Under the pieces are notes generated by a model. It was not told the origin of the DNA and did not search any database. It saw only the letters and a list, made by a program, of their open reading frames with translations. Positions 1-51,653 of a DNA stretch of 51,653 nt are shown piece after piece. Position 1 is the stretch's first letter. Every line of letters begins with the position of its first letter. Origin of the DNA: a virus. The DNA lies in the IMG/VR virus record IMGVR_UViG_3300044799_000328, positions 1 through 51,653 of that record; one strand, 5' to 3'. A program made the position numbers and the translations under genes.

Positions 1-1667
1 ACATATGGGATATCAATATCCAACAGTTGGAACTGAGACACGGTTCCACCCATACGATAGACGCGCACTTTGTCGGGGATGGATTCGGGTGGAGTCGTAA
101 CCGGTAACCGAGGTAGAGTTAGTGTGTATGAATCGTGTTGAGCACCGGGCGCGGGAACCGCAGCAACTGGAGAATAATCGCTCTCAGTGTTTGTCTTGGA
201 ATTGTAAAAAGTATAGACCCATTGATAATCCCAACCCTCCAGATTCCCGGTCGTCAACCTCTGGCAAAAATCAAATTCAACATTGCAAGTCTTGCCACCC
301 GTTGCAGACGCAATGGTTTTTATATCAATACGAATAGCGGTAACATAGGCCCAACTAAGATCCGGCCTGGTCAGGACATCAGTTCCTATTCTTTTAAACT
401 CATCCTCCGTAACTCTCTGCCTTATCCACACTCCGCTGCTTGGGGGAAGAACTACTGTATCTCCCGTACTATCACGAGGGTCGCCAAAGGTTGGATTACT
501 AGCATCCCATCCTAAACCATATCTATCGGCGAGTAATTGCCGGAGATATATAGGATCCAAGGACTGCAGATCATCCGGATAACCTAAATCAATTCCGAAA
601 TTACGTAAATCATTCAATAGTCCGTATCCCTGGTTTCTACCATACACGACTTTACCAAATATAATGTCGTAAGCAAATTCCTGTTCTGCTGTATAGTCGG
701 TAGTTCTTCCGGTAGACCCACCTGCAGTTGACCCCTGAAACGCAGACGGCACCCAGGTTTTTTGCATCGAGGTTTGAAATGTAGCATCTCCTAAAATATG
801 AGACAGACAAAAATCGATGGTGATCTGCTGGCAATTTAAGGCCGATTCAGCATCAACAAACTTCATCCAAATCTCAATCGTACTGGTTCCGTCAATACCA
901 AGGTTTGCTATGATGGGATACCCACCGGAGGTAATAGATTTGTATGCGCTACCAACAATTTCGTCTCCCGGTGTTACCGCCATTTCCATTGCGTATCCAG
1001 TGGAAGCTCCATCGCATTTTGTCGTATTTGTCAAAATACAATTGGTTGGTGTCCATTGGTCTTTATCGTCAAAATCCTCGATATCCTCTGTTGTGTTTTG
1101 ATCCCTGGCTACCAAAGTAGGAGAACTGGTAGGTTTTGGGATACCAATTCTTCGAGCTGAATTATTTCCGCCAGCATGTTTTAGAAACTTCGTACCATCC
1201 GTAAAGAAAACGTATGGTTTAATCTCCGAGCCAATCAGGGTGTAAGTTGAAAATAGGGCTCGCGGATCATTTTCAGGAGATAATTTATCCCCACCGTCTA
1301 CCGGCAAAAAATAGTTTTTAGATGCAAGGGGCCAGATAAGACTGTCGTTCGGTTCAATTACCGGAGCACAATATAACTTTCCGTACCTGGTAGTTCTTCC
1401 ACGAGAATCTGTCGCCACAACTGAACAGATAGCATATCGCCATTGAATACCATTGACATCCTTTAAATAGTACAAAGAGTGTGGAGACGAAGGCAGTCCA
1501 TCGTTTAGTCTGGTAAATCCCTTACGAACAGAAATAGAATTCTCCCTGTCCGTAATAACATTCATCAGGGCCTTGTACGCAGTAATAGGAAGCTCGTCGG
1601 GCGCACTTTTTATAACGATTCCGGTATTCGCAAATGTGATCGGTATCGATTTAATTTCTTGTGGCAT
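1..1667 (-). CDS. Large virion protein, C-terminus cut by window edge
   Basis: An open frame runs from an ATG at 1667 to the left edge without a stop (at least 555 codons), so the gene continues outside the window. I translated it by eye. The N-terminus starts MPQEIKSIPITFANTG. Near the window edge there is a stretch containing RVYRMGG followed by FQLLDIDI, a pattern common in beta-sandwich modules of phage tail and neck proteins. It is the last visible gene of the structural operon and starts 3 bases after the adaptor-like gene upstream. A structural role is inferred from position and style; no family is recognised. Confidence 0.75.
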   Translation of the reverse strand, partial: MPQEIKSIPITFANTGIVIKSAPDELPITAYKALMNVITDRENSISVRKGFTRLNDGLPSSPHSLYYLKDVNGIQWRYAICSVVATDSRGRTTRYGKLYCAPVIEPNDSLIWPLASKNYFLPVDGGDKLSPENDPRALFSTYTLIGSEIKPYVFFTDGTKFLKHAGGNNSARRIGIPKPTSSPTLVARDQNTTEDIEDFDDKDQWTPTNCILTNTTKCDGASTGYAMEMAVTPGDEIVGSAYKSITSGGYPIIANLGIDGTSTIEIWMKFVDAESALNCQQITIDFCLSHILGDATFQTSMQKTWVPSAFQGSTAGGSTGRTTDYTAEQEFAYDIIFGKVVYGRNQGYGLLNDLRNFGIDLGYPDDLQSLDPIYLRQLLADRYGLGWDASNPTFGDPRDSTGDTVVLPPSSGVWIRQRVTEDEFKRIGTDVLTRPDLSWAYVTAIRIDIKTIASATGGKTCNVEFDFCQRLTTGNLEGWDYQWVYTFYNSKTNTESDYSPVAAVPAPGAQHDSYTLTLPRLPVTTPPESIPDKVRVYRMGGTVSQFQLLDIDIPY

Positions 1668-1669
1668 AT

Positions 1670-2446
1670 CTATCTTCCGGGTACCATGTTAGTTTCTGTT
1701 CCCATCGTCAACCGTTTAGCCAATGACACACCCATCAAATATCGCTGGTGTGCGTAATTACTACGCGCGAGGTCTTGGTTGTCCCCATCTTTGCCCAAAG
1801 CCAACGACAATACCTCCCAACGAATAAACGGTTCCCAGACAAAATCCACCGATGTCGTCGTCGTGTTCGATTCCGAAACAAAGAATGGCAGAGGCGCAAT
1901 CCGATCCGTGTCGCCATAGTGAAGCGGCTCCCTCGGAAACATCCGCGCGGGGCTGGGTAACGGTAACGTCCTGCCGCCGGTTACAACGGTAATCACTGTA
2001 ACTGAAGTATGCGGAGGAGGCAGAAGATCCCCAATAATTCTGTAGCTTCCGCCTTGAGCCGGAACCCGATCAAACTCAAACTCCAAAACCGATGCGAGGT
2101 GATCTTCGTGGTAATAGCGTGTCTTACCATTTGGCGTGGAACGCCACTTGGGATTTTCTCGTTGTAGGTCCCATGATGTTACGCGCCTTAATCGTTTTAG
2201 GTTGAATGAGATGCGGTCAATGTCCATCATGTTCGTTGGCTTAGTAAAAATGATCTGGGTGCCTGGCGCTACCGTAGTCGTCACGTCTACCTTTACAATA
2301 CCCGTCTGACGATAAAAATCTCTTTCCGCATGTTCAATATATCCCAGCATTTCGTCAACAGTCCACAGTCCGGACGGGAATGTATTGTCCTCCTCATGAA
2401 GGTCCAGTGCGATTCTCGTCAAGAAATCACCAATCGTGATACCCAT
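1670..2446 (-). CDS. Neck adaptor-like protein (SU10-adaptor type)
   Basis: 258 residues from ATG 2446, which sits 6 bases past the stop of the upstream gene. A longer in-frame start at 2527 would overlap that gene by 76 bases and is less likely. The N-terminal half is helical (starting MGITIGDFLTRIALDL) and resembles the small head-tail adaptors of podophages such as SU10. The middle carries GRTLPLPSPARMF followed by HYGDTDRIAPLPF, nearly repeated in the gene at 3535-3855. The C-terminal helix (LALGKDGDNQDLARSNY) fits an adaptor fold. Its place next to a second adaptor-like gene suggests both shape the neck. The family assignment is tentative. Confidence 0.6.
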   Translation of the reverse strand: MGITIGDFLTRIALDLHEEDNTFPSGLWTVDEMLGYIEHAERDFYRQTGIVKVDVTTTVAPGTQIIFTKPTNMMDIDRISFNLKRLRRVTSWDLQRENPKWRSTPNGKTRYYHEDHLASVLEFEFDRVPAQGGSYRIIGDLLPPPHTSVTVITVVTGGRTLPLPSPARMFPREPLHYGDTDRIAPLPFFVSESNTTTTSVDFVWEPFIRWEVLSLALGKDGDNQDLARSNYAHQRYLMGVSLAKRLTMGTETNMVPGR

Positions 2447-2451
2447 TTCGG

Positions 2452-3138
2452 TTATCGCGCCGCCACAGGTTTCGGCGCTCCCTCCCTCAACGAAGTTTCC
2501 GACAGTTTGCTCTCTCGGATATCCCAAGACGGCAAACTTCTAATTACATTTCTACCGGACAATTCCTGCACAGCTTCTATGAAACGAGTGTAATAAATCA
2601 GCGCCTGCTGAAATTCAGCTCCGCCTTCCTTGAACATCGCTCTTGACACAATAAAATCCTCCACGGCCCTTTCGTATTCCGGACGGACGGGCAGGTTGAG
2701 AGCCACGTCTCCGATAGGATCATGAAATTCCAAAATCTCAACATAGAGGGTCACGCTCACTAGTGGACGTGGATAAATAAGGATTTTATTTAGACCAACC
2801 GGACTCCAAGAACGAGGCCATAGCCTGATTGCGTTGGAGGCTTCCCAGTCTGCCTCATTGTCGATGTCGTTTACCTGTTGGCGAAGAAGATACCCGTGCG
2901 TTGTCCTGACCGACAAAGGCGCTACCGTTCCTGCAGGAAGGTCGTAAATATTGTGGGTGCTGTCGGCAATAATCTCAATAGTATCCTGGTTATCGGCTGC
3001 GATCAGATTTAATTCAAACAGGGCGTCGTTCAGGAACACAAGCAGTTCGGGACGGGTCCATCGAATCGGAGCCGCCGTATTGTTCATTTCGTTCAGGCGT
3101 CTGATTGCCTGATCTATAAGCTCGCTTGCAGTAGCCAT
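2452..3138 (-). CDS. Head-tail adaptor-like protein
   Basis: 228 residues. ATG 3138 is preceded by TTAGGGGTGAAG, a good SD, and is preferred over the GTG six bases upstream. The architecture is a helical N-terminus (ATASELIDQAIRRLNEM), a central beta-rich part (YDLPAGTVAPLSV, then LIYPRPLVSVTLYVEI), and a C-terminal helical hairpin starting at PVRPEYERAVEDFIVSRA. This is the layout of phage adaptor proteins that bind under the portal. It is homologous in style, not closely, to the next gene. A neck function is inferred. Confidence 0.7.
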   Translation of the reverse strand: MATASELIDQAIRRLNEMNNTAAPIRWTRPELLVFLNDALFELNLIAADNQDTIEIIADSTHNIYDLPAGTVAPLSVRTTHGYLLRQQVNDIDNEADWEASNAIRLWPRSWSPVGLNKILIYPRPLVSVTLYVEILEFHDPIGDVALNLPVRPEYERAVEDFIVSRAMFKEGGAEFQQALIYYTRFIEAVQELSGRNVIRSLPSWDIRESKLSETSLREGAPKPVAAR

Positions 3139-3170
3139 CTTCACCCCTAAGTCGGATCACCGTAGCCATC

Positions 3171-3524
3171 TCATGTTGTCAGGGTTACATCTGGCATAAC
3201 TACCAGGCTTCCCGATGCCACCGTATAAATCATACCGTTAGCATCCTTAATCTGAACATCCCATAGCAACAACGTCTTAACGGGTGGGAGATCCTCAGTA
3301 TCGGATGCTGTCAAAGCCAATGAGCCTCTTCCGGCAAGGGCGTTTGTCACGGTAATTCCATCCCCGATCGTCTTCTGAAAGACAGCGACCGAGTCTTCAT
3401 CTTTGTAGGCATATTTTCCCGTGAACCAGATCTCGCACCCAGTTAAGGAAAAGGCCACCGCTGATTTGGTAACCAGCATGTTGAACACCACTGTGTCACC
3501 GCGATACATTTGCAAGTCTGCCAC
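3171..3524 (-). CDS. BppU-like Ig-fold virion protein
   Basis: 117 residues from a GTG start at 3524 with a strong SD (AGGAGGTAGGCT). It shows the pattern of the N-terminal Ig-like domain of baseplate protein BppU and similar phage proteins: MYRGDTVVFNML near the N-terminus, LTGCEIWFTGKY, KTIGDGITVTNALAGRGSLA, SDTEDLPP, LWDVQIKDANG and a final GSLVVMPDV. Such domains are beta-sandwich modules in tail or baseplate assemblies. It is a single-domain protein without the long C-terminal part of BppU. Confidence 0.75.
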   Translation of the reverse strand: MADLQMYRGDTVVFNMLVTKSAVAFSLTGCEIWFTGKYAYKDEDSVAVFQKTIGDGITVTNALAGRGSLALTASDTEDLPPVKTLLLWDVQIKDANGMIYTVASGSLVVMPDVTLTT

Positions 3525-3534
3525 AGCCTACCTC

Positions 3535-3855
3535 CTATATTGCCTCACAGGTTATCGTCGCAATTGGTCCCGGATCCAATATTAGAATAGCTATAGGCGG
3601 ACACACATTGCCCCCGCCTCCACTTCCGCTTCCGCCCACGACGGTCACACAGGAACCATCATCATCCGGATTAATTACGCTAACCTTACTTTGCAGAATC
3701 TGTTTGATCGTGAATATGGATTCAACAACAATGGTCTGAACAGCGCCGACCTGGAATGGTAAGGGCGCAATCCGATCCGTATCGCCATACTCCAATGGCT
3801 CGATTGGGTAGATGCGATCCGGATTGGGAATCGGAAGAGTTCGACCTCGTGCCAT
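3535..3855 (-). CDS. Small virion-associated protein with shared GDTDRIAPLPF motif
   Basis: 106 residues. ATG 3855 overlaps the TGA of the upstream gene by one base and follows GAGGTATTG. The N-terminus (ARGRTLPIPNPDRIY, then EYGDTDRIAPLPF) is almost the same as a segment inside the adaptor-like protein at 1670-2446. A glycine-rich linker (GGSGSGGGG) and a hydrophobic, proline-rich C-terminus follow. The shared segment suggests that both proteins bind the same partner or that one arose by partial duplication. Function unknown. Confidence 0.6.
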   Translation of the reverse strand: MARGRTLPIPNPDRIYPIEPLEYGDTDRIAPLPFQVGAVQTIVVESIFTIKQILQSKVSVINPDDDGSCVTVVGGSGSGGGGNVCPPIAILILDPGPIATITCEAI

Positions 3856-6107
3856 CAATACCTCGCGCAAATTCCTTTAATAACCTGAAATTCTTCCAAA
3901 GTCGCGTAGGATCCAGTCCCAGAGCTATGCTGGTAATAGATCGGAAATGGCCGGATCCCAAACATGTGAACTCCTCCGCATCTCCTAACAATCGCAGTTT
4001 GAGTGATGGTGTTCCACCCGCCGCCAGCGATTTGGTATTCCGCCACATTGAAGGTAGTGAGTTTTTCGGCGGAGTCCGACTTAATGTGCAATCGCAATTC
4101 CACGTCGAACGGATTCGTGGGAACGCTTACGTTGGGAATCGTCACTAGGGCATCTGTACTAATTGACGGTGGTGTCGTGTTTTCGGACTGAGGAGTGGTT
4201 ACCGCCAACCCAATCTCCAGATCGCTCAGGGTTGGAGTTGTAGCCCTCTTTTCACGAAGAACCAAGCCAACGAGGGCGCAGTCGTATCCGTAATATTGCA
4301 GGCCCTGACCCGGAAGTTGTAAAAATAATCCAACTCCACCGGCATTCACAGTCAACGCTGGCCCCCTGGTTAGGGAAACCGACCATTTTGTGCGAATCTG
4401 AATCTCTCCCTCTAGCCTCGAAGGGAAAATCCTAAATCGACCAGCAGGACCGGCGTAACCAATCTCATTGATAAGGGCGCTGGTTATAGCTGCCCCGGTA
4501 ATGGTTCCGTCTGCCTCCATGGTCAAAGTTACGCCTTGCCCTTGGAGCGTTGGGATCCACCAGTTCCGATCGCTGAACTGAGTCCAGGTGTAATCGCCCT
4601 CGATGTAATCCGAAGCATTCCCCATGAGGTCGGTGCTGTGGATAATTCCCCCGTCCGATCTCGAAAACCGGTTTTCGAACCAGACGCGGCATTCCACATT
4701 AGCTACCGAACTCGGAACCTGCACGGCTCCGGTGGTGAAGGAACGATCCGTGAAGTTCGCATAGATCCAGTTGTTGCCAGGAGTGTTCTCATTCCACAAG
4801 CCGTAGCCTGGAGTGGCCCCAAGATAACCTTCGGTAGTCCACGCCCAGGGTGGCTTCACGATTTTGATGCGAACTCTATCGTACACTGAGCCCGTCATAT
4901 GAGCTGTCGATTGAAACCGATCCCAAGCCTCGATAGTCAACGTGGTGCCTACTGCTTCAATCCCTACCCAAGTACAATAGTTAACATCGAAATTGGTATC
5001 GCCCCTCACATCGATGAGAACCAAATCCCCAACGGTGGCGGTCCCCCATCCTGCCCCCCCATTGGATATTTCCCCGGTCGCAGGATCATAACTGTGGTTT
5101 GATCCGGACCCGTCGTAATAGGTTTCCGCTGCTCCCGTATTTTCGTCCAACGCCCTCCATGCTCCAGTAGACGCATCCTTGAACTGCGCCCAGAAGAACA
5201 GGATGCAACCGCCCTTGGTTCTCGGCCTTGAGGCTGAAGCTATGTAGGTATTGGCTATGGATCCAGGTTGTACTGTAACTTCCCAATCGTCAGGAGGTCC
5301 AGTATCCGTCAGCGTGGATGTATCGGCGTATTGATAAACCAGGCTCGGCGTGAGATTGCCATCAGTCCAGTTCGACCACCCATAGGTGTTTTTCAAGCGC
5401 CACGCAAAATACCAACGGCCCTGAGCGCCAGATGTGAATCGACAGGTAGATCCATTTCGCGCCGCTCGCAGGCCGGTGATAATGAGTTGGGTCGTTCCAT
5501 TGTGAGCGAACGAGCCGCCTTCCGCCGCAGTCCTTAGATCCACGTAGGCAGGCAGAACAGTAGTGGGATCGACGTACATCGCCCTAAACTCGCCCTCGGA
5601 GAGACTGGCGTTATTGTAATTAGCGACACAATCGGAGAGGCCGAACAGGCCATTGAAGAGCAACTTCGCCACCAATCCATCGGGTTTATTCGCGGATACA
5701 GCCGCACAGGTGGTTACGGCATAAGTAATCACAACATCATAGGTATGTGCGCCACTGTCGTTGTTTTTGATTTGTAGATGCAGATGAAGGCCCACGTCTG
5801 AATCTTCGTATCGACAAATGAAGGACTCGCTTCGTCCATAATAATTTGCTCCACGTTCTTCAACTGGATCATAGAAAGGTTCTGCGGTATCTCCTGGCCA
5901 CGGAGCGGTCGCATAGACTAGATTCCCCGCCGAAGCGGTCACGGATTTGTGGATGAAGAATTCCGCAGTTCCACCACTGCTGTTCGGCGTGATTTTGATC
6001 TGGAAAATATCGATAGCGTTATCCGGCATGTCGCGGTCGATGCCCAGTGTCACACCGGGTCCTACCGAAGCTGTGGTAAAGGAATCCTGAGTAAATCTCG
6101 ATGTCAT
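3855..6107 (-). CDS. Large virion protein, paralog 3 of a tandem triplet
   Basis: 750 residues, third and last of three tandem paralogs (with 6111-8432 and 8439-10733). It shares with them an N-terminal domain with the pattern FTTASV then IKITPNSSGGT, a middle domain ending near RPRTKGGCILFFWAQFKDAS, and a C-terminus ending EEFQVIKGICARY. The protein is beta-rich with many aromatic Trp/Tyr patches (WSNWTDGN, TWTQFSDRNWWIP), as in carbohydrate-contacting fibres. Position after the head genes suggests tail fibre, appendage or decoration protein. No signal peptide or membrane segment. Confidence 0.7.
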   Translation of the reverse strand: MTSRFTQDSFTTASVGPGVTLGIDRDMPDNAIDIFQIKITPNSSGGTAEFFIHKSVTASAGNLVYATAPWPGDTAEPFYDPVEERGANYYGRSESFICRYEDSDVGLHLHLQIKNNDSGAHTYDVVITYAVTTCAAVSANKPDGLVAKLLFNGLFGLSDCVANYNNASLSEGEFRAMYVDPTTVLPAYVDLRTAAEGGSFAHNGTTQLIITGLRAARNGSTCRFTSGAQGRWYFAWRLKNTYGWSNWTDGNLTPSLVYQYADTSTLTDTGPPDDWEVTVQPGSIANTYIASASRPRTKGGCILFFWAQFKDASTGAWRALDENTGAAETYYDGSGSNHSYDPATGEISNGGAGWGTATVGDLVLIDVRGDTNFDVNYCTWVGIEAVGTTLTIEAWDRFQSTAHMTGSVYDRVRIKIVKPPWAWTTEGYLGATPGYGLWNENTPGNNWIYANFTDRSFTTGAVQVPSSVANVECRVWFENRFSRSDGGIIHSTDLMGNASDYIEGDYTWTQFSDRNWWIPTLQGQGVTLTMEADGTITGAAITSALINEIGYAGPAGRFRIFPSRLEGEIQIRTKWSVSLTRGPALTVNAGGVGLFLQLPGQGLQYYGYDCALVGLVLREKRATTPTLSDLEIGLAVTTPQSENTTPPSISTDALVTIPNVSVPTNPFDVELRLHIKSDSAEKLTTFNVAEYQIAGGGWNTITQTAIVRRCGGVHMFGIRPFPIYYQHSSGTGSYATLEEFQVIKGICARY

Positions 6108-6110
6108 GGC

Positions 6111-8432
6111 CTAGTATACCTCGGCTAACCCGTTAATAAGTTCCACTTTGGTAAGACAAACTTCCGTGTCTTGCAGGACGCAATTTGCCACGACGCCTAC
6201 AAACAGTTCCAATCCCCCGACCTGTGCTGAAAACCCATCCCTTTGCCATACCGGAGTAACAGGCATGACGTGGCCCGGACTTCCAAATGTCACCCCTTGG
6301 ATATCCACAGCATACATAGCAAATGGTGGCATACTTGCGGGAGCTTTTTGGAAAGCCCACTGGCCCTGTACCGTGATGGCATCTCCGTAATCGGGAGCGA
6401 TCACATTGTTGTAACTCACGGAATCTGGGAAGTAGATATTAGTAAGCGCTGCCACATTCGCGCGATGGTAAATATAGACTCCGTTGACGCACATCCAATT
6501 AGGAGTATGGGTGTCGGGTCCAAGAGCAGTAAGTGCAGCTCCCATGGTCGGAGTTTGCCAACCCGCGCTTGGGCCAGAACAAAAAATGCCAACGGACAGG
6601 CGATCCAGGGCTCCGATCGGATGGATCGTCACCGAAGAAAAGGTGGCCCTAACGGTTAGAAGTCCAGCCGCATCGGGATAGAGTCTGAATCGGGCCTTAA
6701 CCCCCATGGCAGAAAAATACGAACTGACGGTGCTCCCTACCGACTGCATCACGCACTGACGATCTAAGCCGCCAGGTGCCAGCGGGAAGGTCACCAGTCC
6801 CCAATCAGCCTGCGGATAAACGGGGATCCAATACTTGGTATCGGCCATGTTGTTCCAAGTTCTCGGCGCTTGGATCACACCGATCCCTCCAGATTTTCCG
6901 GTGCTATGGGTACAATTGTTGTCCGATCGTGAATAGGTATTTTCAAAGAAGACTCGGGCCTCCGGATTGGTGATCGTCACCGGAATGGCTATTGGGTCGG
7001 AAACAAATTCCAACGTTGACTTGTCATAGATTTGGGGACTGTTGAATGCTCCGCCTCCGGGATACCAGAAATTGTGCCGATTATTTTCTCCGACGTTCCA
7101 CCAGCCACGATTGGGATATGTCGTACTTCCCAAATATCCATTGGCCGTCCACGCCCACGGGGGCGTTACAATCTTGATCCTTAAATCGGTGAACTGTTGT
7201 GGTCGCACGGAACTGGAAGGAAGGGCGAAGGACTGTCCGTTCACCGTGAAATTGTTTCCCATCCAGAAAGGCTGTAGGGTTAGCGTTAATCCGGATACCG
7301 TTTTGACGAGCGCCCACTGGCAATAGGAGATCCCGAAAGCTCCGCCGCGCACATCGATCAGAACCAGATCATTTACTTGAGCGACCCCATAGGTTCCGGA
7401 CGCTTTAGAGACGGTCACCCCATCCGGTGAGAGGGTGTGCGCGATTGCGGATCCATCATAATTTAGGGTTCCGGGAGCCGAGGCGGTATCCACCGCCACC
7501 CAAGCTCCCGTGCTGGCATCTTTGATCTGCACCGACCAATAGAGGACAGTGCCGCCGTTGGTCCTTGGCCGTGTGGCGCGTACCACCACGGTCCCGATTG
7601 ATGGGCCGTCCTCGAACGTCACTTCCCAATCTGCCGGTGGGCCTGTGTCGGATGTCGTTGCCGACTCGGTATCCACATATTGCTTTGTGTTGACCGGGAC
7701 AAGATTGCCGTCTGTCCATCGTGACCACCCGCCCTGATTATGCAACCTCCATGCGTAATACCAGCGTCCCGCTCCCGCAGAGGTGAACGAATAATTGGCC
7801 CCGCCTGCATCCGCTGTGATGTTTTGGATTTGCAGATCGGTGGTTCCATTGGGGACGAATGTACCCCCTTCAGACACCAGGGAAAGGTCCACATACTCTT
7901 GGCCAACGGACGCAAAATACTTCGCCCGGAACTCACCGAGATCGATTCCCTCGTTATACCTGGATGCGGTCACAACAAAGAGAAGGTTCAAGCCGTTGGC
8001 TATGGCTCTGGCAACTAACCCGTCCGGAGAACCCGGCATAGCCGCTACGGTGGTCGGCATGGACTCATATTCAATTGTGACGGCGTAGGTTTTGGCTACA
8101 CTGTGATTGTTTTTGAAGGTGAAGTGCAACAGTTGGGTTCCATCGTCGTCGTTATAGGGAATGATCCATCCCTCATTCACTTCTGCACCAGTGGAGTCAA
8201 CGGGATCCACGGAGGCTGCTCCGGTAAATGCTTTGGTGGACCAAATTATGTCCGCCGCGCCGCGTGCCGCCTTCTTGTAGAGTATGACCTGATCGGTTCC
8301 AGCATTGATCGAAGGCACAACTTTGATCTTGGCAATATCGATCGAATCGAGAGGGATCGCTAGATCATGAGCGAGAGATCCCCCCGCCGAAACAGACGCG
8401 GTGGTGAAAGTTGCAGTTGTGAATCGGGCCAT
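6111..8432 (-). CDS. Large virion protein, paralog 2 of a tandem triplet
   Basis: 773 residues from ATG 8432 with SD GAGGTAATGG. It begins MARFTTATFTTASVSAGG and shares the central block WSRWTDGN...GPPADWEV...TRPRTNGGTVLYWSVQIKD with both neighbours. The C-terminus ends VELINGLAEVY, a variant of the EVIKGI ending of the other two. The gap to the next paralog is 3 bases, typical of tandem duplication within one operon. A receptor-binding or fibre role is inferred from composition and position only. Confidence 0.7.
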   Translation of the reverse strand: MARFTTATFTTASVSAGGSLAHDLAIPLDSIDIAKIKVVPSINAGTDQVILYKKAARGAADIIWSTKAFTGAASVDPVDSTGAEVNEGWIIPYNDDDGTQLLHFTFKNNHSVAKTYAVTIEYESMPTTVAAMPGSPDGLVARAIANGLNLLFVVTASRYNEGIDLGEFRAKYFASVGQEYVDLSLVSEGGTFVPNGTTDLQIQNITADAGGANYSFTSAGAGRWYYAWRLHNQGGWSRWTDGNLVPVNTKQYVDTESATTSDTGPPADWEVTFEDGPSIGTVVVRATRPRTNGGTVLYWSVQIKDASTGAWVAVDTASAPGTLNYDGSAIAHTLSPDGVTVSKASGTYGVAQVNDLVLIDVRGGAFGISYCQWALVKTVSGLTLTLQPFWMGNNFTVNGQSFALPSSSVRPQQFTDLRIKIVTPPWAWTANGYLGSTTYPNRGWWNVGENNRHNFWYPGGGAFNSPQIYDKSTLEFVSDPIAIPVTITNPEARVFFENTYSRSDNNCTHSTGKSGGIGVIQAPRTWNNMADTKYWIPVYPQADWGLVTFPLAPGGLDRQCVMQSVGSTVSSYFSAMGVKARFRLYPDAAGLLTVRATFSSVTIHPIGALDRLSVGIFCSGPSAGWQTPTMGAALTALGPDTHTPNWMCVNGVYIYHRANVAALTNIYFPDSVSYNNVIAPDYGDAITVQGQWAFQKAPASMPPFAMYAVDIQGVTFGSPGHVMPVTPVWQRDGFSAQVGGLELFVGVVANCVLQDTEVCLTKVELINGLAEVY

Positions 8433-8438
8433 AATCCA

Positions 8439-10733
8439 TTACCTCACAAGCCGATGTTCCACGACGATTCCCTTGATTACTTCAAATTCCTTGAGCGTGG
8501 CGAAGATTCCCGTTGAACTAGGAGAAGCGGTAACGTTCGATATCCGAGAGCGAATGATGCCAAACATTGGGGACAGACCGCGCAAGCCACACATATGATC
8601 CCCAATGGTGATGAGACTATAAGCAAGGCCGGTATTGTTGTCAATCCAGGTCGACCCGTCGTCAAGACTATAGGCCATCTCGGTGACCAGATAGGCAACG
8701 CCAGCGCGGTTTGCGATCTTAAGTTTGATTTCGAGATTGTATCCCGCAGCCGGTCTGGACGCCGTAATGTAATTTGCGTGGGGAGGCGTCCCGTATTTAC
8801 TGGAAAATGGGTAGAGGGTTCCCTCCGTGGCATACATGTCTTCGTCGACTGTTGTAAAAACAATATTCGCATCATCTCCGTAATTACCCCACATGACCAT
8901 CCCCTTCGGGAACCAAATCCCACCGCTGGGTTCCGCGCCCATGATAGCCAGCGATGATCTGTCCTGCGAGAATGAATTGGAGGTAAAGGGCCATGCATCC
9001 AACTGGACATCTTCCCAGCGGCCCCGCAATTCAATGTATCCTTGATCGTCCGGGTAGATCTCAAAACGGCCCTTCACCCCCCAGAAATCTCCCGGAGTTA
9101 CGGTCTTGTTGGTCCCTCCCCCATATGGTTGCGTCACCGTGCGGACGTATAAACCTCCGCAACGCACAGACCCGTTGGCCGAATTGAAAACCACCGATCC
9201 CGTCTCGGGAGACGAATAGATTGGAATCCAATACCGGCGATCATTAAAATTGTTGAACAGGCGTGAAGCCGCAAACCCTCTCCTGCCACAGGAGCGGGTC
9301 ATATCGTTGTCATTCCGGCAGTAGCCATTCTCAAACCAGACCCGCGCTTCCGTGCCGGTTATCGCCGCTGGAACTTCAAAAGCCGTGGTAATGAATTCGG
9401 AACTTGACCAGTCATCCCAATACATCAACTGATCTTCGAGGCGCGTAGGCCACCAGCCATGATTGGATTCGCCACCTAAATATCCGCCATCCTGCCAACT
9501 CATTGGATGCTTGATGATGATCAGACGCAGATTGGTCAGCAGTTGCGGATAGAAAAATCCGGTGCAGACGAGCGTCGAGGCACTTACTGTTCTCACAAGA
9601 GCCCACTGGCAATACTGCTCGTCCCATGTTGCACCAGCGCCGCGAACATCGAGAACAACCAAATCTCCCGCTGCCGCTGTCCCGAATCCGGAGTTGGTGG
9701 CGTCCGTCAGGGTCTTGTAATCGCTACCGAGATTATAGGAAATGGCACGCCCATCGTGCTTTAAATGATTCGCATCGATCCCGGCTAGTAAGGTTTTCCA
9801 AGTTGCGCCCACCGCATCTTTGATCTGCACAATATAGTCGGTGATAACTAGCGAATTCGAACTGGGCCTTTTGGCACTCACAAGCACAGTATTGACTACC
9901 GGACCATCCTGCACATAAACGTCCCAGCCATCCGGCTTGTCGTCGTCCGCCTGCATGGTGGTATCAATGAACTTGGTTACGTGGGCGGGAGCGGTATTTC
10001 CGTCCGTCCATAACGAGGCACCGGAGGCGTTGTAAAGTTTCCAGGCATAATACCACCGGCCTGGGGATGACGCCGTGAACACATACTGGGATCCGGTTTC
10101 ATCTGCCACGAGCGAAACAGCGACAATGGCGGTAGTGCCGTCATGAACAAGAGTTCCGCCCTCTGCGGGTGTCCGCAAGTCGTACTGTGCTTGAAGAGCC
10201 GATCCATCCGAAACGAATTTAGCCCTAAATTCGGCGGAGAAGATTCCATTGGTATTCTTGAAAGACCTCACCCGCGACATGATCTCGGATCCACGAGCGA
10301 TCGCACGCTGGAGCAACCATTCCGGATAAGTCAGGGCTACCGTGGTTCCGCCAGCCGCAACCGTCTCGTAAGTGATCGTCCCCGTGTAGGTGACACTGGC
10401 GGTGTGGGCATTTTCGATGCGGATGTAGATTTTACCAGCTGATGCCAGATCCTCGTAGGGGAACAAGAAGCCTTCGCTTCTCTCAGTGATAATGACACCA
10501 TTTTCTTCGCAAGGATCGATCAAACTACCGGTATACTGTTTCGTCGCATAAATCAAGTCAGCATCCGCATAGGTGCCGTTCTTATACATGAACACCGTAG
10601 TCGGGGCCGAGAAGATCGAAGGAACGATCTTGATTTTTACGACATTTAGGGAGTTAGCCGCAGCAACGCTGAAATTGGCGTATGATCCCGCCGCGATCGT
10701 CCTGGTGAAGCTGATATTTTGAAATCTAGCCAT
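8439..10733 (-). CDS. Large virion protein, paralog 1 of a tandem triplet
   Basis: 764 residues from ATG 10733 (SD TAGGTAACC). It begins MARFQNISFTRTIAAG and continues IKIVPSIFSAPTTVFMYKNG, aligning with KVVPSINAGTDQVILYK in paralog 2. The middle block has ASLWTDGN, KPDGWDVYVQDGPV and DYIVQIKDAVGATWK. The C-terminus ends LKEFEVIKGIVVEHRLVR. Tandem copies with diverged surfaces usually give hetero-oligomeric or alternative fibres; this is inference. It is the first of the triplet to be transcribed, right after a small conserved protein. Confidence 0.7.
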   Translation of the reverse strand: MARFQNISFTRTIAAGSYANFSVAAANSLNVVKIKIVPSIFSAPTTVFMYKNGTYADADLIYATKQYTGSLIDPCEENGVIITERSEGFLFPYEDLASAGKIYIRIENAHTASVTYTGTITYETVAAGGTTVALTYPEWLLQRAIARGSEIMSRVRSFKNTNGIFSAEFRAKFVSDGSALQAQYDLRTPAEGGTLVHDGTTAIVAVSLVADETGSQYVFTASSPGRWYYAWKLYNASGASLWTDGNTAPAHVTKFIDTTMQADDDKPDGWDVYVQDGPVVNTVLVSAKRPSSNSLVITDYIVQIKDAVGATWKTLLAGIDANHLKHDGRAISYNLGSDYKTLTDATNSGFGTAAAGDLVVLDVRGAGATWDEQYCQWALVRTVSASTLVCTGFFYPQLLTNLRLIIIKHPMSWQDGGYLGGESNHGWWPTRLEDQLMYWDDWSSSEFITTAFEVPAAITGTEARVWFENGYCRNDNDMTRSCGRRGFAASRLFNNFNDRRYWIPIYSSPETGSVVFNSANGSVRCGGLYVRTVTQPYGGGTNKTVTPGDFWGVKGRFEIYPDDQGYIELRGRWEDVQLDAWPFTSNSFSQDRSSLAIMGAEPSGGIWFPKGMVMWGNYGDDANIVFTTVDEDMYATEGTLYPFSSKYGTPPHANYITASRPAAGYNLEIKLKIANRAGVAYLVTEMAYSLDDGSTWIDNNTGLAYSLITIGDHMCGLRGLSPMFGIIRSRISNVTASPSSTGIFATLKEFEVIKGIVVEHRLVR

Positions 10734-10739
10734 GGTTAC

Positions 10740-11126
10740 CTAGCACCGAGCCATCTGGATTTTGAAGGTGAAGTTGAGAATTCCTCCGATCGCCAATACT
10801 GATCCTGGAGTTATAACCTCCCGAAGTAGCATGTTCCCACCAGAGACAGCATCAAAAAGACCCCATTCCGTAATCGTCAGCACCGCCAACGCGGTAATCG
10901 ATCCACTTACCTGGTAGGTGTCTCCCGCCTGAGTAATCGTAACAATCGTAGATACACCGGGTGAGCGTGCATATCCGCCAGTGGTATCCTCGGTGGCCAA
11001 CTGGGTATTGGTTGCGACTGGAGCTGCTATCCCAGTTCCCCAGCCGATGTAAAGAGGTTCGGTGCCGACGCCTTTGATTCGGCTGGCCAAGATGCTGAGT
11101 CCTTTATTGGTTATAATTTTGGCCAT
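10740..11126 (-). CDS. Conserved small virion protein (GWGTG type)
   Basis: 128 residues from ATG 11126 with SD AGGGGGATCC. It starts MAKIITNKGLSILASRIKG and contains YIGWGTG near residue 30, then a beta-rich body (TEWGLFDAVSGGNMLLREV). Similar small proteins sit beside fibre genes in other tailed phages. It lies between the two 100-residue paralogs and the fibre triplet, so a role as fibre base or adaptor is plausible. Function unknown. Confidence 0.65.
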   Translation of the reverse strand: MAKIITNKGLSILASRIKGVGTEPLYIGWGTGIAAPVATNTQLATEDTTGGYARSPGVSTIVTITQAGDTYQVSGSITALAVLTITEWGLFDAVSGGNMLLREVITPGSVLAIGGILNFTFKIQMARC

Positions 11127-11134
11127 GGATCCCC

Positions 11135-11437
11135 CTAGAATTCTTCGTAAAAGCAGGTTACGCCGTCACCGTTGCTTCCCTTGAGGTACATACCAGCCAG
11201 GTCGATATTGTTGCCCACCCCAGCCGGTTTGATCAGTACCCTGTCAAGGGGTGCCGCTCCAGTATTCGGAATCAGGCAGATTCCCTTGTTCGTGCCCACC
11301 GTCGCATCACCCAAGAAAATATTCGCTTGATTGTCTATGTAGGACTGAATCCACGCCTGGGCGCATTTAATGCTTGTGGCGCTAATAGCCTGGACGCTGG
11401 TGCCACTGAGAATCTTTTGGGTCAACTTCCAAGTCAT
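11135..11437 (-). CDS. Small virion-region protein, copy 2 of a tandem pair
   Basis: 100 residues, ATG 11437 after AGGAGGCGGT. Paralogous to the gene just upstream (11446-11754): both share the pattern SATSI.C, an IFLGD/VYLGD segment, VGNN.DL and the same C-terminal EEF. Beta-rich with few charged residues, compatible with a capsid or fibre accessory protein. Function unknown. Confidence 0.65.
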   Translation of the reverse strand: MTWKLTQKILSGTSVQAISATSIKCAQAWIQSYIDNQANIFLGDATVGTNKGICLIPNTGAAPLDRVLIKPAGVGNNIDLAGMYLKGSNGDGVTCFYEEF

Positions 11438-11445
11438 ACCGCCTC

Positions 11446-11754
11446 CTAGAATTCTTCGTAATAAACGTCCACTCCTTCACCATGAGTGGCCAAAATGTAA
11501 ATATGTTGGAGATCCATGTTGTTTCCTACGCCATTGGACTCCAAAGGGATTCTGTCCGGGGCATCAGCATCCTTCCCTGGCCCCAGCAGGACAATCGCCA
11601 ACTTGTTGGTGACATTGAGGTCACCAAGATAAACAGCATCGTGACCGACTCGGCAGTATTGGACGATTGCTCGTGAACACCTTATGCTGGTAGCAGAGAC
11701 CGGCTCTGGAGTTGAACCTGTGCCATCAAACAATTTCTGAACCAGTTTGAACAC
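11446..11754 (-). CDS. Small virion-region protein, copy 1 of a tandem pair
   Basis: 102 residues from GTG 11754, preceded by a strong SD (AAGGAGGCAGAG) that starts inside the stop codon of the gene upstream. A longer frame to 11823 would overlap that gene and lacks an SD. The product begins with FKLVQKLFDGTGS, aligning with WKLTQKILSGTSV of the second copy. It carries RIPLESNGVGNNMDL and ends VYYEEF. Function unknown; tandem duplication is clear at the protein level. Confidence 0.65.
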   Translation of the reverse strand: MFKLVQKLFDGTGSTPEPVSATSIRCSRAIVQYCRVGHDAVYLGDLNVTNKLAIVLLGPGKDADAPDRIPLESNGVGNNMDLQHIYILATHGEGVDVYYEEF

Positions 11755-11764
11755 CTCTGCCTCC

Positions 11765-11989
11765 TTACGGAATCTGCCTGCCTTTGTCTTTCTCGCAGGG
11801 GAGATCTTCCTCGTCCAAGACAAACGGAGTCATAAACTCGCCTCCTGCCTTGGTGGCACAATCCGGAATGGTGAAGGCCATGCTCGGGTCATCCGGTGAT
11901 CGGCCATCGGGGATCTTGTGGCCCGTGGGGGCCTGGTTAAACGTGCGCTCCGATCTCTCGGGTGGATTCGGGATTTCTTTTCTTGCCAT
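11765..11989 (-). CDS. Hypothetical 74-residue hydrophilic protein
   Basis: ATG 11989 follows GAGGTATTGCC. It starts MARKEIPNPPERSERTF, has no membrane segment, and is rich in Pro, Asp and Glu. It is the first gene after a TTGACA/TATTAT motif at 12006-12026, so it may head a transcript for the fibre region. No family recognised. Confidence 0.55.
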   Translation of the reverse strand: MARKEIPNPPERSERTFNQAPTGHKIPDGRSPDDPSMAFTIPDCATKAGGEFMTPFVLDEEDLPCEKDKGRQIP

Positions 11990-12005
11990 GGCAATACCTC
12001 AATTT

Positions 12006-12026
12006 ATAATACCACTATCTTGTCAA
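12006..12026 (-). promoter_or_regulatory. TTGACA-N9-TATTAT promoter-like motif
   Basis: On the minus strand TTGACA (12026-12021) is followed after exactly 9 bases by TATTAT (12011-12006), with TG one base before the -10-like box. The spacing is too short for a normal -35/-10 pair, but the same arrangement recurs at 19914-19934, 22646-22666 and 29963-29983. It lies 16 bases before ATG 11989 and overlaps the end of the glycosyltransferase gene. Confidence 0.4.
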
Positions 12027-12668
12027 CCTGTATTGATCGTAATGGGCGGAGCCTACCGAAACCGGCAGGTTCATCTGCCTAACCTCGACCGAACTATCAC
12101 ACCAAGTACGAAATCCAAGCTTTCTAGCCCGGTCACAAAAATCCACATCCTCGCCTATGGTTGGATCAGAAGTTCCGCGCCAGTAAGGACTTCCAAGAGC
12201 CTTTAGAACGCTGGTCTTTATCAACATAACACCGGTACCGCTACCAGCCGGAGTCTCAAAGAGAGCATTCTTCGGATAATCGTACATGGGAACCCTGTTC
12301 CCGTCCTTATCAAATTCAAATATCAATGGATCGATAGGAGGATTTGAACGGAAAAACAACGGTGAAATAATGTCAACGTCTCTCTTTAAAAGTACATCCA
12401 ATAGGTTTGCCGGAACTACCATGTCATCGTCTATGAGCAATAGTAGATCGGTGTTGAATTCCACCGAAAGAGCCGAAGCTGCGTTTCTGGCTACCACGAT
12501 AGGTATCTTGGGACCGGGCACACACCAACGCACGGCGTATTCTCCGCGCTCTTCCGCTTTTCCGGTAGCCTGAGAAAACACAAGGAAATTGATGAGTGGT
12601 TCCGGTTCTACAGCATGATACGTTGGAACCGCAGCAATTATTTTTAGGGGACCTCTTTTATCTACCAT
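12015..12668 (-). CDS. GT-A family glycosyltransferase
   Basis: 217 residues from ATG 12668, just 2 bases past the upstream stop; a TTG start at 12695 has no SD. It begins with a Rossmann-like strand (KIIAAVPTY). At residues 77-82 it has LLIDDD, the acidic metal- and nucleotide-sugar-binding motif of GT-A enzymes, and at 172-186 GEDVDFCDRARKLGF, the acceptor-side acidic motif seen in family-2-like transferases. It probably moves a sugar from a nucleotide sugar onto a protein or glycan; the substrate cannot be read. Its place inside the structural operon hints at virion protein glycosylation. Confidence 0.8.
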   Translation of the reverse strand: MVDKRGPLKIIAAVPTYHAVEPEPLINFLVFSQATGKAEERGEYAVRWCVPGPKIPIVVARNAASALSVEFNTDLLLLIDDDMVVPANLLDVLLKRDVDIISPLFFRSNPPIDPLIFEFDKDGNRVPMYDYPKNALFETPAGSGTGVMLIKTSVLKALGSPYWRGTSDPTIGEDVDFCDRARKLGFRTWCDSSVEVRQMNLPVSVGSAHYDQYRLTR

Positions 12669-12670
12669 GC

Positions 12671-13840
12671 CTAATCCGCGTCGTGACTCTGCCAATATGC
12701 AGCACCGTGCTGGGTAAATGGATATTTAGAAAACGCCCACATCAAATTGTTCATATAAATGCTGTCGTCGGCCATTGCCGCATTAATGTAATCCTGTTCG
12801 TGTTGGGCCTGAAAGTCCCTAGAAAGCTGTATGTCATAATACGGACTCTTACGATTATACATCATAATGTCTGAAAGAGCGCCGTGAACGAGCATATGGG
12901 AAGGAACAGCCGGAGGAGGCGTATCCTCATCCTCGACCATGTTCTCAACTGTACGATACGCAATATAGGGAAATCCCTGCTCCATACTTGGGGTAGGATA
13001 AAGTTCGTACTGGAAGCGGCCTACTTCGTCCGGAATATAGTCATTGAGCATGTAAACCCATCCGGTCGTCTGTCTCCAAGTATCGTAAGTATTCAATACC
13101 TCTTGCGGCATGTTAAGTCGTAGACGCCATCCCTGCGCTGTGTTTACCACCGACCAAACCATTCTCAGGTTCTGTCCTAGATTTACATAGGCTTGACAGA
13201 TCTGGTAGCTTGAGTTGGTTGTGCTAGGGTGCCCGTAGGGAAGGTCAAGCAACAATTCCTGAGTCAGCGTAACACCGCGAATATTATAAAACGGTCGCGT
13301 TGTTCCAATGCGGAACTGTCTACGCATAAGAGAGGACTTAAAGATGGTTTCGCCAGCACTATGGATTTTGGTCGGTTTGCATTTGAAGTTTGTACTATCA
13401 ATAGAAAGGACAAGAAGTACGTCTTGGTTTGGACCGCCACTATTGATTGTTAACCAGTCACCAACCTCTATCCCGGTCATGGAAAGTGGGGTGATATCCT
13501 GATATTCGCCAACCACGGTGACGGCCTGAGAGAGGGTGGTATTTACACCTCCATCATTGGCTATCCATCCCGTGCCAACGCCCGTGACAATACTAGATCC
13601 ACGAGTTACAGATACGCTTCCGGTAGTGTAGGCGGCGGGAATAGACATCTCTCCACGCACAAGAAGACCGCCCCACATGCGGCGATCTTGTACTTGACGC
13701 AGACGAGTATTTAAACGACGCTTAACCAGTTGCGGAGGAGCATCGGGATTATACGAGAGAACATGATCCACCATTTGGCGGAAGTTCTCCTGTACCCCGC
13801 CGCCGCCGACAAATGGCTGCGTCGGTCCTGTTTGACTCAT
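12671..13840 (-). CDS. Head or neck structural protein
   Basis: 389 residues. ATG 13840 has SD GAGGGGATC. A helical N-terminus (QENFRQMVDHVLSY, then RRLNTRLRQVQDRR) precedes a beta domain with VTGVGTGWIANDGG and a C-terminal helical part (HMLVHGALSDIMMY, then QLSRDFQAQHEQDY). The C-terminal pattern is like that of phage adaptor or head-completion proteins. It lies between the decoration-like cassette and the glycosyltransferase. A structural role is likely; the exact position in the virion is not readable. Confidence 0.65.
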   Translation of the reverse strand: MSQTGPTQPFVGGGGVQENFRQMVDHVLSYNPDAPPQLVKRRLNTRLRQVQDRRMWGGLLVRGEMSIPAAYTTGSVSVTRGSSIVTGVGTGWIANDGGVNTTLSQAVTVVGEYQDITPLSMTGIEVGDWLTINSGGPNQDVLLVLSIDSTNFKCKPTKIHSAGETIFKSSLMRRQFRIGTTRPFYNIRGVTLTQELLLDLPYGHPSTTNSSYQICQAYVNLGQNLRMVWSVVNTAQGWRLRLNMPQEVLNTYDTWRQTTGWVYMLNDYIPDEVGRFQYELYPTPSMEQGFPYIAYRTVENMVEDEDTPPPAVPSHMLVHGALSDIMMYNRKSPYYDIQLSRDFQAQHEQDYINAAMADDSIYMNNLMWAFSKYPFTQHGAAYWQSHDAD

Positions 13841-13857
13841 GATCCCCTCGCGCAAAT

Positions 13858-13883
13858 ATCGGAGGGCCTTACGACCCCCCGAT
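13858..13883 (-). promoter_or_regulatory. Stable intergenic hairpin
   Basis: The minus strand can form ATCGGGGGG / CCCTCCGAT with one G-U pair and a short loop. It lies in the 61-base gap between the 82-residue gene and the next structural gene. No T-run follows on the minus strand, so it is more likely an mRNA-processing or stability element than a full terminator. Confidence 0.4.
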
Positions 13884-13901
13884 TAATTTTGCCCAGGCTT
13901 C

Positions 13902-14150
13902 TTATTTGAAGCCGATAACCAGAATGCTGGTTGCACCGTAAGAGCCACTTAGAACGAATGTGATAGTACCTCCACTTGCCGTATATCCACCCGTCTGACC
14001 CGAAGTCGCGTTAGTGAAACTAACGTGTTCAATGACAGACAAGCCGGTTACGAAGGTATCGCCGTTATCAATTCCAGCGGTCTTAGCGATGACTCCATCT
14101 CTGTTACCGAGGGACAGGTTTTCTTTGTACGTAGTTGTGATCGCAGGCAT
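13902..14150 (-). CDS. Decoration-like small protein, B-type copy 2
   Basis: 82 residues, ATG 14150 after AGGGGGACCC. Paralog of 15323-15571: both share LSLGNRDG, a central IEHV, and a C-terminal V.GFK ending. Beta-rich, low charge. Found twice beside A-type genes downstream of the major capsid gene, so a capsid-surface role is inferred. Confidence 0.65.
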   Translation of the reverse strand: MPAITTTYKENLSLGNRDGVIAKTAGIDNGDTFVTGLSVIEHVSFTNATSGQTGGYTASGGTITFVLSGSYGATSILVIGFK

Positions 14151-14160
14151 TGGGTCCCCC

Positions 14161-14733
14161 TTACCAGATCATGTTGTGTAACAAAACAGGGCCAAAGTTG
14201 GTTGGAGCGTCTACTGCCAGGGCTACCCCAAACGGGAGCCCAACAAGAGCCGCATCCACGGCACACCGGCCAAATCTCTGATTAGTTGAACTGTAGATCA
14301 TGATTTCTCCGGCGGCGGTAGATGCATCAACCCCAGCCAATAGCGCTACCCCACCCACCTGAATCCAGGTGTAATAGCCTTGTGTAACCACTCCGAGAAG
14401 AACTCCGGCTAGGAGATTCTTTCCCTTTGCGGCAGCATAGGCGCTTGTTACTGTAAACAAACCATTGGCCGGATCTAGGCTGTACCAATGTACAACCCCT
14501 CCAGCCACTGCGGCTACAGCAGTTTGCTGACCATTAGCACCGTTTTCAAACAGTACATAACGGTAAACGTTACCTTTGTGCCGATACAGAGTTCCAAGAG
14601 GTGCCTTCTGAGTCGCATCGTTTGTCGTTGCGATATCCCCAGGATACGCCCCGGAGATATTCATTGTAGGGGGAACCTCTACGATTTCCTGCGACCCAAA
14701 GGTAAACAGGCCATCTTTTAATGTAACTGTCAT
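14161..14733 (-). CDS. Decoration/cement-like protein, A-type copy 3
   Basis: 190 residues, ATG 14733 after GGGAGGACTAAACA. One of three A-type paralogs. Conserved blocks: NDAT.KAPLGTLYR, a YRYVLFENG-like strand, VHWYSLDPANGLFTVTS, and GYYTWIQVGGVA. The GYYTWIQVGG strand resembles the repeated G-x-W-V patterns of capsid cement proteins. Position 1.4 kb after the major capsid gene supports decoration or cement function (inferred). Confidence 0.65.
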   Translation of the reverse strand: MTVTLKDGLFTFGSQEIVEVPPTMNISGAYPGDIATTNDATQKAPLGTLYRHKGNVYRYVLFENGANGQQTAVAAVAGGVVHWYSLDPANGLFTVTSAYAAAKGKNLLAGVLLGVVTQGYYTWIQVGGVALLAGVDASTAAGEIMIYSSTNQRFGRCAVDAALVGLPFGVALAVDAPTNFGPVLLHNMIW

Positions 14734-14747
14734 TGTTTAGTCCTCCC

Positions 14748-15308
14748 TTAGAAGCACGTCAAAACAGGGGCGCATAGAAGCACCGATGATTTGTTGCTTG
14801 AAAACGCTGTGTAGGCCACGCCGAAGGGTACGCTTAAAATCTCCCCATCGGCATCAATATGAGCAAATTCCAAATCAGTTGCCGATCCGAGCATAACGTC
14901 GCCGATCGCCACGCTTGCATTAACCAGAACCGAAACCACGCCACCCACCTGAATCCAGGTGTAGTAGCCATCGGTCACGACGGTAGTGCCAAGCACTCCG
15001 GCAACGGTGTTAACACCGCCGATTTCGTCGGCGTGATCACTAGTTACAGTGAACGTTCCAGCGGTTGGGTCCAGACTCTTCCAATGAACAACGGCGTAGG
15101 CCACTGCCGCTACATTGTTCGTTCCGTTGTCGAACTTGACGTAGCGGTACATGTTGCCCTTGTAGCGATACAAAGTTCCCAAAGGGTTCTTCGCAGTCGC
15201 ATCATTGGTGTTTTTGATCCCGCCATAGGGCGAAGCGATCAGATCTGGAGGAATCTCCACTGTCTGGGCATTCTTGAAGGCGGATAGTTCATCACCATAT
15301 ACAGACAT
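14748..15308 (-). CDS. Decoration/cement-like protein, A-type copy 2
   Basis: 186 residues, ATG 15308 after AAAGGAGGCTTT. It shares NDATAKNPLGTLYRYKGNMY, VHWKSLDPTAGTFTVTS and GYYTWIQVGGV with the other two A-type genes. It sits directly upstream of copy 3 without a B-type gene between them, which shows that the cassette duplication was uneven. Confidence 0.65.
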   Translation of the reverse strand: MSVYGDELSAFKNAQTVEIPPDLIASPYGGIKNTNDATAKNPLGTLYRYKGNMYRYVKFDNGTNNVAAVAYAVVHWKSLDPTAGTFTVTSDHADEIGGVNTVAGVLGTTVVTDGYYTWIQVGGVVSVLVNASVAIGDVMLGSATDLEFAHIDADGEILSVPFGVAYTAFSSNKSSVLLCAPVLTCF

Positions 15309-15322
15309 AAAGCCTCCTTTGG

Positions 15323-15571
15323 TTATTTGAATCCTTGGACAAACACCGTAGCACTTGCAAGAGACCCACCACCTATCTTAAAGGTGATAACACTGACAGA
15401 TACGGTATAGCCCACGGTTGAACCTTGAGTGTTGTTGGTAATATCCACATGCTCAATTGACGACATTCCGGTTTCCCAGGTATCGTTATTTGCGATCGAT
15501 GTGAACTTTGCCGTCAACCCATCCCGGTTTCCTAATGAAAGTTGAGCGAGAGAGGTAGGGGTAATAGACAT
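15323..15571 (-). CDS. Decoration-like small protein, B-type copy 1
   Basis: 82 residues, ATG 15571 after AGGAGGATGAT. Same length as the B-type copy at 13902-14150 with matching LSLGNRDG and SIEHVDITN blocks and a VFVQGFK ending. Lies between A-type copies 1 and 2. Function unknown, probably a capsid accessory. Confidence 0.65.
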   Translation of the reverse strand: MSITPTSLAQLSLGNRDGLTAKFTSIANNDTWETGMSSIEHVDITNNTQGSTVGYTVSVSVITFKIGGGSLASATVFVQGFK

Positions 15572-15580
15572 ATCATCCTC

Positions 15581-16150
15581 CTACCATTCCAGGTTCTGCA
15601 ATAGAACCGATCCGGTACCAGCGGTAAAATTGGCAACTGCTGTAAGCACGCCAAAAATAATCGCTCGTGGTGTTGCTGCTGTTGCTGCCCCCGTGAGTTT
15701 AAGCTTAAGGTCAGTTGTAGTGTACGAACACTTGCAACCAGCCACCGCTGCCGCGAGCTGATCTCCTGGAAGTGAGGTAAATTCAAGTTTACAGGTTGCA
15801 ACGCCACCGACCTGAATCCAGGTGTAATACCCGGTGGTCAGCGTGACTCCTGTATTCTGGAAAATACCAGCGACAAGGTTTGCACCAATGCCGCTAGTAT
15901 AATCAGATGTAACGGTAAAGGTCCCGCTTGGCGGATCTAAGGCGTACCAGTGGGCAGCGCCATAGACCGTAGCAGCTACGGGACCTGTTCCCGTACTTAA
16001 CTTGACATACCGCCAGACTTTGCCACCTACCCGATACAGCGCCCCTAATGGAGCCTTGGGAGTAGCATCGTTTGCATTTCCAGGGGTGGAGGGAACCTCA
16101 GCCGTCTGGTTTGTGCCAAACTCAAAGAGACCGTCAGGCGTATTAGTCAT
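15581..16150 (-). CDS. Decoration/cement-like protein, A-type copy 1
   Basis: 189 residues, ATG 16150 after GGAGGCCATCC, only 12 bases downstream of the major capsid stop. Blocks NDATPKAPLGALYRVGGKVW, AAHWYALDPPSGTFTVTS and GYYTWIQVGGVA match copies 2 and 3. Immediate linkage to the capsid gene is typical of head decoration or cement proteins. Confidence 0.7.
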   Translation of the reverse strand: MTNTPDGLFEFGTNQTAEVPSTPGNANDATPKAPLGALYRVGGKVWRYVKLSTGTGPVAATVYGAAHWYALDPPSGTFTVTSDYTSGIGANLVAGIFQNTGVTLTTGYYTWIQVGGVATCKLEFTSLPGDQLAAAVAGCKCSYTTTDLKLKLTGAATAATPRAIIFGVLTAVANFTAGTGSVLLQNLEW

Positions 16151-16162
16151 GGATGGCCTCCG

Positions 16163-17137
16163 TTAACTCGTAATCGCGGTGAACTTAAAGAACAGACGCG
16201 GTGCAGGGAACAATAGGTTTCCTGCAAACAAATACTGACCGGCCACATCGTCGGTATTCTGAGCTTCCTTGAAGCCGGTGAATCCGAACTGGTACTTAGC
16301 CAATGTACTGATATAGAACTGGATGTACTTGCTATTCAGTCCAAAGATGTGTGCTGCCGGGCAATACTGATCAACGCAGATACTTGCGCCATTCCAACGC
16401 ATCGACTGGAAGCCGATCTTGGCCACATCTGTAGATTCTTCCATGAAACGCTGTTGCGGAAGGATCTTGTTCCAGATGATGTTCCAAATAAGCTGAGTCG
16501 TGGCGATCAAGTCTACGTGTTCATTGCCGAACCACGCTCCACCATAAGCGGTCTGAAGCAGCGCCATGGTAAATGCAGTTGAGCTAGTGTCCGCGTAGGC
16601 GTTGATGCCTGCGTTGTTGGTTCCGTTGCCAACACCCAGGTCGGAGCGGGTGATTCCACCGTAAGCAGCAAACGCAGATCCGTTATCCAGAGCTGCCTGC
16701 ATACCGTCTAGGTTGATGGTACCAGAGTTGGTTCCCTGTCCATCAAGGAACAAGTCGGTGCCGAGGTTCTTCGCCATCTTTCCAGAGGCGTTAACCATCT
16801 TCGATTCAACGTAGCTCATGGCCGCTTCCGGTCCACGAGCCAACACGTTGTCGGTTCCGAACAAAGTCACGTTGACGTAGTAGTACTTTGGGTTTACTTC
16901 CAGGGCCGTATCGGTCTGGACGTAAGAAATGTTGAAAGTTCCACCGCGCTGGAACGCACCACCGTTTAATTCGGCGTATGCGATAGGGTGACGAATAGTC
17001 GTACCACCTTCGAAACGTTCAGCGTTGCGGGTCCTCAGCCGGGTAAATACCGGGCTGGACTTGTACACGTTATCCACAAGACGTGGAACAATGTGCTTAT
17101 TCACCTTACCGGTGATGTCATCCCATGTTAAAGCCAT
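16163..17137 (-). CDS. Major capsid protein
   Basis: 324 residues, ATG 17137 with SD AGGAGGTCAACACC. Helical N-terminal segment (DDITGKVNKHIVPRLVDNVY), an extended strand region with RHPIAYAELNGGAF, then a compact domain with ARGPEAAMSYVESKMVNASG and a C-terminal beta part (FGFTGFKEAQ, then LLFPAPRLFF). Length, composition and position directly after the scaffold-like gene fit an HK97-fold major capsid protein. No protease gene is seen nearby, so proteolytic maturation is not indicated. Confidence 0.85.
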   Translation of the reverse strand: MALTWDDITGKVNKHIVPRLVDNVYKSSPVFTRLRTRNAERFEGGTTIRHPIAYAELNGGAFQRGGTFNISYVQTDTALEVNPKYYYVNVTLFGTDNVLARGPEAAMSYVESKMVNASGKMAKNLGTDLFLDGQGTNSGTINLDGMQAALDNGSAFAAYGGITRSDLGVGNGTNNAGINAYADTSSTAFTMALLQTAYGGAWFGNEHVDLIATTQLIWNIIWNKILPQQRFMEESTDVAKIGFQSMRWNGASICVDQYCPAAHIFGLNSKYIQFYISTLAKYQFGFTGFKEAQNTDDVAGQYLFAGNLLFPAPRLFFKFTAITS

Positions 17138-17300
17138 GGTGTTGACCTCCTAAGTTAAAAGGTTAAACGAAACAAACTTTGCAAATGCTTCATTGGCTCG
17201 TACCCAATTGACACTCACCTCTGCTTGTCTCACCTTCCAATTCAGGTTCGGCCTTACGGCTTCCATCACTGGCTCTGGTAACGCTTTCGGCTTGTGCTGC

Positions 17301-17335
17301 GGGGACGGACGTGCGAGCCGCTGCCGCCCATCCCC
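17301..17335 (-). promoter_or_regulatory. Strong hairpin between scaffold and capsid genes
   Basis: Minus strand GGGGATGGGCG pairs with CGTCCGTCCCC (11 pairs, two of them G-U) around a 13-base loop. It begins 9 bases after the scaffold stop and stands 164 bases before the capsid start. No T-run follows. It may protect the capsid mRNA or tune the scaffold/capsid ratio. Confidence 0.5.
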
Positions 17336-17344
17336 TAAAATCAA

Positions 17345-18202
17345 CTAGACCTTGCCTTCCGCCCGAAGTTCAGCCCCGATCAAATTGGACAAACGTCCAG
17401 TTCCATCGGCCTGAACATCATCAGGAATGCCGGTATCTTTTTTCTGAAGTCTCTGTTGTAGCGGTCCCAAAGTGGGTTCCCCGCCAGGAGCATAAGGAAC
17501 ACCCTGAGCTTTCAACTTCTCCTGGTATTTCTTCTCCACATCGAATTCAATGTCTTTACGCAGCTTGTCCTCGCGGGATTTTGCTGTTACGGTCTCATAA
17601 GCCTGCGCCAAATTGCCGCCACGCTTCTGAGCTTCCTCAAGCAACGCTCTCCGGTCGAGCTTAGTTCCGAAATTTTTCTGATGCTCTTCCTGAAGATCGA
17701 TGATATCAAGCAGGGCCGCGCCGAGTGCATCTCCGCGCTTGTTGATTTCCTCGTCGAATTTCTCGGGGGTCATCAACTTGCCTTCTTTTACCATCTGATT
17801 TAATGTCTTGACGGTTGTGTCGAGTTCGCCAATCTTCTTATTGGCTTCCACAGCATCTTTTCGAGCTGCGGCGAGCTGCTTATTTAGCTCGTCCTCTTCC
17901 TGTGGGGTTCCTCCCGACTGACGCTGGGCACTTTCGAGGGCTGCTGCCCTCTCTTGTGCTGTTTTCAGATCGGTTTCGAGGGTTTTGTACTGCAAGTCTG
18001 CTTGTTCGTACCATGCGAGGTTTTGCTGGTGTTTAGCTTCCTGAGTTTTACGAGACTCGGCCAGCTCGTTCATCTTGCGAGAAAATTCAGATTGGCGAAG
18101 TCCATTATCAGACAACTCAATAAGCTCTTTCTTTCTCGCTTCTCGTTCCGCTGGATCTGTTATCAGGACCAGCATTTTTTCGAGTTCCGCTGAGATTGGC
18201 AT
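17345..18202 (-). CDS. Scaffold-like protein
   Basis: 285 residues, highly charged and predicted almost fully helical. Long coiled-coil stretches run through residues 40-145 (for example AKHQQNLAWYEQADLQYKT and ELNKQLAAARKDAVEANKK), followed by a basic C-terminus. This size, charge and place directly before the major capsid gene are the usual signs of a head scaffold. The SD is weak (GAAGATGTAACAA before ATG 18202). Confidence 0.75.
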   Translation of the reverse strand: MPISAELEKMLVLITDPAEREARKKELIELSDNGLRQSEFSRKMNELAESRKTQEAKHQQNLAWYEQADLQYKTLETDLKTAQERAAALESAQRQSGGTPQEEDELNKQLAAARKDAVEANKKIGELDTTVKTLNQMVKEGKLMTPEKFDEEINKRGDALGAALLDIIDLQEEHQKNFGTKLDRRALLEEAQKRGGNLAQAYETVTAKSREDKLRKDIEFDVEKKYQEKLKAQGVPYAPGGEPTLGPLQQRLQKKDTGIPDDVQADGTGRLSNLIGAELRAEGKV

Positions 18203-18278
18203 TTGTTACATCTTCATTCTCTCATCTCATGTTATGGCAATTCCCGAGTCTGTCAGCAGCCAACGACTGGCTTGACGG

Positions 18279-18668
18279 CTACCCCAGTGCGGGCATTTGT
18301 GCGTTACCACCCGGAGGTGGCGGCGTAGGTCCTGCGGTTCCGGTCTCAGTAGGACCGGCTCCAGGACCACCTGGCGATGGGGCAGTGCTAACAGCGGACA
18401 CTCCTGTATCCATAATCTGAATAGCTTTTTGTGCGAACGGAGCAAATGTCGGTTCAGCACCGGCTATTTGTTCTAAAACCTTCTTCACCGCATCCACTTG
18501 AGCCATCAAAAATCCATGCGGATTAGGTGCCCCAGGTGCCGGTCCACCCTGGTTCATGGGCTTAATTCCTGAAAGCCCACCTTCCCTAGGTGGTGGTTGG
18601 GGGACGCCCATCTGCGACTGGATATCTGGACTTGGCAACGGTGGCCGGTCCATTCCAGGCAGTGGCAT
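18279..18668 (-). CDS. Proline/glycine-rich portal-region protein
   Basis: 129 residues, ATG 18668 after GGAGAGTTAAAA. N- and C-termini are low-complexity and rich in Pro and Gly (PGMDRPPLPSPD; TGTAGPTPPPPGGN), flanking one helix (AQVDAVKKVLEQIAG). Similar short Pro-rich proteins sit between portal and scaffold genes in other phages. Function unknown. Confidence 0.6.
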   Translation of the reverse strand: MPLPGMDRPPLPSPDIQSQMGVPQPPPREGGLSGIKPMNQGGPAPGAPNPHGFLMAQVDAVKKVLEQIAGAEPTFAPFAQKAIQIMDTGVSAVSTAPSPGGPGAGPTETGTAGPTPPPPGGNAQMPALG

Positions 18669-18670
18669 TT

Positions 18671-18856
18671 TTAACTCTCCTTGCCCTTACGACCGGTTTC
18701 GGTCTTGCTGTTTACGCCCTTTGGCTCCTGAGACAATGGAGCAAAAGTTGCCGGACTCTGAATTCCAGCAGGCTGAGTGTTATCACCGTGACCTTCCATC
18801 TGCTGTCCCGGTACGATTTCGCCGACTCCGCCTTTGTTTCCCTTAGATTCTGCCAT
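18671..18856 (-). CDS. Hypothetical 61-residue hydrophilic protein
   Basis: ATG 18856 is chosen because AAAGGAAA lies just before it; a longer frame to 18898 has no SD. It starts MAESKGNKGGVGEI and is Gly/Lys/Glu rich without hydrophobic core. Part of the run of tiny genes between portal and scaffold. Confidence 0.5.
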   Translation of the reverse strand: MAESKGNKGGVGEIVPGQQMEGHGDNTQPAGIQSPATFAPLSQEPKGVNSKTETGRKGKES

Positions 18857-18916
18857 TGGTTTTCCTTTCGAAAGAAAAAATGTTATCGCAACTCCCAAAA
18901 TCTATGTGTTTTATTC

Positions 18917-18978
18917 CCTTGCCTTGCCTTGCCGCGCCGGGCCCTGCCACGCCCCGCCTTGCCGCGCCGCGCCTGGCT
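18917..18978 (-). repeat. (GGCNN)11 pentanucleotide array, copy 1
   Basis: On the minus strand GGC recurs every 5 bases about eleven times, with changing two-base fillers, and the array ends with three GGCAA units followed by GGGAAT. A matching array of the same orientation and same ending lies at 27194-27257. It occupies most of the otherwise empty 139-base gap in front of ATG 18856. Confidence 0.8.
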
Positions 18979-18995
18979 TTACTATTTTACCACAC

Positions 18996-19175
18996 TTATT
19001 TCCTAATGTCCAACCGGTTAGACTTTCTTTTAGCCGTTTCCCGGTACTCTTTCAATTCTTTAGCCTGACCCACGGCCTCTTTAGCTCGGACCTTTTGGCC
19101 ACCCGAGCGAAGCACCTTTAAAAGGTGTTCGTGCTCCCTCACCGCCTGTTTGCCGGGTATAACAACATCGGCCAT
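18996..19175 (-). CDS. Hypothetical 59-residue basic helical protein
   Basis: Short gene found by reading the minus strand: ATG 19175 to TAA 18996. The product starts MADVVIPGKQAVREHEHLL and ends RKSNRLDIRK; charged and helical (EAVGQAKELKEYRETAKRK). The SD AGGAAG lies 9 bases upstream and overlaps the stop of the preceding gene. The tight packing with neighbours supports it being real. Function unknown. Confidence 0.6.
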   Translation of the reverse strand: MADVVIPGKQAVREHEHLLKVLRSGGQKVRAKEAVGQAKELKEYRETAKRKSNRLDIRK

Positions 19176-19180
19176 ATGGC

Positions 19181-19303
19181 CTACTTCCTATTGCCGCCCC
19201 GACCAGACTTGCGAGACTTCTTCTTGGCAATGAACTCTTCGCGGACTTCCTTAGAAGAACTCTCGGCTTTTTCGTGCTTATCTGATTCCTGTTCCTTCGC
19301 CAT
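19181..19303 (-). CDS. Hypothetical 40-residue charged peptide
   Basis: ATG 19303 after GGGAGACGATAAA, one base past the stop of the DUF6496 gene. It is mostly Lys, Glu and Ser with a basic tail (KKKSRKSGRGG). The longer frame to 19399 would overlap the DUF6496 gene. Function unknown. Confidence 0.5.
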   Translation of the reverse strand: MAKEQESDKHEKAESSSKEVREEFIAKKKSRKSGRGGNRK

Positions 19304-19304
19304 T

Positions 19305-19523
19305 TTATCGTCTCCCTGAAGCACGCGGTCTCTTCCGAGCCCCGCCACTTTTTCGTGATTGTCCTGATTCGCTAAGAGCGATTGCCACTGCTTGATCACG
19401 ACTGTGTACTAGCGGGCCTTTCTTTGATCCGGAGTGCAACTCACCGTGTTTGAACTTATGCATTTCTTCATGCACTCGTTCCTGCCTTGATGATTTGCTA
19501 GCTCCTGGGCCCAGTTTAGGCAT
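19305..19523 (-). CDS. DUF6496 domain protein
   Basis: 72 residues. The central block EEMHKFKHGELHSGSKKG followed by SRDQAVAIALSESG is the signature of the DUF6496 family: a small conserved domain of unknown function common in phages and plasmids. The C-terminus is strongly basic (RKRPRASGRR), suggesting nucleic-acid contact. The gene overlaps the stop of its neighbour. Confidence 0.75.
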   Translation of the reverse strand: MPKLGPGASKSSRQERVHEEMHKFKHGELHSGSKKGPLVHSRDQAVAIALSESGQSRKSGGARKRPRASGRR

Positions 19524-19831
19524 TACCGCCTACCCCCTATTCTCCTAGATGCTCTCCTGCGACCCTGACGAGCAATCCCCCTGGGAGTAATTATATCACT
19601 CGGCTCTTCGAGCCCGCCCGAAAGATCCTGGATCGCCTGATGCTCAGAATTGATATGACTGATTGCGGCGCTGTGACGCGCCTTGTCCCCTCTCAACTCC
19701 GCATATCGCTTAATTTTGTCGGCGTCGTCCCTGAGTCTGTACTGCTCATCTTCGTTCTTAGCCGCTGTAGAAAGTTTGGGCTGTGTAGGAGCGGTAATAA
19801 TTAACTTTGCCTTATTCGGTTTCTTTGCCAT
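19523..19831 (-). CDS. Hypothetical 102-residue charged protein
   Basis: ATG 19831 after TGGAGATTT. Lys-rich N-terminus (MAKKPNKAKLIITAP), a helical middle with many charges (RLRDDADKIKRYAEL) and a very basic C-terminus (RQGRRRASRRIGGRR). First gene of the run of tiny genes; a promoter-like motif lies about 83 bases upstream. Possibly DNA-binding or packaged with DNA; not known. Confidence 0.55.
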   Translation of the reverse strand: MAKKPNKAKLIITAPTQPKLSTAAKNEDEQYRLRDDADKIKRYAELRGDKARHSAAISHINSEHQAIQDLSGGLEEPSDIITPRGIARQGRRRASRRIGGRR

Positions 19832-19913
19832 AAATCTCCAGGGTCAAGGAGTGGTTTGGGCGGATGAGAGACCCGCTCCACTCCCTGACCACATCGGGAG
19901 TTGCCGTCGATTA

Positions 19914-19934
19914 AGAGTAACATACCCTTGTCAA
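19914..19934 (-). promoter_or_regulatory. TTGACA-N9-TACTCT promoter-like motif
   Basis: TTGACA (19934-19929), then 9 bases, then TACTCT (19919-19914) on the minus strand, with TG before the -10-like box. Second copy of the motif at 12006-12026. It lies in the 115-base gap before the gene at 19831; the rest of that gap shows nothing else. Confidence 0.35.
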
Positions 19935-19946
19935 GTACTCCCTGTT

Positions 19947-20303
19947 TTACCTTGTACTTGGCCTGGTCTTCTTGCGCAAAGTCTTACGAACCACGGCCTC
20001 GCCTTTGTGTAGTTGCGCCGGACCGGACTTCTGAACTCGTCCCCCCTGGCGGTATTTCTGCATCGTTGCCGCACCTTGTTCGCCGCGTTCTTTGCGAAGA
20101 AGATCCATACCCATCTTTCGGGCACTAAGCTCATTATTAGACAATAACTTAGAATAATCATCCTGAAGGGGGCCTGGGTTCTTGATTTGACCCAAAAGAT
20201 TCCTTTGTGAATGGTAGTCTCGAAATTCCTTGAGTCTGGCGTCGGCATATGCTAACCAGTCTTTGGACTTGCCCGTCTTAGGGAGCATCTCACCTTCCGC
20301 CAT
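19947..20303 (-). CDS. Portal-region protein with GGRVQKSGPAQLHKGE motif
   Basis: 118 residues, ATG 20303 with SD AGGAGGTAATT. Helical N-terminal two-thirds (LAYADARLKEFRDYHSQ), then GGRVQKSGPAQLHKGEAVV near the C-terminus, a motif that recurs in many small phage virion proteins, and a basic tail. Located between portal and scaffold genes. Exact role unknown. Confidence 0.6.
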   Translation of the reverse strand: MAEGEMLPKTGKSKDWLAYADARLKEFRDYHSQRNLLGQIKNPGPLQDDYSKLLSNNELSARKMGMDLLRKERGEQGAATMQKYRQGGRVQKSGPAQLHKGEAVVRKTLRKKTRPSTR

Positions 20304-20342
20304 AATTACCTCCTAACTAATCAAAACGCAGATGGGTCCTCG

Positions 20343-20687
20343 TTAAATCGGCCTGCCGTCCGGTCCTACCAGACCAGCTTTCTGGGCCGGTGAGTTGGCA
20401 TCCAAGATTATCTTGGATTCAATCGGAGCCGCAACTTCGATCTCACGATAGCACTTATTGCACTTAAACGAGAGAGAGTTTCCTGCGCGACCCTTGCATT
20501 TATAAGCAGATTGCTTGTTTCGTTTTCCGCATCCAGGACAATCAAATACAACGTAATCGGTTCCCTTAGTCTTCGGGCCGTACTGTGTACGCCTTCTGCC
20601 CCCTCCGAGGTTTTCGGTTGTACACTTTCTGCCCCCACCTTTATTGACAATTTTCAAGGATTTACCCTGAAGAATAATTCCTGTCAT
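20343..20687 (-). CDS. Zinc-ribbon protein
   Basis: 114 residues. ATG 20687 is preferred over the GTG three bases upstream because GGGAGG is 5 bases away. A Cys4 ribbon is formed by DCPGCGKRN and KCNKC, with further Lys/Arg-rich stretches. The N-terminal part is basic and glycine-rich (NKGGGRKC). A nucleic-acid-binding role is possible; no family recognised. Confidence 0.6.
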   Translation of the reverse strand: MTGIILQGKSLKIVNKGGGRKCTTENLGGGRRRTQYGPKTKGTDYVVFDCPGCGKRNKQSAYKCKGRAGNSLSFKCNKCYREIEVAAPIESKIILDANSPAQKAGLVGPDGRPI

Positions 20688-20716
20688 CACGGCCTCCCGA
20701 AATTACTACTCAACGT

Positions 20717-22630
20717 TTACCCAGAAGCTCCCGCTGCCGCTCCACCAGGAGCGCCTCCCCCAGGAGGAGAATTGCTAAGATTGTTTAATATGCCGGGCGG
20801 AACCCCCCCGCCGCCGCCCCCAGCCCCACCACCCATCTTCTGGCGGATGATCTGAATCAAAAAGTCCTTTCCTTCCGCTTCCAGATTCTTGCGGATGCTT
20901 TCCTTCAATCCACCCAGGTCGAGAGCTTCCAGCATGTTGTCACGATCCATGTCGCCCATACGGCGCAGGTTGAGCATCAACATCTGTTGTGGTACACGAC
21001 TGGACTTCAGCAACGATCCCGGTTGAATCAAGAACTGGAATGAGCGCCAATGTTCTTCAGGTGGTACTCCCGCAGGAATCATCTTTCCTGGATCGTAATC
21101 AAAGTCCTCGAATGTCAATCCGTCCTGACCCAGGATCTGAATCCTGCGCTCCATATTATAAAATTGGAAAAGATTGGGTACAAACTGCTGCCCTATCTCC
21201 TTCAGGAACGATTCAATATACCGAACCTTCAATCTAACTAGAGTTTGCTGTCCTTCTTTCATCTGTTCCAGGGTATCCGCAGCTGGGATAATACCCTTCC
21301 TGCTAACCGAACTAAGGTCGATGAATCCGGACTGGGCATCCAGTTCCTGTTGAGCATATAACATGGTTTGAAAGACAAAGCTAGGAAGAGCCGGAGGTGG
21401 CGCGTACTGCGGAGCCGCAATCGAGGCCGGTGAGTAGAATACTTTGGCCCCCGGCATATTGGGATCAAGACTGCGTTTAATGGCTAATCCAAAAGCGTTA
21501 TCCGGTGCTATCAGGGGAGGATTAACCGCCTTCTTAACCGCATCCAGGATGCCCGCCAGGATGTTATTCATAACGTCTTGTAGGGGTATCTGGTTACGGA
21601 ATTCAGATACACCCGGCCATTGCCACGGCACCCGATTCAAACGCAGCGCGGCAAAAGGAAACTGACCGTGCCAAAATGGATTGGGCCCGTCATACAAGAC
21701 GACGGGACCACCCATGCAGACGAGTCGACCCCTCGGATACAGCTTTTGTCCGGGTTGGACTTTGTACCCGTACTCCTTATTTAGATCCCCAATAAACACT
21801 TCCCTGTCGGATGTGTTCTTCTGATCATCTCTGATCCAGAACTCTCTATATAGAGCCATGGGTATAACGGAGTCTCGGTACTGACTTGCTGACTGACCGA
21901 AAAGCCGACGCATCTGCGGAGAGAGCACTTGCCATGCTCTTCCCCACATACTTTGTCCAGCATTAGACGAGGTCATGGAGATAAACTGGCTATACTCCCT
22001 ATCGACCGGAACCGCAAATCCTTTGGTTGGATATTTCTCCTGAAACCAGGAAAGAGGTTTCGGTACACGATAGATCACCCCCAGGGCTTTCTGGAGATTG
22101 TGTCCGGGTCTGATCGGAATTACATCCATGGCCCCACAAGCCGTCAGTTCTAGTTCGCCCTCACCATTCCTCAGTTCTGGGTTCCATGTTAAACGACCAT
22201 ATCCGATCGTCAGGGCGCTGTGAATGATGATCATGGCCATGGTCATATCAATATCTTCACTGAAGAACCAGCCACGAATCAACTTATTCAGAATCTCAGC
22301 ATGCTTATCGTACAGACGATTATTTGCCTTGATTTCAAAGGATTGCCGGATATCGGTAAGGTAGGATACCAACTGAATCAAGTTGGTCCATAGGCGGTTG
22401 GCTACCGGGCTGGACTTGTAGGAGGGTCGTCTTTCAACCCACTGCTTTCCCATGAGATAGTTGATGTTACGGTCTATGTTGACGATCTCTTCGTATCGTT
22501 CGAGTTCGTCTTTGGCCTCTTCGAATACGGCTTGGCACCAGTTCCCCACTGCCTTGTCATGTTCACTTATAGTAATCGGTCGATCCGTGCCACCGGAGTC
22601 ATACGAATACCAGCCGGGTAGATTGGACAT
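20717..22630 (-). CDS. Portal protein
   Basis: 637 residues from ATG 22630 (SD GAGGGAAATT). N-terminal helical region with NYLMGKQWVERRP, a stem-like middle (IIIHSALTIGYGRLTWNPE), wing-type strands, a helical segment with LEQMKEGQQTLVRLKVRYIE, and a Gly/Pro-rich C-terminal tail (GGGAGGGGGGVPPG) typical of portals. It lies between terminase and capsid genes, as expected for the dodecameric ring that carries DNA into the head. Confidence 0.85.
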   Translation of the reverse strand: MSNLPGWYSYDSGGTDRPITISEHDKAVGNWCQAVFEEAKDELERYEEIVNIDRNINYLMGKQWVERRPSYKSSPVANRLWTNLIQLVSYLTDIRQSFEIKANNRLYDKHAEILNKLIRGWFFSEDIDMTMAMIIIHSALTIGYGRLTWNPELRNGEGELELTACGAMDVIPIRPGHNLQKALGVIYRVPKPLSWFQEKYPTKGFAVPVDREYSQFISMTSSNAGQSMWGRAWQVLSPQMRRLFGQSASQYRDSVIPMALYREFWIRDDQKNTSDREVFIGDLNKEYGYKVQPGQKLYPRGRLVCMGGPVVLYDGPNPFWHGQFPFAALRLNRVPWQWPGVSEFRNQIPLQDVMNNILAGILDAVKKAVNPPLIAPDNAFGLAIKRSLDPNMPGAKVFYSPASIAAPQYAPPPALPSFVFQTMLYAQQELDAQSGFIDLSSVSRKGIIPAADTLEQMKEGQQTLVRLKVRYIESFLKEIGQQFVPNLFQFYNMERRIQILGQDGLTFEDFDYDPGKMIPAGVPPEEHWRSFQFLIQPGSLLKSSRVPQQMLMLNLRRMGDMDRDNMLEALDLGGLKESIRKNLEAEGKDFLIQIIRQKMGGGAGGGGGGVPPGILNNLSNSPPGGGAPGGAAAGASG

Positions 22631-22645
22631 AATTTCCCTCAATTA

Positions 22646-22666
22646 AGGATACTACAAACGTGTCAA
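22646..22666 (-). promoter_or_regulatory. TTGACA-N9-TATCCT promoter-like motif before portal
   Basis: TTGACA (22666-22661), 9 bases, TATCCT (22651-22646), then AATTGAGG that serves as the portal SD. It is base-for-base similar to the motifs at 12006 and 19914 (shared TTGACA, G at +2, TA box and AAT.GA tail). Could start the head-gene transcript. Confidence 0.4.
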
Positions 22667-22956
22667 GATACCTGTGGAAACGAGGTCTGTGGAGGGGCCC
22701 CATCGGCCATCTTAACCTTATGTTCGCTCTCAAGTTGTCGCAATTGTCCTGACCCACGCACCGTAACCGGTTCCCCCTCCGGCAAGATGTTTCTAGTCGT
22801 AAAAACCTCAAACACCTTGACGGCGGCAAGAGAATAGACTCGATCTCCGGTTCCGCTGCACTTTTGACAAGTCTCAACTAGCATGTCGTGAGGCAGGGTA
22901 GAGTAAGACTCCCAGGTTCTATTACACTTTCGGCACTGGTATTCATAGATGGGCAT
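22663..22956 (-). CDS. FmdB-type zinc-ribbon protein
   Basis: 97 residues, ATG 22956 after GGGAGAT. Starts MPIYEYQCRKCNRTWE and has a second CQKC pair near residue 30: the FmdB-family N-terminal Cys4 ribbon. Such proteins are often called regulators, but their role in phages is not established. It overlaps the upstream gene by 14 bases and precedes the portal gene. Confidence 0.8.
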   Translation of the reverse strand: MPIYEYQCRKCNRTWESYSTLPHDMLVETCQKCSGTGDRVYSLAAVKVFEVFTTRNILPEGEPVTVRGSGQLRQLESEHKVKMADGAPPQTSFPQVS

Positions 22957-23605
22957 GATCGACTATCTCCCTACGAGTAATTTCCCCCATCCATGTTTTG
23001 TTCTTCCATGGCCTGAAGAGTATCTCTTGCGTAGTCATAAATTCTCTTTTATCGGCTGAACTAAAGGATATCGACGCATGGAACGTGTACTCTTCAAAAA
23101 GATCATTTATACTTTTTGCGCGGCTGGAAATATGAAGAAGCCTGGAAAAATCTGATTTTTCCATAGCGCCAGCATTATCATATTCGGGCATCAGCTTGAC
23201 AAATTCACCCGGACCTAGACTCGAAATCCCTTGGGGGGAAAACCGGATAAATTCAACACAAAATACATCTTTGTAAGATCCGTCCTCCTGGCGCACGCTT
23301 CTCGGGATCAAAACATGAATCGGATGAATCTTAATGTTTATCGCATGGTGAACAGACGATAGGTTGATAAGTTCAAAGGAATAATCTCTCTGCTCCGGCA
23401 AATCCAGCGGATACACCATAAAGTTTGGGTTGTCCTTCACCTTCTTTTTCTTCTTGTTTCCCTCAGGACTTAATCCTAGATTACGAACAGGCGGAAACGG
23501 TACCGGGCTAAGCATCGGATCTTCGTGTTCATAATTCAATCCAAGCATGAGATCAATAGGCTCAGGCTCGGGACGCTTCCTGAACCAATTCTTGAATATT
23601 TTCAT
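22943..23605 (-). CDS. Hypothetical 220-residue protein
   Basis: ATG 23605 is preceded by AAAGGAGTTGTT; the longer frame to 23671 would overlap the upstream gene. N-terminus basic (MKIFKNWFRKRPEPEP), followed by a beta-rich domain (FMVYPLDLPEQRDYSFEL, then FCVEFIRFSPQGI). No motif or family recognised. It sits in the terminase-portal interval with good coding character. Confidence 0.6.
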   Translation of the reverse strand: MKIFKNWFRKRPEPEPIDLMLGLNYEHEDPMLSPVPFPPVRNLGLSPEGNKKKKKVKDNPNFMVYPLDLPEQRDYSFELINLSSVHHAINIKIHPIHVLIPRSVRQEDGSYKDVFCVEFIRFSPQGISSLGPGEFVKLMPEYDNAGAMEKSDFSRLLHISSRAKSINDLFEEYTFHASISFSSADKREFMTTQEILFRPWKNKTWMGEITRREIVDHAHL

Positions 23606-23627
23606 AACAACTCCTTTGTTTAACGGT

Positions 23628-24272
23628 TTAGTAATACCACTGATTGTCCAGGCCGTCCTCGACCTTGGCATTCATGTAGCGCGTAATGTCCATGCCGTTG
23701 GCCTGGGCGATGTCTCGTATCGGACTAACATGACGTTCAGGTATAACCAGTTGGACAACGATGTCTCCCCCGACGATTCTAGGGGCCTCACCGGGACCGA
23801 TCTTGGAAACGGACTTTGCGTCCTGTAACCGGCGTAAAAGTTCCTTGGTATCGTTCAACTCCTGGCTAATCGCAAAGACAGATCCAAACAGGGTAGACGA
23901 ATCCCTGAAAGTGCCAAGAAGGCTAGCAAGCCGAGCCATATCAATTGGAGGAATCGTGAGACTCTTAACGCCATCGATATTTAGGCCGGTGCTTCCAATA
24001 GGAAGCGTGCTTTCCCCGGCTTTGTTGTTGGGGTCCGGAGGAGGAAGCGGTTCATCCAAGATTGGGGGCGGAGTATCCGCCTTGGGGGCCAGCGACTTCT
24101 TCTGATCAAGCATTTGCTTGGTCAAGACGCTTAACTCTTCCCGATCCTCAAAGACGTGTTCGTTCTTGCACTTCAGAGGCTGGGTACTCCCTAGGTGGTA
24201 AATCAAAGATTCGTCAATCCCGTCCTGTAAATAACATTTCGGGCACATGTCCTGTTTTCTAGGTCCTGACAT
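23628..24272 (-). CDS. Protein with N-terminal zinc ribbon (terminase-portal interval)
   Basis: 214 residues, ATG 24272 with SD AAGGAGATG. An N-terminal CPKC pair with a second Cys (LKCKNEHVF) looks like an incomplete metal ribbon. A Pro-rich linker (PPPILDEPLPPPDP) joins it to a C-terminal domain ending in an ARHV-like segment (VQLVIPERHVSPIRDIAQ). Function unknown. Confidence 0.6.
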   Translation of the reverse strand: MSGPRKQDMCPKCYLQDGIDESLIYHLGSTQPLKCKNEHVFEDREELSVLTKQMLDQKKSLAPKADTPPPILDEPLPPPDPNNKAGESTLPIGSTGLNIDGVKSLTIPPIDMARLASLLGTFRDSSTLFGSVFAISQELNDTKELLRRLQDAKSVSKIGPGEAPRIVGGDIVVQLVIPERHVSPIRDIAQANGMDITRYMNAKVEDGLDNQWYY

Positions 24273-24283
24273 ACAACATCTCC

Positions 24284-26179
24284 TTAAAGCATAAAATAAT
24301 CAGGATCAGCTCCTGCTTTGGCCTGATCATGATCAAAGATTGGTGAATATTCCGTATTTTGAAAGTCCATGCCACCAGGGGCGGGTTTCTCTTCAATGTC
24401 GTTGGCAGTTCGCGGACGTAGTTGCGTAGCACAATAATAGCAAATCATGTGCGTCATTACGCAGTCGTCTGTTGCCCCAGACCGGGCCGAATAACGCTCG
24501 GTACCCTCCTCCTCCTCCACAAAATCAAACATTTCATCAATATCATCTTCACACCGAACAATTACGGTCCATTCATCCAGAGCCTCCCGGTAACGACCGA
24601 TCAGTTCATTCTTGTTACGGAAGGTAGTCTGCCACCCGATCCAGTTCGAGTATGCGTTTCTTGCCTTGTCTTCTCGCATCCATCGGTACCACTTCGGGTA
24701 CATGAGAACTTTTACAAGGTCAGAAGCCACGGTTGTGATGGTATTGCACTCGGGAGCGACCTCAGCGGTGTTGTAAAGGTACCCTATTGCCGCCAGGATG
24801 CGTGCAAACTGAGTAGGTGGGGCATAACCATGCCAACGTGCGACCTGCCTCAAGGGCTTGTTTATATCCTCGGGAACAATGTATACCTGGGCGCACGCCG
24901 GATCACCTCCATCAATGCCCATTGATGGGTCACCGGCGACATAATACTTCTCGTTCGCCTTGGCAAACTCCCATATTTGAAACCGACCTTCATACTGAGG
25001 AGATAAACGCGGGGTAAGATTGTCCTTATCGTCGAGACGTATTTCCCCGCGCCATTTGGACGGTCGGCAAAAGTGGGTGATCATGTCATTGAGACGCTTC
25101 TTCGAGAACGCACATCGACCGGATGCCACGAAAGCCTCGGCGGGGGTGAGCGGAAACTCCTGATGAAACTTCTCTGGATCTCCGTCCGTGGCCTCAAACT
25201 CGTCCATCTTATCACGTCTCCAGACGAGCTGCCCGTTGGTTATGTTAAAATCGAGTTGATCCTTACACTTCTTTACAATCGCTTCTTCTTCCTGCGTTCT
25301 TGAGAATTCACGGGGAACCGACACTGAATATCCGGGTTCTCGGAACCACTCCATAAAGACAAAGTCCCACTTTAGGATTCCCCGCTCGGATCTGCGACAA
25401 ATTCTATGCCACGTCGAATGTCGACCGCGTGCAGTACTTTCCATGATTCCGATGGAGTGTTTGTAGTTGACAAGTGATCCGAAGATACCTTCCGTGATCG
25501 AGTTTGAGTTGCGATAACGGGCGACTTCGGCCAAATGGGCTCCATAGAGCGACTTGGAATAAGCGGCCCCAGAAGACTGGTTAGCGGATTCAAAGTATAG
25601 TAGGCTTTTCATTCCTGGATCACGCGCTCGATCGATATCTTTAATCCTGTCAAATCCGAGCAGTTGACCTCTGACATCGTACCTCTTTTCCGGCTGGATC
25701 CACCACGGTAGGTTTTCCCAGGCGGTTCGCGCCATAGAAAAATTAACGTCTACCCGGTCTTCTTCGTCTGACATTGAAAGGGTGTGGATGTTTGGGTGAA
25801 GGAAACACAACCAGCACATAAAAGCAACTGAAAGAGTTGTGATTCCGAGCTGTCGGGCTTTCAGAACAATGATCCTGATCTTGTCGTTGAGATTAAACTG
25901 TCTTTCAAACGACGCCAGCATGAGTTCCTGGCTATCCCAGAAGGGCCACAATGGTTGTACACCGGCTTTTTTTGTTCTTATGAAGTGGTAGTTTTCGAGG
26001 TAATATCGTGGGTTACGCAGACACTTATTGATCTCGCCGACAACAAAACGTAGTTCTATTTCCGTCAATAGGTCCCATGCCCGGCGAGCGTTCTTACCGG
26101 CCTCCTCAAATCTAACTTCGAGTTGCTCTAGAGGCTCGTAAAGACTCTCATTCTTACGTCTAAGTACATTACTAAGCAA
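24284..26179 (-). CDS. terL: Terminase large subunit
   Basis: 631 residues. Adenine-binding/Walker-A-like KARQLGITT lies at about 107-115, a Walker-B-like LYGAHLAEVA at 211-220, a typical EFPLTPAEAFVASG at 341-354, then the RNase-H-fold nuclease with first acidic motif AGDPSMGIDGGDPA around 415-428 and last acidic motif GATDDCVM at 568-575. It powers DNA packaging at the portal and cuts the concatemer. The only possible start is TTG 26179: an in-frame TAA stands directly before it and no ATG/GTG follows before the conserved part. Confidence 0.92.
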   Translation of the reverse strand: MLSNVLRRKNESLYEPLEQLEVRFEEAGKNARRAWDLLTEIELRFVVGEINKCLRNPRYYLENYHFIRTKKAGVQPLWPFWDSQELMLASFERQFNLNDKIRIIVLKARQLGITTLSVAFMCWLCFLHPNIHTLSMSDEEDRVDVNFSMARTAWENLPWWIQPEKRYDVRGQLLGFDRIKDIDRARDPGMKSLLYFESANQSSGAAYSKSLYGAHLAEVARYRNSNSITEGIFGSLVNYKHSIGIMESTARGRHSTWHRICRRSERGILKWDFVFMEWFREPGYSVSVPREFSRTQEEEAIVKKCKDQLDFNITNGQLVWRRDKMDEFEATDGDPEKFHQEFPLTPAEAFVASGRCAFSKKRLNDMITHFCRPSKWRGEIRLDDKDNLTPRLSPQYEGRFQIWEFAKANEKYYVAGDPSMGIDGGDPACAQVYIVPEDINKPLRQVARWHGYAPPTQFARILAAIGYLYNTAEVAPECNTITTVASDLVKVLMYPKWYRWMREDKARNAYSNWIGWQTTFRNKNELIGRYREALDEWTVIVRCEDDIDEMFDFVEEEEGTERYSARSGATDDCVMTHMICYYCATQLRPRTANDIEEKPAPGGMDFQNTEYSPIFDHDQAKAGADPDYFML

Positions 26180-26198
26180 TTATCCCGACCGCATAATC

Positions 26199-26609
26199 TC
26201 ACCCAGTAGTTTTAGTTTTCCCGATTTCTGAAACGGCCTGTTTTACAAAAGCATCAAGTTCTTCTTGACTCATTCCTTGACGGCGAAGTTCATCAACCTG
26301 TTCTTGAACAAACGCACCTTCATCCGAATATGGTTCAAACCCCCCGTCCGTGGGAGCCATACGAGCTTTAATAAACTCTTTGAGTTTGGCCTCTTTGTTT
26401 GGTATGTCTCCCAGGGCTATATCTACAGCTTTGCTCTGTCCCTTGAACTCTCGTATGAGCGCGGTCTGCATACTCACAACCAAGGACATGAAATGATAGG
26501 CAACGTAGACTACGCTCGCAAAAGCAAATAGCAATAGCGCTGAAGAGAAGATAATCGCAACCAAAATCCACATGCCCGGCATTATATCAGTATACTCCAT
26601 AAATGTCAC
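26199..26609 (-). CDS. Single-span membrane protein
   Basis: 136 residues if started at GTG 26609, which overlaps the TGA of the upstream gene; ATGs at codons 4, 10 and 13 are alternatives, none with a clear SD. A hydrophobic span covers about residues 14-42 (MWILVAIIFSSALLLFAF onward), followed by a soluble, acidic helical tail (FVQEQVDELRRQGMSQEEL). Could belong to lysis or membrane functions; unproven. Confidence 0.6.
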   Translation of the reverse strand: MTFMEYTDIMPGMWILVAIIFSSALLLFAFASVVYVAYHFMSLVVSMQTALIREFKGQSKAVDIALGDIPNKEAKLKEFIKARMAPTDGGFEPYSDEGAFVQEQVDELRRQGMSQEELDAFVKQAVSEIGKTKTTG

Positions 26610-26890
26610 TGGATCAGTGGATTAACAGGCTGAAGATATGGGATGCATTCGCTCACGCCGGTCATGGGATCGCCTTCCACAATTTCCAGGCCAACAAGAA
26701 ACCCCTCGGCATCGTAGTCTAAGCACATCCATCCATTGCGAAGTACAAGTTCCCCATCGTGGCGGCGTGGAAGTTTTTTTTGATCAGGACTTAGGTTAAT
26801 GTAGATTCGTGAATCGGAGGTACCTTCTAGCGAACCCATAGCAGGATTCACCATTAGTGGTTCGTTGTCGCTTTTGAAAAGGATTTTCAT
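26606..26890 (-). CDS. Small protein with DUF2283-like segment
   Basis: 94 residues, ATG 26890 after AGAGAGTTCCG. The C-terminal half has RHDGELVLRNGWMCLDYDAE then GFLVGLEIVEG, resembling the beta pattern ending in VGIEIL of DUF2283 proteins. Short, no membrane segment. Resemblance is weak; function unknown. Confidence 0.55.
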   Translation of the reverse strand: MKILFKSDNEPLMVNPAMGSLEGTSDSRIYINLSPDQKKLPRRHDGELVLRNGWMCLDYDAEGFLVGLEIVEGDPMTGVSECIPYLQPVNPLIQ

Positions 26891-26971
26891 CGGAACTCTC
26901 TGCCCAAGCCAAAACGGCTTGGACCTGTCTATTGAAGTCCGAGTGTGTGCGGTATCGACGTTGAAGGTTAT

Positions 26972-27047
26972 TGGTCTGGGAGGTGAGATTCGAACTCACG
27001 TCGTCATGATCCCAAGTCATGTGCCTAAACCCCTAGGCTACTCCCAG
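26972..27047 (-). tRNA. tRNA-Pro (anticodon TGG)
   Basis: Acceptor CTGGGAG/CTCCCAG with C1-G72, A73 and encoded CCA. Anticodon arm CATGA-CTTGGGA-TCATG is canonical with T33. T arm GTGAG-TTCGAAT-CTCAC. It stands apart from the main array. A second proline tRNA with an altered loop is at 36353-36430. Confidence 0.9.
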
Positions 27048-27192
27048 ACGAGCGATACCATCGCTTAGAAAGGTCCAGCGCCATTGAGCGCCGAACCTTC
27101 CTCGGCTCGCCAGGGTAGTCTTCAGACAGGTTTTTAAAGGCTTCTTTGCGAAACCTATACCTGCGAACGGCTCTGCTGTCGATTTTCATTGA
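27025..27192 (-). CDS. Possible 55-residue basic protein
   Basis: ATG 27192 follows AAGGAATCA at the end of the second GGCNN array. It starts MKIDSRAVRRYRFRKEAF and is basic throughout. Its stop lies inside the 5' part of tRNA-Pro (23-base overlap), which fits the habit of this phage but also weakens the call. It could be non-coding leader. Confidence 0.4.
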   Translation of the reverse strand, partial: SMKIDSRAVRRYRFRKEAFKNLSEDYPGEPRKVRRSMALDLSKRWYRSSGSSLGV

Positions 27193-27193
27193 T

Positions 27194-27257
27194 TCCTTGC
27201 CTTGCCTTGCCTGGCCCCGCCATGCCCAGCCACGCCCGGCCACGCCCGGCCCAGCCG
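27194..27257 (-). repeat. (GGCNN)12 pentanucleotide array, copy 2
   Basis: On the minus strand GGC recurs every 5 bases about twelve times with variable fillers (TG, CG, GT, CG, GT, TG, AT, GG, CA, AA, AA, AA). As in the copy at 18917-18978 it ends with three GGCAA units and then GGAAT. It lies directly before ATG 27192. No other array of this kind is visible in the window. Confidence 0.8.
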
Positions 27258-27269
27258 TGATACAAATTT

Positions 27270-27371
27270 CTACCGTGGCCAGCCCTCAGATTTAAGCGCT
27301 ATTCTGGTTGGGCTTTTCGCTCCCATTTTTAGAGAGCGTTCACCGTTGCTGGCTGTGGGGATACCCTCCAC
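27270..27371 (-). CDS. Possible 33-residue peptide
   Basis: GTG 27371 with AAAGGAAATACC upstream, stop TAG 27270; it contains ERSLKMGAKSPTRIAL. It is the only frame with an SD in the 350-base stretch 27048-27399, which otherwise holds the GGCNN array and the candidate gene at 27192. Weak evidence. Confidence 0.25.
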   Translation of the reverse strand: MEGIPTASNGERSLKMGAKSPTRIALKSEGWPR

Positions 27372-27399
27372 GGTATTTCCTTTACCCGAGGACCGGGAC

Positions 27400-27714
27400 T
27401 TATTTCTCAGGGAGGATGTTCAGCATCGAAATTATCTGGTAGCTATCCTCTGGCGTCCCGGTCTGCGGATCAACGTACATATGATGAAGCCCAATGCGAA
27501 CAATCTCAAGAGCCGCAATCGTGGTCATCGACATGATGGTCAGCACGATCGTTCCGTCTGGATTCTTGACCATTGATTTCGGCCAAAGTGCTGGACCCCC
27601 CACTCCAAATCCCGCCAAACTGCCGCGCGGGATGCCGAGAGCTGGAGTCAACGAGATCCTCAGATAACCGTCGCGTACGACGTGAGATCCGAGGTCGTAT
27701 AGAATCTTTTCCAT
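27400..27714 (-). CDS. Hypothetical 104-residue protein
   Basis: ATG 27714 with SD GAGGAGATTTACC. Mixed alpha/beta composition with a Gly/Pro-rich middle (LAGFGVGGPALWPKS) and a hydrophobic strand (GTIVLTIMSMTTIAAL). No family recognised. Follows the small membrane protein. Confidence 0.6.
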   Translation of the reverse strand: MEKILYDLGSHVVRDGYLRISLTPALGIPRGSLAGFGVGGPALWPKSMVKNPDGTIVLTIMSMTTIAALEIVRIGLHHMYVDPQTGTPEDSYQIISMLNILPEK

Positions 27715-27740
27715 GGTAAATCTCCTCTCAGGTTAATGAT

Positions 27741-27932
27741 TTAGCGTCCGACTCGGAACCCAGACAAGTATGACCAAACTCCGAAGACATTAAGGAGCCA
27801 AAGCACAACGGCAATAACGACGGCTCCATTAAGGATCCTCTTGATAGTCGCTTGCATAGGAATGTAGGCGTTAACCAGGTACAACAAAACCCCGATCACT
27901 ACGAGAATCACGATGAGTTGAATTAGCGGCAC
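27741..27932 (-). CDS. Two-span membrane protein (Thivi_2564-like, holin candidate)
   Basis: 63 residues from GTG 27932, preceded by GGGAGATGTTCT; a longer frame would run into tRNA-Gly. Two hydrophobic spans: PLIQLIVILVVIGVLLYLV and NGAVVIAVVLWLLNVFGV, with a short loop containing YIPMQATIKR. This matches the small Thivi_2564-type membrane proteins common in phages. Size and topology would suit a holin, but no lysis partner is seen next to it. Confidence 0.65.
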   Translation of the reverse strand: MPLIQLIVILVVIGVLLYLVNAYIPMQATIKRILNGAVVIAVVLWLLNVFGVWSYLSGFRVGR

Positions 27933-27954
27933 AGAACATCTCCCTTTCAGATTT

Positions 27955-28028
27955 TGGAGCGACCGACCAGAATCGAACTGGTTTCTCCGGCTTGGAAGGC
28001 CAGGGCACCGCCGATATACCACGGTCGC
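27955..28028 (-). tRNA. tRNA-Gly (anticodon TCC)
   Basis: Acceptor GCGACCG/CGGTCGC, T73, encoded CCA. Anticodon arm CTGGC-CTTCCAA-GCCGG (T33 present). T arm ACCAG-TTCGATT-CTGGT. Isolated from the array, behind a promoter and hairpin leader at 28036-28175. Confidence 0.9.
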
Positions 28029-28039
28029 TTAGGTCGGGG

Positions 28040-28053
28040 CGGTTGTACAACCG
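28040..28053. promoter_or_regulatory. Perfect 14-base palindrome
   Basis: CGGTTGTACAACCG, centred on TTGTACAA, 11 bases upstream of the tRNA-Gly 5' end. It is nested in a larger pairing GGGGCGG/CCGCCCC (28036-28042 with 28069-28075). It could be an operator or an RNA hairpin in the leader. Confidence 0.45.
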
Positions 28054-28087
28054 TGGGGTTCGACAGTGCCGCCCCTATTTGCTGCCT

Positions 28088-28109
28088 AAAACCCGGTCGA
28101 CGGGACCGG
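28088..28109 (-). terminator. Attenuator-like hairpin with T-run
   Basis: Minus strand CCGGTC-CCGTC-GACCGG followed by G and TTTT. It lies about 40 bases downstream of the promoter at 28146-28175 and upstream of tRNA-Gly, so it would act on the leader. Short stem and short T-run: an attenuator is more likely than a full stop. Confidence 0.4.
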
Positions 28110-28145
28110 AACCGATCATAAACTTCAGGTCTATCAGAAGGCTGT

Positions 28146-28175
28146 ATTCTACAATAAACACTTCGCGTCTGTCAA
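28146..28175 (-). promoter_or_regulatory. Sigma70-type promoter
   Basis: TTGACA (28175-28170), 18-base spacer, TAGAAT (28151-28146) on the minus strand, in a non-coding gap. It would drive tRNA-Gly and the membrane protein gene at 27741-27932. Confidence 0.55.
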
Positions 28176-28183
28176 CAGAAAAA

Positions 28184-28516
28184 TTACGTCGACTCGTATT
28201 TCTTTGGTCTTCCTGGTGGACCCGGATGCTTCAGAGGTTTAACCACGCTCCAGTAGTACTTTCGGGCCCTCGTGGCTCGGCAGGTACGGCAGTAACGAAT
28301 CGTATTGTAACCCCTCTTGTACGTCCCCAGATTATCGCCTGAATATTCATGACCCTGGGGGCAGTGCGTCTTATCACGGTTTACGGGGTTACCCTTCCAC
28401 TTTTGCGCCCTCCTCACACATATCGAACAGGCTCCATTCGGCCTGCGGTTAGTCCCGGTAAGATCGTGTCCTCTAGGACAGATTATCCGGTTGTCGCTCT
28501 TTCTCAGTCTCGGCAT
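28184..28516 (-). CDS. Double zinc-ribbon protein (HNH-associated type)
   Basis: 110 residues from ATG 28516. Two repeats of a metal-binding pattern: ICPRGHDLTGTN with CSICVRR, then HCPQGHEYSGDNL with RYCRTCR. Such CxxGH...CxxC ribbons usually precede the catalytic part in HNH-type nucleases, but no HNH core is present here. C-terminus basic. Likely DNA-binding, perhaps a remnant or partner of a homing enzyme. Its own promoter is at 28534-28562. Confidence 0.6.
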   Translation of the reverse strand: MPRLRKSDNRIICPRGHDLTGTNRRPNGACSICVRRAQKWKGNPVNRDKTHCPQGHEYSGDNLGTYKRGYNTIRYCRTCRATRARKYYWSVVKPLKHPGPPGRPKKYEST

Positions 28517-28533
28517 AACTTTTACCAGAAACA

Positions 28534-28562
28534 ATCATGACATTTCTCCCGTCAAATGTCAA
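28534..28562 (-). promoter_or_regulatory. Sigma70-type promoter
   Basis: TTGACA (28562-28557), 17-base spacer, CATGAT (28539-28534), 17 bases before ATG 28516 on the minus strand. It lies in the gap between two genes. Confidence 0.5.
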
Positions 28563-28579
28563 TAGAAAGTTTCTACTGA

Positions 28580-28786
28580 CTAAACAACGGTCATGCCCAG
28601 AATCGCCTGCACAGCTCCCAAATCGCGTTCGTCAATGGCAACAACACTGCCGTATCCATCAAACCGATACATTCTTCCGGAGGCTCCTCCGCGAACTTTC
28701 GTTGGACCGTCCCCTGACCATCGAACTGAAATATATCCAGGAGCGTTTTTGGTGGGGCGCTTCTGTTTATCGCCGCAGCATCCCAT
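28580..28786 (-). CDS. Hypothetical 68-residue protein
   Basis: ATG 28786 with SD GAGGAACTCT; overlaps the upstream DUF1360 gene by 20 bases. It starts MGCCGDKQKRP and has a compact segment GASGRMYRFDGYGSVVAID followed by ERDLGAVQAILG, a pattern of small phage proteins of unknown function (glycine turn, YRF strand, Asp-rich end). Confidence 0.6.
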   Translation of the reverse strand: MGCCGDKQKRPTKNAPGYISVRWSGDGPTKVRGGASGRMYRFDGYGSVVAIDERDLGAVQAILGMTVV

Positions 28787-29048
28787 AGAGTTCCTCAATA
28801 ATCATTACCACGGCAGACATAGCCAACCAGTATAGGAACCACGACTGCCAAAAAAACGCCAGCACAAACATCAGGCTAAACCAGACGCTCAAACACTTGA
28901 CACATTTTATCAATTTTTCGATTTCGTGGTCGTTGAACAAGTAGCGGATATCCCACATAAAATACCATGGTCCATCCTCTTGGGAAACAAAATGGCATAT
29001 ACGCCAGCATGCGAGACAACACAAAATAAACGTCACCGGAGGATTCAT
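28767..29048 (-). CDS. DUF1360 membrane protein
   Basis: 93 residues, ATG 29048 overlapping the upstream TGA. It matches the DUF1360 pattern: CLACWRICHFVSQEDGPW, then IKCVKCLSVWFSLMFV, with hydrophobic spans at about 3-16, 54-66 and 68-84. DUF1360 proteins are small phage and bacterial inner-membrane proteins of unknown role. Start and stop overlap its neighbours, as in a tight operon. Confidence 0.8.
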   Translation of the reverse strand: MNPPVTFILCCLACWRICHFVSQEDGPWYFMWDIRYLFNDHEIEKLIKCVKCLSVWFSLMFVLAFFWQSWFLYWLAMSAVVMIIEELYGMLRR

Positions 29049-29317
29049 TTGTTGGGCGCTCCGGATACGGTTGGAATCGGGTGCTGCCGCGAAGCCCAGG
29101 AGGTCGCAATAGCCATTGCTATTCCGGCCTTGAGATCATCCGCGTTAGTGTCCAAGAACTTTCCCACGGCAACCATGGCACCAGCAGCCATGTTATCCGC
29201 GACCGGCGCAGCTGCTTGCAAGATGGCCATACTGATGATTTCTTCGACCGTTTTCCTATTATGGTCTAGCCAGTTGTATACGCCCTTCTCGATTGCTCCT
29301 GAATAGTCAGTTGACAT
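29045..29317 (-). CDS. Hypothetical 90-residue protein
   Basis: ATG 29317 after TAGGTAATAAAC, 19 bases downstream of the initiator-like tRNA. It starts MSTDYSGAIEKGVYNWLDHN, is helical and Ala-rich (AILQAAAPVADNMAAGAM). No family recognised; first of a three-gene overlapping group. Confidence 0.55.
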   Translation of the reverse strand: MSTDYSGAIEKGVYNWLDHNRKTVEEIISMAILQAAAPVADNMAAGAMVAVGKFLDTNADDLKAGIAMAIATSWASRQHPIPTVSGAPNK

Positions 29318-29335
29318 GTTTATTACCTAAAAGAT

Positions 29336-29406
29336 TGGTTGCGGAACTCGGAGTCGCACCGAGGAGCCAGGGTTATGGGCCCCAGCCGTAGACTGCTACT
29401 TCCGCG
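29336..29406 (-). tRNA. Initiator-like tRNA-Met (anticodon CAT)
   Basis: CGCGGAA/TTCCGCA gives a C1-A72 mismatch and the end GCAACCA, both hallmarks of initiator tRNA. Three G-C pairs end the anticodon stem (GGG/CCC), another initiator sign. The loop CCCATAA has C at position 33. The D loop lacks the usual GG and the T loop is TGCGACT, so it is also partly degenerate. Its first 11 bases overlap the 3' end of the HNH gene at 29396-29956. Confidence 0.75.
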
Positions 29407-29956
29407 ATATATCATTTATAAAAAACATCTTATGATCAAATTCCCAATGACAATTCGGACACAAAGAAAGCACATTTTCGTTGTCGTTTATTTCCGAGAC
29501 CATAGCAGTCCCAGGAAAACTCCTAATAGGTGTTACATGACATGCTTCTGTAAAAACAGAATACCCACACCTCTCACACGCGCCGCCTCTGAAAACCCTT
29601 CTAGAGTGGTTGTAAATCTCTCTCTTGTTGGAGTCTTTCTTTCTCTTTTTACCGACAATATCCTTGCGAGCATCAATGCATTCATCGCAAGATTTTCTTT
29701 CGCATCCTAAAATATCGCATCCGCAATGCCTGCAACTATACACCTTCTTTTTTCTATGTTCGTTTCCGTACTTAGCGCAACACGAACTGTCACAAAATTG
29801 CTTCCTTCTTATAGCGCTACATTTTTCTTCCGGTCCAATATCTATAACAAAACCACAAAATTTACAAATTTTAGGGTTTTTATAGTAGCGATCAATCGCC
29901 TCGATCCTCTGAATTATGCCTCTAGATTTCCCACCTGCCGATTGTCTTGAACCCAT
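29396..29956 (-). CDS. HNH endonuclease 1
   Basis: 186 residues. N-terminal Cys pairs (CKFCGF; CRHCGC; CDEC) form zinc ribbons for DNA binding, followed by GGACERCGYSVFTEACHV and the HNH core ending ENVLSLCPNCHWEFDH. It should cut DNA at a specific site, as mobile HNH enzymes do. It reads as more AT-rich than its neighbours, a sign of independent entry. A TATAAT box stands 6 bases before ATG 29956, with no SD. The TAG stop lies at positions 9-11 of the downstream tRNA. Confidence 0.85.
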   Translation of the reverse strand: MGSRQSAGGKSRGIIQRIEAIDRYYKNPKICKFCGFVIDIGPEEKCSAIRRKQFCDSSCCAKYGNEHRKKKVYSCRHCGCDILGCERKSCDECIDARKDIVGKKRKKDSNKREIYNHSRRVFRGGACERCGYSVFTEACHVTPIRSFPGTAMVSEINDNENVLSLCPNCHWEFDHKMFFINDISRK

Positions 29957-29962
29957 GAAAGT

Positions 29963-29983
29963 ATTATATCACATCCAAGTCAA
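29963..29983 (-). promoter_or_regulatory. TTGACT-N9-TATAAT promoter-like motif
   Basis: TTGACT (29983-29978), 9 bases, TGATATAAT with an extended -10 (TATAAT 29968-29963). The -10 ends 6 bases before the HNH ATG, so transcripts would begin at or next to the start codon. Fourth copy of the 9-base-spaced motif. Confidence 0.5.
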
Positions 29984-30149
29984 TGGCCCGCACCAAAATT
30001 TCAAATCGCCAAGCCCTTCTCCACCTCGGCAACACCCTCCAGTAATCACCGTTGGGCATTCTGAAAATCTTGAAGAGCTTGGTTTCCCACACAACAACCG
30101 CCCCAGAGGCTAGGATCTTCTCCCAGTCATTCTTGGTGTTAATGATCAT
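29964..30149 (-). CDS. Hypothetical 61-residue protein
   Basis: ATG 30149 with SD CCGGAGATT; a longer frame to 30194 would overlap the upstream gene. It starts MIINTKNDWEKILASG and has Trp/Arg-rich patches (YWRVLPRWRRAWRFEILV). It ends 8 bases before the HNH gene start. Confidence 0.55.
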   Translation of the reverse strand: MIINTKNDWEKILASGAVVVWETKLFKIFRMPNGDYWRVLPRWRRAWRFEILVRAIDLDVI

Positions 30150-30159
30150 AATCTCCGGA

Positions 30160-30525
30160 TTAAATGTCTCCGTCTCGATTAAATGAATTGGCAATCAGAG
30201 CCCGAGCAGCTGCTCGCTTGGCTTCCTTCTTGGTAACCGGACGCTGCCGACAATAACCAGCTTCTTCATCGGATAGTCCTATCATCGTCCGATAAGCGCG
30301 AACCGCCGCGATCTCCAGTCCGGTTGGACCAGCGAGTTTATCGACAGGATTGCGCTTGGTTACACCGATAAACTTCTCGCCAGCCGTTTCGATCAGGACG
30401 AAAGTAAAGTTGCCAGCCGAACCAAAATAGGCCGTTAACTTGTTGGGCACGGGCAGACCCACACGTTCACGGGAGGGAATAAGAGCAAGCAGGCCCTCCC
30501 TGCTAAGTTTAACTAATGCGCTCAT
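30160..30525 (-). CDS. Hypothetical 121-residue protein
   Basis: ATG 30525 with SD GAGGTTAAC. N-terminal beta-rich half (AYFGSAGNFTFVLIETAGE) and a helical, basic C-terminal half (VTKKEAKRAAARALIANSF). No family recognised. Confidence 0.6.
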   Translation of the reverse strand: MSALVKLSREGLLALIPSRERVGLPVPNKLTAYFGSAGNFTFVLIETAGEKFIGVTKRNPVDKLAGPTGLEIAAVRAYRTMIGLSDEEAGYCRQRPVTKKEAKRAAARALIANSFNRDGDI

Positions 30526-30558
30526 GTTAACCTCGTTGGACCCGCAAAACGCGGATCG

Positions 30559-30855
30559 TTAAATTTCTTTCCGTTGGGCTAATGGGACAGAAAGTTTGTG
30601 TTTCCCTGGGGAACCATCCCCCGCCTCAAATTGTCTCCATTGCATGTCTAGAATCTTTCCGCATACCATGCAGGTAAGTTCTCGGTGCTTTCCATAGATT
30701 ATTGGATCGCCCGTCTTCCTTGGAATATACTGCCAATACTTACTCTCCCATACCGGTAAATGTACCCGACCAGGGCGTCCTTTACACCAGTGCTTCGTGT
30801 TTTTCTTTGCTCTATGTTTTGGGGGTGTTTCCTTTGCCTCCAGAACATCCAGCAT
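30559..30855 (-). CDS. Hypothetical 98-residue Cys-containing protein
   Basis: ATG 30855 (GGCGGG upstream) is preferred; ATG 30894 would overlap more of the upstream gene and has no SD. It starts MLDVLEAKETPPKHRAKK. HWCKGRPGRVHLP and ELTCMVCGKILDMQWRQFE suggest one metal site. Overlaps the upstream gene by 44 bases. Function unknown. Confidence 0.5.
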   Translation of the reverse strand: MLDVLEAKETPPKHRAKKNTKHWCKGRPGRVHLPVWESKYWQYIPRKTGDPIIYGKHRELTCMVCGKILDMQWRQFEAGDGSPGKHKLSVPLAQRKEI

Positions 30856-31051
30856 CGACCCGCCATACTGTTTCAATGGGCTGCTTCTTCGCATTGGGTG
30901 TTAAAACAACCTCCCTGGTTAAGACGTTTTCTCCTGATAGCTCCACCACTACTCCGGTAATTCTGGCTCGATAGCCTTCGTTATGATAAGCCTCCTTGAT
31001 CTTGTCCTGAAGTTCCTGGAGTGCCTTCCCCACCGTTATCTGTTTCAACAT
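30812..31051 (-). CDS. Hypothetical 79-residue protein
   Basis: ATG 31051 with SD GGAGGGCGGAAGACG. It starts MLKQITVGKALQELQDKIKE, continues with a strand RARITGVVVELSGENVL. The gene starts 71 bases inside the KTSC gene in another frame, a long overlap for this phage. Function unknown. Confidence 0.5.
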   Translation of the reverse strand: MLKQITVGKALQELQDKIKEAYHNEGYRARITGVVVELSGENVLTREVVLTPNAKKQPIETVWRVDAGCSGGKGNTPKT

Positions 31052-31268
31052 CGTCTTCCGCCCTCCTACATTTGTGCGCCCGGCGCAATTCGATTTGAGC
31101 AAACCGACCCTTGGACGAGGTATGCTGAAATTCTTCCCACATCCCAGGACCAACGTCTTCGTAAATGTAGACGGCATCCGTGTTAAACTTGACGTAACAC
31201 TCTTGCTTCTCTTCGTCGTAAGCAATCGCCGCGACGTTACTACTTCCCAGGACTTGCTGCCAATGCAT
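30981..31268 (-). CDS. KTSC domain protein
   Basis: 95 residues, ATG 31268 after GGAGGCAGACGAAG. SSNVAAIAYDEEKQECYVKF, then YIYEDVGPGMWEEFQ and SSKGRFAQIELRRAH, is the KTSC domain pattern (a small beta-alpha domain found fused to or beside DNA and lysyl-tRNA synthetase-like proteins; role unknown). The polar Gly/Asp-rich tail overlaps the next gene. Confidence 0.75.
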   Translation of the reverse strand: MHWQQVLGSSNVAAIAYDEEKQECYVKFNTDAVYIYEDVGPGMWEEFQHTSSKGRFAQIELRRAHKCRRAEDDVETDNGGEGTPGTSGQDQGGLS

Positions 31269-31446
31269 CTTCGTCTGCCTCCACGATGTAGACCGGATGG
31301 GAGTTCATATGGAATACCGTTGCCAGGGTTAGGATCGCCAGAGCGTGTGCGCTAAAAATACCTTCTTCTCGTAACATCTCATGAAAGATCTCCCTGATTT
31401 CCAGGGCCGCTTCCTCCTTGGTCTTCATTCGAAGTCTTACTGACAT
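31240..31446 (-). CDS. Hypothetical 68-residue protein
   Basis: ATG 31446 is chosen because AAAGG stands 6 bases upstream; ATG 31452 directly abuts the SD. It starts MSVRLRMKTKEEAALEIREI and is helical. It overlaps the KTSC gene by 29 bases. A longer frame to 31588 runs into tRNA-Ile and is not supported. Confidence 0.5.
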   Translation of the reverse strand: MSVRLRMKTKEEAALEIREIFHEMLREEGIFSAHALAILTLATVFHMNSHPVYIVEADEDALAASPGK

Positions 31447-31540
31447 ATTCATCCTTTCGTTTTTGGGGGGCTCCGCTGTCCCAAGTTGCCGCAAGAGATT
31501 TCAGCGGATCCTCCTCCCCGCGCAGGCAAGCAGGGATTCT

Positions 31541-31616
31541 TGGTAGTGGAGGGTTGCCTCGAACAACCAACAAGCGATTATAAGTCACCCGTTTTAGCCA
31601 ATTAAACTACTCCACC
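31541..31616 (-). tRNA. tRNA-Ile (anticodon TAT)
   Basis: Acceptor GGTGGAG/CTCCACT (G1-T72 wobble), A73 and encoded CCA. Anticodon loop CTTATAA with T33; T arm GGTTG-TTCGAGG-CAACC. Reads AUA codons, which are rare in many bacteria. Confidence 0.85.
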
Positions 31617-31620
31617 AAAA

Positions 31621-31695
31621 TGGCGGGACGGGATGGAATTGAACCACCGACGCCCAGCTCTTCAGGCTGGCGCTCTACCCCTGAGCTACCGCCCC
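31621..31695 (-). tRNA. tRNA-Phe (anticodon GAA)
   Basis: Acceptor GGGGCGG/CCGTCCC, G73, encoded CCA. Anticodon arm CCAGC-CTGAAGA-GCTGG. T arm GGTGG-TTCAATT-CCATC. Confidence 0.9.
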
Positions 31696-31696
31696 A

Positions 31697-31773
31697 TGGT
31701 CCGACCAGCGGGATTTGAACCCGCGATTCCCGGCTTGAAGGGCCGGTGTCCTAGACCGCTAGACGATGGTCGG
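31697..31773 (-). tRNA. tRNA-Glu (anticodon TTC), C33
   Basis: Acceptor CCGACCA/TGGTCGG, A73, encoded CCA. The D arm (GTCT...AGGAC) is typical for Glu. Anticodon arm CCGGC-CCTTCAA-GCCGG puts C, not T, at position 33. T arm GCGGG-TTCAAAT-CCCGC. Confidence 0.88.
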
Positions 31774-31783
31774 TTACTAAATA

Positions 31784-31860
31784 TGGTAGCGAGGGAGGGA
31801 TTCGGACCCCCAGATTCCTGCTTCTAAAGCAGACTCCTTTGCCGGTTAGGATACCTCGCC
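31784..31860 (-). tRNA. tRNA with anticodon TAG (Leu codon CUA), short variable loop
   Basis: Acceptor GGCGAGG/CCTCGCT, A73, encoded CCA. Anticodon arm TCTGC-TTTAGAA-GCAGG gives TAG, which reads the leucine codon CUA. The variable region is only 5 bases, whereas bacterial tRNA-Leu has a long arm. T loop is TCCGAAT. Charging identity is therefore uncertain. Confidence 0.75.
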
Positions 31861-31861
31861 G

Positions 31862-31955
31862 TGGTGCGGAGGGAGCGATTCGAACGCCCAATGTTAACTC
31901 ATAACGAGCCCAGATTTACAGTCTGGTGTAGCACCACCGTCTCTACCGCCTCCGC
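31862..31955 (-). tRNA. tRNA-Tyr (anticodon GTA)
   Basis: Acceptor GCGGAGG/CCTCCGC, A73, encoded CCA. Anticodon arm CCAGA-CTGTAAA-TCTGG. Long variable arm as in bacterial tRNA-Tyr. T arm GGGCG-TTCGAAT-CGCTC. Confidence 0.9.
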
Positions 31956-31962
31956 AAAAATT

Positions 31963-32036
31963 TGGTGGAAACCGAGGGAGTCGAACCCTACATCCTGGGT
32001 GCAAACCAAGCGTGCTCCCGTTACACCACGGTCCCA
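31963..32036 (-). tRNA. tRNA-Ala (anticodon TGC)
   Basis: Acceptor TGGGACC/GGTTTCC has the alanine identity pair G3-T70 but a T1/C72 mismatch. A73 and encoded CCA. Anticodon arm CTTGG-TTTGCAC-CCAGG. Its first 16 bases overlap the end of HNH gene 2. Confidence 0.82.
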
Positions 32037-32536
32037 CATAAACTTTGCAAAGATATTATTTCATCGTGCAGTTCTCCATGACAATTGGCGCACAGAACGA
32101 CACATTTATCCAATTCCTTTTTAAGAACATCCCAGGACCTGCAATACTCACCGCCTATCTGGAATTTCTTATCTGAACCATCCACATGATGAAACCCTAG
32201 GGATCTTTCGCATTTATTATATCCACAAACAACACATGCGCCACCCTTATACTCAAGAGCCCTCTTTTTTCTTGCTCTCCTTTGGTTGTTCGCCACACAA
32301 GAATTACACTTGGTTCTTGAATGACCGGATCTCTTGTTGTATACGTAAACCCTTCCACATGAACAAGTAAAAACTGGATGATTTCTGGCTGGTTCGTTTA
32401 TCGAAATATCAATTGTATTTCTTGAACCAAACGGAGAGCAGTTAAGACAAAATTTCCTTCTATTCAAAACCCTCCGTTTTCCATCTATTGTTTTTCTGTT
32501 CGGAATTTGACCATTACACTTTTTGCAATATCTCAT
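32021..32536 (-). CDS. HNH endonuclease 2
   Basis: 171 residues. Zinc pairs CKKCNGQ and CLNC, then TCSCGR and CNSC, precede a GGACVVCGY...LGFHHVDGSDKK...VVLCANCHGELHDE HNH core. Strand AT-rich compared with the tRNAs around it. A TTGACA-N18-TATATT promoter ends 6 bases before ATG 32536 with no SD. The stop codon TAA lies inside tRNA-Ala. Probably a free-standing homing-type enzyme. Confidence 0.85.
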   Translation of the reverse strand: MRYCKKCNGQIPNRKTIDGKRRVLNRRKFCLNCSPFGSRNTIDISINEPARNHPVFTCSCGRVYVYNKRSGHSRTKCNSCVANNQRRARKKRALEYKGGACVVCGYNKCERSLGFHHVDGSDKKFQIGGEYCRSWDVLKKELDKCVVLCANCHGELHDEIISLQSLCGTVV

Positions 32537-32542
32537 TCATAA

Positions 32543-32572
32543 AATATAGCACAATAGACAGATCGTTGTCAA
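32543..32572 (-). promoter_or_regulatory. Sigma70-type promoter for HNH 2
   Basis: TTGACA (32572-32567), 18-base spacer, TATATT (32548-32543). Only 6 bases separate the -10 from ATG 32536, so the mRNA should be leaderless or nearly so. Confidence 0.6.
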
Positions 32573-32590
32573 TATGTATTTAAGCTACAT

Positions 32591-32667
32591 TGGTCCAGGG
32601 AGTAGGATTCGAACCTACGATCTTCGGATTATCGATCCGCTGCTCTGGCCATCTGAGCTATCCCTGG
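32591..32667 (-). tRNA. tRNA-Ile (anticodon GAT), C33
   Basis: Acceptor CCAGGGA/TCCCTGG, A73, encoded CCA. D arm GCTC...GAGC. Anticodon arm GCGGA-TCGATAA-TCCGA: position 33 is C and the 27-43 pair is G/A. T arm GTAGG-TTCGAAT-CCTAC. Confidence 0.87.
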
Positions 32668-32689
32668 TCATAAATTACCTGTATAAGTC

Positions 32690-32761
32690 CAGGGGCGGCA
32701 CGATTTGAACGCGCAACGCATGGCTTTGGAGGCCAGCAGGATTCCATTTCAACACGCCCCT
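32690..32761 (-). tRNA. tRNA-Trp (anticodon CCA)
   Basis: Acceptor AGGGGCG/CGCCCCT, G73 (Trp identity). No encoded CCA (GAC follows). Anticodon loop CTCCAAA with T33. T arm GCGCG-TTCAAAT-CGTGC. The D arm is irregular. Confidence 0.82.
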
Positions 32762-32762
32762 A

Positions 32763-32839
32763 TGGCGGACGCTACGGGATTCGAACCCGTGATTTTCGGA
32801 TTGACAATCCGATGCCTTGAGCCTCTAGGCCAAGCGTCC
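32763..32839 (-). tRNA. tRNA-Asp (anticodon GTC)
   Basis: Acceptor GGACGCT/AGCGTCC, G73, encoded CCA. Anticodon arm TCGGA-TTGTCAA-TCCGA. T arm ACGGG-TTCGAAT-CCCGT. Confidence 0.9.
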
Positions 32840-32840
32840 G

Positions 32841-32914
32841 TGGACTTGCGGGGGAGACTCGAACTCCCATGCGCCGGGTTGCAACCGGCTCCCTGGCCAT
32901 TCGGGCACCGCAAG
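32841..32914 (-). tRNA. tRNA-Cys (anticodon GCA)
   Basis: Acceptor CTTGCGG/CCGCAAG, T73, encoded CCA. Anticodon arm GCCGG-TTGCAAC-CCGGC. T arm GGGAG-TTCGAGT-CTCCC. Confidence 0.9.
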
Positions 32915-32932
32915 TTTGTTTCCGGTTCTGAA

Positions 32933-33018
32933 CGACGGTGCCGGATAAGGGTGTATCCTGCGTCTCCTGGCTCCAGGTATCCTTTGCGTGGCCATTGCAC
33001 CCATTAGACGAACCGTCG
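32933..33018 (-). ncRNA. tRNA-like element A, no canonical anticodon or T arm
   Basis: An 86-base block framed by a perfect CGACGGT/ACCGTCG stem, with inner pairing GGATA-CACCCT-TATCC near its 3' end. I cannot place a T loop, an anticodon loop or CCA. It shares GCCACGCAAAGGATACCTGG and CCTTATC segments with element B at 34301-34383. Either a strongly altered tRNA or a separate RNA family. Confidence 0.45.
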
Positions 33019-33028
33019 ATAAATCGGT

Positions 33029-33164
33029 GGGGGGCCAGCATCTCTTTCCTACAAGTATCTTAGTGGTTACTCCCTAAAGCCGTTTAGAATGCGCTTTTTC
33101 TACTGCGCTCAACTATCCGGGCCCTCTTGTAGTAATCGTTAGCGGGTGCTACCCGCGACCCCCC
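33029..33164 (-). ncRNA. Structured RNA candidate in the tRNA array
   Basis: A 136-base block without a gene, framed by GGGGGG/CCCCCC. Inside are a perfect hairpin GCGGGT-AGC-ACCCGC (33142-33156), a 7-pair long-range helix CTACAAG/CTTGTAG (33126-33132 with 33049-33055) and a GCGC hairpin. It begins 6 bases after the 3' end of tRNA-Leu. Nested helices argue for a functional RNA; no known family recognised. Confidence 0.45.
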
Positions 33165-33170
33165 ATAAAT

Positions 33171-33255
33171 TGGTCCAGCGGGAGAGATTTGAACTCTCAT
33201 GTCCAAAGACCGAGGCTTTTAAGACCTCTGTGTATTCCGTTCCATCCACCGCTGG
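33171..33255 (-). tRNA. tRNA-Leu (anticodon TAA)
   Basis: Acceptor CCAGCGG/CCGCTGG, A73, encoded CCA, long variable arm. Anticodon arm GAGGT-CTTAAAA-GCCTC. T arm GAGAG-TTCAAAT-CTCTC. Confidence 0.88.
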
Positions 33256-33262
33256 ATATATC

Positions 33263-33351
33263 TGGTCCCCGAGGAGGGACTTGAACCCCCACGCTCTTTC
33301 GAACACTGGCTTTTGAGACCAGTCTGTCTGCCAGTTCCAATTCACTCGGGG
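33263..33351 (-). tRNA. tRNA-Leu (anticodon CAA)
   Basis: Acceptor CCCCGAG/CTCGGGG, A73, encoded CCA, long variable arm. Anticodon arm CTGGT-CTCAAAA-GCCAG. T arm GGGGG-TTCAAGT-CCCTC. Confidence 0.88.
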
Positions 33352-33360
33352 TTATTCCAA

Positions 33361-33975
33361 TCAGAAATCCTTAGTCTTTAATTTTACAATCAGCCGAGCA
33401 CCCTTCTTATCGAATAACGTTTCGACGGTGCGTCCCACGAGGCCCTCAGCCGATCCGTGAATTCCAAGTTTGGAAATAAATCCGGATCTGACAAAATCAG
33501 TAGCCTCTTCCAGGGTCATCTCTCCCATGTATGGAACCACATCAAGACCAAGTTTTGCAGCTATATCACAAGTGTTTTCCCAGCTCAGCCACCATTTTCC
33601 ATCCATAAGCACATCAAAAACAATCAACTTCTTGGTTGGACTATAGCTTACTCCGCCCTTTTGAATACCGGCTCCGTATCCTTCTCCATAAATAACCATG
33701 TCTGTAACTTCTGGAAGATTTCTCCTTATAGACTCGGCGGATAGGTTTTCATAGAGATACTTGATCAAATCTGCGTGAATCTGAGCATTGTTTGTTTTCC
33801 CACCAAATGTCAGCTTGCCGTCCTTCCAGATACATCGAATATTCGTGCCGTCGATTTTCTCGGTCCAATGCCAAGATTTTATGATACCGTAAACACGATT
33901 TTTAAGAATTCCCGGTTTGACCTTGAAATCTTCTCCGCGCTCATACAGAGTCTCGATTTTTGGATATTCACTCAT
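33361..33975 (-). CDS. RNA ligase (Rnl2/REL-like)
   Basis: 204 residues, ATG 33975 after GGAGAATAGGTAG. Nucleotidyltransferase motifs are in order: I EKIDGTN (39-45, K40 predicted to take AMP), III YGEGYG (96-101), IIIa IVFDV (118-122), IV EGLVGR (177-182) and V LIVKLK (195-200). It lacks a long C-terminal domain, so it is close to the minimal ligase core. RNA ligases of this kind reseal broken RNA, including tRNAs cut by host anticodon nucleases in T4. Its position inside the tRNA array fits that job. Confidence 0.88.
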   Translation of the reverse strand: MSEYPKIETLYERGEDFKVKPGILKNRVYGIIKSWHWTEKIDGTNIRCIWKDGKLTFGGKTNNAQIHADLIKYLYENLSAESIRRNLPEVTDMVIYGEGYGAGIQKGGVSYSPTKKLIVFDVLMDGKWWLSWENTCDIAAKLGLDVVPYMGEMTLEEATDFVRSGFISKLGIHGSAEGLVGRTVETLFDKKGARLIVKLKTKDF

Positions 33976-33978
33976 TTT

Positions 33979-34041
33979 CTACCTATTCTCCGGCCTGGGG
34001 GGGTTAATTTTCACCACATATTCATTTTCCGACTCGGACAT
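33979..34041 (-). CDS. 20-residue leader peptide before RNA ligase
   Basis: ATG 34041 with SD AGGAAATCTT, stop TAG 3 bases before the ligase ATG. Peptide MSESENEYVVKINPPRPENR has a Pro-Pro-Arg-Pro stretch near its end, which can slow ribosomes. It could couple or regulate ligase translation. Found only by direct reading. Confidence 0.45.
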   Translation of the reverse strand: MSESENEYVVKINPPRPENR

Positions 34042-34060
34042 AAGATTTCCTGAAAACAAA

Positions 34061-34090
34061 ATTATGACACAAATACAAACTTTCTGTCAA
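34061..34090 (-). promoter_or_regulatory. Sigma70-type promoter for RNA ligase
   Basis: TTGACA (34090-34085), 18-base spacer, CATAAT (34066-34061), 20 bases before the leader peptide ATG. Overlaps the end of the upstream gene by 4 bases. Confidence 0.6.
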
Positions 34091-34281
34091 CTAAAATTTG
34101 TGATATGAGCAATGATTTCCTTGCAAAATTTATGAAAATAAGCACAGGCCACAAATGCTGTATTGTGGGCCATTATTTGTCTGGTATTACCTATCGCGCC
34201 CGGTTCCGGGTTCCCCAAGACTTGGTTATAAACATCGCTCCACAACTCAGGGTACTTCTTCTTCAGCATACTTGCTCTCAT
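34087..34281 (-). CDS. Hypothetical 64-residue protein
   Basis: ATG 34281 with SD GGAGGTTTACG; the longer frame to 34416 would cross element B and tRNA-Ser. It starts MRASMLKKKYPELWSDVYNQ and is helical. No family recognised. Confidence 0.6.
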   Translation of the reverse strand: MRASMLKKKYPELWSDVYNQVLGNPEPGAIGNTRQIMAHNTAFVACAYFHKFCKEIIAHITNFS

Positions 34282-34300
34282 CGTAAACCTCCAAATAAAA

Positions 34301-34383
34301 TCGTGTCGCGCCCGGTATGATAAGGCATGTCCCCGCCCCGCTTGCAAGTGACCCGAGGTCCACTTTGTGGCAACGCGACACGA
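34301..34383 (-). ncRNA. tRNA-like element B, framed by a 10-base inverted repeat
   Basis: TCGTGTCGCG and CGCGACACGA pair perfectly and enclose 63 bases. Inside are CCAC-AAA-GTGG and GACC-TCG-GGTC hairpins. It starts 3 bases after tRNA-Ser and ends just before the SD of gene 34281. Similar to element A: GCCACAAAGTGGACCTCGG and CCTTATC in the same order. No T loop or CCA. Confidence 0.5.
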
Positions 34384-34386
34384 AAA

Positions 34387-34471
34387 TGGCGGAGGGAGCA
34401 GGGGTCGAACCCGCATGGCCTTTCGACCGGCGATTTAGCAAACCGCTTCCCTACCTTTAGGAGACCCCTCC
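34387..34471 (-). tRNA. tRNA-Ser (anticodon GCT)
   Basis: Acceptor GGAGGGG/TCCCTCC, G73, encoded CCA, long variable arm. Anticodon arm GCGGT-TTGCTAA-ATCGC. Its first 15 bases overlap the 3' end of gene 34457-34708. Confidence 0.9.
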
Positions 34472-34708
34472 GTTTTCTTTACAGTAATCCACTAACTCCA
34501 ATATTAGTGCTTCACGGCTACCAATAAGTCTATACTTTCCTCGATGTTCGAAAATGACAATGTTGAAAGAAGAAATTTCCATTGGGGATTGCGACCAATA
34601 CCTTAGTTCCCGATCTAGCACCGGAACTCGGTATTGCCTACCGCTCATAGATATTTCCCTCGGGTCGCTCTCCAGGAGCCCTCCGAATGCGCTCAAAACA
34701 ACTAGCAT
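34457..34708 (-). CDS. Hypothetical 83-residue protein ending in a tRNA
   Basis: ATG 34708 has a strong SD (GGAGGTTTA); an inner ATG at 34648 also has one. It starts MLVVLSAFGGLLESDPREIS, with a beta-rich middle (FNIVIFEHRGKYRLIGSREA). The TAA stop lies 15 bases inside tRNA-Ser. Function unknown. Confidence 0.55.
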   Translation of the reverse strand: MLVVLSAFGGLLESDPREISMSGRQYRVPVLDRELRYWSQSPMEISSFNIVIFEHRGKYRLIGSREALILELVDYCKENGGVS

Positions 34709-34729
34709 TAAACCTCCGTAATATCAGGA

Positions 34730-34850
34730 CGACCGGTCGGAATCGAACCTAACGTTTGATCAGGGCAGGTTCCCGGCCACTTCGCGGAGTTGAACCGATG
34801 CGCCCTGAGACGCACCTCACAGGGCCATTCCTGGTCACCTGCGCCGGTCG
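34730..34850 (-). ncRNA. Structured element with one tRNA-like T arm
   Basis: A 121-base block framed by CGACCGG/CCGGTCG. It contains a hairpin GCCCTG/CAGGGC, a long-range pair GCAGGT/ACCTGC, a small hairpin CCGC-GAA-GTGG, and a GG-TTCGATT-CC T-loop-like segment near the 3' end with a poor stem. Too short for a group I intron. It begins 6 bases after tRNA-Arg. Not assigned. Confidence 0.4.
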
Positions 34851-34856
34851 GAAATA

Positions 34857-34933
34857 TGGGGCAGGGGGCGGGAATCGAACCCGCGACCTCGTGCTTCGGA
34901 AGCACGCGCTCTTGTCCGCTGAGCTACCCCCAC
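34857..34933 (-). tRNA. tRNA-Arg (anticodon CCG)
   Basis: Acceptor GTGGGGG/CCCCTGC, C73, encoded CCA. Anticodon arm CGTGC-TTCCGAA-GCACG. T arm GCGGG-TTCGATT-CCCGC. Confidence 0.9.
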
Positions 34934-34939
34934 TCAAAA

Positions 34940-35017
34940 TGGACCGGGCGAGAGGATTTGAACCTCCGACCTCGCACGTTCGTAGCGTGGTGCTCTAGTC
35001 CGCTGAGCTACGCCCGG
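34940..35017 (-). tRNA. tRNA-Arg (anticodon ACG)
   Basis: Acceptor CCGGGCG/CGCCCGG, T73, encoded CCA. Anticodon loop CTACGAA with T33; one C/C mismatch at the base of the stem. T arm GGAGG-TTCAAAT-CCTCT. Confidence 0.9.
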
Positions 35018-35025
35018 TTATATCT

Positions 35026-35101
35026 TGGAGCCCCTGGTGTGAATCGAACACACGACCTTCCCCTTACCAAGGGGACGTTCTGCCACTGCAACTACAGGGG
35101 C
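35026..35101 (-). tRNA. tRNA-Thr (anticodon GGT)
   Basis: Acceptor GCCCCTG/CAGGGGC, T73, encoded CCA. Anticodon arm TCCCC-TTGGTAA-GGGGA. T arm GTGTG-TTCGATT-CACAC. Directly abuts the next tRNA gene. Confidence 0.9.
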
Positions 35102-35177
35102 TGGAGCGGGCAACGAGGCTCGAACTCGTCACCTCTGACTTGGCAAGCCAGCGTTCTACCCACTGAACTATGCCCGC
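35102..35177 (-). tRNA. tRNA-Gly (anticodon GCC)
   Basis: Acceptor GCGGGCA/TGCCCGC, T73, encoded CCA. Anticodon arm CTGGC-TTGCCAA-GTCAG. T arm ACGAG-TTCGAGC-CTCGT. Its first base is the last base of the TAG stop of gene 35177-35431. Confidence 0.9.
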
Positions 35178-35431
35178 TAAATAACTTTGATATGGCCGGG
35201 TTTAATCCAGTTCAGGATCTTTCCTAGCCACCTCCAATACCAATACCTGTTATATCCCCGAGCGCATCGACCACTGATGCATTCGTCCGGGTCGCCCCCC
35301 AAAAGCGAGTTCCCCAGTTGGTCGATCCCTATTAAAACGCCCATGACATAGGTCCTGAATCCGCGTTTTCTGATGTTAATAACGCTGGATATCAGCACTA
35401 TAAATAGCAAAATTGACAGCGGAATAATCAT
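35177..35431 (-). CDS. Small membrane-anchored protein
   Basis: 84 residues, ATG 35431 with weak SD. N-terminal hydrophobic span (MIIPLSILLFIVLISSVI), then a second hydrophobic stretch (YVMGVLIGIDQLGNSLLGG) ending in GGDPDECISGRCARG, a motif that recurs in small phage membrane proteins of unknown role. Stop shares one base with tRNA-Gly. Confidence 0.6.
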   Translation of the reverse strand: MIIPLSILLFIVLISSVINIRKRGFRTYVMGVLIGIDQLGNSLLGGDPDECISGRCARGYNRYWYWRWLGKILNWIKPGHIKVI

Positions 35432-35462
35432 TTTTCACGATCCGTAACCGTTTTTCACAAAT

Positions 35463-35552
35463 TGGCGGAAGAGGTAGGATTTGAACCCACGGATGTGTTT
35501 CCATCTACGGTTTTCAGGACCGCCGCGATAAACCAGACTCCGCCACTCTTCC
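35463..35552 (-). tRNA. tRNA-Ser (anticodon TGA), C33
   Basis: Acceptor GGAAGAG/CTCTTCC, G73, encoded CCA, long variable arm. Anticodon arm GCGGT-CCTGAAA-ACCGT with C at position 33. T arm GTGGG-TTCAAAT-CCTAC. Confidence 0.88.
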
Positions 35553-35810
35553 TTATTTAAGATTCAACTTCGGAGGAACCATCGTTGGCACGACAATCTT
35601 GGACTCCTCCTTTATCCGAACTAAGCCCAAATTCAACTGGACCGCCATAATCTGTGTCGAGTATTTAGCGCCGCAGTTGGGGCACTCCGCGTGTCCATTA
35701 AGCATTGCCACGGTACTCATAAGTACGCCATTCTGCACCTGGGGCGGAAATGGTGGCGGCACCGGTGTCATTTCTTCTTTACAAAGCTCACAAAAAAATG
35801 CCTGTTTCAT
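35553..35810 (-). CDS. Zinc-ribbon protein, 85 residues
   Basis: ATG 35810 with SD TGGAGTTAGA. CELCKEEMTP near the N-terminus and ECPNCGAKYS near residue 45 form a Cys4 site. A Pro-rich loop (PVPPPFPPQ) lies between. Ends exactly where tRNA-Ser begins. Function unknown. Confidence 0.6.
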   Translation of the reverse strand: MKQAFFCELCKEEMTPVPPPFPPQVQNGVLMSTVAMLNGHAECPNCGAKYSTQIMAVQLNLGLVRIKEESKIVVPTMVPPKLNLK

Positions 35811-35840
35811 TCTAACTCCAGTTTTCAGCAAACGTTGAAA

Positions 35841-35915
35841 TGGAGCCAGGAGGGTGACTCGAACACCCGTCTGTCGCTTACGAGGCGACCTCTCTGCCAG
35901 TTGAGATATCCAGGC
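35841..35915 (-). tRNA. tRNA-Thr (anticodon CGT)
   Basis: Acceptor GCCTGGA/TCCTGGC with one T/T mismatch, T73, encoded CCA. Anticodon arm GTCGC-CTCGTAA-GCGAC. T arm GGGTG-TTCGAGT-CACCC. Confidence 0.88.
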
Positions 35916-36103
35916 TAAACCGATTCAGAGACTCCCGTTACCTTAAATTCTCCGTCCATGTAATCGCCACAAAACTCAACAAAATCACTCTCAGAAAGAT
36001 GTTTGGCCTTTTCCAGAGCCTCTTCCAAAGAATGAGCGCTTACAGATATCGAAACCAAAATGTTAAGTCTCGCCTGAACCTCAAATTCAATCAATTTCGC
36101 CAT
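35915..36103 (-). CDS. Hypothetical 62-residue protein
   Basis: ATG 36103 with SD AAGGAGCTGTC. It starts MAKLIEFEVQARLNILVSIS, then a helix SAHSLEEALEKAKHL: a beta-alpha-beta pattern of small phage proteins. Its stop shares one base with tRNA-Thr. Function unknown. Confidence 0.6.
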   Translation of the reverse strand: MAKLIEFEVQARLNILVSISVSAHSLEEALEKAKHLSESDFVEFCGDYMDGEFKVTGVSESV

Positions 36104-36120
36104 GACAGCTCCTTATAATA

Positions 36121-36196
36121 TGGAGCCCACGGTGCGATTCGAACGCACCCGATCGGCTTTACAAGGGCCGCACTCCGCCTACGGAGACTCGTGGGC
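36121..36196 (-). tRNA. tRNA-Thr (anticodon TGT)
   Basis: Acceptor GCCCACG/CGTGGGC, T73, encoded CCA. Anticodon loop CTTGTAA with T33; 31-39 is a C/A mismatch. T arm GTGCG-TTCGAAT-CGCAC. Confidence 0.88.
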
Positions 36197-36210
36197 TAAT
36201 GGACAAACCG

Positions 36211-36267
36211 GGTGCTGGTTCGGGAATATAGCACCATACCCTACCGCCCGTTTGCCTATGTGGTGCT
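36211..36267 (-). other. Mutually exclusive helices (switch-like leader)
   Basis: Minus strand AGCACCA (36267-36261), TGGTGCT (36236-36230) and AGCACC (36216-36211): the middle segment can pair with either outer one. An additional CAAAC/GTTTG pairing surrounds the second hairpin. Non-coding stretch before tRNA-Thr(TGT). Confidence 0.35.
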
Positions 36268-36276
36268 CCACGTTTC

Positions 36277-36351
36277 TTTTGTGGACATTCCGGTTGGGCA
36301 CGAAGGCGTTGACCGGATCGCTTGGCCCACTCTAAAGAGATGCCCACAAAA
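36277..36351 (-). ncRNA. Structured element after tRNA-Pro
   Basis: A 75-base block framed by a perfect TTTTGTGG/CCACAAAA inverted repeat, with inner CTC-TTTA-GAG and CCGGT/ACCGG pairings. It starts one base after the CCA end of tRNA-Pro. No gene and no tRNA features found. Confidence 0.35.
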
Positions 36352-36352
36352 A

Positions 36353-36430
36353 TGGTCGGGGCAGCAGGAGTCGAACCTGCGTCGTCCTCGTTCCAGGCCG
36401 AGGGCCTCTATACCGCTAGGCTACACCCCG
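36353..36430 (-). tRNA. tRNA-Pro-like (TGG) with 8-base anticodon loop
   Basis: Acceptor CGGGGTG/TGCCCCG has the proline-type C1-G72 pair; A73 and encoded CCA. A perfect stem CCTCG/CGAGG encloses the 8-base loop GCCTGGAA, one base longer than normal, with C where T33 should be. T arm GCAGG-TTCGACT-CCTGC. Confidence 0.82.
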
Positions 36431-36434
36431 ATAA

Positions 36435-36510
36435 TGGGGTGAGGGGTGGGAGATCGAACCCACTCTTGTTGGGTCACATCCAACAGTGCAAGCCCCTACA
36501 CTACCCTCAC
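36435..36510 (-). tRNA. tRNA-His (anticodon GTG)
   Basis: Acceptor GTGAGGG/CCCTCAC, C73, encoded CCA. Anticodon arm GTTGG-ATGTGAC-CCAAC. T stem GTGGG/CCCAC with an 8-base loop. The base before G1 is T, so the extra G(-1) of tRNA-His is not encoded. First 15 bases overlap HNH gene 3. Confidence 0.85.
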
Positions 36511-36870
36511 ATATCTATTCCTTTTGTACTCCCTATGCCAATTATTCCATACACTCTTGCATAATTGGCACCTACACCCATGCTTACTATATCTGCTCAA
36601 TGTTCCGTGTTTGGCCTCATGGGCTTTTTTATGACATCTCCCACACATAGGAATGCATTTAATAATCTCGTTAATAAATTTATCAAGACCGCAGGTCCAC
36701 ATTGCTGATATATTTTTCGTTTTTACTTCACGATCCTTGTGATGATAGTGTATACTATCGTCTGACCCGCATACAGAACAAATACCTCCTAATATATTTT
36801 GAGCTATTCCCTTTCGAAAAATCCGTACTTTTTTAGCCCATTCTCTTTTCTGATCTTTAGTATAAGGCAT
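36496..36870 (-). CDS. HNH endonuclease 3
   Basis: 124 residues. ATG 36870 follows GGTATAATAAAT, the same 12 bases that precede ATG 37049. A single zinc-knuckle HNH unit: GGICSVCGSDDSIHYHHKDR, then CIPMCGRCHKKAHEAKHG, followed by a second Cys group HGCRCQLCKSVWNNWHREYK shared with HNH 4. The TAG stop lies 15 bases inside tRNA-His. Likely homing-type activity. Confidence 0.85.
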   Translation of the reverse strand: MPYTKDQKREWAKKVRIFRKGIAQNILGGICSVCGSDDSIHYHHKDREVKTKNISAMWTCGLDKFINEIIKCIPMCGRCHKKAHEAKHGTLSRYSKHGCRCQLCKSVWNNWHREYKRNRYVRVV

Positions 36871-36875
36871 ATTTA

Positions 36876-37049
36876 TTATACCCACACACTTGGCGGGTTC
36901 CCCTTGCTGCTCCTTACCCATCGGTTGCAGCTTCGACAATAGGGCCGGTTGGGAACCCATAATTCTGTGGGATCGAGTACGGCTTGAAGCATGACCCTTG
37001 CAAAGGTCGGTTCAGCACCGGAGATCCCACGATCAAATTTATAAAACAT
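36876..37049 (-). CDS. Possible 57-residue Cys-containing protein
   Basis: ATG 37049 after GGTATAATAAAT at the end of tRNA-Asn. It starts MFYKFDRGISGAEPTF and contains YCRSCNRWVRSSKG. Its stop overlaps the second copy of the GTATAATAAATATG segment that starts HNH 3. No SD. Moderate evidence. Confidence 0.45.
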   Translation of the reverse strand: MFYKFDRGISGAEPTFARVMLQAVLDPTELWVPNRPYCRSCNRWVRSSKGNPPSVWV

Positions 37050-37060
37050 ATTTATTATAC

Positions 37061-37134
37061 CTGTGGGAGCAGGATTCGAACCTGCGTACTCATGATTAAC
37101 AGTCATGCGCTTTTACCATCTCGGCCATCCCACA
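37061..37134 (-). tRNA. tRNA-Asn (anticodon GTT)
   Basis: Acceptor TGTGGGA/TCCCACA, G73. No encoded CCA: the 3' end runs straight into GTATAAT of the next gene. Anticodon arm CATGA-CTGTTAA-TCATG. T arm GCAGG-TTCGAAT-CCTGC. Confidence 0.88.
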
Positions 37135-37137
37135 AAA

Positions 37138-37620
37138 CTATTTCCTACTATAATCGTTCTGGTCAAGCACCTTAACAATCGCGGTCGGAAACTGTCGCTG
37201 AAGAATTTCTACCTGCAACTTCAACGACCGCTTCTGATCCTTGGCTGCTATCGAGGACCATTCTACACCGGTATCCGGGTCCTGCGCAACCACAATCTTC
37301 GTAAATTCGTGTGCGTTCTCCTCTGTGATTCCATCGACGATACCGAGCAGCCCCACCCATGTGCCATCCCTCATCCCCCAGAGAACATCGCCGACCTGAG
37401 TCCAGTTGTGAACCCAAAACATTCCGGGTTCCTCTTTGAGACTTCCAACCACGATCGCACATCCCGGCACGGGTGGAATATCCCCCACATCGGTAAAGGT
37501 CGGGAAGAACATTATTGCTTTCCCATATTCGCCCGGCGACCACGCTTCAAAAGCTTTCTTCTGAGCTTCGAGCGCAGTCGAATAATCAGTCTCAGTTCTG
37601 AACGCAGGCGGATTGCTCAT
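37138..37620 (-). CDS. Hypothetical 160-residue protein
   Basis: ATG 37620 with GGAG and AAGG upstream and an extended -10 (TGTTATAAT) 17 bases before it. Soluble; Trp-rich beta patches (PGMFWVHNWTQVGDVLWGM) and a helical C-terminus (RSLKLQVEILQRQF). No family recognised. Ends 3 bases before tRNA-Asn. Confidence 0.6.
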   Translation of the reverse strand: MSNPPAFRTETDYSTALEAQKKAFEAWSPGEYGKAIMFFPTFTDVGDIPPVPGCAIVVGSLKEEPGMFWVHNWTQVGDVLWGMRDGTWVGLLGIVDGITEENAHEFTKIVVAQDPDTGVEWSSIAAKDQKRSLKLQVEILQRQFPTAIVKVLDQNDYSRK

Positions 37621-37651
37621 GCCTTGGAAGCTCCGTTATTATAACATGTCT

Positions 37652-37726
37652 TGGTCCAGGGCGCAGGACTTGAACCTGCAACGTACCGGTTAAGAGCCGG
37701 GCACTCTACCATTGAGTTAGCCCTGG
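37652..37726 (-). tRNA. tRNA-Lys (anticodon CTT)
   Basis: Acceptor CCAGGGC/GCCCTGG, A73, encoded CCA. Anticodon loop CTCTTAA with T33. T arm GCAGG-TTCAAGT-CCTGC. Confidence 0.9.
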
Positions 37727-37728
37727 AC

Positions 37729-37804
37729 TGGTCGGGCCGGAGAGACTTGAACTCTCACCTCTCGGGTTAAAAGCCCGCTACTCAGCCACTAGAGTTTCGG
37801 CCCG
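37729..37804 (-). tRNA. tRNA-Lys (anticodon TTT)
   Basis: Acceptor CGGGCCG/CGGCCCG, A73, encoded CCA. Anticodon loop CTTTTAA with T33. T arm GAGAG-TTCAAGT-CTCTC. Confidence 0.9.
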
Positions 37805-37805
37805 A

Positions 37806-37889
37806 TTATTTATTTCCATGGAACTTTTGGTGGGCCGCCGCGTACCTTGTGGGTACCCTCTTGCCACACTTGTTGCATTTGTGTTTCAC
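37806..37889 (-). CDS. 27-residue zinc-finger microprotein
   Basis: GTG 37889 with a strong SD (AGGAGGTTAGA), stop TAA 37806. The peptide contains CNKCGKRVPTRYAAAHQKFH: two Cys three apart and two His four apart, the spacing of a C2H2 finger. It lies between tRNA-Lys and tRNA-Val. Likely a minimal metal-binding peptide; function unknown. Confidence 0.6.
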   Translation of the reverse strand: MKHKCNKCGKRVPTRYAAAHQKFHGNK

Positions 37890-37906
37890 TCTAACCTCCT
37901 AAAATT

Positions 37907-37981
37907 TGGTCCTCGGGGAGGGATTCGAACTCTCAGCCTTCTCCTTGTAGGGGAGATAGTCTACCATTGACGTACCCAAGG
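37907..37981 (-). tRNA. tRNA-Val (anticodon TAC), C33
   Basis: Acceptor CCTTGGG/CCCGAGG, A73, encoded CCA. Anticodon arm TCTCC-CCTACAA-GGAGA with C at position 33. T arm GAGAG-TTCGAAT-CCCTC with one mismatch. Confidence 0.85.
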
Positions 37982-37987
37982 ACTGAA

Positions 37988-38049
37988 GGGTCCTGTCGGG
38001 CAGGCATCCGATCACCTTATAGCCCGATTCGTTACATTTCGCAGGACCC
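37988..38049 (-). ncRNA. Nested hairpin element before tRNA-Val
   Basis: 62 bases framed by a perfect GGGTCCTG/CAGGACCC stem, with a second perfect stem TCGGGC/GCCCGA inside. It ends 6 bases before tRNA-Val. A weak frame (37899-38105) crosses it without an SD. Could be a reduced tRNA or another RNA. Confidence 0.4.
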
Positions 38050-38266
38050 ACAAACTGGCCGGGAACAGTGAAAGCTGATAGCCGGTAAACAATCAAATCC
38101 ATCAACTAAGGCAACAATCGACAAGGCCGTTAGGCACAACCAACAATCAACTATCGTCGGTTTGACCCGAACTGTATTGTCCTTCATGGACATGAAGTCA
38201 ATTGATTATCGTCGCTGTTCTCAGTGCGACTAGGCTACCCACATCCCTCACTGTCCCCGATAACTC
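38050..38266. other. Non-coding stretch with short direct repeats and hairpins
   Basis: No supported gene in about 215 bases. The plus strand has three AACAATC(A/G)A copies (near 38090, 38108 and 38143) and related TCAATTGATTATC. The minus strand can form CTTCATG/CATGAAG and GTCGC/GCGAC hairpins. It could hold a regulatory region or an origin; nothing decisive. Confidence 0.3.
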
Positions 38267-38557
38267 TTACTCAACCTGACCGAGAACGTTATCGTCCCAC
38301 TCATATTCAACGCGGAACGAAGCGTTCGCAGACTTAATCGCCATGTCCAGTTTCCGAATCTCGCACGCCACCCTGGTGACCAAGGCATCAAGTTTCTTCA
38401 CATTATACACCGGCTCGACTTCCTTGATCTTGTCCGCATTCGCTCCATAGAACCGAGTTTCCCTCACGGCGTTTTGATTCCGCAAAGCGATCAGTTCGCC
38501 ATGCCGGTCATTGAGCGTCTTTAGATAACCGATTCCTTCCGAAATTGTAACCTTCAT
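38267..38557 (-). CDS. Hypothetical 96-residue helical protein
   Basis: ATG 38557 with SD AAAGGGAAACAGCA, overlapping the upstream stop. It starts MKVTISEGIGYLKTLNDRHG, then LIALRNQNAV, KKLDALVTRVACEIRKLD and AIKSANASFRVEYEWDD. A helical-hairpin pattern (two long helices with conserved NDR and N-A end) recurs in phage and bacterial small proteins; role unknown. Confidence 0.6.
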   Translation of the reverse strand: MKVTISEGIGYLKTLNDRHGELIALRNQNAVRETRFYGANADKIKEVEPVYNVKKLDALVTRVACEIRKLDMAIKSANASFRVEYEWDDNVLGQVE

Positions 38558-38835
38558 TGCTGTTTCCCTTTCGTGTTGAGAAAAACCAAAGTTTCGTCGT
38601 AATCCAGAGGTCCAGAAACGGGTCCAAGGTCCTCTAGGGGCTGCACCGTACCATATGGCGCTCCAGTATCCCAGTGGGATTCTGCGTCCAGGTAGTTGTT
38701 TCCAAATTTAAACCTACTGACAATAAAGCATTTCTCGTCTTTGACAAAAATACCGAACCGTGCATTTCTGGCAATGATCCGATACAGATTACCGTTAATG
38801 CAATCATTTATTCCAATGTACGCCTCGGTCTCCAT
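38554..38835 (-). CDS. Hypothetical 93-residue protein
   Basis: ATG 38835 with SD AAGGGAGTTGTC. Beta-rich (YRIIARNARFGIFVKDEKCF) with an acidic C-terminus. It overlaps the downstream gene by 4 bases. No family recognised. Confidence 0.6.
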   Translation of the reverse strand: METEAYIGINDCINGNLYRIIARNARFGIFVKDEKCFIVSRFKFGNNYLDAESHWDTGAPYGTVQPLEDLGPVSGPLDYDETLVFLNTKGKQQ

Positions 38836-38856
38836 GACAACTCCCTTACACCAAAA

Positions 38857-38933
38857 TGGACTCGCCGGTGAGATTTGAACTCACGACCTCAGACTTAGGA
38901 GGTCCGCGCTCTTATCCGCTGAGCTACGGCGAG
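38857..38933 (-). tRNA. tRNA-Arg (anticodon CCT)
   Basis: Acceptor CTCGCCG/CGGCGAG, T73, encoded CCA. Anticodon arm CGGAC-CTCCTAA-GTCTG. T arm GTGAG-TTCAAAT-CTCAC. Confidence 0.9.
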
Positions 38934-38934
38934 A

Positions 38935-39011
38935 TGGACGAGGCGGTGAGACTCGAACTCACGACGACCTGGGTAGAAGCCAGGCGCTCTGGTCCACTGA
39001 GCTACGCCTCG
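38935..39011 (-). tRNA. tRNA-Arg (anticodon TCT)
   Basis: Acceptor CGAGGCG/CGCCTCG, T73, encoded CCA. Anticodon arm CCTGG-CTTCTAC-CCAGG. T arm GTGAG-TTCGAGT-CTCAC. T8-A9-G10 of this tRNA is the stop codon of gene 39002-39151. Confidence 0.9.
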
Positions 39012-39151
39012 GTCTTACTTGACCGCGAAATTCTCTCAAATATTTTGAGTATCCGTTTACACGACTCATGAACCCACATATTCCAACAGGTTGCACAATC
39101 GTACTCCGGCCTTTTGTTCGCCTTATACTTCGGGTGCTTCTTGCACTTCAT
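39002..39151 (-). CDS. 49-residue Cys/His protein
   Basis: ATG 39151 (GGAACAGGAC upstream). MKCKKHPKYKANKRPEYDC then ATCWNMW gives a CxxHPxY...CxxCW pattern seen in small phage proteins that probably bind zinc. The stop is provided by bases 8-10 of tRNA-Arg(TCT). Function unknown. Confidence 0.6.
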   Translation of the reverse strand: MKCKKHPKYKANKRPEYDCATCWNMWVHESCKRILKIFERISRSSKTEA

Positions 39152-39242
39152 GTCCTGTTCCAAATTGGTTGGGATGTCTGGCAACGATCCAGAAATGCCC
39201 GAGTCAGAGTCGGGGGGTTTGCCTAGTTAGCCTACATCCCAA

Positions 39243-39316
39243 TGGCTAGGGAGCGTCGATTCGGACGACGGTAACCAGCTTCAAAGGCTGGGGCCTTGCC
39301 ACTCGGCCACTCCCTA
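39243..39316 (-). tRNA. tRNA-Gln (anticodon TTG)
   Basis: Acceptor TAGGGAG/CTCCCTA with T1-A72 and G73, both glutamine identity marks; encoded CCA. Anticodon arm CCAGC-CTTTGAA-GCTGG. T arm CGTCG-TCCGAAT-CGACG. Nearly the whole gene is read in frame by the HNH 4 gene. Confidence 0.88.
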
Positions 39317-39707
39317 ATTTTATTCTAATCTTGTACTCCCTGTGATAGCGATTGCACGCAGATCGGCAATCATCACATCTGCATCCCATCCGATGGTACA
39401 TAGTATATGTTCCGTGGGACCTTTCACCATATGTTTCTATCCTGGTCTTGTGCTTGTGGCATTCTCTACACAAGACCTGACACTTTTCAAGTTCTAGTTT
39501 GAGTCTCTCGTCACTCCAGAACCACACGCAATGAGAAGTATTTTTTATGTGCGGGTCCTTGGTTTTAGGATCAACATGATCCATTTCCAGGTTTTCCCTC
39601 GAACCACACTTAGTACACGGCCCATTCTCAAACAGCCACTTATTTCTTCTTTCAGAAGACCACCGTTTTTGGTATCTCCGGTTGCTATCTTTGTCTTTAT
39701 ATGGCAT
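39246..39707 (-). CDS. HNH endonuclease 4, reading through tRNA-Gln
   Basis: 153 residues. HNH unit: NGPCTKCGSRENLEMDHVD, then KCQVLCRECHKHKTRIETYG, then a second Cys group GCRCDDCRSACNRYHREYK shared with HNH 3. The frame passes through tRNA-Gln and stops at the TAG in its 3' acceptor strand, so the last 23 or so residues are tRNA sequence. Start MPYKDKDSNRRYQKRW; the 5' end is AT-rich without a clear SD. Confidence 0.82.
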   Translation of the reverse strand: MPYKDKDSNRRYQKRWSSERRNKWLFENGPCTKCGSRENLEMDHVDPKTKDPHIKNTSHCVWFWSDERLKLELEKCQVLCRECHKHKTRIETYGERSHGTYTMYHRMGCRCDDCRSACNRYHREYKIRIKLGSGRVARPQPLKLVTVVRIDAP

Positions 39708-39708
39708 A

Positions 39709-39987
39709 TTATTGCACCGAGGCCGGACCCTCTTGCTGCATTCCGCCCGTCATCATCAGATCGGCCACCCTCTCGATTACCTTGTGGGCCTGGATCAGGT
39801 CTTTCGCCGCTACCAGAAGATTCATCATAATCGGAATCGACGGATTCTCCGGCTGGTCCTCTTTCTGTCGAGAAACCACTCTGATCGTCTCGTCTATCGC
39901 CGGTTCCATGGTCGCCAGTCGGGCTCCATAAGCCCCCAGACAATTGCTCACAAGCAGGGTTAGGCTGATCTCTTGATCCGCATCCAT
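39709..39987 (-). CDS. Hypothetical 92-residue helical protein
   Basis: ATG 39987 with GAGGTAGCCGGAG upstream. It starts MDADQEISLTLLVSNCLGAY and is helical throughout (LLVAAKDLIQAHKVIERVA). It lies directly upstream of HNH 4. No family recognised. Confidence 0.55.
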   Translation of the reverse strand: MDADQEISLTLLVSNCLGAYGARLATMEPAIDETIRVVSRQKEDQPENPSIPIMMNLLVAAKDLIQAHKVIERVADLMMTGGMQQEGPASVQ

Positions 39988-39993
39988 CTCCGG

Positions 39994-40398
39994 CTACCTC
40001 TGAAAAGGGTATTCTGGCGGACTTCCTGCCGGTGGAACATGGGTTATCTGCGATAGCATGCTGATCGATCCCTTGGGATAGTCCAGATCCGCATCTATCT
40101 TAGCTTCCAACAGATTAGACTTTCTGAACGGATCTTCGTAGAAGTGATACACGATACCATAGTTCGCAATCGCAAACGATCCAATATACACAAACTGGGC
40201 GATAGAATCAAGTTGAGATTTACCGGTCTCAATACGATGGATTACGCGCTCATCGGTTTCCTTTTCCTCGACGTTAATAAGAGCGAACAAGGTTGGCTCC
40301 CCATTTACATCCAGGGCAGTAACTATTGTTGCTCTTTTTGGAAGATCTATCGTTTCGATCGGCACATTCTTTAGTTTGTAACCCAGAATCTTTTTCAA
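39994..40398 (-). CDS. DUF7352-like protein
   Basis: 134 residues from TTG 40398 (SD GAGG, 6 bases away), whose TTG overlaps the TGA of the upstream gene. IETIDLPKRATIVTALDVNG then LFALINVEEKETDERVIH and RIETGKSQ resemble the DUF7352 pattern (P-K-A-ILS...LWALVDP...TGH). C-terminal extension FVYIGSFAIANYGIVYHFYE. Function unknown in the family. Confidence 0.65.
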   Translation of the reverse strand: MKKILGYKLKNVPIETIDLPKRATIVTALDVNGEPTLFALINVEEKETDERVIHRIETGKSQLDSIAQFVYIGSFAIANYGIVYHFYEDPFRKSNLLEAKIDADLDYPKGSISMLSQITHVPPAGSPPEYPFQR

Positions 40399-40613
40399 GA
40401 CATCCTCTTCTTTCTCGCCCTCTTTACAGGCAACATCGTCGGCTCAGACAATTTTAATGATTCGTAATACCTAACAGTACTGGCCACCATCGCCGAACAC
40501 TTCTTGTATTCTGAGCACAACGGCGCATGTAGGTTAGGCAAAGTAAATACCCAGGCACCACATTCGGAACATTTCCACGGGGCATATCCCGTATTATGCT
40601 TTTTTGTTACCAT
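40395..40613 (-). CDS. Cys-rich 72-residue protein
   Basis: ATG 40613. WKCSECGAWVFTLPNLHAPL then CSEYKKC gives a probable zinc site in the N-terminal half, with a basic C-terminus (VKRARKKRMS). Overlaps both neighbours by a few bases. Function unknown. Confidence 0.6.
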   Translation of the reverse strand: MVTKKHNTGYAPWKCSECGAWVFTLPNLHAPLCSEYKKCSAMVASTVRYYESLKLSEPTMLPVKRARKKRMS

Positions 40614-41010
40614 GACGAAACGGTCTCTTCTCGTTGTACTTCATTTTAATAGCCATCAACCTATCTGCATCGAGACCGTATAGCGCCATGAGGTGTAGAA
40701 TGCGAATCATAGCATCGATCAATTCGATTCCAATTCCATCCGGCTTGCCGTCATCATGATATACCAGATCGGTAACCTCAAAGCCGTTTCTGTAATGTTC
40801 GAACGCCTCAGTAATCTCCGATATGATCAAAAGCAACTTCTCCGATAGGTTGATATCCTTGTCCCAACCTTTGCGAATTCCCCACTCATGTATGGCCATG
40901 GCTAAGTCATTTAGCGGAGATTCTTTATTTAACCCCCCAGGCTTAGCAACCAATACCTCCAACCGCGCTCCGGAGGGTAACTTAATTCTTCCCTGTGGTT
41001 TATAGGTCAT
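40594..41010 (-). CDS. MazG-like nucleotide pyrophosphohydrolase
   Basis: 138 residues from ATG 41010; the longer frame to 41106 would overlap the upstream gene by 107 bases. Metal-binding helices of the all-alpha NTP-PPase fold are visible: SEITEAFE at 64-71 (ExxE type) and GIELIDAMIR at 94-103 (ExxDxxx). LADDRLMAIKMKYNEKR-like C-terminal helix follows. Such enzymes hydrolyse (d)NTPs to NMP and pyrophosphate; in phages they may shape the nucleotide pool or lower alarmone levels. Confidence 0.75.
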   Translation of the reverse strand: MTYKPQGRIKLPSGARLEVLVAKPGGLNKESPLNDLAMAIHEWGIRKGWDKDINLSEKLLLIISEITEAFEHYRNGFEVTDLVYHDDGKPDGIGIELIDAMIRILHLMALYGLDADRLMAIKMKYNEKRPFRHGNKKA

Positions 41011-41233
41011 TCGGCCCCCCCAAAACCCCAGCCTTTTCAAGGAGAATCCCCGCAATGCTGATAGCATCATCACAGCTAAGGCCAAGCCATCTGACTGGCG
41101 CACCAAATTGTATGATTACCAGTTTATGATTCTGATCAATTCCAAAATCGATCTGGATGCCGCCCTTGTCGGTTTTATCTATCTTACCATCAAGGAACTC
41201 TCCTGTTGGCCCAGCTACTCTTTCGTTTCCCAT
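41000..41233 (-). CDS. Small conserved protein, leaderless start predicted
   Basis: 77 residues from ATG 41233: MGNERVAGPTGEFLDGK, then IQIDFGIDQNHKLVIIQFG, PVRWLGLSCDDAISIAGI and a helical end. A consensus promoter ends 6 bases before this ATG. A longer frame to 41347 would overlap the regulator gene by 83 bases and lacks an SD, so the shorter form is preferred. A beta strand followed by a FG.PV.WLGL helix pattern recurs in phages; function unknown. Confidence 0.6.
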   Translation of the reverse strand: MGNERVAGPTGEFLDGKIDKTDKGGIQIDFGIDQNHKLVIIQFGAPVRWLGLSCDDAISIAGILLEKAGVLGGPNDL

Positions 41234-41239
41234 GGTCGT

Positions 41240-41268
41240 CTTATACTCCAAAAGAAAGTTTATGTCAA
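41240..41268 (-). promoter_or_regulatory. Consensus sigma70 promoter
   Basis: TTGACA (41268-41263), exact 17-base spacer, TATAAG (41245-41240), only 6 bases before ATG 41233. It overlaps the stop codon of the Cro-type regulator gene, so that protein may control it. Confidence 0.6.
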
Positions 41269-41507
41269 CATATTTTTTTCTGAAACGGTCGACCGCGCGT
41301 TCGTTTTGGGCGATGATCCCCGATCCATCCACAAAATAGATCTTCATTAATTAGGGTTACGAACCTTCCCTCGACTAAACGCTTTATCCTGTTCTTGCCG
41401 CGCTCCCAACGACTTACGGTCTGCTTATCCACGTCTAGTTGGCCCGCTACTTCCGCCTGGGTGAGCCCGATAGCCAGGCGCAACTCCCTCATCCGCCACC
41501 CGTCCAT
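41265..41507 (-). CDS. Cro/C1-type helix-turn-helix regulator
   Basis: 80 residues, ATG 41507 after AAAGGAAATC. LRLAIGLTQAEVAGQLDVDK then QTVSRWERGKNRI is the HTH_3 motif, residues 8-41; the W-E-R-G-K turn is typical. The C-terminus is basic (HRPKRTRGRPFQKK). It should bind DNA as a dimer; the nearest candidate site is the promoter at 41240-41268, or its own upstream region. Confidence 0.75.
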   Translation of the reverse strand: MDGWRMRELRLAIGLTQAEVAGQLDVDKQTVSRWERGKNRIKRLVEGRFVTLINEDLFCGWIGDHRPKRTRGRPFQKKIC

Positions 41508-41522
41508 CGGTTGATTTCCTTT

Positions 41523-41843
41523 TTAGCCCAACACGTTAAGATCGACGCCGTATACGTTAGACCGCCAGACCGAAATCGCCCTGCCGTGGTTTATGCGCAC
41601 ACGCTTAGACTTACATTGATAATGAGTTTTTGTTATCAATCCGTCCTTTGCGGCTTGCCGCATAATGGATCCGATAACTCTAGGCTCCGGTGCCTTTGCG
41701 ACGGAAAAACCTTCAAGATAATCCCAGACATCGTCCGTCGTAAATGTAGTTTCATGCCGGGCAACCCAACTCACACCAACGTATGCGGCAATCTTAAAAT
41801 CTTCTTGGGCCCCGTGCTTGCTTGCCGAAAGCGGTTTTTCCAT
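41523..41843 (-). CDS. Putative winged-helix protein
   Basis: 106 residues, ATG 41843 with SD GAGGTGGTATA. TTDDVWDYLEGFSV, then EPRVIGSIMRQAAKDGLITK and a basic strand SKRVRINHGRAISVWRS, follow the order helix-helix-wing of small winged-helix DNA-binding proteins. Located next to the HTH regulator. The assignment is by pattern only. Confidence 0.55.
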   Translation of the reverse strand: MEKPLSASKHGAQEDFKIAAYVGVSWVARHETTFTTDDVWDYLEGFSVAKAPEPRVIGSIMRQAAKDGLITKTHYQCKSKRVRINHGRAISVWRSNVYGVDLNVLG

Positions 41844-42097
41844 TATACCACCTCATCACCAGGAAGATCCTTCGTCCGATTGCCGTAACCCCGTTCGGCA
41901 CCGCACACCTCACAACGGTGGATTAATAAAAAGAAACCAGCGGATTGATCTAGTCGCTTGCGATCTTCGGACCTCAGACCCCTACGCTCTTCGATACATT
42001 GAAAGATGCGATCTTCCTGGCGAACAAAATAATGCCGGGTATCCTTTTCACAGGTATCGCACTTAATCAATGGGTGATAAGCCAAACCTTCCGTCAT
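41843..42097 (-). CDS. Zinc-ribbon protein, 84 residues
   Basis: ATG 42097 after GGGAGATTACAA; a longer frame to 42172 would precede the promoter start point. CDTCEKDTRHYFVRQEDR and later HRCEVCGAERGYG form a Cys4 ribbon. Its stop abuts the next ATG. A promoter lies 20 bases upstream. Function unknown. Confidence 0.65.
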   Translation of the reverse strand: MTEGLAYHPLIKCDTCEKDTRHYFVRQEDRIFQCIEERRGLRSEDRKRLDQSAGFFLLIHRCEVCGAERGYGNRTKDLPGDEVV

Positions 42098-42117
42098 TTG
42101 TAATCTCCCGATGTTAC

Positions 42118-42147
42118 ATAATACACAGGATCGGCCCGTGCCGTCAA
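42118..42147 (-). promoter_or_regulatory. Sigma70-type promoter
   Basis: TTGACG (42147-42142), 18-base spacer, TATTAT (42123-42118) on the minus strand, followed by the SD and ATG of gene 41843-42097. Confidence 0.55.
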
Positions 42148-42194
42148 TAATAAAATGATACTTAACAACCAAAAGTCTTATTCAGAAGAACAAG

Positions 42195-42536
42195 CTAAAT
42201 TCCAACTTCGCCCTCGGACTCTGGAACTCGACCTCCGAACTGTTGTGATGCTTGCAATAGATCTATTTTGTGTTGAATGTACCATAAGGCTTTTCGGAGA
42301 TCGTCGAGGGGTTTTCCTTTGTGACCAGCTCTGGCAATATATTTCACCGCATTCCCAAGACAAAAATCCAGATCCCAATCATCAATCGCCACAATCGTTT
42401 CAATCTTCCCGTGGTTATAGTGATCCGGATGGTTGATTATCTCCTTATGAATACGACAAGGGGTTCCGCCATTATATTCCTCTACACATCTTTCGCATAC
42501 AGGAGTAGTTCCCCCCGTTCCCATTTCGTCAATCAT
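42195..42536 (-). CDS. DUF3310 protein
   Basis: 113 residues, ATG 42536 after GAGGATGATAT, overlapping the upstream TGA. An N-terminal Cys pair (CERC) precedes the DUF3310 core: NHPDHYNHGKIETIVAIDDW, then GNAVKYIARAGHKGKPLDDL and RKALWYIQHKID. This family, common in phages, has a conserved helical nucleotide-kinase-associated domain of unknown role. Confidence 0.85.
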   Translation of the reverse strand: MIDEMGTGGTTPVCERCVEEYNGGTPCRIHKEIINHPDHYNHGKIETIVAIDDWDLDFCLGNAVKYIARAGHKGKPLDDLRKALWYIQHKIDLLQASQQFGGRVPESEGEVGI

Positions 42537-42829
42537 ATATCATCCTCAATCGTTTTGAGCATCATCTCAGCCTTTGCCGCCTTAACCTGCCAGTACAACT
42601 TAAGTTCCTTTAAGTGTTCAACCTCAGCGCTGAGGCGGTCGTTTTCGAGACAAAGTCGATGAACCTCCACAAGCAGACGACTGACCTCGGCCTGATAAGA
42701 ATTTATGATATGCTTCGTTGTCCTTTCGATCTCAAATTCACTTGGATTTGGAGGAAATCTGAGGTCAACCTTGGGAAAAACGGGATCCCCCGAAGATACG
42801 ATAACGTTTTTGAGGTCCGAAATATCCAT
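42533..42829 (-). CDS. Coiled-coil protein
   Basis: 98 residues, ATG 42829 with SD GGAGAAGTAAG. The C-terminal two-thirds form a heptad pattern (AEVSRLLVEVHRL, NDRLSAEVEHLKELKL), a long coiled coil. Function unknown. Confidence 0.6.
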   Translation of the reverse strand: MDISDLKNVIVSSGDPVFPKVDLRFPPNPSEFEIERTTKHIINSYQAEVSRLLVEVHRLCLENDRLSAEVEHLKELKLYWQVKAAKAEMMLKTIEDDI

Positions 42830-42830
42830 C

Positions 42831-43058
42831 TTACTTCTCCGTCATCTTAATGAATATCTTAGCCAAAATCCACGAAAGTCCGGCAAACGATAAGACCAAG
42901 ACCATAACCGTGATTGCGGCCATAAACGGAAGCCACAATGGAGTGAGTACCCACCACCAAGACCAATTAATGTATCGGGTCAGTTTCAGGCCGATAAATA
43001 GGATTGTAAGAAGACCGCAAAAACCGATACCATCTTTAGACGTACTTACCTTGGTCAT
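42831..43058 (-). CDS. Two-span membrane protein
   Basis: 75 residues from ATG 43058 (SD GGAGG, 6 bases away; a TTG six bases earlier is less likely). IGFCGLLTILFIGLKLT then WSWWWVLTPLWLPF and MAAITVMVLVLSFAGLSW are hydrophobic. The GLLTILFI.LKL.....WSWWWVL.PLW pattern recurs in many small phage membrane proteins of unknown function. Confidence 0.7.
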   Translation of the reverse strand: MTKVSTSKDGIGFCGLLTILFIGLKLTRYINWSWWWVLTPLWLPFMAAITVMVLVLSFAGLSWILAKIFIKMTEK

Positions 43059-43260
43059 TTTCAACCTCCAAACATGAACTTAACCGCTTTGTACGGTAAA
43101 ATCTATCTTTAATATTTACCTCTAGCATTTCGCTAAACAAAGAACAGCTAAATTCTCTTTTACCGGCGCGACCTCCACGATACTGTCGGAAATGACAAAT
43201 ACCGTCGTTGTCTCCACAGACCCTAGCCCCCGCCTTTATTTTCAACACTATCGTAATCAT
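43036..43260 (-). CDS. Cys-containing 74-residue protein
   Basis: ATG 43260, overlapping both neighbours (38 and 23 bases), with a weak SD. GARVCGDNDGICHFRQYR and EFSCSLFSEMLEV show the Cys-x-x-Cys and C.LF....L pattern of small phage proteins. Coding is supported by this pattern despite the overlaps. Confidence 0.5.
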   Translation of the reverse strand: MITIVLKIKAGARVCGDNDGICHFRQYRGGRAGKREFSCSLFSEMLEVNIKDRFYRTKRLSSCLEVENDQGKYV

Positions 43261-43564
43261 CTTCGTTCTCTGCCCTCACATCAGACGGCAAACAGACCAG
43301 GATATCTCTGTAAACCGCATAGGAAACTAGCCAGACCTCAAAATACGCAATTGGTTTGTACCCGAATCCCTCTTCGGGCCCATTATAGATTATGAACCCG
43401 TTCGACTTTTGTCGGTAACCCACAAATATTCCTGGGGTGGTAACCGGCATTTCGTGGCGCTCCCAACTTTTCAAACGCACACGATGTCCACAATTGTCAA
43501 TGTCGGGTGAAGCGTGGCGCTGAAGAAACGCCTTGACGCGAACCCGCTGTCCCAACTCAGGCAT
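43223..43564 (-). CDS. Hypothetical 113-residue protein
   Basis: ATG 43564 with SD GGAGAGAGAG; the longer frame to 43693 would cover the upstream gene. Beta-rich (GQRVRVKAFLQRHASPD, then FVGYRQKSNGFIIYNGPE). Ends in an acidic tail (ENEDDYDSVEN). No family recognised. Confidence 0.6.
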   Translation of the reverse strand: MPELGQRVRVKAFLQRHASPDIDNCGHRVRLKSWERHEMPVTTPGIFVGYRQKSNGFIIYNGPEEGFGYKPIAYFEVWLVSYAVYRDILVCLPSDVRAENEDDYDSVENKGGG

Positions 43565-43757
43565 CTCTCTCTCCGTACTTATTAAGAAGCTCGACGATTC
43601 GATCTCGAAGCTTCTGGTCCTCCCAGACGATAATCTTCTCAAAGATAATACCGTCATCGCTGCTATAGTCAATGGTATAGCCGACCATATCACCTGGAAA
43701 TACCAGCCATTCGTCTTCTTTTTCGACGCGATCTCCCGGTTTGTATTCGCCGGTCAT
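43557..43757 (-). CDS. Hypothetical 66-residue protein
   Basis: ATG 43757 with SD AAAGGAACGGT. KPGDRVEKEDEWLVFPGDMV is a small beta-barrel-like start (KOW/SH3-like pattern), followed by an acidic segment and a C-terminal helix (LRDRIVELLNKYG). It overlaps the next gene by 8 bases. Confidence 0.55.
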   Translation of the reverse strand: MTGEYKPGDRVEKEDEWLVFPGDMVGYTIDYSSDDGIIFEKIIVWEDQKLRDRIVELLNKYGERDA

Positions 43758-43766
43758 ACCGTTCCT

Positions 43767-43991
43767 TTATTTTTTGTGAACGCGCTCACAATAACCACAC
43801 TTTCCGCAGATCCAGTACATACCCTTGCCGATGTCTCGCTGCAATTGCCCCGTCGTATGCGTACCGAAGGGCAGTTTACAAGCCATAACCTTTGTGGCCA
43901 CCATCGCTTCCCCGCAACCAGGGCACTTCTTGCCCAACTGCTTTGTGCTCTTCTGTTGACTCTTCTTGGCTGTCTTGCTTACCTCTGCCAT
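43767..43991 (-). CDS. Zinc-ribbon protein, 74 residues
   Basis: ATG 43991 with SD AAGGAGAAACCGTA, overlapping the upstream stop. KKCPGCGEAMVATKVMACK and YWICGKCGYCERVHKK form a Cys4 ribbon; the N-terminus is Lys-rich. Probably nucleic-acid-binding. Confidence 0.65.
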   Translation of the reverse strand: MAEVSKTAKKSQQKSTKQLGKKCPGCGEAMVATKVMACKLPFGTHTTGQLQRDIGKGMYWICGKCGYCERVHKK

Positions 43992-44572
43992 TACGGTTTC
44001 TCCTTGTAAAGTTCCTCAAAGCGATCCATGAATCTTCTCTCCGCCTCTTTTGGTGACCAAGGTATTATACCAACTTTCCCCCAATCTTCAAACATATATT
44101 CTAATTCGGTCCACATGGCATCTTCGTGGCGCGGCATAAGTGATAAACCCTCAAGAACCGCCATGAACATATCGATCTCGTCCACCTCGGGAGGGTTTTT
44201 AGCGCTCACAACTCCAAGCATCGGCAAAACCCCGAACTTACGAAGAATCATTCCCTGAAGGCGTTCTTCCGCCTGGCGATAAAACTCAAACTCCGGATCG
44301 TGCTTCACTGGATGGGCAACGTCACACAGGTACGCTTCACTTGCATCGTGGAGCAGGCCAAAAAGAGCATGTTCCTTAAGGAGCGTGGATGTCAAAACCG
44401 AGTGCTGAGCTACTGAATAAAACTCCCGAACCGCCCCGGTAAACCGACAGATATTACTCAGATGATGCGCAATATCCACAATGTCTATATCTTGAAATCT
44501 GGGTTCAAGGGGCCAAATCTTCTTACCGGTGGAGGTGACTATCCATCCGTTTTTTTCGGCTTTCTTATTCAT
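43991..44572 (-). CDS. HD-domain phosphohydrolase (YfbR-like)
   Basis: 193 residues, ATG 44572 with SD GGAGTCCACG. HD-superfamily residues are visible: AQHSV (H57), LLHDASEAYLCDVAHPVK (H75-D76, then D84, H87) and a late Asp (EIDMF). These bind two metals in 5'-nucleotidases such as YfbR. Phage relatives dephosphorylate dNMPs and can change the nucleotide pool. Belongs to the early operon next to MazG-like and DUF3310 genes. Confidence 0.8.
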   Translation of the reverse strand: MNKKAEKNGWIVTSTGKKIWPLEPRFQDIDIVDIAHHLSNICRFTGAVREFYSVAQHSVLTSTLLKEHALFGLLHDASEAYLCDVAHPVKHDPEFEFYRQAEERLQGMILRKFGVLPMLGVVSAKNPPEVDEIDMFMAVLEGLSLMPRHEDAMWTELEYMFEDWGKVGIIPWSPKEAERRFMDRFEELYKEKP

Positions 44573-44775
44573 CGTGGACTCCGTTTAATAGAGAACTCTA
44601 TCCTAGTCTCCGGCAAATGCAAAAGAGCGTCCACCCACTCATTAAGCTTTTCACGGCACGATAAGCACACAACCGGATCGGTACAACAATCAAGCGTCTG
44701 TTTGATCATGCGACGGCACTCTTTCGCATGGTCAGTAATAAAATCCTGCTCAATATGTGATTGGTGTACGGTCAT
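44569..44775 (-). CDS. Cys-containing 68-residue protein
   Basis: ATG 44775 with SD GGGGAGAA; the longer frame to 44961 would run through the tandem repeat of the upstream gene. QTLDCCTDPVVCLSCREKLN carries four Cys. Helical. It overlaps the HD gene start by 4 bases. Confidence 0.6.
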   Translation of the reverse strand: MTVHQSHIEQDFITDHAKECRRMIKQTLDCCTDPVVCLSCREKLNEWVDALLHLPETRIEFSIKRSPR

Positions 44776-44783
44776 TTCTCCCC

Positions 44784-45140
44784 CTACTTTCCTGAAAAGA
44801 TGGTGTTGCCATCCCAGGGACAATTTGGGCACTCTCTCTCGTGCAGTTGATCGACTTGATCCATCCACTTGTCGTACTCGAACAGCGCTTTCTTCCACTC
44901 GACCCGCGCTTTGTCGTACTCGAACAGCGCTCTGTCGTACTCGAACAGCGCTTTGTTCCACTCGACCCGCGCTCTGTCGTACTCGACCGGTAACGGTCCC
45001 CTTACTTCTCGCAATAACTCCAACCGCAGCGGGATTTCGTCTTTGGGCTTTTCAGCCAAAATGTAGGCAACCCGCTCTTGAATATCGTCTGATGTCTCCA
45101 TCAAAACGTCGTGATGAACATGCCAATAAAATTTTGTCAT
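44784..45140 (-). CDS. Protein with internal tandem repeats
   Basis: 118 residues, ATG 45140 with SD GGGGAGATACC. N-terminus TKFYWHVHHDVLMETSDD; the middle consists of near-identical units (EYDRARVEWNKALFEYDRAL, then FEYDKARVEWKKALFEYD), each about 7 or 14 residues, helical. It ends ECPNCPWDGN, a possible metal site. The DNA repeats lie at 44870-44990. Confidence 0.65.
   Translation of the reverse strand: MTKFYWHVHHDVLMETSDDIQERVAYILAEKPKDEIPLRLELLREVRGPLPVEYDRARVEWNKALFEYDRALFEYDKARVEWKKALFEYDKWMDQVDQLHERECPNCPWDGNTIFSGK
44870..44990 (-). repeat. Imperfect tandem repeat inside a gene
   Basis: About three copies of a roughly 42-base unit with a 21-base sub-unit, encoding YDRARVEWNKALFE-type heptads. 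Copies differ by a few bases. Such arrays can change length by slippage. Confidence 0.65.
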
Positions 45141-45157
45141 TTTGGTATCTCCCCGAC

Positions 45158-45445
45158 TCACACAAACATTGAAAAAGAATCGGTCGGTTCATTGTAGATA
45201 ACTCCACACCGAACCAGGTTGGCTATATCCTCTTCGGTCGCCACCTTTTCCAGTTCTTCCGGTTCTACGCATAGGTAGATTTCATCGTGCTCCGCCGCTG
45301 AAACCATATCCCGAGTACCAGGTACAAGGCGATCAAGAATTGCAAATGCACACAAATCGCCGCGCTGGCTTGGCTTTTCTGTGCATTTTTCGAACTCCGC
45401 AAAATCATCCTCGTATTTTATGAATACTTCCTTTAGATTGATCAT
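45158..45445 (-). CDS. Hypothetical 95-residue acidic protein
   Basis: ATG 45445 with SD GGAGGAAAT, overlapping the upstream stop by 4 bases. It starts MINLKEVFIKYEDDFAEFEK and contains GDLCAFAILDRLVPGTRDMV and a conserved acidic middle (EHDEIYLCVEPEELEKVATE). No family recognised. Confidence 0.6.
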   Translation of the reverse strand: MINLKEVFIKYEDDFAEFEKCTEKPSQRGDLCAFAILDRLVPGTRDMVSAAEHDEIYLCVEPEELEKVATEEDIANLVRCGVIYNEPTDSFSMFV

Positions 45446-45747
45446 ATTTCCTCCAGCAACTTGCGGGCTTCCGCAAGTTCCATTGTATACTGAGGACCCT
45501 TGTATACTCCGCCATGGGCATAATAAAGGTCCCAAACACCTCTGTATTCAGGAGAGTTCTCAACTATATCCAGCTTCAAAACAAGCGCCGCCAGGGTTTT
45601 TTTAAGAGCGCTTTCGGGAACATCCTTTATATAACAAAGGACAGCGTTAATAAAACATGCCTCATCTCCTATCGTTCTCCGATCCAAGCCCGTCTTTCCA
45701 CAAGCGCCACAAACCCACATCGTTCCCAATGGAGCTTCGTATCCCAT
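45442..45747 (-). CDS. Hypothetical 101-residue protein
   Basis: ATG 45747 with SD AAAGGAATAGT, the second copy of a duplicated start region. It contains VCGACGKTGLD (one Cys pair) and a helical C-terminus (TMELAEARKLLEEI). No family recognised. Confidence 0.6.
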   Translation of the reverse strand: MGYEAPLGTMWVCGACGKTGLDRRTIGDEACFINAVLCYIKDVPESALKKTLAALVLKLDIVENSPEYRGVWDLYYAHGGVYKGPQYTMELAEARKLLEEI

Positions 45748-45764
45748 ACTATTCCTTTCCCATA

Positions 45765-45932
45765 CTATTCCTTCAGCGAATCGGCAAACTTGCGCAAGAA
45801 GTCTTCGCATGGAGGGGCCGTATCAAGCATGGCACGAAGCACCTCCGGGTTGTCAAGAGAGTACAGTCTTCGAAGCCAGAAGAGAGCCTCATGAGCAAGT
45901 ATGTACAGGTTGACATCTTTCACTTGTTTCAT
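45765..45932 (-). CDS. Hypothetical 55-residue helical protein
   Basis: Read directly from the minus strand: ATG 45932 (overlapping the upstream TGA, AAGGG 9 bases before it) to TAG 45765. It starts MKQVKDVNLYILAHEALFWL and continues RRLYSLDNPEVLRAML: an amphipathic helical protein. Overlap and SD support it. Function unknown. Confidence 0.6.
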   Translation of the reverse strand: MKQVKDVNLYILAHEALFWLRRLYSLDNPEVLRAMLDTAPPCEDFLRKFADSLKE

Positions 45933-46408
45933 TCGTTAATGCCCTTCGCCGGAGCCGGAATGTGTTCCATCGTTTCTAAAATTTTGTCTTTTCTCGTCTG
46001 CGCAATCGCAATTTCCCTGTCGATTCGTTCCATCGCAAGGATGCATTTATGATTACCTTCGTTGTCGAGATAGAGATCGTCGTGATCGCATCTCTCTCGC
46101 TTCGATGATGAACCTTTTTCCTTAATGGTAACCCACCATTGGTGCGACTGGGACCAGGCACCCAGTCCAGCATAAGAAGTAACGGTCGCAACACTCCATT
46201 TACCACAACCGAGAGTGAGCACATCGATCCTCTTGAACGGTTCTCGGTTTGGGACCGGTTCCTTATCAATCGCCTCCTTAGCTTTTGACAAGCTGAGAAC
46301 ACGACGCAGACGCCCCCGCAACTGGAACTCCCACTCGTTTGGACCCTCGATATAGGTGATCTCGACGCCTTCGTGGATTACCTTGATCTGCTCGTTGGGA
46401 TCAGACAT
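45929..46408 (-). CDS. Hypothetical 159-residue protein
   Basis: ATG 46408 with SD GAGGTTCTAGAAG. Beta-rich N-terminal part (GVEITYIEGPNEWEFQL), a cysteine/glycine-rich middle (VLTLGCGKWSVATVTSY) and a charged helical end (MERIDREIAIAQTRKDKIL). No family recognised. Confidence 0.6.
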   Translation of the reverse strand: MSDPNEQIKVIHEGVEITYIEGPNEWEFQLRGRLRRVLSLSKAKEAIDKEPVPNREPFKRIDVLTLGCGKWSVATVTSYAGLGAWSQSHQWWVTIKEKGSSSKRERCDHDDLYLDNEGNHKCILAMERIDREIAIAQTRKDKILETMEHIPAPAKGINE

Positions 46409-46766
46409 CTTCTAGAACCTCAATCGTTTGAACTTTGGGATCATTTATAAGGGGAGCGCCAGGCGCTGAAAACCCTTCCTCCTGGAGAGAGTCACGCATG
46501 AAAGAGTCGAATGCAACCAGGGAGTTGAGAAAAACATTGGAGGCAATTAGCATCTTTCTATACGGATCATAGGGGGCTTGTGAAATTTTTGTAAAAATAA
46601 ACTCGGAGACACTCTCAACATCGAGAATTCCTTCTTCGCCACCGGCTTTTCTTACCACTGCGATTAGTCTGTACCTTATCTTCATGGCCTTCTCGAAAAC
46701 CTCGACATATGAAGACAATGTATTATTCGCAACACCTTGAAGCTGTTCTCTGGTTAGTTTTTCCAT
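46401..46766 (-). CDS. Hypothetical 121-residue helical protein
   Basis: ATG 46766 (AAGG, 8 bases upstream); the longer frame to 46925 covers the upstream gene. It starts MEKLTREQLQGVANNTLSSY and is mainly helical (VFEKAMKIRYRLIAVVRKAG). No family recognised. Confidence 0.6.
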   Translation of the reverse strand: MEKLTREQLQGVANNTLSSYVEVFEKAMKIRYRLIAVVRKAGGEEGILDVESVSEFIFTKISQAPYDPYRKMLIASNVFLNSLVAFDSFMRDSLQEEGFSAPGAPLINDPKVQTIEVLEDV

Positions 46767-46768
46767 GA

Positions 46769-47185
46769 CTATGCCTTCTTTTTCTTTGGAGTCGTCAGTT
46801 TCAGCGCACAGCGCAGGGCTCTGATCATTGGTTCCGGATCGCCTGCTCGCATGAACATTGTAAAATGAGAATAAACACCCTTGGGTTGATCGCAGGGGCG
46901 ACCCAACACCTTGACGAGAGGACACTTATTACACGAATAGCCATCAAGTTCATTGTAATACTGAACACAAAGTGCGCAGGTTTCAGAACAAATGTCAAGA
47001 GAATCCGACACGCAGATCGGATCACCATAACAAATCTCCCGTTTGTCCCGCCACAATTCGTGCTTCAAAAGATTTTTAGCACGCAGACCAATCCACTTCT
47101 GAAGTGAGTGGGCAATGGCATCCTTTTCCTTAACGTCGTAGGCGTCGACGGGGTAAAACTCTTTCTTCCAGGTATCGAGACTCAT
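46769..47185 (-). CDS. Cys-rich phage protein
   Basis: 138 residues, ATG 47185 with SD AAAGGATAGAATT. HSLQKWIGLRAKNLLKH, then ICSETCALCVQYYN and CNKCPLVKVLGRPCD form a conserved Cys-rich layout that recurs in phages of several groups; Cys pairs suggest a metal site. Role unknown. Confidence 0.65.
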   Translation of the reverse strand: MSLDTWKKEFYPVDAYDVKEKDAIAHSLQKWIGLRAKNLLKHELWRDKREICYGDPICVSDSLDICSETCALCVQYYNELDGYSCNKCPLVKVLGRPCDQPKGVYSHFTMFMRAGDPEPMIRALRCALKLTTPKKKKA

Positions 47186-47200
47186 AATTCTATCCTTTCT

Positions 47201-47716
47201 TTATAGGCTATCCCAATCCACAACCGTGGAAATTTCGTTCAAACTGTCGGCAAAGTCCTGGGGCTGAAGTTTATAATTTTGCCCACAACCAACATACCGG
47301 CGCTTCAGCAATCGAGTCCGCTCTTCTTCGGTTGCCACCCTCGCCGCATCAAGGGGGAAGTGGACATTATATGCCCCGATACCGGTGAGATACATACCGA
47401 TGAAGCACTCACCCAGTTCGGGGTGAACGGTGCGCCTACTTACCTGGGCTTCTTCCCAATCATTGTAGTCTTTGCGCTTCATGTCGGTCATACCCTTGTG
47501 GGCCATCGCTTTCACCATCACGATTTTGCTTTTCATTGTTAATGTGGTAGTAATCAAACTCGGTTCTCTACCGGTACGACTAATCATTAACTGCGCCTCA
47601 AGATCCGTTAACTGCGCCTCAAGTTCCGCGATGCGCTCGGCGTGCCCTTTGCATATAGCAAGCCTGCCCCGATCTTTGGGATTCACGATGTAGATTCCTG
47701 AGTCTTGTTCGCTCAT
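47201..47716 (-). CDS. Hypothetical 171-residue protein
   Basis: ATG 47716 with SD AGGGGGAAT. A short coiled coil (AERIAELEAQLTDLEAQL) precedes a compact domain with ECFIGMYLTGIGAYNVHFPL and a C-terminal charged helix. No family recognised. First gene before the 145-base gap at 47717-47861. Confidence 0.6.
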   Translation of the reverse strand: MSEQDSGIYIVNPKDRGRLAICKGHAERIAELEAQLTDLEAQLMISRTGREPSLITTTLTMKSKIVMVKAMAHKGMTDMKRKDYNDWEEAQVSRRTVHPELGECFIGMYLTGIGAYNVHFPLDAARVATEEERTRLLKRRYVGCGQNYKLQPQDFADSLNEISTVVDWDSL

Positions 47717-47861
47717 ATTCCCCCTTCGGTCCCGGCGCCTGTAGAGCCACCGTATCTATGTCCCTCCGTCACGGTTACTCGGGAACAGCCCTGGATGCAG
47801 CGCGCCGGGCATCGCAGACGGACGAAGGTCACCCCTGATCTTGGAGCGCCTGCGAAGATCG
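47717..47861. other. GC-rich intergenic gap without a gene
   Basis: 145 bases with no SD-plus-start frame of useful length and no tRNA. It is the boundary between the more GC-rich recombination genes and the rest, and the largest gap of the right half. Confidence 0.4.
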
Positions 47862-48464
47862 TTAGAATGGAATTGCTTCCCCATTCATATAAGATGGATC
47901 ATCGAATGGATCGCCATCGTCATGCGGTTCCGCGTCGAACGGATCACCCGCGCCGAGATCGTTGCCGTTACTTGCGGTTGTCCCATTGCCTCCGGCTTCG
48001 GCTTTTTGAGCCTGATCACGGTCCTTCACGCGGATATACCCACCAATTGGGACAATCGCGGTTGCTTTGTCCGACGGCATAATAGCTGTCACGTTGGCAT
48101 AGGTCTTGCCGGCCTTTTCCTCATGCATGATCACCAGGCGGCATCGTGCCCCGACCACCTTCTCAAGATCGAATCCCGCCAATTCCTCCTTGGTGAAATC
48201 CCTTCCGCGCCATGACTTGAGATCCTTGCGCAGCGTGCTCTTCTCGTGGAGGCTGACCGTGTACCACTTGCCAATGGTAAATCTTCGTCCGTCTTCCATT
48301 AGTTCGGCAATTTCCCACAGGAATCGGCATTTGTGGACTTCCTTCTCTTTACCGTTCCAGGTCTGCTTCAAAACGCCCATGTCCACGACATCCAGACATA
48401 CAGCAGATGATAGACCGGCCGGTGCAGGATTAAAATTGCCTGCGTCCTTAGCTATAAGCGACAT
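47862..48464 (-). CDS. OB-fold-like single-strand DNA-binding protein
   Basis: 200 residues, ATG 48464 with SD AAGGAGGAAGC. It begins MSLIAKDAGNFNPAPAGLSS and has CLDVVDMGVLKQTWNGKEKE, WYTVSLHEKSTLRKDLKSWR, GRDF...GFDLEKVVGARCRLVI and an acidic C-terminal tail (DDGDPFDDPSYM). An OB-like beta core plus acidic tail is what SSB-type proteins look like; the same layout is common upstream of phage nuclease-ATPase pairs. The assignment is by pattern. Confidence 0.65.
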   Translation of the reverse strand: MSLIAKDAGNFNPAPAGLSSAVCLDVVDMGVLKQTWNGKEKEVHKCRFLWEIAELMEDGRRFTIGKWYTVSLHEKSTLRKDLKSWRGRDFTKEELAGFDLEKVVGARCRLVIMHEEKAGKTYANVTAIMPSDKATAIVPIGGYIRVKDRDQAQKAEAGGNGTTASNGNDLGAGDPFDAEPHDDGDPFDDPSYMNGEAIPF

Positions 48465-48476
48465 GCTTCCTCCTTG

Positions 48477-49190
48477 TTAGAGCCTTCGTTTAACAATTTT
48501 ATCGAGTTCATACGCAATTCGCAGGTGCATGAACATTTGCCATGCACAGTCAAGTTCAGACCAAAAATGGTGCGCGAAGTCCCCGCCCTCCTTACTGAAC
48601 CGCAACAAGTGAAGGCCGTGAATAGGCTGCTCCGGGAAGTTCTCCATCCAAAGCTGACGGTATGCCGCAAGCTGGAGCAGATGATCCATGTAAACAGCGC
48701 TGGATGTCTTCCAGTCGCCCAAACTTAGTTTGCCTTGCACGAGCATTGCATCCAGTGTACCGCCGTACATCCAGATCGCGCTGGTTAGCGGCATTTCAGT
48801 ATGTACCGGCTGAAGCTGGGTCTGCCGGCGCCACTCCAGATATGCCGCAAACCCGCTCTGAGCCTTCTCCACGATGTTCAGCGGGTATCTGCTGATGTCG
48901 GGCCGGTCCTTGCCGCGGATATCGGCCTCGATCATGGCGTGAGCCAGGGTGCCCGCCTCACATGCCTGTTCAACCCGACTGTCGGGCCCGCGCAACGGTC
49001 TACCGGCCAGGCCCTCCTGATTTGCCCACCACATCAGGGCGCCAGACTCCTTGAACCGGCCGATCACGGTTGTCGTGCCAGGAACACGGATCGGCTTGCC
49101 GTTGACCTCCGTGCTGGCAAGGATGGCATCTGCAAGTTGCGGGTTGACAATTGCGGGATCGAACATCTGTTTGTAGGGCTGTGTCGGCAT
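48477..49190 (-). CDS. PD-(D/E)XK exonuclease (RecB/Cas4-like)
   Basis: 237 residues; ATG 49190 overlaps the TGA of the ATPase gene. Motifs: GTLAHAMIEADI (H84), EMPLTSAIWMYGG (E132), GGTLDAM (D147) and SLGDWKTSSAVY (D159, K161), the metal-binding and catalytic set of this nuclease fold, followed by HLLQLAAYRQLW. Together with the ATPase and SSB-like genes it could form a single-strand annealing or end-processing module. Confidence 0.8.
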   Translation of the reverse strand: MPTQPYKQMFDPAIVNPQLADAILASTEVNGKPIRVPGTTTVIGRFKESGALMWWANQEGLAGRPLRGPDSRVEQACEAGTLAHAMIEADIRGKDRPDISRYPLNIVEKAQSGFAAYLEWRRQTQLQPVHTEMPLTSAIWMYGGTLDAMLVQGKLSLGDWKTSSAVYMDHLLQLAAYRQLWMENFPEQPIHGLHLLRFSKEGGDFAHHFWSELDCAWQMFMHLRIAYELDKIVKRRL

Positions 49191-50575
49191 CAGCGTGCAC
49201 TCGCTTTCGGCACTGCAAGCTGTCCGGGAAGCACGGTCAGTTCATCATCCGTTACCCGCGCCGCCACGAACTGCAGCCCAGAGGCTTCAGCTGCTTGTCG
49301 GAATGCCTCGAAACTCTTGCTATCGAGATGTTCCATGTCGTCGATCACGATCAGGCCGAGTTCGCCCGCCTGGAGTTTTGCCAACGTCAGCGCGACCTGA
49401 ATTTGCTTGGCCTTGTTGACGCGCTGGAAAGGTATGCCGTCAAGTGTCAACCCGGCTTCCGTGATCTCCAATCCGGGAACTGGTAGGGAGGATGCCAAGG
49501 TTTTCTTGAGGCTTTCGAGTTTGCCGAGGACACCGGTGAGTTTCTCCGCGTTCTGTTCCGCCTGTTTTGCCTGTTGTTCCTGCAGGGCAATGAATTCGCG
49601 TGTGCTCTCAGCCTTGGCATGCTGTTCTGCCATTGCCCGAGCGTGCGCAGCCTGGGTAGTGAGCGCTATGATCTTTGGCTGGTATTCAGCCTCAGCAGCC
49701 TTCAACGCACCGTCTTTGTCGTTGGCAATTGCCGCTAATTTGTGATCCCGTTCCGCTTGATGCTTCTGGATTGATATTTCGGAATCCGTTCGAATCTTGT
49801 CAATTGCCGTTTGGGCCTGTTCCTTGATGGACTCGCGTTTTGCGCGAAATAGTTCCGCCTGGGCCTCCTCGGCCTTGCGCGCGTCATCTATTATGCAGAG
49901 CGCCCGTTTTTGTTTTTCCTTTTGCACCGCCTGGAATGACTGCGTGCTGCGTTTCAGAACGTCATCCCAGTTCCCTTCCGGTGCATCTTCTGGCAAAGCT
50001 CGTTTCATTTCTTCTATGGTCGCATTCTTGTCCTTAAAAACACGGTTGATGCCCGTGCGATCGTCATAGATGTGCTTGCGGATCTGCTCCAGGACCTCCA
50101 GGGCGTGCGCGTCCAGGCTAATGCCCTCAAGAGCCTTGACCGGAACAAACGTCAGATCCTGGACCGTCACGCGCAAAGGAGCGGCTGCTATGATCGCGTT
50201 CATCTGTTCTCGTGGCGGCATGGAAAGCAGGGCAACTGGATCCAGGCTCAGACTACTCACGATTGACTTGATGAACTCCGCCTGCCTTGTGATCTTGCGG
50301 CCCTTGGCGTCCGTGATATCGCGCGTTGTGCTCTTCGGCGTCACGCGGATCTTGATGGTCGTGTCGTCGTCGGTCTGGATTTCGACCTTGGCGACTTCCG
50401 CACCCACACGGATCACCGACGGATCATGCCCGCTGCCGACTGCGTATTGCAGAGCGGCGACGATTGAGGTTTTGCCGGACCCGTTCTTTCCGGACAGGAT
50501 CGTGAGGGCACCCGGCTTATATTCGGCGTCCGGAGCTCCCATCCAGTTCAGCGTGCTGAATTTCTTTATTTTCAT
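49190..50575 (-). CDS. SbcC/Rad50-like SMC-type ATPase
   Basis: 461 residues from ATG 50575. Walker A GKNGSGKTS at 29-37, long central coiled coil (for example AKRESIKEQAQTAIDKIRTD and AEYQPKIIALTTQAAHARAM), and Walker B LIVIDDMEHL at 408-417. It resembles the small RecF/SbcC-type ATPases found beside phage nucleases. It probably holds or processes DNA ends with the nuclease at 48477. The start region is GC-rich and carries a strong hairpin. Confidence 0.8.
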   Translation of the reverse strand: MKIKKFSTLNWMGAPDAEYKPGALTILSGKNGSGKTSIVAALQYAVGSGHDPSVIRVGAEVAKVEIQTDDDTTIKIRVTPKSTTRDITDAKGRKITRQAEFIKSIVSSLSLDPVALLSMPPREQMNAIIAAAPLRVTVQDLTFVPVKALEGISLDAHALEVLEQIRKHIYDDRTGINRVFKDKNATIEEMKRALPEDAPEGNWDDVLKRSTQSFQAVQKEKQKRALCIIDDARKAEEAQAELFRAKRESIKEQAQTAIDKIRTDSEISIQKHQAERDHKLAAIANDKDGALKAAEAEYQPKIIALTTQAAHARAMAEQHAKAESTREFIALQEQQAKQAEQNAEKLTGVLGKLESLKKTLASSLPVPGLEITEAGLTLDGIPFQRVNKAKQIQVALTLAKLQAGELGLIVIDDMEHLDSKSFEAFRQAAEASGLQFVAARVTDDELTVLPGQLAVPKASAR

Positions 50576-50631
50576 GATTGCCCGTAGGTTATGGGGCGGC
50601 TCATCACCGCCCCGGTGAACTGCGCGCTCAA
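50572..50631 (-). CDS. Possible 19-residue leader peptide of the ATPase gene
   Basis: TTG 50631 after GAGGGCTCT, stop TGA overlapping ATG 50575 of the ATPase (ATGA). Peptide MSAQFTGAVMSRPITYGQS. The coding part includes the hairpin at 50593-50613. Weak evidence; could couple translation. Confidence 0.3.
   Translation of the reverse strand: MSAQFTGAVMSRPITYGQS
50593..50613 (-). promoter_or_regulatory. Perfect 7-pair GC hairpin before the ATPase gene
   Basis: GGGGCGG-TGATGAG-CCGCCCC on the minus strand, 18 bases upstream of ATG 50575. No T-run follows, so a translational or processing role is more likely than termination. Confidence 0.45.
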
Positions 50632-51366
50632 AGAGCCCTCTGGCTTGACACTGATTCACAAAATGCCCCACATTCCGGCACGATGATTTCGCAATGTCTA
50701 CCGCGATCCATGTTCAGTTCATCCAGAAATACACCGTTTATGCAGCTCCCGCCGATGTCCCTTTCCATGCGGGACCGCGCTGCAAAGACTTTCGGAAAGT
50801 CGATACGCACCTTGTTCCAATAGCCCATGCCACCCTTGACGCACCCGATGCAATTGTTATTCGGATAACCTAAGTCGTACATAACGGGCCTTGATATCCC
50901 GGTCTTTTCCAGGATTCCGTGCGCCTCTTCTTTTGAGATTCCTGCTTCGATAAGAGGAAATACGTGGTGCGCACCTGGCATTTCATCCACCCTTGTTTGT
51001 GCGCGTGCAGTCTCTGCGCAGTCAAAGCCCCAAACGTATCGGAAGTTATTGATTCTCCGCTTCCCACTGTTTACGAAGATCCCGCTTCAGCATTCTGCTG
51101 CACGATGCTCCGCGCACGCCGTTCACGTATCCCCGGAATCGGCAAGCGTTTTCGACTGACTTCAGTGGGGATTGAATTATTTCTATCGGCTTGCCAAACC
51201 ACGCTTCGCAGTTACGTACAAAGCGCACAGTGTCGATGTGCTGGTCGTCGATGTGCTGGTATACAATGTGGTCAATGTGGTCAATATACAGTTTCGTCGC
51301 CATTGCTGATGAAACTCCAGCCGAGAACCAGGACACGGTGACCATATTTACCTTATGCACCGCCAT
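50628..51366 (-). pseudogene. PAPS-reductase-like protein, split by a frameshift
   Basis: Two adjacent frames form one protein. The first part (ATG 51366, SD AGAGGGCCGCGA) has VSWFSAGVSSAMATKLYIDH, the SxGxxS P-loop of the PAPS reductase/ATP-pyrophosphatase family, then ENACRFRGYVNGVRGASC. It reaches GAG AAT CAA TAA near 51050. Skipping one base restores the family sequence NNFRYVWGFDCAETARAQT, followed by FPLIEAGISKEEAHGIL, YDLGYPNNNCIGCVKGGMGY and GGSCINGVFLDEL. Either a real inactivating insertion, programmed +1 frameshifting or a base error. Phage relatives are linked to DNA or RNA thiolation and defence evasion, which stays a guess here. Confidence 0.8.
50636..50647. repeat. CCCTCTGGCTTG motif, copy 1
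   Basis: Twelve-base motif, reading CAAGCCAGAGGG on the minus strand, where AGAGGG can serve as SD for TTG 50631. Further copies at 51373-51384 and 51482-51493. Confidence 0.6.
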
Positions 51367-51372
51367 TCGCGG

Positions 51373-51384
51373 CCCTCTGGCTTG
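51373..51384. repeat. CCCTCTGGCTTG motif, copy 2
   Basis: Same 12-base motif; its minus-strand AGAGGG is the SD of ATG 51366. Confidence 0.6.
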
Positions 51385-51394
51385 ACAATGTTGC

Positions 51395-51424
51395 GGGCGG
51401 GCCCGGTTAGCGGCGAGCCCGCCC
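51395..51424 (-). promoter_or_regulatory. Perfect 8-pair GC hairpin
   Basis: GGGCGGGC/GCCCGCCC with a 14-base loop, 10 bases upstream of motif copy 2 and 28 bases before ATG 51366. No T-run follows. It may control the PAPS-reductase-like mRNA. Confidence 0.45.
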
Positions 51425-51481
51425 TGGTGTTGGCAGTTACCCGCGTTTTGATCGTGGTATAACCGCTGCACCCATTCTCGC

Positions 51482-51493
51482 CCCTCTGGCTTG
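51482..51493. repeat. CCCTCTGGCTTG motif, copy 3
   Basis: Third copy, just after the T-run of the terminator at 51496-51520 on the minus strand. Only a 12-residue frame starts after it. Confidence 0.6.
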
Positions 51494-51495
51494 TT

Positions 51496-51520
51496 AAAAA
51501 CCGCGCGCTGACCTCAGCGC
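51496..51520 (-). terminator. Intrinsic terminator
   Basis: GCGCTGA-GG-TCAGCGC followed by GCGG and TTTTT on the minus strand, overlapping the end of the partial gene at 51514. The stem is strong; the T-run is 4 bases late. Confidence 0.5.
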
Positions 51521-51653
51521 AGAAGAGTGGTCTTGTATTCATTGCTGTTGATATCCACCGCGACCATATGTCCAGTGTCAGTTAGCGCCTTAGTCAATTG
51601 CCGCGCCGTCTCCATTGCCCTGTCTACCAGTTCGTCGGGCGTCATCAGGCGCA
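51514..51653 (-). CDS. C-terminal part of a small protein, cut by window edge
   Basis: Open frame from the right edge to TGA 51514, ending RLMTPDELVDRAMETARQL, then TKALTDTGHMVAVDINSNEY and KTTLLR. An ATG lies 3 codons inside (MTPDELVDR). Helix followed by strands; function unknown. The stop overlaps the terminator hairpin. Confidence 0.55.
   Translation of the reverse strand, partial: RLMTPDELVDRAMETARQLTKALTDTGHMVAVDINSNEYKTTLLR

Follow-up and report, generated by a model that had tools for sequence, protein, structure and literature searches.

Because it forms the U-turn of the anticodon loop, U33 is taught as a near-invariant base of tRNA. The closest described systems are the phages of van den Berg et al. 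2023 (PMC10264068), which, like the phage considered here, are rich in tRNAs and carry anticodon-loop bases that depart from the bacterial norm beside known cut sites. No reference to position 33 was found there, whereas in the window (the whole stretch of 51,653 nucleotides analyzed, IMG/VR record IMGVR_UViG_3300044799_000328) several isoacceptors are changed at this base, and known nuclease targets are not over-represented among them. As in the window, C33 is present in Streptomyces SPC6 tRNA-Asp-AUC (PMC9262613), a bacterial tRNA of possibly integrative-element origin for which decoding was demonstrated, although that case concerns one unusual isoacceptor, with a purine at position 32 and no phage array. 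Eukaryotic initiator tRNA-Met (PMC9023262) shares C33 with the window's initiator-like gene but belongs to another domain of life, and C33 is noted there for the initiator only. In Sulfolobales, tRNA-Cys(GCA) provides a lineage-wide C33 in an elongator tRNA (PMC7668247), in this instance archaeal and limited to a single isoacceptor. The Pnk/Rnl1 tRNA repair of T4 against PrrC offers a further parallel, in that a phage with tRNA genes also encodes an RNA ligase; the window's ligase, unlike the T4 system, is short and Rnl2-like, with no Pnk partner among the window proteins searched. For C33 in phage tRNAs, no report was found in the open-licence literature.

The window places its tRNA genes in one array, interspersed with other genes, and two further genes served as queries for finding relatives:

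26972..39316, minus strand, tRNA array of 32 ARAGORN tRNAs plus one initiator-like gene
29396..29956, minus strand, HNH endonuclease gene adjoining the initiator-like tRNA gene
32021..32536, minus strand, HNH endonuclease gene within the array
33361..33975, minus strand, RNA ligase inside the array (PF09414, Rnl2-like, 204 aa; Pfam E=9.5e-18, PHROG RNA ligase E=1.7e-23)
36496..36960, minus strand, HNH endonuclease gene within the array
24284..26179, minus strand, terminase large subunit, query for relatives
16163..17137, minus strand, major head protein, query for relatives

All 32 ARAGORN tRNAs lie on the minus strand, and the array covers 20 of 20 amino acids, Met solely through the initiator-like gene. 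Position 33 is C in 6 of the 33 genes and T in 27, a count by ARAGORN and arm extraction that corrects the 26 T33 genes given in the sequence-only reading. No named-phage relatives of the window were found at the DNA level, and protein comparison returned weak matches only. Four of the C33 genes are well formed:

31697..31773, minus strand, tRNA-Glu(TTC), arm CCGGC-CCTTCAA-GCCGG, the window's sole Glu tRNA
32591..32667, minus strand, tRNA-Ile(GAT), arm GCGGA-TCGATAA-TCCGA, loop identical in relative L052
35463..35552, minus strand, tRNA-Ser(TGA), arm GCGGT-CCTGAAA-ACCGT, loop identical in relatives L052 and L058
37907..37981, minus strand, tRNA-Val(TAC), arm TCTCC-CCTACAA-GGAGA, the window's sole Val tRNA

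These four are recognized as tRNAs by both ARAGORN and Rfam, and their cloverleaf is intact besides base 33, with one mismatch in the T-stem of tRNA-Val(TAC). The register of position 33 is fixed in each by the flanking stems. The commonest Ile codon of the window would be read by its C33 tRNA, Ile-GAT.

The other two C33 genes are altered:

29336..29406, minus strand, initiator-like tRNA, loop CCCATAA, C1xA72, GGG/CCC flanks, encoded CCA
36353..36430, minus strand, Pro-like tRNA (ARAGORN 'Ser-GGA'), stem CCTCG/CGAGG, 8-nt loop GCCTGGAA

The initiator-like gene, which received no call from ARAGORN or Rfam, has a shortened D-arm and the T-loop TGCGACT, features that suggest it may be degenerate. 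In the Pro-like gene, C1-G72 and A73 are as in Pro tRNAs and the 8-nt loop agrees with the minimum free energy fold, and its C33 holds only when one loop G is counted as an insertion. The earlier claim of six C33 tRNAs thus stands firmly for Glu, Ile, Ser and Val, while the initiator-like and Pro-like genes are weaker cases, genuine as sequence yet changed in structure.

A search of related phage tRNAs, which the sequence-only reading had proposed, found C33 in four relatives: 5/33 tRNAs in L052/L053, 2/10 in L054/L055, 1/8 in L056/L057 and 1/4 in L058. In total, C33 is found in 9 of 62 distinct tRNAs of related phages, as compared with 30 of 1273 (2.4%) from other viral contigs that bear tRNAs (p=4e-5, in a tRNA-level test that takes genes as independent, five of the nine cases coming from one phage), and the excess persists after GC matching (p=0.0006 to 0.006). 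C33 is also in excess in the window itself when compared with the same 2.4%, both for the well-formed set (4/31, p=0.007; GC-matched p=0.02) and for the full set (6/34, where the denominator is slightly conservative, p=0.0002; GC-matched p=0.001-0.002). C33 is therefore about five times commoner in this phage family than in other tRNA-bearing phages. The rate of C33 peaks in the high-GC quartile, and GC bias as the entire cause was ruled out by the GC-matched tests. The window's own C33 genes are covered by one contig, without a second; since relatives from other metagenome assemblies also have C33, a one-off sequencing error is not its source. Ser-TGA C33 is common to divergent relatives at 52-72% identity, and Ile-GAT C33 is shared at 58%. 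In cultured phages, the tRNAs closest to Ser-TGA and Glu-TTC of the window have T33 wherever they can be read, the L293 and L296 entries being unreadable as tRNAs. The window's major head protein had no match in 24 other C33-bearing viral records, in a search without a positive control, and these records therefore seem unrelated to the window. In a sample not selected for C33, phage-wise clustering is weak (p=0.05 to 0.08 by two measures, 0.4 by a third), and heterogeneity among isoacceptors is suggestive only (p=0.06).

A change at a conserved base invites the view that tRNA genes with C33 are decaying or have drifted neutrally, with selection relaxed where host tRNAs suffice. The damaged D-arm and T-loop of the initiator-like gene fit this view, as do the insertion in the Pro-like gene and the mismatch in the Val T-stem. 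Moreover, in two phages whose arrays are 91-99% alike, the Ile-GAT genes are identical except at position 33, which shows that a single transition switches the state. However, in intactness most C33 genes come close to those with T33: the anticodon stem is complete in 86% of C33 versus 84% of T33 genes, TTCRA is present in 90% versus 93%, and CCA in 60% versus 63%. Genes with all stems free of mismatches are somewhat rarer with C33, at 47% versus 58%. The base counts at position 33 (T 1672, C 77, A 4, G 4) give C over A plus G as 77 to 8, which would not be expected under decay, and the same isoacceptors have C33 again in divergent relatives. Among pairs that include C33 at 85-95% identity, 9 of 10 have it in both members, which partly reflects the choice of loci by C33. 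Decay or drift is hence an unlikely explanation. From their intactness and the preference for C, the C33 genes look functional, and our main reading, to which we give a probability of roughly 60%, is that they are working decoder tRNAs of the phage in which either pyrimidine may be allowed at position 33; expression, charging, decoding and any benefit are inferred in this reading. In support of such a reading, Streptomyces tRNA-Asp-AUC with C33 decodes efficiently (PMC9262613). Conversely, U33C lowers the function of yeast Gln and SUP4 tRNAs (PMC3664417, PMC11096365), and C33 may therefore be costly.

Another explanation would be that the C33 of the gene is edited to U33 in the RNA. A precedent for a genomic C at a conserved U exists in Methanopyrus tRNAs, in which C8 undergoes editing (CDAT8-like). 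Against editing, no PF00383 cytidine deaminase was matched in 13 partial contigs of the phage family, whereas 12 of 14 control genomes were positive, and the RNA reads of the Streptomyces C33 tRNA carry no other sequence change (PMC9262613). Editing thus seems very improbable.

It is also conceivable that the phage tRNAs were copied from a host clade that itself bears C33. A Coriobacteriaceae metagenome-assembled genome (MAG G028) has C33 in its sole recovered Phe, Ile-GAT and Glu tRNAs, and its Ile and Glu genes share a contig with ordinary chromosomal genes. However, Ser-TGA and Val-TAC of the same genome have T33, none of 67 bacterial Ser-TGA genes, from 140 genomes in two phyla, has C33, and Ile-GAT C33 was found in just 7 of about 85,000 species records; of those 7, at least four are phage-like arrays. 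Copying from a host is therefore the least probable of the explanations weighed here. Comparisons for Ile-GAT and Ser-TGA likewise show that the array's anticodon-loop bases differ from their bacterial counterparts. Of the earlier claims, C33 itself is borne out, being real, commoner than chance and strongly biased toward phages.

The sequence-only reading further proposed a role in defense evasion, for which there is a published idea: altered anticodon loops would let phage tRNAs escape nucleases, a resistance predicted there from sequence (PMC10264068). Applied here, C33 would have been selected for shielding phage tRNAs from host anticodon nucleases that depend on U33 or cut next to it, or for preventing a wobble modification that these enzymes require, the phage tRNAs then replacing cleaved host tRNAs. 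PrrC cuts 3' of U33, and RloC cuts at the same place, tRNA-Glu most (PMC2610378). LshCas13a favors anticodons rich in U (PMC11042736), such as Glu-UUC, Gln-UUG and Thr-UGU, all three of which are in the family's C33 set, and a U33-to-C change abolished a U33-triggered Elongator step (PMC11096365). C33 is seldom found in bacteria, and phages selected for Ser or Glu C33 have more C33 elsewhere (27/330 and 7/60 versus 26/1127). The window also combines its 33 tRNA genes with the RNA ligase gene, whose motifs KIDG, EGLVGR and KLK run from KxDG to KxK as in nucleotidyltransferases. The ligase gene's place inside the array is consistent with a setting of tRNA damage, and only that location hints that the enzyme may act on cleaved tRNA.

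Several results point away from nuclease escape. C33 is not enriched in the target sets of PrrC, colicin E5, colicin D, AriB, VapC or LshCas13a (all p >= 0.07); the two lowest p values point in opposite directions, and the strongest case, LshCas13a in the phage family, reaches 4/13 versus 9/79 (p=0.083). The RNA ligase does not follow C33 and was rejected as a marker of phages rich in C33, being present in 4 of 11 unrelated records with C33 versus 5 of 18 controls. Phages selected for Ile-GAT C33 have no additional C33 (4/150). Finally, C33 is present in a bacterium's own chromosomal tRNAs in MAG G028, where phage escape is therefore not the cause. What remains of the proposed defense role is a near-complete phage tRNA set with an RNA ligase gene; a link to anticodon nuclease targets was not found. 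Selection for nuclease escape is thus possible but doubtful. With the same reserve, it could be speculated that C33 in this family is a selected trait of the phage tRNA pool, distinguishing phage from host tRNAs at the one loop base whose identity nucleases or modifying enzymes of the host presume, so that phage tRNAs would still function once those of the host had been cleaved or altered.

Returning to the reading of C33 genes as working decoders, T-to-C changes at position 33 would recur among phage tRNAs and be retained because a loop with C33 decodes well enough. Tolerance would be greatest where a phage brings its own, nearly complete complement of tRNAs. It would probably be aided by selection acting on recognition of the anticodon loop by host enzymes, since C33 is so much commoner in this family and its Ser-TGA and Ile-GAT cases are present in divergent members.

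Up to one-sixth of the tRNAs of one phage violate the U33 rule with the rest of the tRNA kept, and a bacterium appears to employ C33 in its sole recovered Phe, Ile-GAT and Glu tRNAs. The phage Ile tRNA pair distinct at position 33 alone provides a ready comparison, and the C33 genes may serve as natural test material for the importance of U33 in bacterial decoding and for the forces that shape phage tRNAs.

Cytosine at tRNA position 33 (C33), where U is near-invariant and makes the anticodon-loop U-turn, occurs in 6 of the 33 tRNA genes of the window. The sequence-only reading, which listed six such tRNAs and a selective change, stands for four clean genes, with the Pro-like and initiator-like ones altered; the rest do keep T33, numbering 27 rather than 26. 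The window is an IMG/VR virus record of 51,653 bases (~50% GC; terminase, portal and major head protein all on the minus strand), and for a 7.5 kb stretch of it 50,697 named phages gave no DNA match. Its array covers 20/20 amino acids, Met solely through the initiator-like gene.

Features of the tRNA array
26972-39316: tRNA array, 32 tRNAs by ARAGORN plus one initiator-like gene
29336-29406: initiator-like gene, C33
33361-33975: RNA ligase gene, Rnl2-like, 204 aa, inside the array (PF09414, E=9.5e-18)
36353-36430: Pro-like gene, 8-nt loop
Interspersed with the tRNAs: three HNH endonuclease genes

The Glu-TTC, Ile-GAT, Ser-TGA and Val-TAC genes place C33 in a 7-nt loop closed by a stem of 4 to 5 bp. 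Those for Glu and Val are the sole tRNAs of their kind in the window, and Ile-GAT decodes the commonest Ile codon. In the Pro-like gene, misread by ARAGORN as Ser-GGA, stem CCTCG/CGAGG encloses the 8-nt loop GCCTGGAA; C33 holds here provided that one G is taken as an insertion, and the 8-nt anticodon loop resembles in layout a known +1 frameshift suppressor tRNA-Pro. The initiator-like gene, detected by neither ARAGORN nor Rfam, has C1xA72, GGG/CCC and loop CCCATAA, and it may be degenerate given its shortened D-arm and T-loop TGCGACT (G at position 55); initiator-like anticodon arms at other viral loci show T33. Elsewhere in the array, a tRNA-like remnant (34733-34850), in which acceptor-like halves CGACCGG/CCGGTCG flank ~100 bases with a T-arm-like stretch, may be a dead gene or a tRNA interrupted by inserted sequence, and two intergenic stretches with apparent inverted repeats (36197-36352, 36960-37060) have no Rfam match.

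As the window was selected for C33, its relatives, identified via terminase and head protein, provide the fair test.

C33 tRNAs in loci of relatives
L052/L053: Gln-TTG, Leu-CAA, Ser-TGA, Ile-GAT, Thr-GGT
L054/L055: Gln-TTG, Thr-TGT
L056: Pro-TGG
L058/L059: Ser-TGA

C33 occurs in 9/62 distinct tRNAs of relatives vs 30/1273 (2.4%) in viral contigs retrieved for an Ile-GAT gene, that gene itself left out (one-sided Fisher p=4e-5, with tRNAs of one phage non-independent and 5/9 cases from a single phage); against GC-similar loci, p=0.0006 to 0.006. The same tRNAs recur on different contigs (L052 and L053, L058 and L059), which argues against assembly error, and Ser-TGA C33 is common to family members whose genes are just 52 to 72% identical. 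Three relatives of 64 to 110 kb (L012, L023, L025) have few or no tRNAs, and tRNA-rich ones differ from the window in array order and sequence, suggesting rapid gain or rebuilding of arrays in this family.

Exact pattern scans of viral contigs found C33 in Ile-GAT (26), Glu-TTC (8) and Ser-TGA (35, some without a recognised tRNA). Phages picked by Ser-TGA or Glu C33 carry more C33 in other tRNAs (27/330, p=5e-6; 7/60, p=0.0009), those picked by Ile C33 do not (4/150), and clustering by phage is weak in a sample not picked for C33 (p=0.05 to 0.08). In two related phages with arrays 91-99% alike (L117, L081), the Ile-GAT genes are identical save for T33 vs C33, so the state flips by a single transition; another phage (L072) holds an Ile-GAT gene of each kind.

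Across ~85,000 species records from bacteria and archaea, Ile-GAT C33 appears in 7, at least 4 of them in phage-like tRNA arrays; a Novimethylophilus genome pairs a normal T33 Ile gene with a C33 copy located in an array of this type. Ser-TGA C33 was found in 0/67 bacterial genes. In the 1.2 Mb Coriobacteriaceae MAG BH.B1_6 (G028; L312, L329, L333; 41 tRNAs read), the only recovered Phe-GAA, Ile-GAT and Glu-TTC tRNAs are C33, the contig with the latter two also bearing FeoB, RNase R and dehydrogenase genes. Six other Coriobacteriaceae genomes lack a match to the Glu pattern, which bears on the pattern and not on base 33 of sister species.

An escape from anticodon nucleases, as originally proposed, is consistent with cleavage 3' of U33 by PrrC and likewise by RloC (PMC2610378) and of U-rich anticodons by LshCas13a (PMC11042736), but the tRNAs targeted by PrrC, colicin E5, colicin D, AriB, VapC or LshCas13a show no enrichment of C33. 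RNA ligase lies in or adjoining tRNAs in the window, in G022 (two matches directly after a tRNA cluster) and in the relative G023 (L062; 71% identical homologue adjoining tRNA-Phe), and its presence across phages does not track C33; a search of 13 partial contigs of the family found no PF00383 deaminase. Selection through nucleases or modifying enzymes is possible, if rather unlikely.

Anticodon stem, CCA and T-loop are similar in C33 and T33 genes, with stem mismatches slightly commoner in the former, and counts at position 33 (T 1672, C 77, A 4, G 4) show a pyrimidine kept, not as decay would leave it. Streptomyces tRNA-Asp-AUC has C33 and decodes efficiently, with RNA reads showing no other sequence change (PMC9262613), whereas U33C impairs yeast Gln and SUP4 tRNAs (PMC3664417, PMC11096365), which counts against working C33. 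Phage tRNAs with odd anticodon loops are an already known kind, to which C33 adds a variant. Most likely, the C33 tRNAs of the window and its family are functional, with C33 tolerated and repeatedly gained, in this family unusually often.
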